Origin: Phoenix dactylifera
Taxonomy: Eukaryota > Streptophyta > Magnoliopsida > Arecales > Arecaceae
DNA length: 64,000 nt
Assembly (NCBI RefSeq): GCF_009389715.1
Contig: NC_052404.1
Location: 9,074,745-9,138,744 of the forward strand
Direction of reading: 5' to 3'
Shown: positions 1-64,000 of the stretch, in pieces
How the letters are laid out: every line of letters begins with the position of its first letter
Position numbering within the stretch: the stretch's first letter is position 1
The notes under the pieces: model-generated
The model's database searches: none
The model's input: only the letters and a program-made list of their open reading frames with translations
What the model was told of the DNA's origin: nothing
Program-made: the position numbers and the translations under genes

Positions 1-158
1 GTCCAAAGCCTTTTTCTTCATGGGGTACTTCACAGCCACAACCCAAAAGCCCTGGCGTAAATCAAGCATTCATTTGCCTGAGGTGTTTGCTCCTTTGAAG
101 AGGCTTTAAAGTCCACCCTCCTACTCCTCCTCCTCTCTCTTCACCCTCTGAGCCAAAG

Positions 159-782
159 ATGCTCTCGAAAAGCTCAGATCTTCCCCAAAAGTCCTTCCAA
201 ATAAGGCAGGATGACAAGTTCTACACCAGGCTCCTCTCCAAGGAGAGCTCTCCGGCCAACTCTTCCTTCAGAGTCTACTATGGGGTGGCCTCTGGGTCTG
301 TGCCTTTCTTGTGGGAGTCCCAGCCTGGGACGCCAAAGAACACCATTCCCACCACCACCATCCCTCCCCTCACCCCTCCACCCTCGTACTACTCGAGCCC
401 GGCGAGCACGAGCTCCAAGAAGTCCTCCAAGTCCAAGCTCATCCATACCATCCTTCCCAGGCTCACTCTGAGGAAGGCACATGCACCGCCTTCACCGTCC
501 GTCTCGCTGTCATCCTCGCCGGCGTCATCCTCCTCCTCCTTGTTCTCTCCAATAGGCTCCAAAGGCACTCACCAGCGCCGGCGGTCCTCAAGCTCGAGGT
601 TGTCATTCCCCTCCCCGGGCGACGACGAGGAATCCGACAATGGGTCCCCGACCTCGATTCTGTGCTTCAGAATGCGGCGAGGGGCTACCGACAGGCTCAG
701 GGGATGCCACTCGGTCGTTAACATGAATAACACATTGTTGTCGATCGTTGATCATGGATCCAGGCAAGGTACTGCTTCCTAA
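159..782 (+). CDS. DUF688-family plant protein
   Basis: A single-exon reading frame of 207 aa. Residues 48-60 read VPFLWESQPGTPK, which resembles the conserved N-terminal box of plant DUF688 proteins (VPF-W-E--PG-P). The rest is low complexity: a Thr/Pro stretch at about 64-75 and Ser-rich runs at about 80-165, with basic clusters such as KKSSKSK and QRRRSSSSR. No signal peptide or membrane segment is visible. The ATG follows a pyrimidine-rich leader (about 115-150) typical of plant 5' UTRs. The last codons run into GGCAAGGTACTG, which could be a splice donor, so the true C-terminus may differ. The biochemical role of the family is unknown; I infer only a small, probably disordered, soluble protein. 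The intact frame and the motif support a real gene. Confidence 0.72.
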   Translation: MLSKSSDLPQKSFQIRQDDKFYTRLLSKESSPANSSFRVYYGVASGSVPFLWESQPGTPKNTIPTTTIPPLTPPPSYYSSPASTSSKKSSKSKLIHTILPRLTLRKAHAPPSPSVSLSSSPASSSSSLFSPIGSKGTHQRRRSSSSRLSFPSPGDDEESDNGSPTSILCFRMRRGATDRLRGCHSVVNMNNTLLSIVDHGSRQGTAS

Positions 783-3018
783 AAGGCTTAACTCCACAAA
801 TTAGCGTTCTGGTTTTGGGCTGTAACGTTTGTTTAGTGTTCATCACCCACCAAAGAGCGGGCGGGCAAAGCCGAGAATGTTATAGCTAGATATCATCAAG
901 TCCTGTCAATGCTAAGAATAACGTGGGCAACGTCTGTATCAGCATAGCTCGTGCTCTCCCTTGCATTCTCTACCACAGCCCTTCCTTTTCTTCTTCTTCT
1001 TCACACTGCTTTCCTTCTTAATAATTATTATTATGTATAAGTTGACATGGTGAAAAAATAGAGTTTTGTTTGATGGATGCGTGAAGATAGCAGCTTCTGC
1101 ATTGGCTCTTTTGTGTCAACTTGGCCTGGATGACCTGGTGCAAATGCAATGAGAAACAAGCTTTACATGGCCTTTGTGTAAAGTGACCCGGGTTGTTGAG
1201 AAGAAAACAGAGGCAGTTGTCTCCTATTGTTGTTAGTGCTAAGCACTCTAGTTGAATTGATGTGGCATCTGGTAAGTGTTCGACATTATTATTGGGATTA
1301 TCGATAATCTTGCTCATATATCAACATCAAGTGAGGAAAGATGGGTGCAGCTTCCTTCTCGGTATTTATTTCTATTTGCAAGTGCATTGGAATCTCTCTC
1401 TCTGTCTCTCTCTACATGTGAGGAAGCGTGAGGCATAGGGGACAGGGTTAGTAAAAGAAAACTGGGCTGTCTTGCAGTAGTTAAATGAATCGAGGAGCAG
1501 CTCGGTTAATTAATGAGACTGATCTCCTTGTGTTTCATTTTAGGTGCGAAATTGACGGACTAGCTTGCGGTCAGCAACGCGGGTTCCAGTTTTCTTTCTT
1601 TCTTTTTTTTACTCTGACCAAAAAATTCTGAAGTAGCTTTTTTGAGAAACCCAATTAAGTAGGATTTCCACTACTGCTAATAAGCTAACTGAAACACTTA
1701 TCTACAAAAAAAAACAAAAAACTAAAACGCTGTTTTGTTGCATTCTTTTTTGGAAATATTAGAAGTGGATAGTTTGATAACTGTATGGGTTTAATTAGAG
1801 TTAGAAGGGTTTCCTTCTTACTCTAAAAGAAGAATGACTCTAGTTCGAAAAATATTTTTTACTGCTAGATAGAATCTGCTTAATTTTCGGTATATTCAAA
1901 TTCATCAAATATTTTGCATAAAGTGCTATTTGATTTGTTTTAATGTTCGATATTTGTGAGTCATTGAAGAAGTTGCATGTGTAAGTGGCTTGAAAGGGTT
2001 GAGCTGATGGGTTGGCAATTATGTAAAAATTTTGTGCATTCTGTAATGCCAAATAATGCATCATACAACAGAATTTGTATGAGACTAATATCCAGGACTG
2101 GTGTTCAAACAGAGTAAAAAGGTTCATAAAAATCTATTAGACATATCTGATGATAAATGATCCTCAGATATTGAAGGTTCTAACAACTCTGATGGTGGTG
2201 TATCAAGAGACTTGTGACTAATTTCCTACATTTGAAAAGGGTTGAGAGCTTCAGTGGGGGGGGGGGGGGGGGGGGGGGTACCTTTGTTTCATGATCCATC
2301 AACACGTCAACCGTAATTTTCTTTTCCTCTAGAAGGGCTTCTAATTGTATCTACCTATTCAGAGGATTGTTTCACAGTTTACGAAAGCTCGAAATGATAA
2401 AAGCGCAAATAAAGCCTTAGGAATTAACTACATACACTCTAGAGTCAGATCAATTGATGTTGAAATTTCTCGTATCTTCTTTTCCTCGCAACCTACAAGA
2501 ATGAATCCGCGAGGAAATGCCACACCATTTTAGGGTCATTATGAGTGAGATTTCTAGTTAGACAAGCACTGCTTAAAATCATATACATTGCATGTGATTC
2601 ACTCAAGCTTGCCTACGATTCCTAATACTTGTCCTTCACAAGATCTTAGTAAAGTCGCAACAACCTCCAGATATTAAAGTCAAGGAACCATTCTAGACCT
2701 CTAAGCTGTCTTTTGTTCAAAGTTAAACTTGAGAATTATTCACTCAGCAGTTGTTTTCAGCTTCACCAAGGGATCTGTGGATATTAAAGAGGTTAAACAA
2801 TCAGTGGGCCAATCTACCGACTTCTTTCACAGAGATGGGCTCAGCTACTAAGGGAGTTGGTAGGATGTACACCCTACTATTTAATTCCCCACCATATATT
2901 AAAGACCAGATCAATTAGTTAATGTGAGCCTGTGGGTCGCTGCAACCAGAAAAAAATCTAATTAATATTTAGGACAAACATATGGATAAAAGATAAGAGA
3001 ATAGGAAGAGAAATATAA
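783..3018. other. Intergenic, no gene recognised
   Basis: AT-rich DNA between the DUF688 gene and the transposon cluster. It holds a 23-base G run near 2256 and short CT microsatellites near 1400. The open frames here are short and show no known motif. Confidence 0.6.
2256..2278 (+). repeat. Uninterrupted poly-G tract (23 G)
   Basis: Twenty-three consecutive G residues in otherwise AT-rich DNA. Long G homopolymers are rare in plant genomes and can form G-quadruplexes. The exact length may be affected by sequencing or assembly error. Confidence 0.85.
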
Positions 3019-5346
3019 CTAGTGCAAGCCTTGGCGTCTTTTATAATTAACGATGCTTTTAAAGATCATCATAAAGTTAGTTTTTGATGGTAGTATAGCC
3101 GATGCTTTTGTGATACTTTAGAAAGCGTTGCAAATAAAACTATCGATGCTTTTTCGCATCGGTATATATATTAAAAAGCTGTGAGGACCCGTGCGGGCGT
3201 GTGTTTAGTCCCACATCGGTTATTCGCTGGGTAGATCTTGGGTACTTATACAGGATCAAGGAACCCAAATAATACCTTCCGGCTAGCCATTTTGGGTGAA
3301 ATCCTGGGTTGTTACAAATGGTATCAGAGCGGACCCGGCTCATAACCTATGTGGACTAGGGGACACTGCAGCACGGATCTATTGGGGCTGACCATGGGTC
3401 AATCGTGGTGTTTGTGATTAGATTTGAATAGATATGAACCCTTAGCCTGACGAGGACGTCAGGACTTGAACGGGGGGAGTATATGAGGACCCATGCGGGC
3501 GTGTGTTTAGTCCCACATCGGTTATTCGCTGGGTAGATCTTGGGTACTTATACAGGATCAAGGAACCCAAATAATACCTTCCGGCTAGCCATTTTGGGTG
3601 AAATCCTGAGTTGTTACAAATAATGGGATTCGGCCGGCCGACGGTGGCCGGCCGGGGTCAATCCGGCCGAAACGAGTTCGGCCGGAGGTGGGTGAACGGG
3701 GGCCGGGCTTCCAGCCCCGGTCTCCCTCTCTTTCCTTCCTTTCTTCCTCCCTTTCTTCCTCTCCTTCTCCTTCTTCTCTTCATCTCTTTCCGCCGCCTGT
3801 GACAGCAGAGTGGCCGGCGGCGGCTGGCCGAGCGCCGCCGCCGAGGGCCACGGTCGGCCGCCGAAGGCCGACCGGAACCACCAGCCACCCCCCTCCTTCT
3901 TCTTCTTCTTCTTCTTCTTCTTCTTCTTCTTCTTCTCTTCCTTCTTTCTTCTTCTCTTCTTCTTCTTCTTCTTCTTTATTCGGCCTGGGTGTTTTTTCCT
4001 TGCTTTGAAATCCGTGCCTTAAGGGTGAACCAGACTTTGAACCGGGTTTAAATTGTGAACCGGTTCCACCTATTCCATGAATGGGTTTTGTTATGGTCTG
4101 ATCAGACCTGATTTGGGTTGGGCTAGGGACCTGTTTTTGGGCTGAGTTGGGCCTGATTGGATCTGTGGGCTGGTTTGGGTTGGGCCCGAAATCTGATCTG
4201 GACCTGTCATCTGGTTTGGTTCAATTGGGCCTAATCTGTTTTGGGCCACAATTGACTTGGGTTTAAAGAGTTCTGATTTTAGGGTCTATCTTGGATCTTA
4301 GGGGCCCATTCTTGGATCTATGGACTTAGGAGTTTAAGGGGTTGGAATTAGTTTAAATTATGTTTCTTAATTAATTAAATAATTAATATTTATGTTTAAT
4401 CAGGGGTTCGTGATATCTGTGGCAGGAATTTTTAAGCGAACCCAGGTAGGTGACCTATTGCTTTAAAGTAGAATTTTAACATGTATCTTGCATATGTTGA
4501 TGTTATGATTTATTATTGGCATTATGTGTTAGATTTAAAATTAAATATTTAAATTTCATAAATTGTTATATGCTTTACTGATGGGAGTATGATTATGACT
4601 TTAATTTGGAAAGTTGATTTATTGATTTTTAAAATCCGCGTGACTATAGTCTAGGCCCCGCCAATGGGATAATACGTTGGCCCTGTCGACTTGTACTGAA
4701 GAACTAGTTCCGACACCGCGACCACCGGTGATAGAATAGTGGCGGCACAGGGGTGCGTTTTGCTCTTCGGAGCGGCTCGGTGGAGCATGAGTTTGGCACC
4801 AGGGGGTGCGGCACAGTGGTGCGTTGGCTCAGTGGAGCGGCTCTTCGGAGAGTTGTATTGGCACTTCGGTGTAACCATGCCACTGGGTGATGTGGCCGTA
4901 GTCATGCGGTTGAGTTATTTTGAGTCTCGGATCGGGTTTACGGATTGTCGTGTGAATTTTTGGATTCATGAGTTTTAGCTGCTTTTTATATGCATCATGA
5001 CATGTTATATGATGACTTTATTGCATGATGTTGCCTACTGAGCTGTTAGCTCACTCCTACCATTTACATTTTTGCAGGTGATGATATATGATTATGGGGA
5101 TTACGGGATAGAGTGATCATGATGTAATTAGCTAGTAGATATGGACTTTCTTTTGACTTATGTATATATGAACATTTGATATGAAAACTGGAATTTATCT
5201 TTAATTAGTTATTGATGGTTGATCTGATTTATCTGCCTTGCGTGCCTGCGGGGTCCGCCCTGCAGGTGCGCGGCGTCTGCTCGCGCCCCAGGCCCCGGGT
5301 TCGGGGCGTGACAAAAGCATCGGCAATGCCTAATTTTTCTTTAGTG
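3019..5346. mobile_element. CACTA-like non-autonomous element remnant, split by an LTR element
   Basis: The flanks of the LTR insertion (about 3019-3179 and 5314-5346) carry repeats of the type CGATGCTTTT...GCATCGG and the right edge ends TTTTTCTTTAGTG. Both features match the subterminal repeats and TAGTG terminus of the CACTA element at 21266-22825. The left terminus is not clear. The LTR element inserted later, because its AAAGC target duplication lies inside this repeat. Family assignment rests on similarity to the second element and is moderate. Confidence 0.5.
3180..5313 (+). mobile_element. Retroelement with a short TRIM LTR on the left and a long LTR on the right
   Basis: A fossil LTR element flanked by a perfect 5-bp target duplication AAAGC (3175-3179 and 5314-5318). 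Its parts are a 137-bp LTR starting TGTGAGGACC and ending GTTACA (3180-3316), a primer site TGGTATCAGAGC of the initiator-Met tRNA type (3319-3330), about 150 bp of non-coding internal DNA, a G-rich polypurine tract, and a right repeat from 3482. The first 137 bp of the right repeat match the left LTR, but it continues for another 1.7 kb to a GGGGCGTGACA end. The extension has the look of a long Ty3/Gypsy LTR, including a (TTC)n tract. No protein-coding internal region is present. The family name is inferred. Confidence 0.7.
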
Positions 5347-8300
5347 TTCTTTCTTGTTGCTAGTAAGCCCACATGGAAGGCCAATAGTATAAACTACAGT
5401 AAGTGGTTGGGTTTTGTAATCCAATTACCAAGAGAATTAATCTCAGTTATGCAGTGGATACAGTATCATGTACCTTGAGGGGGAAAAAAAGATCAGATCT
5501 ACAAAGATACCGCTTCTTAAAAAATACGAAGTACTGTAGTTGGTCGTTGAGTAAACTTGTTAGTGCAACTGTCACTTCAATTGGTACATTGATAAATGTA
5601 GCCCCACCAGTCAACCTGGCGCATGGCTGGTGTATTGATCAATGGGTCCAACACTGGAGTATTATAATCCTCCCATTGATGATGTTTTAGGATCCCATCA
5701 AGTATATGTTTTGGATTGCATCAATTGAAAAAACCAAGCATGATTTAGTATGGTTTCAGGACTGATAATAGGAGAAGGTGCGATCTCTCAGCAGGCACAA
5801 GCAGTCATCAAAACTGAAAGGCCAATCAAATCCTTTGCCGCACGTATCAAATTTGATATAAAAGCTGAACTTAAGGATCAACTCAGATAATAGTGTAGAA
5901 ACTAGTCTCAGTAGGAAAGACATGTTAAGGCTTCGACAAGATTTAATTATAAACAAGAGCACAAAAACAGAGAGCAGAGAACTGATATGTGAATTCCTAA
6001 GTAGTTAACCTCGAATATGGGGATGCTACTATCTTTACACAAGTAAGCAATCTTAATTCAAACTTCACCAAGTTCGAACAATCTGATATGATATTTTTCA
6101 ATATTGATAGCATGGTTATGACAATCCATTTGTATTAGAATATCTCTTTTCCAAGTTATATCATTACGATATCCTAGCAGCACAAGGAACTGGAACACAG
6201 TGATATGTAGCTTTCCAAGTGTTCACTCAAGGTGAAGTTCTAAGATATACTTAATTCCAACAGAGTTCTTGTGCAGAAATTCCTGCAATGGATGCCATCT
6301 ACCTACTCCTCTGTGCCTCATTTTGTGTGTTCTCTACTAATTAATCTTCTCTCCCTTTAAATGCCACATTATATAAGGATGGATGCTGGCAAATGTGTGT
6401 CTATAATTCCTCACTTAGAGGTCTAGCTACCATTGCCAAAATAAAACAATAAACAAAAAAATTCCTTGTGACACTTGCTCCATCATGTGTCATCTCATAC
6501 TTTGGCATAGAAATGTGAACTGCATTCAGTTTTTGAAATAAGCCCAAGTATACTACACTTAGCTAAGGGTATACCATTCTCTAACCACCACGTTCCCTCC
6601 TTATTATTATTATTTTTTTGGGTGCAGATATGGACAGAGTTATCCCCAATCTTTCATTCTAGAATTGTCCCCTTCGAAAACAAAATAAGCTTTAGCATGT
6701 AGGAATTGTTTGAGAGCGCCCTCCATGCTTTTACCTTTACATATAGCATGACTCAAGGCTTTATCCAATTTTTTCTATAGAGTTGCAGTCAAGACTAATA
6801 ACTTGAAAAATTGAAATAATTAAATCCAGTCACAATGATGATATAGTTTCTAGGAACCAATTTCCTGTTGGCAAAGTCCAACTCCCTGAAGAATAAAAAA
6901 TAGAGTAACTTTAAATAAAATGAGAAAAAAACCAGCAGGCAATATGGCTAATTGTGGTGAAACAAAACTTTGAAAGAAATGTCATTTTTAATTTTCTGCC
7001 CCATACGCTTACATATCCTTCACTCCTACGTTGCTACATCATTTTCATGACCTCAACCTAAACCTCATCCACCAACTTGCCTTATTTGAGATCTTGAGCA
7101 TATTTATTTTGTACGTTCATGAAGCTTTCCAGTTTCCAGGATACCCGGAGCATACTTTCTTTTGTCTTCTTCCAAATATTAACTAGAGTTATAAAGTGGG
7201 TCACCACAGGAAACCTAATATTTGATTTCCCTGTTCTATTAGCCTTGTCAAGCTGGTTTAAATATTGTCAGATAGCATCAATATTCCAACCTCCATAGTT
7301 GATGATGTCTTCGACATTCTACCTTCCGCTTGGCGAGAAAACCTAACTGTGATGATGCCATTACATCCGATGTCCTATTCCTTTCTTTACATATCCTCTA
7401 GATGTTTAAGGTTCCATTTATCAGATCAAAATACCATTAATTATGCTATTTTATTGCTGATGTACTATAATTTTATTAATTAGATCTTCTTGGATGCAAA
7501 TTGAGTATTCTTGTGCAACTAGTAATTATGTAGTTCTTTTATTGAAATTACTGCACAATAATTTTCAAGCTTTTAAATTTACCCACTTAAAGCCTTTTGA
7601 AAAACCAAAATTCATCACGAGCTGGTCCTCGCTGTAAACCCTTGGTGTAACAGATATTCTGCAAACAACTTTTAGACCTTAATTTATATTGTCAGAACAA
7701 ACAAAACTTGTCGAATCTCTTAGTTTTATTGTTTAGGCTGTAATTACATGTAAATTATGTCACTGTGTCATTGACCTGTTTTGAGGCTCTGCTTTTATTG
7801 TTCTGCCAGCCAGAATATTGTGTCTGCTCACAACAATCAAAATTAATTTTAGTCAAGTTGCATAAGATCCATCTGATAAAGTATCAGATGTATGACCAAG
7901 CCATGAATGCATAGTGAAAAAGATTGCATGATTAAGGCAATCATGTGGTGCAAACACAAAGATGGAAAGATTCAAGAACAAGGATCATACCATTGCTGGC
8001 CATGAATTACTTCAATCATGCTCATTGTTTTAATTTCAAAGTCTTCTACGTGCCTTTGAGTTTGTGATCTCGAAAGCAAAATATGAGTTAATATCCATCC
8101 ACTGCATAAGTTGTTATCAAACTGAAATTCTTCAATACAGATTCCAAAATAGAAAGCAATTTTCAACTCACATTAGCTAAAAAACTCCAGTTCAACAATA
8201 GGATATAGATCTAATTTCACAGAGAAGGAGAAAGAAACGACTAGGAAAAATGGTTTATTTTCCAATAATTCTTGCTTTTAAGAAATTCCAGGCTCTGCTG

Positions 8301-10397
8301 ACCACTATGACCTCATGGCCAGATCAAGAACTATGCTTGTATGCTTCAATTTCAGATTTAAGGCCTGTTAGTTATGAGCTTTATGGGCATATTTTAGGGT
8401 TCTTTGGAGGTCTGGACATGCTTGCCGGCCCATGAGTGTGATATTAAAGGTTTAAAGCTCATTGCAGCCTTGGTTTCAGAGCTGTAGCTTTTCTAGATCT
8501 TTAGGTGGAAACATTTTATACCTGCACTGTGTTCTTGCACGGTTCAAACAATTTTTAGGTAAATAATGTTGATGCTTTAGGCTGCAATTGGTTCGAAAAT
8601 AAGAAAAAACAGAATAGAAATAGTTATGTCTGTGCAATAATTATCCCACAAGTTATTCCTGCATTTATTGGGCTGCAGCTTCTAGAATAAAAGGCTTAGG
8701 GTGTTTTTGTCCATAAGAGAAGGAGGAAGGCATGAATGAGGGATTCATACAAGGAATGTCTTATAACAACTTTCCTTGCAATAGTTATGCTTCGCATAAG
8801 TTCCACCAGAATAGCTGTATCTTGCCCAGCTTTTGAAAGCTGTGAAGGCACAAGGCTTGGAACTTGAACCAAACACTGCCCTAGTGTATTGCTGCAAACT
8901 ACTTGGATATAGGTCAAGCCCATTCAGGAAATGCAGAATTTGGTCATTTGATCATTTTTTTATCTTAATTCCCATGAAATCCAATTCCTGGAATATAATG
9001 TTTACTTCCGTGACTTTGGCTTCTTTTATATTTACTAAGGGAAAGCAGAATTTCTCCACTGAAATATTTCTCCCTTGAAGGAGTCAGAAAAAGAGTGATT
9101 ATTTTTTTCTCTGTATGATTTCAACTATAGCCTTTAAAAAGGTGAATCATCCAAGAAATCTCACAAATTTACCACATAACCTGGCCAACAAATTAATGAA
9201 AGCAGCAAAGACACGTAACTTTAATCATAACAATATTTTGTCTGAAGCAGCTTAGCAAGAAGATATTTTTTAGATCAGACAAGCAAATAACATGGTGATA
9301 GACCAATTGGGTTGAAGTATTACATTCTTAGTACATATGATCTCATCTGAAGAAATTAAAAAGATGTATGTTTCAATATATTTCCATTAATTTGTGACAA
9401 GAAATAAAAAGCATTATATCCATACCAGGACAGAACAAGAATCACAAGAATCCATACTAAAAAAGAAAAAGAAAAAGAAAAACCTGTAACGCCTCCAATA
9501 TGAGAAATTTTGTCTGCGTGTGGGAGGATCCCAACAGCTAACTTAATTGCAAAGATTGCGACACGGGCTGATCATGCTGCAAACTGACATTCAAAGAAAG
9601 ATGAGCTTACTTGAGCAGGATCTGTTTTATAGGCTCATAACACCGTATTGTCCAGTGCTAAGGAGACAAGCAGACAGGTCTGGTGGATGGTGCAAGAACT
9701 CAGGACCAGAGAATAATTAATGGCTGAAATCGTGTCACTGGAAAAAAAATGCTCTACAGGATCAGTTTCAGTTGGTTTTGACCTGCTGTTGCTGTCCCAA
9801 TATTAATTGTTCTGAAGACATGCCAAGAAAAGCTTCAGAAAAATGAAGATACAAGCAAAGAAACAAAACCATGTCAATCACAGAATCTTCAATGGGTCGT
9901 TGGCATTCTTGATGCACCTGGTTACATAGATTGTTCAGTCTGTTGCAAGTCCCAACGTCATTGCTCCTAGCAATCCAAAAGGAACACCGAAAGCCAAACT
10001 AAGACACTTGATTGGATGGAACGAGCAGATAAGAAGATCATGCCACACCCAAAGATGACTCCCGACAGCCCAATCTCACTGCAAAAGTGGAAGGTTTAGG
10101 TTTTCAGAAAGACAGACAGAGAGAGGCAGTAAGGCAGGCGGGCATGCATGCATGAATACATATATAGTACGTACGTACGTAACATATGTATTTAAGCACT
10201 CTGAGCCATGATATAAAGTCAGCACATAAATAAGGGAAAACAGCAAAGACTTGACAGAAACAATTATGTAACCCAACGACCAAAGGAACAATTCTCAGAT
10301 TAATCACACATTTTAGAACATATATACACAACTGTCTACGAACATTTTCAAATTGTTAAAAATGCTGAAATTAGATTGACTGATAGGCTACTGACTG
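5347..10397. other. Intergenic, no gene recognised
   Basis: About 5 kb of AT-rich DNA. I see only short frames without motifs, simple repeats such as the GCATGCATGCATG and GTACGTACGTACG runs near 10140-10185, and no clear transposon ends. A non-coding transcript or diverged repeat cannot be excluded. Confidence 0.5.
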
Positions 10398-10836
10398 TGT
10401 AACAATCCAGAACCTCACCCAAAATGGCTAGCCGGAAGGTATTATTTGGATTTCTTGATCCTGTATAAGTACCCAAGATCTATCCAGCGAATAACCAATG
10501 TGGGACTAAACACACGCTAGCACGGATCCTCACATACTTCCCCCGTTCAAGCCCTGATGTCCTCGTCAGGCTAAGAGTTGAAATTCATTCAAATCTAATC
10601 ACAAACACCACGATCGGCCCGTGGTCAGCCCCAATAGATCCGTGCTGCAGTGTCCCCTAGTCTACATAGGTTATGGGCCAGGTCCGCTCTGATACCATTT
10701 GTAACAATCCAGAACCTCACCCAAAATGGCTAGCCGGAAGGTATTATTTGGGTTCCTTGATCCTGTATAAGTACCCAAGATCTACCCAGCGAATAACCGA
10801 TGTGGGACTAAACACACGCCCGCACGGATCCTCACA
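10398..10836 (-). mobile_element. TRIM element (minus orientation), complete
   Basis: A 439-bp miniature LTR element. Both LTRs are 137 bp (10398-10534 and 10700-10836) and run from TGTAACAATCC to CCTCACA on this strand. The primer site, read on the minus strand, is TGGTATCAGAGC at 10686-10697, complementary to the initiator-Met tRNA 3' end. The polypurine tract lies next to the other LTR at 10535-10548. The flanks GACTG and GACCG look like a slightly mutated 5-bp target duplication. The internal part has no coding capacity, as usual for TRIMs. The two LTRs differ by about 4%, suggesting an insertion of the order of a couple of million years ago under commonly used plant rates. Confidence 0.88.
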
Positions 10837-13800
10837 GACCGGCATAATATAGAACTAAGAGGAACGTATAGAACGTTTTGTGAAAACCATGTTCAATTTT
10901 TAATCCCTGGAGGTAAGAAGTTAGAAGAGTATAGCACAAACTAGGAAGTGCGGAATATGACCTGGACTGTGTTAGCAGGGGGAGTTTCAAGTCGATGCAG
11001 TTCTTCTGAGACAAGCCCAAGCTGGTTGGACACCTTGTTGATATGATGAAGCAATGGATTGCTTCTCAGAAAGAGTTGTTCTTCAGTATTCTTTATGATT
11101 CGGAGTAGAGGATAAATGCAAATAATAGCAGATAAAGACAGTCTTGAGGCCTAACTAGTTTCCACGTCCTGTTGCAATCGGTGGCTATGTTTTACTTGAA
11201 GCTCCTATAGGAATGAGGGCAACCGTTGATTTTACAGTGATGAGATACATTTGTTCCATGACCTTCTTGAAGCCCTTCCATTTTGTTAGTCGAAAACCTA
11301 CATTAGATGGTCATGCCTCTGTTAAAAACTTTATGTTATATGCACATACATTTCCAAGCACATTGGTGCTCGGCAGGGAACGAAGGATGTTATCACCTGG
11401 AATCAGGGAAGAAAGAAAAGATGGCAGCTCAGGAATATTTAATTTTGTTACTTGTCCAATTCTATTAATAGAATTTGATTCAATTATCCTCGTATTACCT
11501 ATAAAAACTATATAGATGGTAGAATAGAGTTTCAAGTCACATAAGATTAGTTTAAGATCTTCCAGATCAACAATTTATAGTTTCTTACTGCATTACTATC
11601 AGTATACTAGGTACATCATAACTAAGTTACCACAAGACCATCCATTTTCAAGATTGTAGCACTCATCATCATCATAAATGAGATAGGAGGGTTGAATTTT
11701 GGTTAAACGTCCCAGTTTGAGTAGAGATGTTCTTTGTAAATTCTATATTAACTCTAATATATGTCAACAAATCCTAGGGATTTGTTTTAAGTTTTAACAC
11801 GCTTCTTGAACGCCTTCAGGTAAAAATAAATGGGATGACATTTTTCAGAGTGAAATTATGAAACAAAGTTTTTATTTTTTTCCTTTTCATTCATTTTATG
11901 TCAATATAAAAGGCAACGAGAACTATGATTAGCCCTTCATTTAAAAGTATACATAGGATGACATTTTTATAGAGTGAAATTATGAAATATCTTTTTCTTC
12001 ATTTTAGGCCCCCGATTTCCTTCTTGCATGCTATTGAGTGGGGAACGGCCATTGGAGCTCGGGAACTCGGAGTCGGCGATGGACCAAGGAATGGAATAAA
12101 GAGTGCTGGGGATTCTAAATTATGTAGGAGATAAAGAAACTTGGACGTAATATTTAGTCTCCTCAAGGACTTAAGATGAAATAAATCCTTTTTAGTGGTT
12201 TTGAACTAGTTCCTGCAAATTCGATAGCCGGGAGCTGTTCGCGATTAAGACTCCTGAATAATACTTATAAGCCCCATTAATAAAAATTGTTTTATGTTGA
12301 GTTTTGTATAACCTGGTGTTCCGATCGGCAGAGCTATTTTGACTAATAATGTCATTGTTACTGACTTGCACGTAACCTGTTGCAAGTATTATAGCCTACC
12401 CCTAATAAAATACAAAATTTTACTTCATGTTTAAAAAGAATATATATACTTTTTTTAGAATATTGTATATTATTATATAAATATCATCTATTGGTATATA
12501 AGTAAACATGATATCATATAAATATTGTTTAGTACAATTTAGGTTGTCTAGAAGAAAAAAAAATAATCTTAATATATAGAGTTAGATTATATTGATAATA
12601 ATTTGGAGTCGACCATCTTAGTTTCCTTCATGGTCCTTTAACCTTATTGAAGAGCAAAACAAATATAAGAACACATAACAGAGATCATCCCTTTGACAAA
12701 TTTACTTTAATATTGTAATTGATTGTTTAGCGAAAGATCAACGTGGAAATAATACGAGAAAAGTAATTTTCAATTTTTCACATAATATTGACAAAAAAGA
12801 ATGAAACACATAAATGAGCCATGGAATCAAAGAATGTGCAATTCAATTTAGAAATTAGATAAATAATATGCACTAGACGAAAATAGAAATTTGAAAACAA
12901 GGGGAGAGCCTCGGAGGGAAAAAGAAAAGGCTGATAGCAAAACCTACACATATCAATTGTTAACGAGATAGTGAACATTCATCATATACTCCTTCAAATT
13001 AGGTATGCTGAATTTTTCATCAAATGTTGAGACTGTAACCATCCATCCGATACTTTTTCAAGCAAATAAGTGAGATAATGTCACATGCATTACTCACCAT
13101 TGCATAAGTAAATCAAATAAAATTATGATGATAAGCATGCTACTGGCTTATGATATCATAATCTCCAAATACCAGGTCATTTTGATGAAATGGCAGAGTT
13201 TTGAATTTATTGCAAGCTAGTGTCCAGAATGTGATTAAATATGTGATGCTTTCGTTAAGCTTATGATCACGAATAACACAGAATATCGTGGCATCTCTAT
13301 TCAAATTTGAGTAGCATTTAGAATGTGGAAATATGTGACTAGTTTAAAAGAAGCAAGCATTTGATGCATGGTTTTAATTTTATTTGAAAAGAGAATGAAA
13401 GAAAAAGAAGGGACGTGAAGGATAGATGATATCATTTTGCGAATACAAAATGAATGCAAGCGTCGTGACATATTTTTTTTAAAAGAAAAAATTGATGTCA
13501 GTAGTCATGGAGATGAACAATAAACACTGGCCGCTAGTGACCTAAGTGGGCGAGCTCTTTTAAAAGAAAAAAGTGAGAGACGGATTGAAAAATCCAATCA
13601 AGGGACAAGTTTGAAGTTTTGACTACCCAACCAAAGCCCTACTATGTATGAAACTTAAATTAAGTCTTAATCCCTCACCTGATCATGATATATACACTTT
13701 TCTCTTCTTGGAGTCTTTTCAGGAGAGTAGGTGGAGTCTACATTCATTGTTCTTGACCATTTCTCCTAGACAAATGTTAGGTGTGTGAGGTTAGAAAACA

Positions 13801-14108
13801 GCCCATGGGCTTCGTGGGTTGAAGGCTAGGGCTTTGAATCCCATGAGGGATTGCATGGTGCCGGGTTTAGGGTTTTTCTAATGGGGGCCGCTTCTAGGGT
13901 TCTACGTGGAGCTTGTCTCAAGAGTATCATTTGGGTTGGGGAAGCACGCTGAGATTTAAGAGCTTAAATTGGGTCTGAATGCAACAGAGCAATTTCGTAG
14001 ACATAAAATACTGCTCAAACAAGAATAGTTGTGCCATTTTCTTACAAGATACATATAAATAGTTTTTTTCATTTTTTTTAAACAAAACAAACCATCACCT
14101 AGCTAACT
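10837..14108. other. Intergenic, no gene recognised
   Basis: AT-rich DNA with short motif-free frames. I found no transposon termini that I can defend. Confidence 0.5.
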
Positions 14109-14123
14109 TAGGCTCATCTTGCT

Positions 14124-14217
14124 CCTTTTTTTTTTTGCTTAAAACGGAAGTATAGCCAAGAAAATCAAAAAGCAAAAGATCACGGAGGGCCCTAGGCAAC
14201 TCCGCCTCTCCCACCCA
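14124..14217 (-). mobile_element. Very short 5'-truncated retroposon with 15-bp target duplication
   Basis: A 94-bp insert that begins with a T run (a poly(A) tail on the minus strand) and is bracketed by the direct repeat TAGGCTCATCTTGCT at 14109-14123 and 14218-14232. A long target duplication and a poly(A) tail are the marks of LINE-driven target-primed integration. The insert is too short to assign to a family. Confidence 0.7.
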
Positions 14218-14340
14218 TAGGCTCATCTTGCTTTTATATCCCTTTCTTTTTATTTCTCATCAACCTAGCAAGAAGATGGAATCAAAATATAAAATATAGA
14301 TTTGATTCCCACGGATGTTTTAATTCTAGATTGGTTTAAT

Positions 14341-14352
14341 AAATCAGATTTA

Positions 14353-14395
<43 letters not shown>

Positions 14396-14415
14396 AATCT
14401 GATTTACCAATCTGA
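14341..14415. repeat. (TA)18 microsatellite between inverted 13-bp arms
   Basis: Eighteen TA units (14357-14392) lie between TAAATCAGATTTA on the left and TAAATCTGATTTA on the right. The right arm is the exact reverse complement of the left, so the whole block could extrude as a cruciform. Confidence 0.8.
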
Positions 14416-15292
14416 TTTAATAAATCTTGTTAGACCAACTTCAAGCCTATAAACTTGCCTGCTCCTGTGGTGGCTGATGTAGCTGTTCTTCTCCACCCTA
14501 CGAGGGTCTTGATACCAAGTCTCTGTTTCAGCACCTTAGCACCACTCTAGCGGAAACACACAGTAAGACAGGCTTGGCGTGTTCACATATATAAGTTCAT
14601 GGTACAAGATTGTAGGATTAAGAAACTGGATTTTAGATCTTCTTAGAGTTTTATACGAAAGAGAAAAGTAAAATTATATAGTTTGCGTAATTTATTTATA
14701 GTAATTATAATCCGTGATCTATGTTGCTAATTAAAGGCTAAATGCCTGTCTCCTCGGGGAAAGCAAAGAACAAATCCCGGTTGGACTGACGAAAAGCTAA
14801 AATATGTGGGATATGCATTGGAGATCAACTCTAAGCGGAAGAAATGCTGTTAGATATATGGAGCATGTATTCATTTTTGATAATAACACTTCAGAGCTTA
14901 GTTTCTAGGTGTCAATTAGATTGCTATCAAAGACAGTACACTTAAAAATAGACAACTCAACAATCTAAGAAGTGTAACCATCAACTTGGTCCTCATGATG
15001 CCCATGTAAATGCGTGTCTTTATAATGCATTACTTTTACTTCAAGATAGTGACTATGTTTACGAGGTATCAGATAATATTAATATTCCATATATAGATCA
15101 AAACTATATTTTGTCATTCACATTTCTTGCTCAAGCAATTGGTTTGATTCATTTCTCCAAGAGCAAAGGAAAAAAGCGTCAAGTTTTATGAGCATTCAGC
15201 TAGTCATTTACCTTTAGTCAAGCTTAAATTGGCATTTTCTTATGCAGCTTCTCTAAGGGGATAAATGAAGAAGAAAAGCAATACAAACTCCA
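14416..15292. other. Intergenic, no gene recognised
   Basis: AT-rich DNA before the LINE tail, with no recognisable coding sequence or repeat termini. Confidence 0.5.
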
Positions 15293-16040
15293 TTTTTATT
15301 TTATTTTTTTTTGGTAAAAACGATATTTCATATAACTCTAACATGAGTACATCCTGTCAAGTCAAAGAAAAGTAAAAGATACAAAAAGAGGGTAGAATTG
15401 TCAATGTCGTCTAGATGAGCTCTCCGGAGTGCCGGCTTACAAAAGAAGCGACCCAGTCCACTGGTCTATTTGCCTGCTGAAATACATGTGCTGCCTGAAA
15501 GGAGGTAAACTTTCAGGCCAATCTGTAGATCTCACAAAACAGTGGATGGTCAACCTCATACCTGTCCACTCCCCGCATCCAGTCAAACCTGGGGTACGCC
15601 GACCTCCGGCTGTAATTAGCATGCCAAGATAGTCTCTGATAACAAATTCCACTCCTTCCACGGTTCCATTCACCGACATACCACCATCGAAATTTACTTT
15701 GAGATAACTAGGGGGTGGGGGTACCCAAGAAAGAAAGGCAAACCTGGGCACTGTGAAAGCAGTACGGGCACCCCAGATGTCTTTAGTCATCCCACAGGAA
15801 GTCAGTATGGTCACGATGGAAGCCTCTGCAACATGGATCAAAGCTCTCTCTCCGCCACTATCCTCGCTGGCATCCTCCTGTCCTCAAACATGCAGGCATT
15901 TCTATCCAACCAGATGCGGTAGGCCAGGTATGCTCTCATAATTCCCTTCTCTACAGAGCTAGGACTCCGCATAGAGCCCCTCGATGTAATAGATCCTCTG
16001 CCGAGTCACACCTCGGCGGGAGCAGGGTAGGTGAACACCT
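15293..16040 (-). mobile_element. LINE 3' fragment with RNase H domain
   Basis: A 5'-truncated LINE on the minus strand. Its 3' end is marked by a T-rich run at 15293-15312 (the poly(A) tail). The minus-strand frame 15841-15437 encodes a recognisable RNase H piece: PPPPSYLKVNFDGG, then GVEFVIRDYLGMLITAGGRR. Upstream of it (about 15950-15840) another frame segment resembles the usual LAYRIWLDRNACMFEDRR linker of plant LINE ORF2. The expected AE--G motif after the domain start is altered (GEWTGMR) and no long ORF2 remains, so this is a dead copy. The 5' limit near 16040 is approximate. Confidence 0.75.
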
Positions 16041-17106
16041 CCTTCAAAATTTACTCTGATAGACATATATTTTGTAAATTAAACAGCATTGAAAAAGAAA
16101 GATGATTTTGTTGTGCAATGGTTTCTGCTTTTCTTAGCATGCTGAGCAACATTATAAACTGCATTCACTCTGATGTATTTAATATTCTTTAAAATGGTTT
16201 GCCCTTCACATAAAACATCTCAGTTTGAATGATGCCCAGCATGAATTGATGTCCCAATTGTCATCTTTATTTGGACATGTCATAAGCTACAACGATGGCA
16301 GTCCCCGAATATGACAGCCATCCGACTATGATGAAACAACCACTCAAAAATCTCAATTGCTGTCATATCCTTTTGAACATGTGAATTTTGTTTCAAGCTG
16401 TGTATTCCTTGCATCATTAAGATGTCAATGTTCCTTTCCTTGATATTGATATCAAACCACCGCCACATCTACATTAGCTAATACCATTAACCAGAAACAT
16501 CTGATCTTTAAGCATTGATTAACGTTGTTCAATTTGTTTTCTAAGTGCATTTATGCGAATTTCTCTATCAATATATATATAGTCTGGTGACTAGCAAGGT
16601 TGGGTGGGTTTTAAGTTAGCTAAATGAAAAGACCCCAGCAGGAAGCAAAAGATATTTTAAGACTCCCTATTGAGGATTCTTGACAAGCCAAACCCTTGCT
16701 TTGATCTCACAGAAGTCAACATCTGGAGGGATTCCATGCGAGCAAGCGGTGCCAGAGCTGGCATTCTCTGCAACAGAAGGCTACTCCAACAACCCCCCAC
16801 CCCCCCTCTCTCTAACCATCAAATACTTCCTCTCTCCCTTCTCTCCAATCTTCATCAACTGCAGGGGATCCATTACTGAACAGTAACACAAAATATATCC
16901 CACTAAGTTTCGTTCATTTTTCTCTTTATCTTTCCCTTTTTGTTCTTTCTTCTAAGCTTCTTTTCTGGTTATCTGTGATATAAGCTTACGCCCACTTTCC
17001 CCTAAATACCTTGCCTTTCAAGCACTCCCTTCTTTCTTCATATTCCATCTCTCTCTTATCTCCCTCTCTCTCGATCTTCCTCCCCATTCTCAAAGAGCAT
17101 GCCTGA
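16041..17106. promoter_or_regulatory. Upstream region and CT-rich leader of the LBD gene
   Basis: No gene is seen here. The last 250 bp are pyrimidine-rich, with CTCTCTC runs at about 17045-17085 just before the start codon, as in many plant 5' UTRs. I could not place a TATA box with confidence. Confidence 0.4.
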
Positions 17107-18157
17107 ATGTCCCCAGCAAGGTAAGGAACAGAAGAAAAGAATCTTCTCGTCAGAAATACAAAGAATCCAAACCCAAAGTCTATGATCCTCTTTACCTTTT
17201 TTTTTTTCTTTCCTTATTTGATCCTGGAAGCCATGAAGACTTGACCTTCTTCAATCTTTTTGCTCATGGGTAATCTCGAACTGACACCACAGACCCCATC
17301 ACTAGATTACTTACATCTGGGAAGGAATTTTGTTTATGGGTGGTCAAAAAATACACCAAAACCCTAATCCTAGGTTGCTCTTCCCTTGACATCCCTCTAA
17401 CTTTTGTTTTCCCTTTCTTGATTGCATCACAGGGAGAGGCTTGATGAAGTAGGGAAGAAGATCAAGAGGGAACCCGATGTTCCCGATCGCAAGGCACGCG
17501 GTCACCTGCCAGGTCCGGTGGGAACCTCAAACGCCATCACTCCATGCGCCGCTTGCAAGCTCTTGAGACGGCGATGTGCCCACGAATGCCCTTTCTCTCC
17601 TTATTTTCCCCCTCACGACCCCCAAAAGTTTGCTTCAGTTCACAAAGTCTTTGGTGCAAGCAACGTGTCAAAGATGCTAATGGTAAAAAGCTCCTACTCT
17701 TTCCTCACATCCATCATCTCCATTAAATTCCTTGGTAATTTACTTTGCTGATTCTTATAATTAGGAGGTTCCGGAGAGCCGGAGGGCCGACGCGGCCAAC
17801 AGTCTTGTTTATGAAGCGAATGTGAGGCTGAGGGACCCCGTCTATGGGTGCATGGGGGCAATCTCGGAGTTACAGCAACAGGTCCAGGCCTTGGAGGCGG
17901 AGCTCGCAGCGGTCAGAGCTGAGATATTGAATTACAAGTACAGGTCTGCGAGTGCTACCGTCCTTCCTACATCTCATGCTGCTGCTCTTCTAGCCTCCTC
18001 TGGGGAGGTCTCGGTCGCCGCACCGCCACCCATCACAACTCCTACGGCCCCTCCTGCAGCACCAGCCGCCGCATCTTCCTCTTCTATGTACACCGCTGCG
18101 TCGAGCTCCACGGACTACAGTTCCATCGCCAGTGAAAATGTTCCATACTTCAGCTAA
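17107..18157 (+). CDS. LBD15-like: LOB-domain transcription factor, LBD15-like
   Basis: Class I LBD (AS2/LOB) DNA-binding protein of 218 aa, expected in the nucleus in organ-boundary or vascular development. I assign three coding exons: 17107-17120, 17433-17682 and 17765-18157. The first is only 14 nt (ATGTCCCCAGCAAG) and, after splicing, gives MSPARERLDEVGKKIKRE, which lines up with the N-terminus I recall for Arabidopsis LBD15. The zinc-finger-like C block is C43-X2-C46-X6-C53-X3-C57. The GAS block FASVHKVFGASNVSKMLM (71-88) continues into the next exon and ends RLRDPVYGC. A coiled coil L124-X6-L131-X3-L135-X6-I142 follows. The C-terminus is Ala/Ser/Pro-rich. All splice sites are GT-AG. Intron 1 is 312 bp and intron 2 is 82 bp. 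Confidence 0.9.
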
Positions 18158-20097
18158 AGATTTCGATTTTATTTAGTCATGAACCATCTGAAATAAAGGA
18201 AGAACTTGTTGGAGGAGTACCTTAATTTTTCTCCTGGATTTCAGACTTAGTTGATCGTTAGAAGCTCATACTTACTTAGAACGTGTTGTTGAATTATGCC
18301 TTTGATTGTCTCTGATGCCTTAGCTTTCTTCCAATATTTCTTTTCTTTTTATTTTTTCCCCTACAACGAGTTCTTCCAATATTTCATGGTTCATGATCAA
18401 AATTTTAGAGTTCATTTGTCTTACTATGCATCCGAGCTTTCCTTCTTCTCTTATTGGAAAACTAATAGTTAAGTTGTTCCGATTGCATCCGAATGTTCCC
18501 TAAATTAGTCAAGTAAAATTCTAGTTTTTTTTTTTTTTGTACGAAGAATAGGAGGTGGGGCCAGTGGGCCGGTGTACTCCTTGATCTAGTCGACTGAACT
18601 GAACTGGGTCTAGGGTTTCCTGCCATGTTTGCCTGTGCCCCTACAATCTCAGGTTCTCAGCATTAAAGGAGAGGAGACATAAGGTACGACTGATTTGATT
18701 CTCCCCATGCAGTCGGGAAGCTCCTGAGACTTGCAAGGGTTCGTCCGCTTCCTCGGAAATCGCAATACTAATCCCTTCGGAAATGGTACCGGCAGCGCTG
18801 GACTCTAGAAAACCAACCTACCACCGTCACACACTACGATGTTGGAGGCCGTCTTCCTTATTTTGTTTTCATATTACACAACTAGTTTTGCTTTATAGCA
18901 ATGTATATCTTTGTTCTTGTTTTGTGGGACCAAAGAAATTAGTCGAGTTAAAATGATGTGGTGCAAGTCTTGTTGGAATCAAAGTTGTTGATGCATTTCG
19001 TGACATGGCGAACTGAAGTATTTCTAGGATAGCACGACAATTGAAGGAGCTTTTTTTTTCCTTCCTTTACTCAGAGCCACCCAATGCTGCATAGTACATG
19101 GTTTCACACCTAAATAAAAGTGATTCTCTCGCCAAACAAAGGTGGAAGGCCAGAAAAAAGACGGAGTGGTGGTTGGCAAATACAGTAGACTATATGTTAT
19201 TATGCATCCCCATAGTATTCTCAAAAGAAAGAAAGGAAGGAAGAAAGCATGCATTTTATTGGTTGGTCCAAGAACTTGCCAGATTGGTTTCGTTAGCGTG
19301 TGGAGTTTCACTAGAGGGGTAGCGAATGGTGAAGGAGAGGATCTCAGAAGCATTACAAAATAATTTCGAGGAACTGTATGACTTTGCTCTCATCCATTTT
19401 CATTTATATGTCGTTCAATTATACATGAGAAGTAGCTCCCATGAATGTGACAGGATTAGGTCTTCCATCGTGGTTGCTTGAAATGGTCCCATCTTAGCTT
19501 GTGCTTGCTGAACTCCAAGGACAAGATAGTATAAAAAAACGGATGGCCTGCCCATAAAAAACTTTCTAATCGTATTCCATATTCCTCTTCTCCAATAGCT
19601 CAATGCCCCTTCACTTGCATGACTTGCATGAGAAGATCAGATCCCTTCAACTCATAAGATTAAGTCTTATGCTAGCTTTGCATAAGACTGAGCCTTTGGT
19701 GGAAAACAGAGGACTTACCTTGCTTCTTCTCAATTCTTTAAACTTCTCCATCTTACAGAAGACGGGGGCGTGACGGAGGCAAAATGCAAACAGGCCCAGG
19801 TCAAACTCTAATTCCTGAGTCGTAGTGTTGGATTGGTTTGAGACGGGCAAGTCTATTGGAATCCAAGATCTTGTAAACTCTTTTTTGAGGGTTGTTCCTA
19901 TTATAATATGTGGGATGTATTGTAATACCTACAACTACTCAACTAGAGCTGATGATGGGCTGGGCCTCGAGCCTACACTCTATTCATTAATCAGATTTCC
20001 AGCTAGGCTTATGTAAAATTTGATATTTTCTATGCCACAGTCCAACCCATGTTCAGCTATGCCTACAACTAATTTGAACATTTGATTTAAATATTAA
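18158..20097. other. Intergenic, no gene recognised
   Basis: 3' flank of the LBD gene and AT-rich DNA. Frames around 19020-19360 are open on both strands but carry no motif. Confidence 0.5.
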
Positions 20098-20319
20098 GGA
20101 TCTGTTTTGATGATTAGGTTGAAAATCCAATTGTATTCATGGACTGGGCCAATACAACCAGCAAAGTTATAGGATTACAGCAGACCAATACTCCAAAGCT
20201 ATTTCTGGGTACCTTTGAAAATAAATCTAGCTCATTCTATAATTCTATGATTTTACTGGTTATACTGGCTCAATCTACGAATCCAATAATATTTTTAGCC
20301 TAATCATCCAAATGTGCCC
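20098..20319. mobile_element. Tourist-like (PIF/Harbinger) MITE
   Basis: A 222-bp element flanked by TAA on both sides (20095-20097 and 20320-20322). The imperfect terminal inverted repeats run about 24 bp: GGATCTGTTTTGATGATTAG at the left and, read in reverse, GGGCACATTTGGATGATTAG at the right. It has no coding capacity. The 3-bp TWA duplication fits the Harbinger superfamily. Confidence 0.65.
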
Positions 20320-21265
20320 TAATATGTAAAAGAAACCACCATAAAACAATGGAGTAATATCATAAAAATTAGAAATTTCTAAAGGCTACTACGTTAGGTG
20401 CCAAGAGTGTTACATGAACCAGGCCAATTCTATCATTACTCCAAAACGTCCCCGAACCATCTCATGCACAGCCCTGAAGTTGAGTCCCTTTTTGGAAGGG
20501 CCTGGCCATGCATCCAATTTAGACTCCAACTCTTCTTTCAATATGGCATCTCTATAACAAATAAACCTTATTCCGGTGGCATCAGTATAAAAATAGCACA
20601 TCAATTTAAGCTGCTAGCTCTGCTCAATTTGTCACACGATATATTTCAGCTGCTTTTTGTGCTTTCTGCTTGGTATAACATTGAGATAGTGAAACCTCCA
20701 TGACTCTCTTTAGACAACGTAGTGGTGCTGGCGGGTGATAGATGGTCATTAGAGGGGACGATGTAGAAGATAGCCTTCAATAGTTCTTTTCATTTTTTTA
20801 GCAAATCATAGTTTTGTTCTCCTTTTCCCTATTCTAGTGACTTTGATCAACCTTTAATCGAGAACTAAACTGATTATCTTGTCACAAGGTGATTGGCTCC
20901 AGATTGGGCCAATTCCTAATTAATTCTGTACTGTTTTTTTAACGAGGTTTCAACCGCATATTAATTGAATATCTCCTAATTTTATAATGTGAGTTTTAAG
21001 AGTTTTCAGATTGGGCATACTCTAAATTTTGTATATACTTTGCTCAAGCTTCGCTTACTAACGTCATATTTTTTTTTCTTTTTCTTTTAGCTCTGTTTTC
21101 TCTTTTCTTTTTTTTCATGTGTGTGGCTGAGTGTGATACGTAGTGATTTTTAGCTTTTGGTCCGATTCTACTAAGACTGGCTGAAAGAAAACCAGAGGCC
21201 GTGCATTGTTCGAAGCATGCTCCAGTGGCTAATCCTGCCAACTTGCCAAAAATAGCCGCTACAAA
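20320..21265. other. Intergenic, no gene recognised
   Basis: Short frames only. No recognisable domain or repeat termini. Confidence 0.5.
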
Positions 21266-22825
21266 CACTACAAAAGAAAAGATATCTCCCGGCGGTTTTT
21301 TTGGTCTATACCGACGCTTTTAAGCGTCGGCGAATTTCCATCCCATGCACCCAAAAGCGTGGGTCAGACGTCGGGCAGGTGGGCGTGGGTCCGGTTTTTG
21401 CCGACGCTAAAGGAAAGCGTCGGCAAAAACAGAACTTTCCCAACGCTAATAAAAGCGTCGCTAAAAGATTCAACGCCGACGCTTATAAGCGTCGGCATTA
21501 GCCACCTGTTTTTTAAAAAAAAAATTAAAAAAGAAAGAGGAGAACGGGCATGGCGCTCGCTGGCCTGGAAGGAGAGCTGATGGTTCATGGCATGGAAGAA
21601 GAAATTTTACAAAGATTCCTTGAAAGAGGAGCCAATACAAATTGAATCTATCAAAGATCTAAAGGAACCGGGGCAAAGATGAACCATAAAGGAACCATAA
21701 AGCAAAGATCTAAAGGAACCATAAAGCAAAGATGAACCTGGAAGGAGGAGGATGATCTCAATGTCGTCGATCATCGAGATCCTCTTGACTGATAAGAGCT
21801 CCATCCGACCTCTGGCCTCCGGCAAGGAGGAGTCCACCCTGGAGTCCTGCACCAAGTGCCCCTGTTTCGAAGCCCAGGTGAGGACCGCAGGGACCCCTGC
21901 CTGTGCGAGATCCTCACTCTCCGGCACGTTGAGGGAGATGTAACACGAGAATCAACGCCTCGGTCTGGAGCTGCTCCCCAAAATACACCAGCTGGACGAG
22001 GTGCTTGGCCCCTCCGGCTTCAATGATGGCGGCTGCTCCCTCGACACGATGGCTTCCCTCTCGTCCAGCAGCCGCACCAGAGGCCCGATGATCCGCGTCT
22101 CCGTCGCCCGGAAGGTCTTCGACAGTCAGCCGAGAGCAGTGATGCTGGAAATCAGAAGATCGTCGAAGACGCCCTTGTCGGCGATCCGGAGGAGCTGGTC
22201 GACGACCGCCTTGGCGGCAGGCGAGGTGGGCTTGAAGGCGGAGTGGCGGAGGTCAGGGTTGTGCTCGGCGACGCAGTCGATCTCCATGATGGACATGGCA
22301 GAGTAGTAGCGCACGTCGCCGGAGCCCTTCTCGAGGAGGACAGCGAAGCAGAGGAGGGCGCGGGACTCGGTGATGCTCTTGCAAATGGAAGGGTTGTTCT
22401 TGGCCAACTGCCACAGCGCCATGGCCGCCATGGCCTTCATCTCGGCCTTGGTGGCCGGGTCCTCCACCTCCCTCCCAGAGAAGACGAGGAATGGGCGAGA
22501 GAGATGAGGGCGGTGGCCGGGAAAACGGAAACCCGAAGAGAGGAGGGAGGAGGGATGAGAGAGATGAGGCACGAGGGTAGAGAGAGAGAGACTGGTGTGT
22601 GAGGGAAGCTTCCGATGGGGGTGGTTAGAAGAGGGTTGGGTTTGGCTTCCGACGACGCTTTTTAGCGTCGTCTTAGGCCCGAGACTACGCCGATGCTTAT
22701 TAGCGTCGTCTTTTTCCGACGCTTTTTACAAGCGTCGGCAAATTTTGACGCTAGAACGAAACTTGCCGACGCTTGTAAAAAGCGTCGGCAAAAAAGCGTC
22801 GGCAAAACCGACTTTTTCTGTAGTG
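21266..22825. mobile_element. Non-autonomous CACTA element carrying a captured gene fragment (Pack-CACTA)
   Basis: A 1,560-bp element that starts CACTACAAAAG, ends CTGTAGTG and is flanked by the 3-bp duplication AAA (21263-21265 and 22826-22828). These are diagnostic CACTA (En/Spm) termini. Both subterminal zones, about 21315-21500 and 22650-22810, are filled with forward and inverted copies of CCGACGCTT and AAGCGTCGG, the expected transposase-binding repeats. No transposase is encoded, so it would need help in trans. The middle (about 21600-22500) is not transposon sequence but a minus-strand piece of a host armadillo-repeat gene. The clean ends suggest a fairly young insertion. Confidence 0.9.
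21600..22500 (-). pseudogene. ARO-like: Captured ARMADILLO REPEAT ONLY (ARO)-type gene fragment inside the CACTA element
   Basis: On the minus strand this encodes pieces that match the C-terminal half of plant ARO armadillo-repeat proteins: EVEDPATKAEMKAMAAMALW, ICKSITESRALLCFAVLLEK, SAFKPTSPAAKAVVDQLLRI, FRATETRIIGPLVRLLDERE, EAGGAKHLVQLVYFGEQLQT and PESEDLAQAGVPAVLTWASK. The pieces fall in more than one frame. A TGA stands where the family has a Cys codon after ITALG, and about 20 residues before AIIEAGG are missing. It cannot make the full protein. The order of blocks is preserved and no introns are evident, so one contiguous stretch was probably captured. The donor gene is not in this window. 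Confidence 0.85.
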
Positions 22826-23605
22826 AAATTCAACTTTTGTAAAGCAAAATCGTATACCACTATGGATAGCTACCACATTATTAATCTTGAAGACGAACAA
22901 CTCTCACTAGTCTCAGGAGATGGAGGATATAGGAGGCACTAGCTTTCTACCATTTGCTCAGGCGATCAAGACATGGACAACGCCAACACTTCGCTGTTCG
23001 CTCTGAAGAGGACAACTGCTAGAGCTCTATCCACTCGGAGAGGGGGTGGAGTGCGCGCTTCCTCTTTCTTTTCCTTTCTAATGCTGAGGTGGCCAGGCAT
23101 TCAATGTGGCAAAAAATAATTGGTCTTATATACTATTGAGCTAGTATACGGGCCCTAGGGTATAATTTCTATTTGAACCAACCAGAAGGGCATGCATTGA
23201 GAAAAGACAGTTTTCTTGTCCAAGAAGGAAACAGAAAATATATGAAGCGAAGAAAAATAAAATAAAAAGCAGTTGGAAGTAGGTATATAGTGATTTCAGC
23301 AGCTACTGCCTAGTTGACACATTCATATTTCATTCCTTAAATTGGAGTCATATTTATTTGATCCATCATGTTTGAGGTTTACATTTCTGTAGCAACTCAA
23401 TATATTAGGCTTTTGTCGCTACCAATATGCAGGTTACAGCATGTTTCTAGGCAAGTTCTTCTCAAAAGGAAGAATGAAAATGTTTCTAGGCAAATTCTAG
23501 CAGACACATGATGCTACCCGCTTGCATTGAAATTTGGAACAGGTCAGTTTGGCATGATTAACTAAATAAATGCCTCACGTGAGTAGTTTAGTGTATGTTG
23601 CGCGT

Positions 23606-23952
23606 TCTAAATACCGTTTCTGATGCAATTAGAAGTCTCGGACAATATGCATTATTTATCTAGCTTACGGACCCGTAGCAGGTTTATGAAAACAGAGAGG
23701 TTTCATGAATAGTCAAGAGGAAGGTGGTGCCGCCGGAGGTCAGATGGGCTATTGATAATGGCCACTCCATCGATATACTCGGGGAATGTTGGGTGACCGC
23801 GCAGCCGATCAGTCGCCTGCGATCTAAATACCGTTTCTGTCTTTCTTATGCAATTAGGAGAAGTCGCGGACAATATGCATTATTTATCTAGCTTACGGAC
23901 CTGTAGCAGGTTCATGAAAACAGAGAGGTTTCTCGAATAGTAGAGAGGAAGG
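23606..23952 (+). repeat. Local direct duplication in the peroxidase A promoter
   Basis: Segments 23606-23724 and 23823-23952 both run from TCTAAATACCGTTTCTG to GAGGAAGG. Peroxidase B has only one equivalent segment (about 44415-44545), so the extra copy arose, or was lost, after the inverted duplication. It lies 300-650 bp upstream of the start codon. Confidence 0.8.
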
Positions 23953-24190
23953 AACCTGCAGACTTGTCGAGATAGGTTCGAAACCACGTAAATCTAGCAG
24001 ATTTGTCGCGTCCAATCACCGGAACCTGCAGACTAAGTAGAAGGAAGAAAAACAACATCTGTAGACGAAGTCTTTTTTCTGATATAAGTCGGAGGAAACA
24101 TCTATCTATAGACGAAGTCAAGCACTCTCTTTTTACGCTATCGAACCTCGTATGCTGCCATGGAGGAATAAAAATATCTTAACTCTCGTC

Positions 24191-24199
24191 TACATAAAG
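24191..24199 (+). promoter_or_regulatory. Degenerate TATA box of peroxidase A (TACATAAAG)
   Basis: It sits about 60 bp before the start codon. The twin gene has TATATAAAG at the same place, so A carries one substitution in the core of the box. Confidence 0.65.
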
Positions 24200-24254
24200 A
24201 CCCGTCCAGATCCTTTAGCTAACAAGAGCGCCATAGATATCATCACAAATCCTC

Positions 24255-25978
<1,724 letters not shown>

Positions 25979-26454
25979 TTTGGTTTGCTTGGTGGCTTTA
26001 TTATGAAATTCATAATTGTGTCTCATATATATATTAAACTATGTTAATTCATAAATTTGCCGTCTTTTTATTATAATCAACGGCCATGAAGATTTGTTGA
26101 ATGTAATGGACATAAATTTGCTGTCTTAAAATTATTAATGGTAATAAGATCTGTTGAACGTAATAGACCATTTTTTATAATGATGGTGTGATGGTTTATT
26201 GCCTATAAACTCCAACTTATCTTAATGCTATAGATAAATATTCCTATTTTTGTTTTTATTTTTGAAAAATACGGTGGTAATGCCACACCTAAGTTTTAAT
26301 CAAGAGCAAGTCCTTGAGTATTGGTTCCAACGACAGGACCCAACTCTTGTTGACATTTTGAAATTTGTGTGCACATCCATATAACAAGCAGTATATTTAA
26401 GAGAAAATCCGGAGCTCTAGCAACACCATTCCACCTCTTCTTCTTCTTTTTTCG

Positions 26455-26540
26455 GTTTTTCCGGGTAACATGGGAGGCCCGAGGGCCTAAAAACAAAGAA
26501 AATATATTACGACCGACAACTATGCTTGAGCCTAGCTCCA
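26455..26540 (-). mobile_element. Probable LINE 3' tail fragment
   Basis: A T-rich run followed by GGGAGGCCCGAGGGCCTAAA and a further block that recurs at 45408-45476 in the same orientation. It looks like the 3' end of a LINE on the minus strand. No coding part is visible. Confidence 0.35.
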
Positions 26541-26732
26541 ATGCCTAAAGAAAACATATTAATTCCACCTAGCTCCAATGCCTTAAGAGGATGACCAATC
26601 GACCTACAAACCGATGGTGAAGGATTTCATTTTAACAGAGCATCAGCCAAATGGAAACAAACCGTAGTCCCATAGATCCATCCTACAGTCATTAGAAGCC
26701 TGCAAGCAATTCCTGTCACACTCGCAAACCTA

Positions 26733-29700
26733 CTAACCTAGAGAACTTGGGGGCGCATCCACGACGTCCTTCCCTTCCATCTGGACGCACAGCGCCTTCC
26801 CCTCCGTCATCTCCAACGTCTCCTTCTTGTAGTTGTACATGATCGAAACCCAGAAGAAGACCACCAGATTGATCACTGAGATAGCCGTCAGAAATCCATA
26901 GTAGTAGTCCAGATGCGAGTCGTTCAAGTTGTTCCCGATCCAGCTCTTCCCTCCACCTCTCCTCGTCAACTTATCGACGACGGTCACCAAAAGGCTGTTG
27001 AGAAAGTTGCCGACGCCGATCCCGCTAGTAAAGAACGTCGTCCCCAAGCTCTGCATGTCCTCTGGGGACTGATCATAGAAGAATTCCAGCAATCCGACGG
27101 CGTTGAAGACGTCGCCCACCCCTAGCAAAATGTACTGAGGCAGCAGCCAGAAGATGCTCATGGGCACGATGTCTTTGGGGCCATTCATACCGTGCGACTT
27201 GATGACATGCATTCGTTTGAGCTCGACGAGGGAGGCAACAATTGTCACGAGAACTTGGAAGCCAAACCCGATGCCGAGCCGCTGCAGGAGGGTGATGCCT
27301 CGGGGGTTCCCGGTGCGGCGCTGCATGAAGGGGACGAAGTAGCGGTCGTATATGGGAATGGAGAGGAGCATGGAAATGATGATGAAGCTCCCGAGAGATG
27401 CGGCGGGGATCTGGAAGCCATGGCCGAGGACTCGGCGCAGGGTGGTGCCTTGTTTGACGAAGAGGGTGCCGACCTGGGCCGTGATGATGTTGGGAATGAG
27501 GGTGGCGAGCCAGATGATGCTCATGCCAAACACCAGCTTAGTCTCTTCCACTTGGTTCACTGTGCAGGCTTTGGTCCCTTCCTTCAATGCTGCTTTGTCT
27601 AGAAACCTATAAACTACTCAGGATCACTAACAGGGTGATGAAGTGAGCCTTGTTGAAGTTCTCTAGACATGCCCATGAATCTTGCCACGTACTACAAATA
27701 AAATGCGATGCTGTATGCCATTCTATGGGGGTTGGGTTGCCTTCATGCCATCAATTTTCCCGGCTTGAAGAACTTAAAGACTTAGGCTTGCACATTAAGG
27801 TCACGGCCAGGCTCAAATAACAAGTCCTAGGTGATTTTAGACTTGAATTAGGCTTCTACTTCCGTAGAAAATAATTAGAGATTTCTTTTTGAAAAAAACC
27901 ATTAAAGAGAGGACTACTGGCTCTCTCTTTTTTTCTTTTTTTTTGAGGGTGTGTATATAGCAGGGTGTATTTTTCGTGCGATAGAATGATTAACCTTTCT
28001 TTGCATGAATTCACCGTTGGATCATCAGTTGCTTGCTTTGATATCTATATCAACAGATGAATGATGGATATCCAAGCGCTTTTTGATCTATGCGGTGGGT
28101 GATCCAGTGGTGTTTTCCTGCAAAGAAAGGTTAATCATTCTTTTGCGCTAAAGATCCAGTTTGCTTGAGTCTTTGTCATGATACTCCAGTCAAAGACATG
28201 GCCAAAGCCCAGGCCCAATAAATTAGTCATTGGTAAGGCTTAAGTGAACTCGGCCTAGAGAATATCAATTGGGTTCAATACTCATCCGACTATCTGATGG
28301 GTCAGTACAGCACCAGCCTTTGGTCTCATGCCAATTAGCTCTAGAAAAAGTTTTTTACAGATGGCTCAGTGAGTATAATGTAAATTCGCTTGATGCCAAT
28401 TAGGCCTTTCTTTTCTTTTCCTTTTCACTCTCCAATGATGTCAGGCAAGAATTTTTATGAATGTCAGGGCTTTCAAATTTGTGGGAGAGGATTTTCTTTT
28501 TTTTTAAAAAAAAAGCTGTACATTTTATTCGAATAATTACTTTCAAATAAGAATCTTTCGCAAATTCCTTAAGCATTGCTCTTTCTAAAATGTTGTAAAA
28601 TTTGATTTGATTCTGCTAAAGTTTCAAGCAGACAACTGCAGTCGTTTCTCATGATTACGTTCTCCACTACTCCCTTCAGGTCGGCCACCGGAAAGCGCGG
28701 TTTTATTCTCCATTAACACCCCTACTATACCCACCCACCAACCTATCCGACGTAGCAGAATATTGGTGCAATTCAGGTTGGGCTTCGCCCCTTAATTGGG
28801 AACCACGTCCTTGCTTTACTCCGCATACTTCCGAACTCAACGTCAACTATCACCGTTCAGGTGTCAAATTATTACGCAATAAAATTTATTAGATGAACCA
28901 GATCCACGACGAACCTGTGATAAAAGGTATCCATTTAATAATAATTTTATCTTAAGATGAAATAAATCCATCTGAAATAATTTTATCTTAGGTCCACAGT
29001 AAATCTGATCCATCTCATGCAGCCCATCTAAATTTGCTGCTGCAGGCTGTACTATATTCAGCACAGTCCAATTCTCGGACACCACGAACACAGAACAGCC
29101 TTACTCGGAAAATCCATGGTGCAACCATTTGGGTCGCAACTGAGTAAATCCTAGGGTTTTCTACGTGACAGAATTAGTACGTTAATATACCAAAGCTTAG
29201 AATCGCCCGCTTCGAGCGATGTATGAGAGTTTAATTACCTGAAAGCTGAAGTGTGATGCACTCGCCGCTTTCCGGCGATCATATAATGCTGCGGCTCGAG
29301 CTCGTAGAGCGCCGCCGGGTCATCAGGTAGCTCGAACCCTCGATTAGCGAAAGCGGTAGAACAAACTTTAAAAATCTCCTTCGCTGGGCTCTCAGTCCTC
29401 CTAACCTTGTGCCTATAATTCGGCGTGCCAAAGTAGAAGATGAGGAGGGAGACCATGAGCCCGCCGGTGGGGATGCCGTACCCCACGCCCCACCCCAAGT
29501 TCTCCTGGATGTACACGAGGCCGAGGGTGGCGATGAGGGCCCCCATGAAGGTACTGAACATCCACCAGTTGAAGAAGGACAGCTTTAGCTTCTTCTCGTC
29601 GGGGTCGAAGTCATCAAACTGGTCCGCGCCGAATGTGGATATGTTAGGCTTGGTCCCCCCAGCTCCGATGGAAATGACGTAGAGTGATGCAAAGAAGAAG

Positions 29701-32700
29701 GCGATCTGAGATGGCGTCGCCTTGCTGCAGACCCCATGGGTGCAAGTTGGCCTTAGAGACTTGAGGGAGACCGCCATTGTCAAGAGGACCATGCCCTGCG
29801 GCAGCAGAAGGAAGAGGGTGTAAAGGTGTTGCAGCAAAACACGGCCCACATACCATTAAGATAAAAGTGGCACTACATGGGTCAGCAGAGATCATCGACG
29901 TACTGCTCGCCAAATTATCTTACATTATTAGGGATTCCACAACCTTTGGAGGCCTGATTCCACTTGAAGAAGGAAAAAGAATAAAACCAAATTGAAGTTT
30001 ATGTGATACTAATTCTAAAACTTATTTTCTAGTTGCTGGTTCGTTGTGTTTTCTTATCACGGGTGTCCTCTTCTATACATGTCATTAATGGAGCAAGGTC
30101 TATCATGTTTCCCTGATGATGAAGCAACTGTAGGCCCTAGCCGTGTTGGGGTAGGTTGGCTTTCCCCGTCACCAAGCTGGTGGGTGGAAGGAAAGCAACT
30201 CCGGGGAATGAGACAATTGATATGAGGATTGGGTTCATCACTCCCTTGTCTTTCAAAATTAAATCATAATGAATGTGCGAACCAGAACAAACTCGTGCAT
30301 TTTCCATCTCCAATCATGCATTCTAGTTGCCATCCAAATCATAGGCCCGTCCTCCCACAACAAAAATAAATAAATAAATTACTCCCCGTGATGTCACCTA
30401 GCTTCCTGTCACACTCCAACCTTCACCAGCCGATGATGAAGCTACATGTTCTTATTACACCATGCTTATTTCCTTAAATTGGAATTATGGTTGCAATTAT
30501 CACTTACTGAGACGTAGATGAGAGCCGAAATTGTGAAGGTCCAGAACCGGCCGAAGTAGGTATCGGCGATGTAGGCTCCAAGGATCGGCGTGATCCAAAC
30601 TGAACCCGACCAGTTGTTAACGCTCCTCACTGATGAGACTGTGTCCTCGTGTAGTTGGGTTGTCAAATAAACCACCAGATTTGAGGCGATACCATTGAAG
30701 GCCATCCTTTCAAATGCTTCATAGCCTGCGTGATCATTTGAGGAGACAAAGTAGCTTTCATGCAAACCTATCTAGTAAAAAGAAATTTTTGGGAAAAAAG
30801 TACTTCATTATAGCTACAAAGAAGCACAACAAGGATCCCTTCTATACTACTCTAACCACTCAACTAAACTTCCATGATCTCTCTCCTTACCAAACATATA
30901 TGAAGGATATGGGGAGATTGTAAGACCCGATGCTTTGCCCTATCCACCACTGAAATAGGCAAAAAGGGAACAAGTTCTCCTCTTTGAGTCGGAAGAGGAG
31001 ACCGTCTCCGACTCCTCTTCATCTGCATCGGAGGCTAGGAACCCTAGCCTCCATGCCTATTTAAACGAACCTCACTCCACCTTCGAAGCCATCCTCCATC
31101 GTAGCCGAATTTGAGAGCAATTTTTAGTTTGTTACCACGAAGGATCTCGGGGATTTCACCGTCGATCCGGCCGGGAGAGCTCGCCGAAAGTGAGTCGTGG
31201 TGGTTGGCATTTCTCTCCTTCTTTTGGTTGTTATGCCACCGTCTATTTGTCGAAATCCGGTCAGTGAGTCGCCGGAATAATCGTGAATAGTGTATCCCCT
31301 ATTTCATCTTTTTCTTCCATTTTTATCGATCGTTGTCGGTTGTGGCACGCCGCCGATGACGCCGTGGGTTGTCGGCTGCTAGGATCATCGACCACGAGCG
31401 ACTGCTGCCACCAAGTGCCTATTTCAGGAAAGAGAGGGAGGGAAGGAGAAATGGCCTTATAGCTCTCTTCTTCTTCTCTTATTTTCTCTCTCCTCTCTCT
31501 AGTTCTTCTCTCTTGTTCTCTCTCTTTATCATTTTTTCTCTCTCTACATATTTTAGTTGATAGTGGCGGGTCTAGGTACTTTGTAAAGTCGGCCTGACCA
31601 TTAGAGGGATCCCGACCAATGTTGCGTGACCTGAAGCTTCGAGCCGGTATTGGCCTTGGGTCGGCATTATGCAGCTGTACGAAGGGTTTCGGGTTAGCAT
31701 TATATAACCCTATGAGGGGTCATGAGTTTATGACTTGACTTCTCGCTCTATCTTGGTGTTTTTTCTCTCTAGTTGATCCGAAAAAATTCTTGGTTAAAAA
31801 GATTTGGTAGTAGCTTTGTTTGAGATTGCTACGTGATGGTGGATCCTTTAGTGGACTAGTAGAGGGTTCTGGGTTGTAAAATACCTCAGATAATTTTTTA
31901 TATTGATTTGGTTCTATAGGAGAACAATCTTTAGAGCAAGAAAATGTCGAGTAGGGTTCTGCGCATCTGGATTCATAGATCGCGGTGTGGACAGGTGATT
32001 AGTCTATCTGGATTGTTGGCATAGAGGTAAGAATCTTTGTACACTCGTCTGTTTGATTATAGATATTTTGTGTATATATATGATATGCTAATGATTAAGA
32101 TAAGTAAGATGTAAGAATTCTTTTAAAATGGTTTTTTCATTAAACCATATTTTAATCATGTATGCTTGTAATTGATACTATGATGGATGTACATATGAGT
32201 ATAATTTATATTTGCATAATCAGACTAATGGATGTGGTGCTTTGAAGATTTTTAGTGGGTTGTAAAACTCACACCATTTTTTTTTCTTTTTCTTTCAGAG
32301 TTGCAAAAAACTTGGTACTTAGTTGTAGTTAGAATTAAGGATAAAAAGATGAATAGACAGGCTATTACTGAAACCAACTGGATGATTAAATTTTATAATT
32401 GTTCTAGTTTTATTATTTGTTATGGATTGAGATCATTATTATTTAATAATATTGAGGTTGTAATAAATTTTCAGATATTGCATATTCTCTAGTGATTTGT
32501 CCTAGATAGTATGCGGCCATGTCATATAGCCGATCTAGGTGCTGGGTTTGGGGAGCGACATAGATAAAGCTAAAGATACACGCGTGTTATGTTTAGAAAC
32601 AAATCCGTTTGTGGAATCTAGGGGAAAGTATTCCTTCAATCAAAAGAATAAAAAAGCATTCATTTATTTACCTGTAAATTAAGATGATTAATTCGAAACA

Positions 32701-32879
32701 GATTGCTGTAATAAAGAAACGATATCGTGATATGACCCTAGAAAACATGAAGGGATAAGGATGCAGCTAGACATACCTACTAGGAAGGCACACGCTCTCC
32801 ACCTGCCGGTTTGAGAAGCAAGAACCGGTCGCCCACGGAGATCAACAGAGCCATCCAGCGTGTAGCCCTTCTCTTCCAT
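26733..32879 (-). CDS. NPF5-like: NPF (NRT1/PTR) proton-coupled transporter, NPF5/PTR3-like
   Basis: A multipass transporter of the proton-dependent oligopeptide/nitrate family, on the minus strand. Exons are 32879-32777, 30725-30508, 29795-29239 and 27606-26733. They join in frame to 583 aa, typical for the family, and all introns are GT-AG. The proton-coupling ExxER motif is EAFER at 37-41, spliced just after exon 1. WITPILGAYIADTYFGRFW marks the first PTR signature, GAGGTKPN and FGADQFDDFD follow, and FFNWWMF is at 181-187. The C-terminal half keeps TLFVKQGTTL, GNPRGITLLQR and LEFFYDQSPE. The N-terminus GYTLDGSVDLRGRPV resembles Arabidopsis PTR3 (NPF5.2). The substrate (peptide, nitrate or other) cannot be told from sequence. 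Intron 1 carries a solo LTR and intron 3 a hairpin MITE. Confidence 0.93.
27983..28141. mobile_element. Foldback MITE in NPF intron 3
   Basis: Perfect 23-bp inverted repeats at 27983-28005 and 28119-28141 (AGAATGATTAACCTTTCTTT plus GCA). Weaker pairing continues outwards (GTGCGAT against AGCGCAA) and inwards (CACCGTTGGATCA against CACCACTGGATCA). The 159-bp block can form one long hairpin when the NPF intron is transcribed. No target duplication could be assigned. Confidence 0.75.
30919..32560 (+). mobile_element. Solo LTR in NPF intron 1
   Basis: A 1,642-bp segment starting TGTAAGACCC and ending GGGGAGCGACA, with flanks GAGAT and TAGAT that look like a 5-bp target duplication with one mismatch. 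It has a TATTTAAA box near 31060 and the T/C-rich ending before a CAG that is usual in long Ty3/Gypsy LTRs. There is no internal region, so it is probably a product of LTR-LTR recombination. It lies antisense to the NPF gene. Family is inferred only. Confidence 0.65.
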
Positions 32880-32985
32880 TAGAGAACCGCGGGGAGGACT
32901 TGAGACTTTGCGATGAGAAAGAGAGAAGCGAGACCTTGCCTAGGAGTTGGATGAAGGATAGAGGGGATACCCTTTGTGCTTCTCC

Positions 32986-33030
32986 GAAGAAGAAGAAGAA
33001 GAAGAAGAAGAAGAAGAAGAAGAAGAAGAA
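32986..33030 (-). repeat. (GAA)15, read as (TTC)15 in the NPF leader
   Basis: Fifteen uninterrupted units about 107 bp upstream of the NPF start codon. On the gene strand it is a pyrimidine TTC tract, so it could lie in the 5' UTR or the core promoter. Confidence 0.9.
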
Positions 33031-33390
33031 GGAAGATTGGACTCAAGATGGAAGCTACCTACCACAAGTGCTGGGGAGCTTATCACTTAAATAAGCTATA
33101 GGCGAGCACCAAAGCGGCTAGGTTATGTAGGACGCGTTTGCTCCACTTTCTTTCTTCTTTTTTTTTCCATATACTTTGTATTTTTTTCCCCTCAGCCTTT
33201 AGTTATGGTTCCAGTGATTTGATGATGAATATATGCCCTTCTCTTCTAAAATACAGACCCCTTTTTTACAACAGAGGCGCATGATCCTTTGTGGTGCATA
33301 TTTTAAACCATGGAGAGCCACATGGCAGCCACATCATTTAATCACGGAGATGGAAGGCTGCCAAATAGGATACGGCAGGTCACCCCAAGT

Positions 33391-33713
33391 TTCTTTTTTT
33401 TTTTTTTTGTTTTTTTAATGAAAAGGAGGTAATAAACCTCCCAGCCTTTGTTGAAAATTAAGCAAAGAGATGCAGAGAGAAAGGTCTATTACTATCTGAG
33501 CAAGAGAGTCAGCAACCAAAAGAAACAAACAGAAGAGAGCAGCTAAAACAAAAATAAGAAACAAACAGAACCAAAGAAGGGGCCTCAGCTGGTACAAAGT
33601 GGTTCTCAAGCAAAAACACCAAAACAACCAAAACTGAGAATTAAGGCGGATGGAAGAGCTGAAAATAAACAATGCAGGGCTCAGTGGAGTATATCCCAAC
33701 AGGCCATGTCAAG
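33391..33713 (-). mobile_element. LINE 3' tail on the minus strand
   Basis: It opens with a long T run (33391-33416, the poly(A) tail), followed by sequence that reads on the minus strand as a gap-free A/G-poor tail. A further 290 bp shows no coding motif. The TCGGGT MITE is inserted directly at its far end. Family assignment rests only on the tail. Confidence 0.45.
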
Positions 33714-34235
33714 TAAGGCTGCAAATAGGTCGGGTTGATCCATGATCCGACTTGCTTAGACCTGATCCGGTTCGACTCATTTTGGAGGACCCATGGGTCC
33801 GGGTCGGATCCTAAAATTGGATCCATTTCATTTCTTAGGTCGAGTCTGGGTTTACGGAATTCAGATCCGACCCGACCATTTAAAATTTAGGTAATTTTGG
33901 ATTTTAATTTTACGATCCGACCTTATCCAACCCGAACCTGTAAAATTATTTGGGCTCGCGACTGCACCTCGCGGGGGTGCAAATACAAGTTCTGAAGCTA
34001 TGGATGGGTTAATCCGAATCGGATCCGAACCGGATCCGAACCGGATCCAAATTTTTCGGGTTGAGTCTGGGTTACACGGATCCGACCCGACCCGAATGAC
34101 CTATTGGGTCAAAAATTGTAGCGGTGGATCCGACCTGACTCGATCCCATGGGTCCAAAATTAGGACTCGACAAGAAATCGGGTTAGGTCGGGATCACTCA
34201 TAATCTGATCCGATCCGACCTATTTGCATCCCTAA
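33714..34235 (+). mobile_element. TCGGGT-rich MITE, copy 1
   Basis: A 522-bp element with terminal inverted repeats TAAGGCTGCAAATAGGTCGG and, in reverse, TTAGGGATGCAAATAGGTCG. The interior is dense in GGATCCGA, GACCCGACCCG and their complements. A second copy in the same orientation is at 45652-46137. The flanks TGTCAAG and TACCAAG could be a decayed 7-bp duplication. It has no coding capacity. Confidence 0.75.
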
Positions 34236-35289
34236 TACCAAGTTACATGTTATACAAGACAGTTTGCTTTTAAATGTTTGATAGATATTTTTCTCTATGA
34301 TCACATGATGTGGTGGTCACCAAAGGATGTACAGATCAATGCAACCGAAAACATCAAATAGAGAGGATCACAACTCGAGTATGCATATATGGCAACTCTT
34401 GGACAACTCTTGGATAACTATTGGTCTGACCGTATCTTGACTGTTTTTGTGGCTGCCAATGAATCCCTAAAAGTGGCAGAAACAAATGGAGCCAATTATT
34501 GGACTAATAGTTACTATCATTCACATCCATTCGTTTCTTCTTAGACATGGTTTTGGGTGGATTAGATTTTTCATTGTGCTTAATGGGAGGTATTATTAAA
34601 TTTATATATGAGAAATAACACAGCCCATGCATTTGTGCATCACAGCTAGCCCATGCATTTGTGCATCACGAGCGCTCGCAGGGACGTAACGGAAGATTGT
34701 AACGTCCATCAGAGCACTGACCATACGGCGGAATCTTGGCTCGCAAATGCAGCGGGCAGCGACTTTTGGCGGACGTGCCACCGGTAACCATTCGCACAAA
34801 GGTGACGGCAGTTGAAAAGGAATAAAATATAGCTCGCAAAAAGCGAAACAGCGAACCTTACTGCATGTACAGAAGGACTGAATTGGGTTGGCTTTCCCTT
34901 TCATCACCCCCATCAAAAAAAAAAAAGGGTTTGGCTTTCTTTTTCTTTTCTTTAGCTTTACGGTAAATGTCACTTGATAGATGGGGACCTTTTATATTGA
35001 TCTTGACTAAATTGTACAAGCTGCGAGTATAAAATGCACTGAAATTTTTTTGCAGCAATCAACTGATTTCTCTTGGATACGAAGGATTCATCTTCCTTTG
35101 CTAGAATTTACTCTTGGAACATGCAATAATTGCTTCGAGATCTATATAGAGGATGATTGAAGGAGTTTGGAGTAATTTTAGATTTGTGCATAGCGTCGTC
35201 CAATGATTTATGTTGCGACAGAAGATCAATCACTCTTTTGCGTGAAATAGACAACCCGAACCCAAATGATTGTAGGACTATTTTATTTA
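34236..35289. other. Intergenic, no gene recognised
   Basis: It includes a 26-bp-period direct repeat of GCCCATGCATTTGTGCATC at 34623-34669. No coding signal is seen. Confidence 0.5.
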
Positions 35290-36075
35290 ATAAAGCACTT
35301 CATCCTTTACTATCCATCCACCTATATAGATCTCAAGGCATTCTGTCCTCTATCATTTATTGGTCTGCATAGATCTTAAAGCGTTTCATTCTCTAACATC
35401 CATCTACCTACACATATCACAAAGAGCTTCGTCCTTTTTATCATCCATCCGCTTGCACAAATCTCAAAGTACTCCATCCTTTGCCATCTATCTACTTATA
35501 CGGACCCCAAAATACTCCATCCTCTATCATTCATCCATCCGTATAGGTCTCAAAATGATCCATCCTCTATCATCCATCCACATGCACAGCTCCCAAAGCA
35601 CCATGTCCTCTATCATATATCCATTTGCACAGATCTCAAAGCGCCTCATCTTCTATCATCCATTTATCTACACGGATCTCAAGTGCTTTAGTCTTTATAA
35701 TCCATCCACTTGCACAGATTTCAAAGCAATCCATCCTCTTCATATCCATCTATCTGCACAAATCTCAAAGCACTCCATCCTCTATTATCCATTCACTTAT
35801 GCAGATCTTAAAGTTCTCCATCCTTTGTCATCTATCGACCTACATAGATCTCAAAGTACTTCGTCCTCCATTGTCCATCTACGTGCATAGATCTTTATTT
35901 TCTATTATTCATCTACTCCGCACACATCTCAAAGCACCACATCCTCTATCATTCATTCGCTTGCACATATCGGAACACCTCATCCTTTCTCATTCGGCTA
36001 TATGCACACATCTCGAAGTGCTATATCTTTTGTCATTCATTCATTTGCGCCGATCTCAAAGCGCTCTGTCTACGT
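35290..36075 (+). repeat. Degenerate minisatellite, about 18 units of about 43 bp
   Basis: The recurring core is CACAGATCTCAAAGCACTCC, followed by ATCCTCTATCATCCATCCA and a variable linker. I count 18 cores, each diverged. The array keeps two overlapping plus-strand frames open for 160-176 codons, but they are by-products of the repeat and give a low-complexity translation. Confidence 0.85.
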
Positions 36076-37436
36076 GGCTCTCCTTCCCCTTATCCTCAAT
36101 TCATGTCGAAAGATGAACCTCTTGCAAAATTAGTGGGAATGACAGTTTTGCGATTTTATCGAAGTTTAGTTATTAGGCTGACTCTCACGTGATAATGTTT
36201 TGTAACAGGCGGCCGGACTACATTGCAATAATTTTGAAGTTATAGCAGCTAAATAATACTTTTTAAAATTTGAGATTTAACCGTAAAAAGCCTAAATTTG
36301 TAGGGTTGTTTCTGCAATTTTTCTATTAAAAAATTAAAATTAGACGGTTGATGGTAATATCTCTGCCATAATACCTGGCTGTGCTGGTGTTGGGAGTCTT
36401 GGAGAGATACAAAAGAAGTGATACGACCAATATCTTCTTTTTCTCCCCTCTTACTATCCTTTTTCAAAATTTGTTTTCAAGGAACATAGTGACCTTCCTT
36501 ATCTTTTATCTTTTCTAAGGATAAGAGCATGCTTAAAGTCTCAAGGTACTGCTAAAATTTCCAGATGATACGTCGTAGGTAGAAGGAAGCGCGCGCACTA
36601 GTCTAGTCCCTTGCCGCTCTCATGGTCGATACCCAAGTCTTTGTGCTCTTTTGTTCATTTTGTAAGAAAATATAAAATATATAAATAAAACTATTTCATC
36701 CTATCAACTTAAGCTTTTGGGACAAGTTGTGATAAACCAAAAGTATTTTTTACAATTTATTAGAAACTGTGGACAGAAACATAGAAAAGAAAAATTGAAG
36801 TCCAAAGCAATTCATCCCATGCCTAAACAGGCGCCACCTGCAAAACAAAAGTAAATCAAGTTCGTAGATCATGATTATATAAATTTGTATACAAAAGTAA
36901 TAAAATAATTTATAAAGTGTATTATGTTAATAAGTTTATTACAAAAATCGAAGGCAATATAATGTATGTTCCTATAACATCTCCAATTCTTCTATAACAT
37001 CCATCAAATCTTGTCAGAGGCTTATTATCCACTTTTACTTTCTTAATATATATCTCTCAAAATTGAGCCATAAGTGCATTTTTTTTACACAACTTTATGT
37101 GGATCCTTACAAGAGTTTCTAGTGTCATATCAAGATGAGATATTTTGGAACTAAATTTACAACTATCATGAATCAAATTGTTGAGACCCTATTCTTTATA
37201 TAATTAAGATATTTTCTTTAACCTTTTTCAAGCAACTGGAATAGAATTCCAGTTCAGATTTAATAAACTGTGTTGTTCCACTGCAAATTAACTGTGCCAT
37301 GCCAGTGTAGATTGCGCTGTGCCATGCCATTGTTGTGCGATGAAAGGACTCACCCTCAATCGTACTGTTCCCTTTCCTGCGTCCAAACTGCGGAAAGACG
37401 AATCGAGAAGAAGAAGTAGTAGAGAATAAAATCAAA
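36076..37436. other. Intergenic, no gene recognised
   Basis: AT-rich DNA with no motif-bearing frame or clear repeat ends. Confidence 0.5.
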
Positions 37437-38040
37437 TAATCACGAAGACAATAATTTTACGTGGTTCATCCCAATACGGGTTACGTCCACGGAGGCCACA
37501 CACACAGATTTCAATATATTCAGCAAAGGTTACAATGATTTCTCTTTTCCGTTGGAGATTGCACACCTAGGGCTTACAAGAGAGATAGGACTCCAAAAGA
37601 AACTCTCTACAGCCGCTCTCATCACCTCTAGGGTTCACCAAAAAACCCTATTTATAGGTTTTCAACACATAAGGAAACTTCCCTACGAAACCCTAAGTCA
37701 AAAAAACCCATCTTGCCATCGTTTCAATGAATCCCGTGATCAGGAGTCGACTCTTCACTTTCAGGGGTCGACTCCCGATAAGTTCGAGTTGACTCGGACA
37801 TCCTCGGGTCAACTCCAAGTATCAGCACCGAAACTGGCACGCTCTGTCTTCCTGAGAGAGTCGACTCCTTCAACCTGCAGGAGTCGACTCCAGCAAGCAA
37901 CCCAAAAAACTACTCTCTGTTTCTTCAATGTGGCAGATGCGAGTCGACCCCCTCATCCCTGGGTCGACTCAAGCTTCACATGAGTCGACTCCTAGATGCT
38001 AGGGGTCGACTCCATTCAGTTGGCACAGACTTTTTCAAAC
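37437..38040 (+). repeat. Dispersed-repeat segment with a cluster of GTCGAC palindromes
   Basis: It begins near ATTTTACGTGGTTCATCCCA and contains about ten copies or near copies of GGAGTCGACTCC between 37741 and 38013, spaced irregularly. The composition suggests part of a retrotransposon or other repeat, but no termini are visible. Confidence 0.45.
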
Positions 38041-39839
38041 AAACTTGAGCCGAATTCAATTTGCAGTCGTTTCGAGTTTCGAAGTCGTTTCGAGTTTCGA
38101 GGTACATTTTCTCAACAGCCATTGCACTCCTATTCATATTATCACCACAGGAAGTACATTCAAATCTCAATTTGTAGCTCTATGATATCACATATTTCAT
38201 TGTTAGCTAAGCACTCATTTGTGTTGAGGTTAGAGTAAGGATAAGTGGATTCTATTTTATTTACTAAATTGAAACAACTTGTGGCTGACCAAACACAAAT
38301 GCAAGCATGGAAGCCATCTTATAATAGATAGCAACAGACAATAACTCGAAATATTGCTCAACAGAAGTAGGATACAATAAGTCATCTAGGCATATGGTTG
38401 CTCATCCAAATCTGCCCTCGGGCACAGGGTAAAAGTTGTGCTCATTAGACATATTCTGGACTAGTCTAATATGGGGTAAAAAGAAACCATTGAAACAAGA
38501 AGGGGATTTTGCAGTCCCACTAACAGATCTTGTTCTGTTGACTCCACACACTATCAAACTGGGCACTGGAGAATTATATCTACTTTCTTATGTAACACAA
38601 TATCTAAATCTGCACTAGTTTTCAACCTCGCTACCAGGGCCATTTCCATTCATCTGGAGACACTAGTGGGTGCCATGGGTGCCACTAGCAACACATACAA
38701 AGAATAAAACTCCAACGAAGTGCTATAAAAGATTCTCTTTAACATTTGATAGTCCAGCAAAAGACAAAAAGAAATTAAGCAGTAAATTAAAAGGAGCAGG
38801 CCATGATCAGCTTACCTCATTCCAAGATCTTCCTTGTGCGAGCCGTGGATAAACAGGAGCCTTTGGATTTGCAAAGGAAAATGCATTTGAAATTGCGACG
38901 ACCTTGGGCTGCAAATTTAGTATACAAGTTAATCCTGTACTGCACTAGCGGTGACAACTGCAATCAACAACCAAATAAGAAATCATCATCAAAAGTTATC
39001 ATAAGTAAATTTAATATTAAAAGTTTCAAATAGGAATATCATCAAACAGTAGCAAGTCATAAAGAAATGATGCGTTCTTTTGGAAGGAACAACCACCGTA
39101 GAAAGAAACAGGAAAACTAAAAGAAAGAGCTCTATGTTCGATCTTATCATTTGGTCCCATGCACAGGAAGAGAACAAAACAACAAAAAAGAGAGAGATTT
39201 ATCTTCAATAGCTCACAGTAGGAGATATTAATAGCAGATGTCGAACGGGTGGTGGCCAGGATCTACTATGACTAACTGGGTTTTTTGTCGAATAGATGGT
39301 GGGCTGATTATGCTATGCCTACTCTCAAGAAGGAAAAGAGATGCAGTTGAAGGGGCTGAAGGCGGCGCTGAACTCGCTGCTGCTATGGACGGTGAAGAGG
39401 AACTGCACGAGAGAGGAGGATGAGGAGCTCTATATATTGGTGCTGAACTAGCCGATGTACAAGACCATATCCTCCGACCAGCCCCAGTCACTTCTCCGCT
39501 GCTCAGTTTAAAGAAAGCCCATATGCCGATGACGAGGCTCTCTCTCGGGGTACCTCTAAGACTTGTAAGTGCCTGTTGTGAGCAAGCATGCGATTACTGC
39601 GGCACCTCCATAACTCCGAGGACTCACCAACCAAACCATTCTTCTCCCTCTGTCCAAGTTATTTAAGGGCATTAAAATGTATGAACAAAATTGGATGATA
39701 GTTAAGGAGAAGATAAGATATGAAGACCTTTTACCTGGAAAAAACAACTATATTAGTAGTTGCCATAGACAGCCTTCTCCTAAAATATATCTAGTAAATG
39801 GATCTAGCATTTATTGCAAAATAGGCTTGAAAGTTTTTG
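38041..39839. other. Intergenic, no gene recognised
   Basis: No known domain in any frame. A minus-strand Ser/Pro-rich frame at 39228-39491 has no supporting motif. Confidence 0.45.
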
Positions 39840-41104
39840 CAGGAGGATGACTCTTCTTGATGAAACCTTATTCAAAGAGTTTCCTATCGCCGGAAGTAAT
39901 TTGGAACGATGATTAGAAAAAATCTCAAAAGTTTATCTTCTATTTGGAAAGACATCAGTAAACAACTTAAAGTCTTTTGAAACTATTTATCATTTAAATT
40001 GGGAAATAGCAAGAACATCCGCCCTTGGGAGGATAGCTGACTGGGGCCTTTGAAGCTTTCTTCTTTATTTACTGAGCTCTATGCTAATTGAGTAAGGCAG
40101 GATTACATGGTTGCCTCGCAATAATCATAGAGAACACTCTCTTAGAAAGTTAAAGTAAGAGGACCTCTTACAAAACAACAAATGGATCAATTATATACCC
40201 TCAAAGAAGCCCTCTCTCTCATGTAAGACCGTCTCGAATGGGTGATGTCTCCCTGTGGAAACTCAGGAGGTTGTTTTACAATAAACTTTTTCTACAAATT
40301 TCTTAATAATAGTGGCCTTCGCTGTCCTTTTTATAACAGCCTGTGGAAAGCAGCTTTACAAAAAAAAAGTGAGAATTTTTATATGGCTTGCGCTCAGAAG
40401 AGATTCTTGTTAAGAAAGGATGACAAATTAGTGATGGATGTGTACTGTATGGAAAAAAGAACCGAAACGATCTCCAATCTACTAATTAGGTGCTCATTTG
40501 CCTGCAGTTTATGGACAATAATTAAAAGGCAGCTAAATCTGAGAGAATGGCCTATCAGCACTAATGATTTGTGGACCAAATGGAGAAACAGAAAATTTCA
40601 ACAATCAATGAGAAGAGTTGTAGATTAGTTGATTGCTGCTATTTGTTGGAAAATATAGAAGGAGTGAAATGCTCAAAATTTTTTTAAAGAAATCAAGTTC
40701 TATCCATTGTGTTTTGTATAAAATCTTGTTAACATTTTTCAGCTGGAAGTGTCTGTGTTTAGAAAAGCTACTTAATCCTCATCTAAAATTTGGAATAATC
40801 TCGCAACATTGGTACCGCATGTTGAAAGACATTAATTTGTCTTTGTAGAAGAAGGCTAACTCATATCAGGATACAAAGTTTATATAGTTGTATACTGAAT
40901 ATACAGAGATCTTTCAAATCACCTAGGAGATTATTCAGCTTGTTGAATACTTTACAGGTCTACTTGTAGATCACTATCTTTTGTGAAACATTTTTATTGC
41001 TCTTTTGTATTTTTTTTTGCAAATTCTTTATAAATAGTTTATGTAAAGTTTTCTTTTCTAATAAAGGCTAGGTGGCTCTGCCTCCCTCTTCATTAAAAAA
41101 AAAA
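39840..41104 (+). mobile_element. 5'-truncated LINE with zinc-binding RT tail and poly(A)
   Basis: The plus-strand translation resembles the C-terminal end of plant LINE ORF2. It has SFKLGNSKNIRPWED-type linker text near 40000, then the zf-RVT region at about 40242-40628 with FYNSLWKAALQKKSENFYMA and LLIRCSFACSLWTIIKRQL. Several stops interrupt the region before and after this frame, so it is inactive. It ends with a likely polyadenylation signal AATAAAGG and an A run at 41095-41104. The 5' edge is approximate. Confidence 0.78.
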
Positions 41105-41262
41105 TAAGCGTCTCTACTGGATTGGCCGCATAAGCGGCCATCCAATTTGCAATAAAATTGGCCTCCTTAAAAACGTGCTTGGCCTGAAAAGCTATCTCAT
41201 TCCTCCCTATCAGCCAAATATCCCGAAACTGGGTGGTCGTCACTCGAGCCCAAAAACGTCAA
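41105..41262 (-). mobile_element. LINE RNase H fragment (minus strand)
   Basis: The minus-strand frame reads AFQAKHVFKEANFIANWMAA, which matches the end of the RNase H domain of plant LINEs (H-xREAN--ADWMA). It abuts the poly(A) tail of the plus-strand LINE, so two LINE pieces lie tail to tail or one inserted next to the other. Confidence 0.6.
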
Positions 41263-42019
41263 ATCTTTGGAAAGAACAAAACTCACCTTCTTTTTTTTTT
41301 TTCTTTCTTCCTTTTTTTTGTTAGATAACAAAACTCTACTTCGTCTTCTATAATACATTGAGTTTTGCTGTGGCACATTTTATTAGTTTCACGAAAAAAA
41401 GTGATGATCCCTGGCCGTCCTTTTCATGGGGGTAAAAAATAAAAATACGTATGCAACGGTTACCAGTTATTGCATGGCTGCTTCTCTTTATGTTTGATTA
41501 CTTTATTCAACCCGTCCTCCTCCATCTATACCATGCCCGTCTCCGCCGCTTGGTATCCCTGCCCCACCTCCTCGCTGCCACCTCTGCAGCCCCTCCACGA
41601 CCCACGGCGTACGCCACCTCCTAGAAGTGGATAACACCACTCCAAGATTGCCGGTTTATCCGAGAGGCAATGGAGGTGGTGGAGAGAGGGGATATGCAAC
41701 CAAACGACTGGGATTTGAGAGCAGCCATGTTTGTTGATTGGAACTGCTCGGCAGCAAGGACGGCAAGCACCGACGGCAAGGTGGAAGAGAGTGGAGGTAA
41801 ATTTTGAGCTAAGGTTTTCGCAGGAGAGGTGGCTCCTACCAATGAAGGGGGTCGAGTAGGCAACCACCGCACGATAAGGAAGGAGAAGGAGGAGGGGATA
41901 AGAGGAAGAGGAGGAAGAAGGATTTTAAAATAAGAAAGAGTCTTTGTAGTAATTACGTAAAAACTAGCATCTAAAACTGGAGCTCTTATGTGAGACCTAT
42001 TCCCGGCATTATGCTCCAA
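41263..42019. other. Spacer next to the inverted duplication, no gene recognised
   Basis: Minus-strand frames at 41526-42019 are open but have no motif and overlap each other. The segment ends exactly where the peroxidase inverted arm begins. Confidence 0.45.
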
Positions 42020-42299
42020 AAATAGGAATATTTATCTATAACATTGAGATAATTAAGTTAGAGTTTATACACAATAAACCATCACACCATCATTTATAAA
42101 AATGGCCTATTACATTCAACAAATCTTTATTACCATTAATAATTAATTTTAAGACAGCAAATTTATGACCATTACATTCAACAAATCTTCATGGCCGTTG
42201 ATTATAATAAAAAGACAGCAAATTTATGAATTAACATAGTTTAATATATATATGAGACACAATTATGAATTTCATAATAAAGCGACCAAGCAAACCAAA

Positions 42300-44015
<1,716 letters not shown>

Positions 44016-44070
44016 GAGGATTTGTGATGATATCTATGGCGCTCTTGTTAGCTAAAGGATCTGGACGGGT

Positions 44071-44079
44071 CTTTATATA
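44071..44079 (-). promoter_or_regulatory. TATA box of peroxidase B (TATATAAAG)
   Basis: Canonical box read on the minus strand, about 56 bp before the start codon. It aligns with the degenerate box of copy A. Confidence 0.75.
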
Positions 44080-45394
44080 GACGAGAGTTAAGATATTTTT
44101 ATTCCTCCATGGCAGCATACGAGGTCCGATAGCGTAAAAAGAGAGTGCTTGACTTCGTCTATAGATAGATGTTTCCTCCGACTTATATCAGAAAAAAGAC
44201 TTCGGCTATAGATGTTGATTTTCTTTCTTCTACTTAGTCTGCAGGTTCCGGTGATTGGACGCGACAAATCTGCTAGTTTTACGTGGTTTCCAACCTATCT
44301 CGAGAAGCGATGACATAACCCATATTTTCATTCTCAAATTACACAGCCCATCTCATGAAGCATACTGACTACATTTCAGTATCACTGCGAATATATTAGA
44401 AGTGGACTGGGCAATTTGGAACCCACCTTCCTCTTGACTATTCAAGAAACCTCTCTGTTTTCATGAACCTGCTACAGGTCCGTAAGCTAGATAAATAATG
44501 CATATTGTCCGCGACTTCTAATTGCATCAGAAACGGTATTTAGAACGCGCAACATACACTAAACTACTCACGTGAGGCATTTATTTAGTTAATCATGCCA
44601 AACTGACCTGTTCCGAATTTCAATGCAAGTAGGTAGCATCATGTATCCGCTAGAATTTGCCTAGAAACATTTTCATTCTTCCTTCTGAAAAGAACTTCCC
44701 TAGAAACATGCTGTAACCTGCATATTGGTAGCGACAAAAGCCTAATATATATATTGAGTTGCTACAGAAATGTAAACCTCAAACATGATGAATCCAATAA
44801 AAATGACTCCAATTTAAGGAATGAAATATATATGAATGTGTCAACTAGGCAGTTAGCTGCTCAAATCACTAACAAACTATTGCACTATATACCTACTTCC
44901 AACTGCCTTATATTTTATTTTCCTTCGCCTTCATTTATGTTCTGTTTCCTTCTTGGACAAGAAAACTGTCTTTTCTCAATGCATGCGCTTCTCATTGGTT
45001 CAAATAGAAATTATACCCAAGGGTCGTTATACTAGCTCAATAGTATATAGGACCAATTTTTTTTGCCACATTCCATGTTTAGCCACCTCAGCATTAGAAA
45101 GTAAAAAAAAAAAGAGGAAGCTTGGGCTCCAACCCCTCCCCGGGTGGACAGAGCTCTAGCCGTCCTCCTGTTCAAAGTGAACGGCAAAGTGTTGGCGTTG
45201 TCGATGTCCGAATCTCCACCTACATCCTCCATCTCCCGAGAGCGCCACCGAATAACTCCCAATCAGAGGTGTCTCGTCTCAAATGACTCTGCCACAAAAT
45301 CCTGGGTTGGTAATAAAATTAGCCTTTTCCATGGGGATAACATATTAAATCAATCAGCAATGTAAGTAATAATTAAATTAAATTAGCCCCCGTT

Positions 45395-45476
45395 TTTTAA
45401 GGTAATAGGGAGCCCCCAGGGCCTAAAAACAAAGAAAATATTACGACCTACAACTATGCTTGAACCTAATTTCGAC
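45395..45476 (-). mobile_element. Probable LINE 3' tail fragment
   Basis: A short T-rich start followed by AGGGCCTAAAAACAAAGAAA and ACAACTATGCTTGA, shared with 26468-26536. Probably a minus-strand LINE tail that landed next to the peroxidase B arm. Confidence 0.35.
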
Positions 45477-46240
45477 AAGAGAGTCGTCATTGGGATAGGC
45501 GACCTGAAATCTTCCATGCATATTTTCTCAAGGATACTTGGCTATGCTGAAACTAATTTACCAATCAAGTATCTGGGATTGCGGCTTCAAGGCTCGTGTG
45601 TCAAATTGGTAACTCTTGGAGGAAAAAGATAGAGAAGAACTTAGCATCATGTAAGGCTGCAAATGGATCGGGCTGACCCATAGAGCTGGGTCAGGTCCTA
45701 AAATTGGACTCGTTCCATTTTTTGAGTCAGGTCTGGGTTTATTGAATTCAGAACCGATCCGACACAACCCGACCATTTGAAATTTGGATAATTTTGGATT
45801 TTCAATCTTATGATCCAACCCGAATCTGTAAGATTATTTGGTCCTACGGGTCGCAGCACACTGGGGTGCAAAAAAATTGTGAAGACAGAATGGGTTGACT
45901 CGAAACGGACTCAACCCTAACCCAAACTGGACCAAATTTTTTTGGGTTGGGTTCAGGTTATATATGGCCTCGACCTGACCCGAATGACCCGTTGGGTCAA
46001 AAATTGTAGTGGTGGACCCAACCCAACCCTTTATTGGGTTGGGTCTGGGTCCAAAATTAGGATCTGAACAAGGAACCGGCCGGGTTGAGTCAGGATCACT
46101 CATTACCCAAGCCGATCCGACCCATTTACACCCCTAACATCATGGAAAGGGAGGGTTCTAACATTAGCTAGCAGATTAATGCTAGTGAATGCAGTTTTAA
46201 GTAAAATTCCAGTGTTTTGGATGGCTGCTTTCTTCTTACC
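45477..46240 (+). mobile_element. LINE reverse-transcriptase fragment, split by a MITE
   Basis: The left part reads IFSRILGYAETNLPIKYLGL and the right part SWKGRVLTLASRLMLVNAVL followed by SKIPVFWMAAFFLP. These are consecutive blocks of a plant LINE reverse transcriptase. The 486-bp MITE at 45652-46137 lies exactly between them. No other LINE part is seen, so this is a short dead fragment. Confidence 0.8.
45652..46137 (+). mobile_element. TCGGGT-rich MITE, copy 2, nested in a LINE
   Basis: Same family and orientation as 33714-34235, here 486 bp. It is flanked by the perfect 7-bp repeat CATCATG (45645-45651 and 46138-46144). Termini are TAAGGCTGCAAAT and, in reverse, TTAGGGGTGTAAATGGGTCG. No coding capacity. 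Confidence 0.82.
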
Positions 46241-47415
46241 TTCTCTCTCTCTTTTTTTTTTGTCTTTCCCTTTTATAGAGGCAGCCCAGCAAGTGGAATT
46301 ACTCTAGTCAAATGCTTAAAATAGTACCTCACAAGTTTCAAGCATGCAGCTTCCTTGACTTGGAGGAGGAGTGTAATCACTTGGTTAAGGCCTAGATAAT
46401 GCTAGAATTACAAATTAGGTTAGAGATGGATAAAAATATCAGCTTCTCTATTTATCTAGTCATATTGCCAACAGCTAGTATTTTAATTAATAGATGTTGA
46501 CACCCCCAACATCTATTATTTTAATATCTATAGCTCGTATTGCTTGAATCTGAGGCAAACCTACCATCTTGTCTATAGGTTGTATTGCTTGAATCTGAGC
46601 TAAACCTACCATCTTGTTCTATTTCTGAGCAAATAAAGAACATATATCCTATCTCATTACAATAATTTCTCTCAGTTTCAGCTTGGAAAGCCTTGGCCTG
46701 CGAAGTTTTATCCTTTTTTTAAAAATTTCTCTAGTGTTGGTTGTGGACTTCTTCATTTTGAGCATTAAGTTAATTACACTCAACCCTTATAATACCACAA
46801 ATACTAATAATTAAACAGACTGACTCAATCAATAGCGTAGGGAGAAGCTATCTTATACAACCGCCGTTTCCAATTTTTGTCGGTTCACAGGCAGTCTTGT
46901 TGCTATCCGGTCAACGGGAGCCAGAGATTTCCTGTGGCATTCCGTAAAGTATGTTTCTGGTCCAAAGAGCAGTATATATTAAACGATAACGAGATAGAGT
47001 GTAGGGGTTGGTTTGGATTTGATTCTAATTAACTTTTATTTTTATATTTTGGTGAGTGATGGTTGATTTGGAGTGTTATCGACAAACTAGAATGACTTGG
47101 CCCGGAGGTACGTCAAATCCTAATTCGTCATCAGAATACTAAAATATGATATAGTTCGGGAGTTCTTCTGGTTCTTACTGTAAATAATAGATCAGCATGG
47201 GCTTCGTCTGAAATGTTGCTGCTAATTAATAATAAAATTAGAATTCATTCACCTCATTTAGTGCGTCGTCTGCTGACCAAGACTTGGTCTTCAATTCAGT
47301 CTTTCCTCCATGAGCTTCAAGGTTCTTGGGCGTAGGCACAACCACATATATGGTAGATGAAAAAAAATGCTAGAGATCATCTATGCTAAGTTCACCAATT
47401 TTCATATGGAAAACA
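46241..47415. other. Intergenic, no gene recognised
   Basis: It contains a short local repeat of GCTCGTATTGCTTGAATCTGA type at 46530-46620. No gene is visible. Confidence 0.5.
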
Positions 47416-47877
47416 AGGACTCATTTGGTTCGCAGAAAGAATTTTTCTTAAATATTTTTCTGCGAAGCTGATGCCTGAAGATATGATGCCTAGAAAAGTG
47501 ATTTTTGCATTTTTAATTGATTATAGAAAAGTGATGCATTTTAGAATGGCTTATATTTAGTTGAACATCTACTTTTCTGAAAAAAATTATATAAAATATC
47601 TGTTATGCCCTTAATAAAGAGAAAGATCTTATCTCATTTTATTTAAAAGCGCAAGGACACTTTTGGGGAAAAAAATTACCCCAATTCCAAGCCATTGGGA
47701 ATTTGACTTTGGCATATCCTTTATAGATTTTTTTTCCATAAATGTGAAAATCTTATTTTCATAGAAAAACTATTTTTCATTTTTCTTGTTTGAAACTCTA
47801 ATCAAACATAAGATATTTTTTTATTTTTCTATTGGCATACTTTCCCTCCTCCTCTCCTCTCAAATCAAACAAGTCCT
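47416..47877. mobile_element. Probable MITE
   Basis: Inverted ends AGGACTCATTTGGTTCG and, in reverse, AGGACTTGTTTGATTTG bound a 460-bp AT-rich block. Flanks CAA and TAA could be a decayed 3-bp duplication of the Harbinger type. Confidence 0.5.
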
Positions 47878-48808
47878 AATTGGTTAAGCGATGCATATAT
47901 AGGACAGATGGTACCATCTACCTCTCATGTACAGCAGACTATATCATGTCAGGCCAGACCATCACACTGAATAGCCAGCGCAAATTATGTTAATATGCAT
48001 TGGGAGAACCATTGGATCTAAAATATCGATAGCCAAACGTGACATACATGATGTTTTTGGGAAAAAAAAAAAGTGACTTCAATTGATTGTCAAATAAAAG
48101 TTAATGTTTTTAAAAAAGAAAATGCAACTAGTGAGTTAATTAAATTATGAGGCATCAAATATACATTCATGTCTTAGGCAAAATGTGCTGCCTTTGCACT
48201 ATTGCTGCTTGCTGGTTAGCATGCATGGGTCCATTATAGCGCAGATCAAACATGTGGAAGCTGCCATGCAAGCTGATGGTCTACGCGTTCACCTTAATCT
48301 ACTCGATAATTGAATGCCAACTAGAGTTGCACATTCCATCAAGATTAATTTTACAACATGCATGGAACCATAGAACTTTTTACCACCGTAATTTTTTACA
48401 ACATCTGCACGTACACCTGCTATATATCTAGGCATGCATTTCCCCTTTATATTCAAATACGAACGTACTTAACTATTTTTAATAGGCTTCAGAAAAACAC
48501 CTGCTATAGATAGTTGCGTGTCTTCGAAAAACCACCCTCTTCTTCATGTCTAGTGCTTTTCCTTCGGAAGGGAACATTGGAAGCTTTTGATGCCCCTCCC
48601 ACGGAGTAGAAGATTTCTCCGGCTTTGCTTAAGCTTTGAGTTAGCTAAGTCGAACGGGTAAGCGATAACTCCAGGATCAGAAGAAACCCGTCATCAGAAA
48701 GTTCCATATTATATATAAACACGTCTTCTTGAATACAATGCATTTGGTACATTAAACAATTAGAGGTTAGTAGCCTCCTGATACGTCATAGGTCAATCTT
48801 TCCATGGT
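47878..48808. other. 5' flank of peroxidase C
   Basis: No gene. The last 100 bp hold the promoter of peroxidase C. Confidence 0.5.
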
Positions 48809-48815
48809 TATATAG
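48809..48815 (+). promoter_or_regulatory. TATA box of peroxidase C (TATATAG)
   Basis: About 70 bp upstream of the start codon, the same spacing range as in A and B. Confidence 0.6.
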
Positions 48816-48879
48816 ACACTCCAAGTCTCCAAAAACCTTACCCTCCCCCTATCATCATAAAAGAGCTGGGTGTCTCTCC

Positions 48880-50215
<1,336 letters not shown>

Positions 50216-51480
50216 GATGAGATGAAGAGTTTGGTTGGTTGTTTGGATTCGAGGGTTTTGTACATGGCGTGGCACTGTGCTGTTTCTGGGTGTTCACGAG
50301 ATGGATTCTTGTATGTATTAAGTGTTTTTAGCAAAAGGTTTCATGCATTACTTTAGCATCAGAGGATTCTGTTTTTTACCTTGGTTGCATTTCAGCCAGC
50401 TGCATCTTCTATAAGATATTCTTTTGGAAGTCGAATATGATTGAAACATATTTGTTATGACTATTATTCAATTGGCAAGTTTTAACTTTACAACTTCAAA
50501 GTTCTTAGCTTAATCACTTTTTACTCGATCCTCTATTCATTGTACATAGTCCCGTACGATGTACATTCCCTTTTCTCTTGGCATTTTTTTGGGCCTCCCT
50601 TATCATAAAAAATAATAAAAAAAAAAAAAACTTTAGCAATTGAGAAGTACAGATGATGTTCCATTACATTGCTAAAGCTAAGTCACTACATCTACTTAGC
50701 AACTGATAAAAAAACGATTTTTTTTTTTCAAATTTAGGTTATCACTTACATAATACCTATATATATATATATATATAGGTTATCTCAAACACGTACAACA
50801 AATGAAGAACACTCGGTACCTATGCAGAACAAAAGAATCTGAATTTCCCACTGGAGCTGCAAAGAGTCGAACAGCTAATTATCGTGACAGAGAGAAAGAG
50901 CATGTTACTTCTCGGCCGATACATGGTGACCAAAGTTTCAATATATTATATTAGCTGGTACTGTTTTAAGGAATAAATGGGAGTTTCTTTGAGCGAGCCT
51001 GCTTTAGAAATAAGTAAACCTTTGTGTGCAGAGCTTTTGGGCATTATAAAAGATTGTCTATAATTGCTTTCCTTGTTTTGGTCTTTCCTATCGACTTGTA
51101 TACTTCACCATTATGTATCTATCTTAACTTGCAATCAACCATTAGACCTGGTCGCCACGATTATGCCATGTATAGCTATTTTATGTGTGTAAAAGACACT
51201 GTTGAAATGGATTAATACTCCCTTCCTCTGGTTGAACACTTCAGGTATACAGAAACTCGGAACTCAGGTGCTTATGCTTGGCTCTCGAAACTATTTTAAA
51301 TCATGGACACCAAAATTCCGAAACCTTCGAATCTTCAAAAGACCTATTAAGTGATTTACAATATATTATGTAAAACGAAGTGTTGAATGCAATCACCTTG
51401 TCCTGGTGTAACAGGTTTCTCAACAACCATTTTTTAATAGCTAAAGATCATGTTCAATGTGTGTCGTGGTGTAGCAAGTT
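50216..51480. other. Intergenic, no gene recognised
   Basis: 3' flank of peroxidase C and AT-rich DNA with a small inverted repeat CTTTAGCAAT/ATTGCTAAAG at about 50630-50680. No coding signal is seen. Confidence 0.5.
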
Positions 51481-52222
51481 TGTGAGGACCCATGCGGGCG
51501 TGTGTTTAGTCTCACATCGGTTATTCGCTGAATAAATCTTGGATACTTATATACAAGATCAAGAAATCCAAATAACATATTCCGGCTAGCCATTTTGGGT
51601 GAGGTTCTAAGTTGTGACAAATGGTATCAGAGCGGGTCCGGCCCATAACCTATGTGAACTAAAAGATACTGTAGTACATTTCATTGGGATTGACTATGGG
51701 CCGATCATGGTGCTTGTGATTAGATTTGAATGAATTTGAACCCTTTAACTGACGAGGACGTCAAGGCTTAAATGGGAGGAGTATGTAAGGACTCGTGCTG
51801 GCATGTGTTTAGTCCCACATCGGTTATTCACTGGATAGATCTTGAGTACTTATATATGATCAATGAACCCAAATAATACCTTCCGGCTAGCCATTTTGAA
51901 TGAGGTCCTAAGTTGCTACAAATGGTATCAGAGCCAACCCGGCTCATAGCCTATGCGGACTAGGGGACACTATAGTACGGATTCATTGGAGCTGACCACG
52001 GGCCGATCATGGTGTTTGTGATTCGATTTGAATGGATTTGAATCCTTAGCCCAACGAGGACGTTAAGGCTTAGACAGAGAGAGAATGCAAGGATCCGTAC
52101 AGGTGTGTGTTTAGTCCCACATCGGTTAGTTGTTGGGTAGATCTTGGATACTTATACAAGATTAAAGAATTTAAATAATACCTTCAGACTAGATATTTTA
52201 GGTGAGGTCCTGAATTGTTTCA
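51481..52222 (+). mobile_element. Tandem TRIM array with three LTRs and two internal regions
   Basis: Same family as the TRIM at 10398-10836. LTRs are at 51481-51619, 51784-51920 and 52086-52222 (139, 137 and 137 bp). Each of the first two is followed by a TGGTATCAGAGC primer site (51622-51633 and 51923-51934) and an internal region of about 165 bp. LTRs differ visibly from each other, so the array is older than the 10.4-kb copy. No target duplication could be recognised at its ends. The order LTR-internal-LTR-internal-LTR fits unequal recombination between LTRs. Confidence 0.85.
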
Positions 52223-52439
52223 GACTCTATTAGTTATACTCACTCTAAATGTGAGCGGCTCTTGTACCAAAAGAAAAAGAAAAAATATACATCAAACGTA
52301 ATTTAGTGCTCAAAATCTGGATCTGCTCGAGCCCTCAACCCTTCCCATCCCTCCCACGCCCATCATAACCTGAGACACAAGCTATAGCAAACTCCAGTCT
52401 CCACGCACGTTTCCACCTCAGTCCCTGTCGGCAAACCAA

Positions 52440-52900
52440 CCTCAGAGAGCTAAGAAGGCAGCTTCCCCATCGTTCGACGACACCATCGAACATTACGCCG
52501 GCCGCACGAGCTTGTCCAGTTCTTCCAAGCATCTTTCGCTTTCCCAGCATGGTTTTTCGACGCCCAAAGACCTTCATCAATGTCTTCATATACTGCACCC
52601 ATTCCGACGACCCATCGGGCTCGTCGGCCAGCAATCTGTGCAGCCTCTCCAAGGGCTCATGGGCATCGGACCTCCCCAAGCACGCCTCCATAGTATCCGA
52701 GTGAGACCTCAAGTGCTCTGGCTCGGCCCTTGCCAGCATGCCAGCATCATCGGAGGTCTCTTGCTTGCAACACTCGCCGACTCGCTTCTTGGCCGCAAGA
52801 AAATGCTCGTCTTCTCATGCCTCACCATATCTCTCACAGGAGCTCTAATAGTCATTTCATCGAACATTTACTGCCATGATACTGGGAGAGGAGATGCGCA
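52440..52900 (+). pseudogene. Organic cation/carnitine transporter (OCT) pseudogene fragment
   Basis: Plus-strand pieces in different frames match the N-terminal part of plant OCT-type major facilitator proteins: SFDDTIEHYAGR, then VQFFQASFAFPAWFFDAQ, then NLCSLSKGSWASDLPKHASI, then GGLLLATLADSLLGRKKMLV and SCLTISLTGALIVISSN. The last block includes the MFS loop DSLLGRKK. An in-frame TGA lies at 52702-52704 and frame changes occur between blocks. The match stops abruptly near 52900, at a TGTAACAGCCCGC sequence that might be the edge of another repeat. Membrane segments after the second are missing. No intron is seen in the retained part. Confidence 0.75.
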
Positions 52901-53675
52901 TTTCGGAGGTTGCTGTAACAGCCCGCTATTTCGGGGATAATGGCCCGGCCTAAAGAGGCCAGAAGAAGAATATGCGATCCGAATCCAGTAAGAAAAATAA
53001 GATCGAGGCCCGGCCAGCCTGAGATAGGGCCTAAAAAGTGGAACCTGTAGCCCAATCCCGCTTATACGCCCGCATGGTATAATCTTATCCCTTGACCACT
53101 TTTTTTTTTTTTTCCCTTCCTGATACAACAGTGACTCGCACCAATCTGCGTATAAGTGCAACCAATAAAATCAGAAAAATATATATATATAATAAAGTGA
53201 AAAAGAAACTAAGTCCTGATCCTTCTAAAAAAACTCTCCTAAATGATGCGCAATATAGAAGACGACGCAATCCGCTGCATTGTTCACTCTCGATAGACAT
53301 GACAGGCTCGGAAGGAGCCAAACTCTTCTGCAAGCCCAGATGTGCTGTCCTCAGATCCACTCAATCACTGTAGCCAAATCTTGTTCCAAGTGAATATTAT
53401 TACATTTATTGTTTGTCAGTATAATCATAGAACAAGACTATAATTTTATTTTATTTTTTTTGAAACGGGTGATTCATATAAATTTAATATAAATATATTT
53501 AAAAAAACAAAATATGGCATTTTTCGAAGTGCAATTGGCAGCTCAATCTAAAGGCATCGCCGGACGCCTACCAAATAGGCAAACAGATGGTTACGAGTTG
53601 GATGCGTGAGAGAACGTTTTTGGGATCGAAATTAAAGAAATCCGTCAAGGACGACATCGTATAAGTGGCCTTTTA
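52901..53675. other. Intergenic or unidentified repeat
   Basis: GC-richer than its surroundings at first (GGCCCGGCC-type words), then a poly-T run. It may be an LTR fragment, since it opens TGTAACAGCCC, but I see no matching end. Confidence 0.35.
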
Positions 53676-54713
53676 GGGGGCGTTTGGTAACCCCAACAAG
53701 ATCACCACGGTGATCTAAGATCCTCGATGATCCGAATACTGGGGTGATTTGATCCCCAGTAATCTAAAATCAATGTGTTTAGTAGGCTATGGTCCAGTGA
53801 TTAAAAATCTCCGGGTATTCATGAGTAACTTGTTTGGTATGGTATGGGAATCCAAAATCACTGACCACATAATACCACAAATACCCCTGATATATCGTAA
53901 ATGGATTTTTTATGTATTTTTAATTCTCATGAATTAAAAATGTAAGCCAATATGCTAATTTCTATAATAGCTTCATAATTTTGTCACATATTCTACTTTT
54001 AGTAACCCTTATTATATATTTATTAATCATGTAAAATATATTATAATAAATCAATATTTATTAATTTTGTCACATATTTATTAATATATTTATCAATATA
54101 TTAATTATTACTATATTCTATAAAAATATATTTATTACTCCTATAAATCATTAATCTTATAAAAATATGTTATTTTTTATTGTAGAATTAATATTTTTAT
54201 TTATACTTATAATGGATTTTTTTAATACTAATAATTATTTTGATTAGAAAAATAAGGTAAATAGAAGTAATATAGTAATATATTAAATATTTTCATTATA
54301 TAAATATAAAATATAATAATATATTTCTACTATAATTTAAAATTATCCTTCAATAATAATAGCATAATAATATGATTAGTAATATATTATAATATAATTT
54401 ATATTATTAATATAATATATAATATCAACATTATATATATATATATAGCATTGACATAATATATTGATGGTATATTGACATATCAATTTTTTTGCTAACT
54501 TGAAGGGTATTTTTGTTTTTAACTTTGAACCCAGGATCACTGTCCTGGGGTGATCTTGGATTCCGGACCTCAAGGACGGATATCCCATCACCGAATTGGA
54601 GGATGATTTGAGAAGTGAAGGTGATTTAAGATCACCAGGCGTAGGATTATAATGCAACCAAGTACGGTGATCTCATCGTCATTTTTGGTCGCTCACCCCA
54701 TACCAAATACCCC
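53676..54713. mobile_element. AT-rich Tourist-like (PIF/Harbinger) element
   Basis: A 1,038-bp element flanked by TTA on both sides (53673-53675 and 54714-54716). Termini are GGGGGCGTTTGGTA and, in reverse, GGGGTATTTGGTA. Subterminal zones repeat GGTGATCT, GATCACC and GGGGTGAT words. The core (about 53940-54450) is almost pure A/T with ATATAT runs. No transposase is encoded. Confidence 0.75.
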
Positions 54714-55002
54714 TTAGAGTATGACACGTAATACGCAGCCTAACGGAGAGGGCGACTCTCCGTCCGTTAGTTCAGGCGGTCCATCCTCTCATCTTCCAAT
54801 CCGTCCCCCTTCTTGTGAATGCCTCCCTCTCTGCTGAAAACCTCCTCGCCCGCTTCAGTCGGTTTCGCATGGCCCCGCCTTTTCGGTGCGACTCCTCTCC
54901 TCTCAATGCCTCCTCCCGAACCCTAGCGCTCTCGCCCTCCTTCGAAACCCTAGAATAATTAGGGTTTTTGCTCCTCTTCTGCTTCTCCTCCGCCATCCAA
55001 TC

Positions 55003-58000
55003 ATGGAGGAAGGAGACGGGAATCCCGCAATAAGAAGGTCGTCTTGCGCGTCGGATACGTGGGAACTAATTACAGAGGTAGCTCGAGATTAAGTCTTTCT
55101 TTCTTTTCTTTTTCTTTTTTTTTTCCCTCTCCAAGATTTTTATTGTATTCTTGATAGTAGTTGGAGTATTTTATATTTTTAACATTGATGATATTTAATT
55201 TTGCAGGTCTTCAGATGCAGCGAGATAACCTGCTTTATCGAGTAAGACCATAAAGGAAAATCTTCCCGCATTTGAATTGATAATTATTAAAGTGCAGTTT
55301 ATTGGATTCTGCTCTTGAATGAAAAAGAAAGTGAAATAATGTTTTCGATAGAACTAATTTTTCTTGAAAGGAGCTAAGATTTACCAAAAGATATTCCGTA
55401 TATATTATTGTCGGAAGGGCCTTTTTGTGTTATTACTTGTCGTTTATGTAAATGATCTAAGTATTGATGGCATCATGCATCTTATCAGCTTTGCGTAGAT
55501 GGGCCTTTGCTAAAGCATTCCAATCTTGACGTATAGCAATTGAAGCAGGGTTGGAATCTGCCATCTTTTGGGCTGGTGGGATCCGTTATAGTAATTAGGG
55601 AATGCAGATCTGCATAAAATTGAGTGGGCTAGGAGTAGCCGAGCCGACAGGAGGAGTAAGGGTCGCATTTAAATACTTCTTAATTATTTAAATATAATAA
55701 CATTTTTTTTATTTCTGCAGATGCTGGTATGTACCAATTTTATCTTCATTATGATAAAGTATGCAACCAAAGCAAAAACTTGTGCTTTAAAAAAGCATAA
55801 AAATACTGTGCAAGGGAGGAATTTCTTCCTTAATAGCTCCTTTATAAGTAGGTGCACACAATAATTATATGTTTCCAATACAGGATTCCACCTTCAAATA
55901 TTTATGAGACCAACACACTCTCTTTCTTATGTAAACCTTCATCATGTCCTAAGAAAGCCTTGGTGCTTGTCATCAGATTGGTCATGTTAAGTTAACATGT
56001 GATTGTAGTTTATTAGGATGCTGCATTTATTCATCAAGAAAAGAAGTTCTGCCCCCTACTTTCAAGGAGGAATTGATAATAAGCGAATTAGTAATTGATA
56101 TCATACCATGACAAGTTGATTGCGTATACGCTGAACTTACAGCAGGAACTTAAACAAAGAAACATAGTCTTGGTAGCCTCCTTTTAATTGGCAAGCTATC
56201 TTCTTATATTTCCAAGTATACAGTAAGGTTCCCTGGTTTACAAGGATCTTGAGCATCTTCCACATGCGCATTTGTTTTTGTATAGATACCTGCTGATGCC
56301 TTGTTGTCACATCTAGAAATCGCCTGGTGTCAGATATGAAAAGCAAGTCACCCAGACAGCTTTCTGGAAATTTCTGATTTTAAAAATCTAGTACTTCATA
56401 GGAAAACTTTTCTCACTTTCCATATTTTTTTACTAAGGTTGCATTCATATATATTTATATTTGTGTTATTTAAGAACTAGAATTGCGATTGATGCAATGT
56501 TCATGAGAACACCATTTGATGAAGGATACCAATGCTTAACCTCAAATTAGTCGCAACTAGATTTTTGTCATGTCTGATGCACGTGAGAGGATCTGATGGC
56601 TTGCGGTCTTTCTGTTGATAATGAAGAAAAGATTAGATGGACTTAGACACAGAAAAAAAACAGAGTTAGTGGGGAACTTTGCGACGTAAGAAATAAGATC
56701 CTACCATTTGTAGTTGGCCCTAGTGGCATAATTCTTATGTTTTTGTTCTACATGATATAGAACATCAATGTGGGTCAGGAATCGCAAAGGACAGGGGATC
56801 TGGCTACGTGAGATCAGTGTAAATGTGTGTAAGTAATTGGGTTAAGTATGCTACGACTAAAAAAAACCCTGAGATGCAGATCACTATGATAAACTTGACA
56901 TGACCCGAACAAGATCTCTCCTACCTTAGAAGGAATTGAAGTCTTCTAATAAAGAAGAAAATAGTAAGATACTATTGTTGAGTTTTAAAATAATTATTGT
57001 CGCAGGAAAATAAATTGAATAACTAGAAGGCTAATTTAAACTAGAAAGCTTGATCTAAAAGATAACTAGAAAGCAACAAACAAGAAGTAGAGAGCTAATT
57101 CTAGACTAGGGTAAGTAGAAGACAAGATCCAAACAAGAAAGCTGGAAAGTAAATTAAGGTAGGATAACTAGTTGGATTCTCCCCAACTGAATCCATTAAT
57201 CTGACCAGAGTCATCCTAGCTGTCACTTGGACTTTCCACGTCAATAACGTTGCGCTAGTTTTGCATAGGGCCTTATGGAATTGTATTAAAAGAGAAAAAG
57301 GGCATTCGAGTCACATGAAGGTTTCTACAAAGTTGCATCACAGCAAGGCAGAGTCACACCACCAAGAACACTCATGAAAACTTCTATTCTACTCATTATG
57401 ATATAAAAGAGATGAGTACATGAGATATTTATAGTGTTCTAGGGCCTTTACATTGATAAAGACTCATGGAATCCTTTAGAAACTTGGAAAATATCTGCAT
57501 GATGGCTCTTAAGAACTAATGCTGCATTTTAAGGGTGCTTCTAGATGCAAATGGAATATCTGACTATGACCGAGTCCCCATTAGATTCAACTGATGGTAA
57601 CCTGGGTTTATCAGTTGACCCGAATTTGACTAGGACTCAAATTTCTTTGGCCAGCAGGATTTTTCTGCTGACAACTGAATTTGATGGTATGGTTCTTATC
57701 CTTAATTCGCTAATTGATGATTTGACTCTTGCTAGCGGTTACCAAAATTGAGAAAAATACAAAGACTGAAAACAAAATTATCAAAAAGACTCTGATTGCA
57801 CTGATACGACTTTGATATTTTGCCCATAACATTCTTGTCTAACCTCTGGTTTATGTGATTCAAGTTGTATTGGTAAACTTACTTGACAGCAGGCGTGATG
57901 GAAGTGATTTCATCTCATAATTCTATTTGTGCTATTGTTGGTGAATTTTTGAAGTTGTTGTTACCTACAAAGCATCCTAACACTACAAACATTTGAGTTT

Positions 58001-61000
58001 TTTTGTGACCTGTGAGTCAAGTGTCACCACATAGCCATGCTTGGCTATCAATTTAGGCTTCCTAGGGTTGCCCATGTTGCCTTAGGGCATGTTTGGTGTT
58101 GCTTCTGAATAGAAGGAAAAGCCAAAAGCTAGGTTTTCTAGCTTCTCCTAAAAGTATTTGTTTTTAACTTTCTTCTTATAGAAATACTTTTCGTATAATG
58201 CTATCGAATAATAATTTTCTTTTGGAAAATGTTCTTTTGCTTTAAGAATACGAAAACACATTCTTTAAGAATACGAAACATGCCCTTAGTTCTACTCCTT
58301 TGCCTTTAGCATGACTGTCGAGGCAGGTGTATTTTCACCCTTGCATTACAATCATTTAACTTCTTTATTTGCTAAATCAATGAGATGATCATTTGTTGGA
58401 GTGTACTTCCTAAGTCATCAAGATGTATTTAATGCAATCTATTCCATTATGATAATCCAACAAAAGAAACAAAACTTCTACGACATCTCTAATTTATTGT
58501 AAATGCAATAATCACTTGCATCTTTGAATATGCTTATGGGTCTAATATGCTATTGCTTTAGTTCTTTTTTTGGGGGGGGAGTCTTTTATTATGTGTTCTA
58601 AATGATACTCCATTACTGTAATTAGTTTCTTATTTGGTCTGAGATTAACATATGTTAGGTGCATTTCTTGGCAGCCATGATTTCATTGAAGATGGAGATC
58701 CCTGAACATGCATGGAGAGAGAGGATCCTATTGGCATGGTTATTGCGAATTATGTTAATTCTAGCCTACCCAATAATGTCAGTTTTCAGCATATTACCAT
58801 CTCAAAAGTGAGAACTAGAACTTGAAGTTTTTTATGGGTTAATTTATATGCCTTATTACCACCCCAAAAGTGAGAACTAGAATGAGTTAATTTATATGCC
58901 TTTTTACAAACTAAGTGAATAAAATACGGCGTTTTAAAAAATATTGAGCAACTGCATGATGAACTTTGTTCTTATTTAACACACTGCACACAAAGTAAAT
59001 TTGGGCATGTTCAGCGGCATATAAGCCTTTCTCATCCAAGAGTTCTTTTTGTGCCAACAAAGCTGGAAGCTTTTCTCCATTAGTTAAGTCCTTGTCAACT
59101 TGTATCTTAAGGGATGCGCTTGAAATTTCGATAGGAAGGACTGCTTCCATACACTAGACCAATGAATAAGGAGTTTGACCAGTTGGTTCTTTCACTTTGG
59201 ATTCATCGAGGCCCTGGTTAGGAAAAAATAAAGGTTTTGGGCAAAAGCAGCTCTTACCTCAAATTTTGTCACTTGCATTCACTCCATCATAATTCTTAGC
59301 TGCTAGCCTTCTAATTTCTGTGCACTTTATTGTGGGTCCATACAGCTATCTTGTACACATGCTTTGTTTGATCTTTAGGTGACTTGAAATAAACTATCTC
59401 CACATTTCAGTATGAGTGTTTTCTTTGGAGATACGTGCAAATAGATGCATGCATACGTTCACACACAAACTGCAAGCATTAGTAAATATCACCTTCATTG
59501 CGTTCACTTCAATATTTGTTGTGATGATTCTTTTGCAACAGTTCCATATTCGTCACTGCCCAGCTATGTTAACCTAGTTGCTTCTTTCTTTTAGACACAG
59601 AGAGATGATACAACATGACGTGCCATTTGGTGGCACTCCCAGAAAATGGAGTGAACTGTTTATGTCAGCTACAAGATTTAGTACTTGACACTTATTTTTG
59701 GAATACTCTGTCGAGAGCACCTTATTGCACTTGCTGGCACTTTTTTTTATAGTATGATTACAGTACTAAACATTGATAGTGAAAAGTGTCCATACTCTTT
59801 TAGTGAAGTGTCAGATCTATATGTTCTTCTTCTTTTAGTGTTACAATGGCATAAGTGTAAGTGTAACAAAATTTTGTTATTGACTGGTGAACTTACCTGG
59901 TCATCAATGTATGTATGATATGGAAGTGTCCCTGTGTCAGGATTTTTGGAGGTCGGAGTGTCTAGGTAACACTGCTACACAGTGATGTTGATGATGATGA
60001 AATCTTTTCTTTTATCAACTGTCTACTAGTTTAGCACTGTCTACTCTCTCCAAGTTATAGGAAAGGAAAAAGGATAGCCTATCCCCGAGCTTTCTGAGAT
60101 AGTTGATATCTTTTACAAAATGTGCTGTTTGGAGAGTTATAGCATGTTATAGCAATGCTGAAACTCTTACTACTAGTAAGCATGCTTTTTTTGTTTTTGT
60201 GTTTTTTCCCCCCCTTTTCCCTTTCTGGGTAATGACTGTAGGAAAGAAGGAAAAGAATGCTCCTTAGCTTACTTCCTATTGCTTATTTGAATTGGTTTCT
60301 GTAGGAGTTTTGGTGCAAGAAGAGAATGCACTGTTCAGATGTACTCTTATCTCCTGCCTGCTGAATTTATTGGGATCGGTAGCGACTCCAGCTTTGCTGA
60401 ATTCATGATCATTTATATCAATTCAATAATATACTGAAAAGTTTTAAGGTATATGTTTGTCGCTGGCTTGTTTTTGAGTTTGCTTTTACTATGATATCTC
60501 GGTTCTCTGGACTTTTTGTTCTTTAATGATTAATACATATATAGATTTGTCCACTCTGATCTGTACAATTATGTGGTTTCTGTCTCACTTGTTTTTTATC
60601 CCAGGGTAATTTTTCATGCATTCATCAGTATAATGACTAATGATTAAGCATATATCAAGTGAATAATTAGTTTAGCTTATTATCAGATTTAAATTTGCCT
60701 ATGTATTTGCTGAAAAGTATTCTCATTTGTAGTCAAGTGGCATCTGAATTTGCACAGAACAGTCTAATAACACTTGCTTATTGTAGATGGAAATGGAGGA
60801 ACCATCCATAAGCCATTCTTATTTAGGGGTTTATAGTATTAAATCAGAACTGTCACATTGTTTTTTACAACTAAAATGATCTGAAAAGACATGTATATAA
60901 CATTTTTGATTACATTAGAAATTTAAATTTTTTCACATGGTCAAGACAACCATGATTGGAAAGCGTGCCTGTCATGGATGTCTCAGGAATACATAAAACA

Positions 61001-62757
61001 TCTAAATTTAACAGCATTTACTGGTTGAATGTTAGATAGCTGACATCTATTATTTCCTTGTAGGGAGAACATTGTTTCCATAAGTAAACAGTTCATTTCA
61101 AATATAGGAAACAACCTCCAAAGCAAGGCCACATTATCAGAAAAACAAGAATTGCGGAGGATGTGTTGGCCGCTGAAGTTGCGGAAAATGATGATCTAGA
61201 AAGTTCTGAGGTTGTGGATGCTGCACTCGATAAATGTGAAGAACATCCAAACATTCAATGTGACAGTGACTGATGAAATGATCTGCCAGGAAAACAAAAT
61301 GATGAAATTAGAGACTCAGAGTTCCGTCTTGCTGTTTGTGCAAGATGGCTTCATGAGCCAGATGAAATGGGTGGACTAAAGTGTCTCACGTCAGAAAGGG
61401 CTTTTGCTGCTCATGTGGACAGCTGCAGACGTCTTCAGGAAATAATTTCGTTGAGCTGTCCATATGAGGTGAATCTTTCATGCTACATAGGCAAGCTATA
61501 CCCTATAACCTGGTGGTCTTCATTTGATGCATATAGCTCCTTTTACAATTGCTGCATGCTAAATGTTGCTATTTAACATACATCCTGGAATAGGTAGGAA
61601 ATCGCTAGCTATCATTAGGTTGTCATCTTTTTCCTTCAAACTTAGTTTGATATTTTCAGCAAAATTTTGCATCTTGTTGGTGCCTAATATCATCAAGTGT
61701 AATGGAAGAGCATGTGGGACTCACCATAGTTTGCCCATCTAAAAGAAAATCATGAAGCTTTTAAGTTTTCTATGTATATATATATGTATATGTATATATA
61801 TATGTATGTATGCATCACAATGAATATTTAAAAAACAAAATAATGCGAGAAAAGCATATGTAGAGATCTCGAAAAACTATGGTGGAAAGTGGTAAAATGG
61901 CCCATTTTAAATTCGCTTCAGAATCATTTTCTCTTATTTTACTGCTGGAGGCCATTTTACACTATTATATTCTGAAGTTGAAAAGCTTGTCTTGGATACT
62001 TTTCCCCTAACTAGTCTTTTGCTTCATATATACATTTGACAGGTTGTTGTGGCAAATTATCAGTACTAACTAACATCGGGATTTACCAGGATGTTTGACT
62101 TGAAAATCTTTGCCTATTTTAGATATCTGACAAGTGACTTTTAAGCAACCATATCAACTAAGCTATCAGCGATGATGGAGTACTAAGCTTTGAAGTAAAT
62201 AAGACAATATACTGTCATCTGCAACTGCACCAGTATATACTATAGGGTAGTGTCCTATCTTTTAGTAGATAAAAACATGAGCCTTATTTTAATAATTTCT
62301 GGGTTTTTTTCATCTGAGCTTGTGCATATCTTAATCCAAGTCATGCAAGTGCTTAACTTTTGTTACCATCACAGCTCTGAAAAGTGGGGACTTTAGCAGC
62401 AGTGAAGCGGGGTTGGCTACCAAAAGATGTCATAGAGTTATCTCTGGTGATGTTTTCTGACATTCTACCCCTTGCCCCTTCTGATCCCTGGGGGTGACCG
62501 CTACTCTTTTATAACACGACCTGAAATGCAAATAGTGATCGAGTCCGAAGAAATCCAGAAAGCATTTGATGAGTTCTACTCTTCTATGATGTTGCCTCAG
62601 TCACCCAACTTCTTGGATCCATCCAAATCCCCATGGAAGAAATGGGTGGATAGTCTAGATGCAAACAGAAGCATTTCAGATAACAGAGCTGGTTGAAGTC
62701 AGAGCCGCATGGAAAGCATGGAAGAAAATTTCTCGAAAGCAAAGAAAATCCTTTTGA
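55003..62757 (+). pseudogene. PUS1-like: tRNA pseudouridine synthase (TruA/PUS family) pseudogene, introns retained
   Basis: Exon remnants in order match plant PUS1-type pseudouridine synthases. 55003-55077 plus 55207-55251 spell KKVVLRVGYVGTNYRG then LQMQRDN, the TruA N-terminal strand. A poor match at about 56590-56665 (GLSVDNEEKIRWT) stands where the catalytic-Asp motif should be. 58659-58807 has MISLKMEIPEHAWRE and VFSILPSQ. 60305-60448 has SFGARRECTVQMYSYLLPAE. 61064-61468 has YRKQPPKQGHIIRKTRIAED and EFRLAVCARWLHEPDE. 62350-62757 has [20 protein letters not shown], then FDEFYSSMMLPQSPNFLDPS and VRAAWKAWKKISRK. Splice sites are often intact, so it is not a processed copy. Frameshifts occur within several exons and in-frame stops within exon 61064-61468 (TGA TGA at 61271-61276). 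The exon-1 ATG at 55003 is out of frame with the conserved block. The exon with the FMLHQIRKM block is largely unreadable. Confidence 0.82.
58085..58285. mobile_element. Tourist-like (PIF/Harbinger) MITE inside the PUS pseudogene
   Basis: A 201-bp element flanked by TTA (58082-58084 and 58286-58288), with ends GGGCATGTTTGG and, in reverse, GGGCATGTTTCG. It lies in an intron of the PUS pseudogene. Confidence 0.7.
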
Positions 62758-64000
62758 GTCACAACTTTGCCTATACTGAATCTCCAGTGAGCGTGCAATG
62801 AGGTATGATATCACTCCCACTTTTTCTGATATTCTTGCCTCCCTCCTGCACCTTTGACCCTACTGTTGTGTGAACACTGGAAGTAGCTTTGTTGTATTGT
62901 AGGAGATGCATGCATTGTTCCATGCATGTGTTGATATCCGTTCGTATTTCTATGAAGTGTTAGCATACTTGATCTTCCATTCAATAGGCTGTCAACTGTT
63001 ATTTGTTCGTGATGCTTAGTGAAGTTGAATATGTTTTCACAGTAAATGAAAGTTTTCTCCAAATATGAAATGATTTTTTCTTCTCTCTTTGATTCTCCCA
63101 GCTGGGTTGATATCCCTCGTTACAAACACTAACATGGTCAAATCATGTTGAAACTTCATCCACCTTTGATGCTACCTAATAGCTCTTCCAACCTCACTAT
63201 TGATTTTGATATTTAAACCTGTGGCATTCGCCTGTTATGCTTGTGACATCACCATTGTCTCATTCATTCAGAAAGGGGTCTTAAAATGACTTTTGCTTTG
63301 TTCTTCCTCTTCTGTCTAGTCCTTGATGGCCCCCAAACATGAGTTCCTAGAGATGCTGCTCCGCTTTATCTACCCAATTTGTTCAAGGTATTTCAGACGC
63401 TTTTGACAATGTGGAGTCTTAGGGCATTGTGTCTGTCTGTGCCCCCTTTTCTGTGCCATATCTCTTCCAGTGCCATGATTTTGTGATTGACGGATAACAC
63501 AATTTAACTAGACAATGATGTCATCCAGATACAAGATGATACTAGCATAGTTACATTAATATTGTTGGGGTAAATTTTCTATTTTACTGGGTTAAGCTTA
63601 AACCTTGCACCTGAGACTTGAAAATGCCCCCATATGGTTTAGCAGGGTGTAGCCTTTGTTATGGTCAGAACCATTGGGCTGGGTTACACTTACACCTAAC
63701 CAGTTTTCATGTGTTGCAAACCACGTGTTGGTAGGACTAGAGCCTTTTGGCAAATCCAGCGGCCATGGCTGAATTAGAAAGACCCACTCCACTTCCGTTC
63801 CACCACCTGCCATTTAGCTGGCCCGTTACTCATTCTTCGTGAATAAAAGGTTTAAAAAATACAATCCCCTTTGTCTCAAAGTTGAAATGAGCGTCTAACT
63901 GAAGCCTGCTTGCCAGTGGTTTGTAACGTTCATCCCAGGTTTAATGTTTAAACCCAGGGGCACCTACACCTTTATAACTTGTTTCTTGGCCTCTTACTCT
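62758..64000. other. 3' flank of the PUS pseudogene, no gene recognised
   Basis: Short frames only. A minus-strand frame at 63598-63813 has no known motif. A gene entering from beyond the window cannot be excluded. Confidence 0.45.

Follow-up and report, generated by a model that had tools for sequence, protein, structure and literature searches.

The locus described here is a 1,560-bp CACTA element that occupies positions 21266-22825 of the window, by which we mean the whole 64-kb stretch of DNA that was analysed. The element begins with CACTACAAAAG at 21266 and ends with CTGTAGTG at 22825, and CACTACA is present at both ends. Its terminal inverted repeats, CACTACAAAAGAA at 21266-21278 (+) and CACTACAGAAAAA on the minus strand at 22813-22825, share 11 of 13 bases, and a target-site duplication, AAA, stands immediately outside them (left copy 21263-21265, right copy 22826-22828). 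Taken by themselves these termini are suggestive, more a hint than proof. The window contains a single CACTACA/TGTAGTG pair whose 3-bp flanks are identical, whereas among 300 dinucleotide shuffles such pairs arose in 11 when the spacing could be up to 20 kb and in 3 when it was less than 3 kb; it is because of this last figure, which makes the matching pair about a 1% event, that the ends alone are not conclusive. CACTACA as a single word is not above chance in the window (6 observed versus 5.24 expected).

What settles the identity of this stretch as a transposon is that exact copies of the motif CCGACGCTT are confined to the element's two subterminal arrays. All 10 exact copies in the 64-kb window fall inside the element, five at the left and five at the right, versus an expectation of 0.19 and a maximum of 2 in 100 shuffles. 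With up to one mismatch allowed, the window has 23 copies, 15 of which are inside the element (8 left and 7 right), at most about 230 bp from the 5' end or about 175 bp from the 3' end, and the interval between 21500 and 22650 has no copy even with one mismatch. The left array (21309-21498) is made up of CCGACGCTT/AAGCGTCGG motifs, several of them in palindromic pairs, and the right array (22650-22807) includes a long inverted repeat at 22711-22793. Folded as single-stranded DNA, both ends are exceptionally stable, with z = -7.2 for 21266-21519 and z = -9.8 for 22641-22825 and 0 of 200 shuffles equally strong in either case. The motif CCGACGCTTTTA, located at 21311, is identical to the maize TNPA site, CCGACACTCTTA, in 10 of 12 positions. 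A literature search for that maize motif returned nothing on transposons, a search with the terminal and subterminal letters gave no transposon title among the matches listed, the subterminal palindrome (as a 22-base pattern) had 0 matches in viral contigs, and Rfam gave no match over 20000-24000. The CACTA-starting terminal inverted repeats, the 3-bp duplication and the subterminal arrays of direct and inverted repeats together place the element in the CACTA (En/Spm) superfamily. The initial annotation had proposed the interval 21266-22825 with CACTA ends, an AAA duplication and dense subterminal repeats; its coordinates proved exact, both ends being read from the sequence, and each of these features was found, the repeats as the 10 exact motif copies within the two arrays.

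The surroundings of the element contain several further genes and repeats. A large inverted duplication (22911-26252 and 42017-45240) carries a class III peroxidase-like gene; its two arms are 97.7% identical between 23963-26252 and 44307-42017 and 89.5% identical between 22970-23727 and 45208-44423. Pfam detects a peroxidase in the open reading frame at 25406-25978 (+), the copy holds the matching frame at 42300-42872 (-), and a diverged peroxidase frame lies at 49628-50215. The homology of the duplication stops near 22911, about 85 bp short of the element, which is why its second copy shows no empty site; no unoccupied insertion site was found in the window, either there or by a pattern search with the joined flanks. 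Also near the element are one or two POT/NPF transporter frames (Pfam PTR2) at 26733-29855 (-) and a LOB-domain frame at 17765-18157 (+). Farther out, a repeat unit of about 302 bp is found at 3179-3621, 10398-10839 and 51477-52222, with one copy inverted and the copies about 79-92% alike, and looks like dispersed satellite-type units. Another dispersed repeat, 71% alike between its copies at 33788-34235 and 45675-46137, is rich in GGGTC/GACCC words in the second copy, and 35291-36064 consists of degenerate tandem repeats, about 86 bp in period, with long open frames that encode repeated peptides.

When the minus strand is translated, the interval 22476-21771, which lies between the two arrays, reads as the C-terminal portion of an armadillo protein. 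We assign this degenerate stretch to an ARO-like armadillo-repeat gene on the basis of PDB matches, a reconstructed ARO1 sequence and three-frame translation. The first of its pieces, 22476-22036 with a TGA read through, matched SPAG6 and PF16 in PDB, which we take to be armadillo-repeat proteins, with whole-sequence E-values of 9.7e-06 and 7.5e-05, and an earlier open reading frame of the same piece gave 1.2e-05 and 8.7e-05. The second piece, 22048-21971, is in a different frame and matched 30 sequences in PDB with E-values of 10 or less, the best at 6e-12; 12 of them are named 'Armadillo', 3 have names of the form Arm000.., and the rest are mostly codes of the same designed series. These E-values overstate the evidence because they add up numerous weak hits against repeat proteins: for both pieces they are totals across repeats with no single stretch significant alone, and in the open reading frame search the single-stretch values for the two best chains were 8.6 or worse. 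Controls were run for the first piece only, one reversed and one shuffled, and their best E-values (0.48 and 0.24, respectively) were both to unrelated proteins. Pfam scored its Arm family on the second piece at E 0.048, below the cut-off of that family, and gave no family above cut-off for the open reading frames or the three pieces, with no match at all for the main piece or the third. The third piece, 21945-21796, had no match in PDB.

The assignment to the ARO family comes from a comparison with Arabidopsis ARO1. The C-terminus of this protein gave one strong match in the window, at 22473-21796, which scored 203 bits (E-value 3e-62) with identity in 127 of 248 columns (51%); the query was a reconstruction of the sequence rather than a database entry, written after the translation of the window had been seen. 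Among 201 controls, comprising 200 shuffles and the reverse, the highest score was 26.6 bits. The reconstructed N-terminal half of ARO, used in the same way, scored 21.2 bits at best (E 2.4), which is not above chance. We conclude that the fragment likely belongs to the ARO family, a name that rests on the reconstructed sequence and on the naming given in the initial annotation. Searches with the armadillo piece gave 9 pattern-matching stretches in viral contigs and 170 in genome contigs, of which 0 were confirmed in either set; the plasmid collection, searched in distant mode, had no match, and the peptide of the fragment was not found in a literature search. One piece, 147 aa long, was modelled with AlphaFold from the single sequence; the model consists of helices only and is unreliable, with a mean pLDDT of 47.7.

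The cargo is a 5'-truncated, broken copy that lies wholly within the element. An in-frame TGA at 22126-22128 interrupts it, the frame changes near 22030, where about 20 residues of the reconstructed protein are absent, and further frame changes fall between about 21971 and 21945 and at about 21795, all as judged by eye from the three-frame translation. Because the N-terminal half was not found in the window and the remainder carries these four lesions, we regard it as a gene fragment and not a gene. Its reading ends with YQSRGSR followed by a TGA at 21771-21773, apparently the native stop. The fragment also differs from its flanks in composition, with a GC content of 0.63 versus 0.37 and 0.41 and a CpG observed/expected ratio of 0.80 versus 0.55 and 0.68. 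Nothing in these observations points to a cellular function for the cargo.

Two stretches adjoin the fragment. On the side of its stop codon, 21520-21770 is A-rich (T-rich on the ARO sense strand) and contains a 24-bp tandem duplication at 21687-21733. Directly 5' of the fragment, 22477-22640 (-) is a pyrimidine-rich stretch that resembles a plant 5' leader, a resemblance judged from composition and not matched to any sequence. Over 163 bp (22478-22640) the minus strand is about 80% C+T and lacks an ATG; the element's first minus-strand ATG, at 22440, opens 104 codons of armadillo-like sequence (22440-22126).

Altogether these observations lead us to conclude, with high confidence, that the element is a non-autonomous CACTA transposon of the Pack-CACTA kind. 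A Pfam search of all six frames, with stops as X, found no family at E up to 1, and the element is therefore classed as non-autonomous; no transposase domain was detected, and host-gene-derived sequence lies between the ends. The core reading of the initial annotation, that ARO-like coding sequence was captured by a CACTA element, is supported by the position of the armadillo sequence wholly between the subterminal arrays. Its description of the cargo as an armadillo fragment is supported by the PDB matches from two frames, and the 203-bit match to reconstructed ARO1 makes the name ARO likely. The range it gave for the cargo, 21600-22500, overlaps the fragment but is slightly too wide, since armadillo-like coding sequence runs from 22476 to 21771. 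It had also called the cargo antisense; the fragment is indeed on the minus strand of the window, but the word has meaning relative to that strand only, because no transposase gene was found that would orient the element and so there is no element direction to oppose.

The same evidence bears on other explanations of the locus. The one that dispenses with a transposon altogether, holding that chance ends happen to bracket an ordinary ARO pseudogene, draws on the shuffled sequences that produce a matching terminal pair at less than 3 kb and on the chance-level frequency of CACTACA. It would have to accommodate 10 of 10 exact subterminal motifs at the two ends of a single interval, hairpins at both ends that lie beyond all 200 shuffles, and the failure of the reconstructed query to detect the remainder of an ARO gene in the window; we give it almost no credence. 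The initial annotation had itself considered that the ARO stretch might be collinear with a real ARO locus in the flanking DNA. This is not what we found, because the fragment sits between the arrays and the reconstructed N-terminal half is unmatched in the window. Somewhat less far-fetched, though still improbable, is the idea that an ARO retrocopy or processed pseudogene landed in a pre-existing small CACTA element, which then did not capture a gene at all. The armadillo coding sequence runs from 22476 to 21771 without an evident intron, and truncation at the 5' end together with an apparent native stop is what a truncated retrocopy would be expected to show. ARO genes are largely intronless, however, and the lack of introns therefore does not discriminate. 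A retrocopy is disfavoured because the element shows no poly-A tail in the sense of the ARO fragment: its plus strand has runs of at least six T at just two places, 21296 and 21509, both distant from the stop codon. In addition, of eight direct-repeat families of at least 12 nt in 21200-22900, only those of the subterminal motif flank the fragment on both sides.

A refinement of the preferred reading, that of a Pack-CACTA element with captured ARO-like sequence, concerns how many loci contributed to the cargo. The pyrimidine-rich stretch at 22477-22640 could derive from a second gene whose 5' leader was captured and joined ahead of the ARO fragment, which would make the interior a two-locus chimera and possibly a transcription unit running from right to left. 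The strong C+T bias, the lack of an ATG over 163 bp and the opening of a 104-codon armadillo-like frame at the first ATG are in keeping with this idea. The accessible text of PMC8903248 reports that multi-locus capture is frequent in maize Pack-TYPE elements, most of all in Pack-CACTA, and Tgm-Express1 is described as carrying five fragments (PMC1947982). The composition is not unique, however, since 3 of 3,192 sampled windows are equally or more pyrimidine/purine-biased, all of them outside the element (at 3861, 3881 and 16921, two of which overlap), and for this reason a second captured locus stays a suggestion. Purine/pyrimidine tracts can come from slippage, the stretch could be the donor ARO gene's own, and open frames of similar size arise by chance in GC-rich DNA, as illustrated by the 191-codon frame on the opposite strand. 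We consider a two-locus cargo possible but doubtful.

How the element acquired its cargo and reached its present site can be outlined on the Pack-TYPE model, in which neighbouring insertions mobilise as one unit and so gain DNA (PMC8903248 and PMC13317346, as far as their consulted sections describe it). The ARO-like segment would have been acquired from a donor gene at the level of DNA, and probably by way of two neighbouring CACTA insertions that flanked the donor DNA and were mobilised as one. A CACTA transposase from an autonomous relative elsewhere in the host would cut at the terminal inverted repeats, and a TNPA-like protein may bind the CCGACGCTT arrays and aid excision. This part of the proposal has precedent in the binding of TNPA to subterminal repeats and the mobilisation of non-autonomous elements in trans, as summarised in the available part of PMC2613891. 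Insertion at the present site would then have duplicated AAA, and the captured segment would have decayed as a pseudogene after its capture.

The cargo might act by way of small RNA or chimeric transcripts, which is at this point hypothetical. The accessible portion of PMC4404733 describes ARO1 as essential for the polar growth of pollen tubes. One could imagine that the element is transcribed as a two-locus chimera, that a captured leader drives the 104-codon armadillo peptide (22440-22126, -) or matching small RNAs, and that either of these interferes with the donor ARO gene and, in consequence, with polar growth, for example of the pollen tube. We regard this scenario as very improbable. 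The value of the locus lies in its being a compact and well-delimited case of gene-fragment capture by a CACTA element, with sharp ends and recognisable cargo, and it offers a useful starting point for identifying its sister family and its donor, as well as for putting the model of mobilised neighbouring insertions to the test in this plant.

The element shares features with several known CACTA systems and departs from each in some respect. Maize En/Spm and soybean Tgmt* are autonomous, whereas no transposase domain was found here; Tgmt* has imperfect 13-bp terminal inverted repeats and a 3-bp duplication (PMC2613891, in the part available). CACTA elements of Chenopodium resemble the present one in having captured host gene fragments inside, but those described in the accessible text of PMC8978399 keep coding domains of their own beside the fragments (AP2, Neprosin), unlike the element here, in which no transposase domain was found. 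Tgm-Express1 of soybean likewise has CACTA ends with host gene fragments, and these can be spliced into chimeric transcripts; it is 5.7 kb long, with five fragments, and lies in an intron of F3H (PMC1947982, as excerpted), whereas the element here is 1.56 kb with one identified fragment, and around its insertion point no gene was found in the stretches scanned.

Our limited literature search found no published case of a CACTA element carrying an armadillo gene, and the ARO-like cargo is unlike that of the Pack-CACTA elements described in the available part of PMC8903248. The CACTA elements of that report make 5-nt duplications, whereas the duplication here is 3 bp, as in Tgmt*. The initial annotation had suggested that gene capture is less well known for small CACTA elements. 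This does not hold, as Pack-CACTA and Tgm-Express form an established class (PMC8903248 and PMC1947982, in their accessible text), and because both Pack-CACTA and chimeric transcripts from CACTA cargo have already been published, the present case changes no concept. Pack-CACTA elements are reported to capture DNA via mobilised neighbouring insertions and are mostly of low copy number, and in Arabidopsis, rice and maize, as in the element described here, non-autonomous CACTA ends surround host coding DNA (PMC8903248, same portion).
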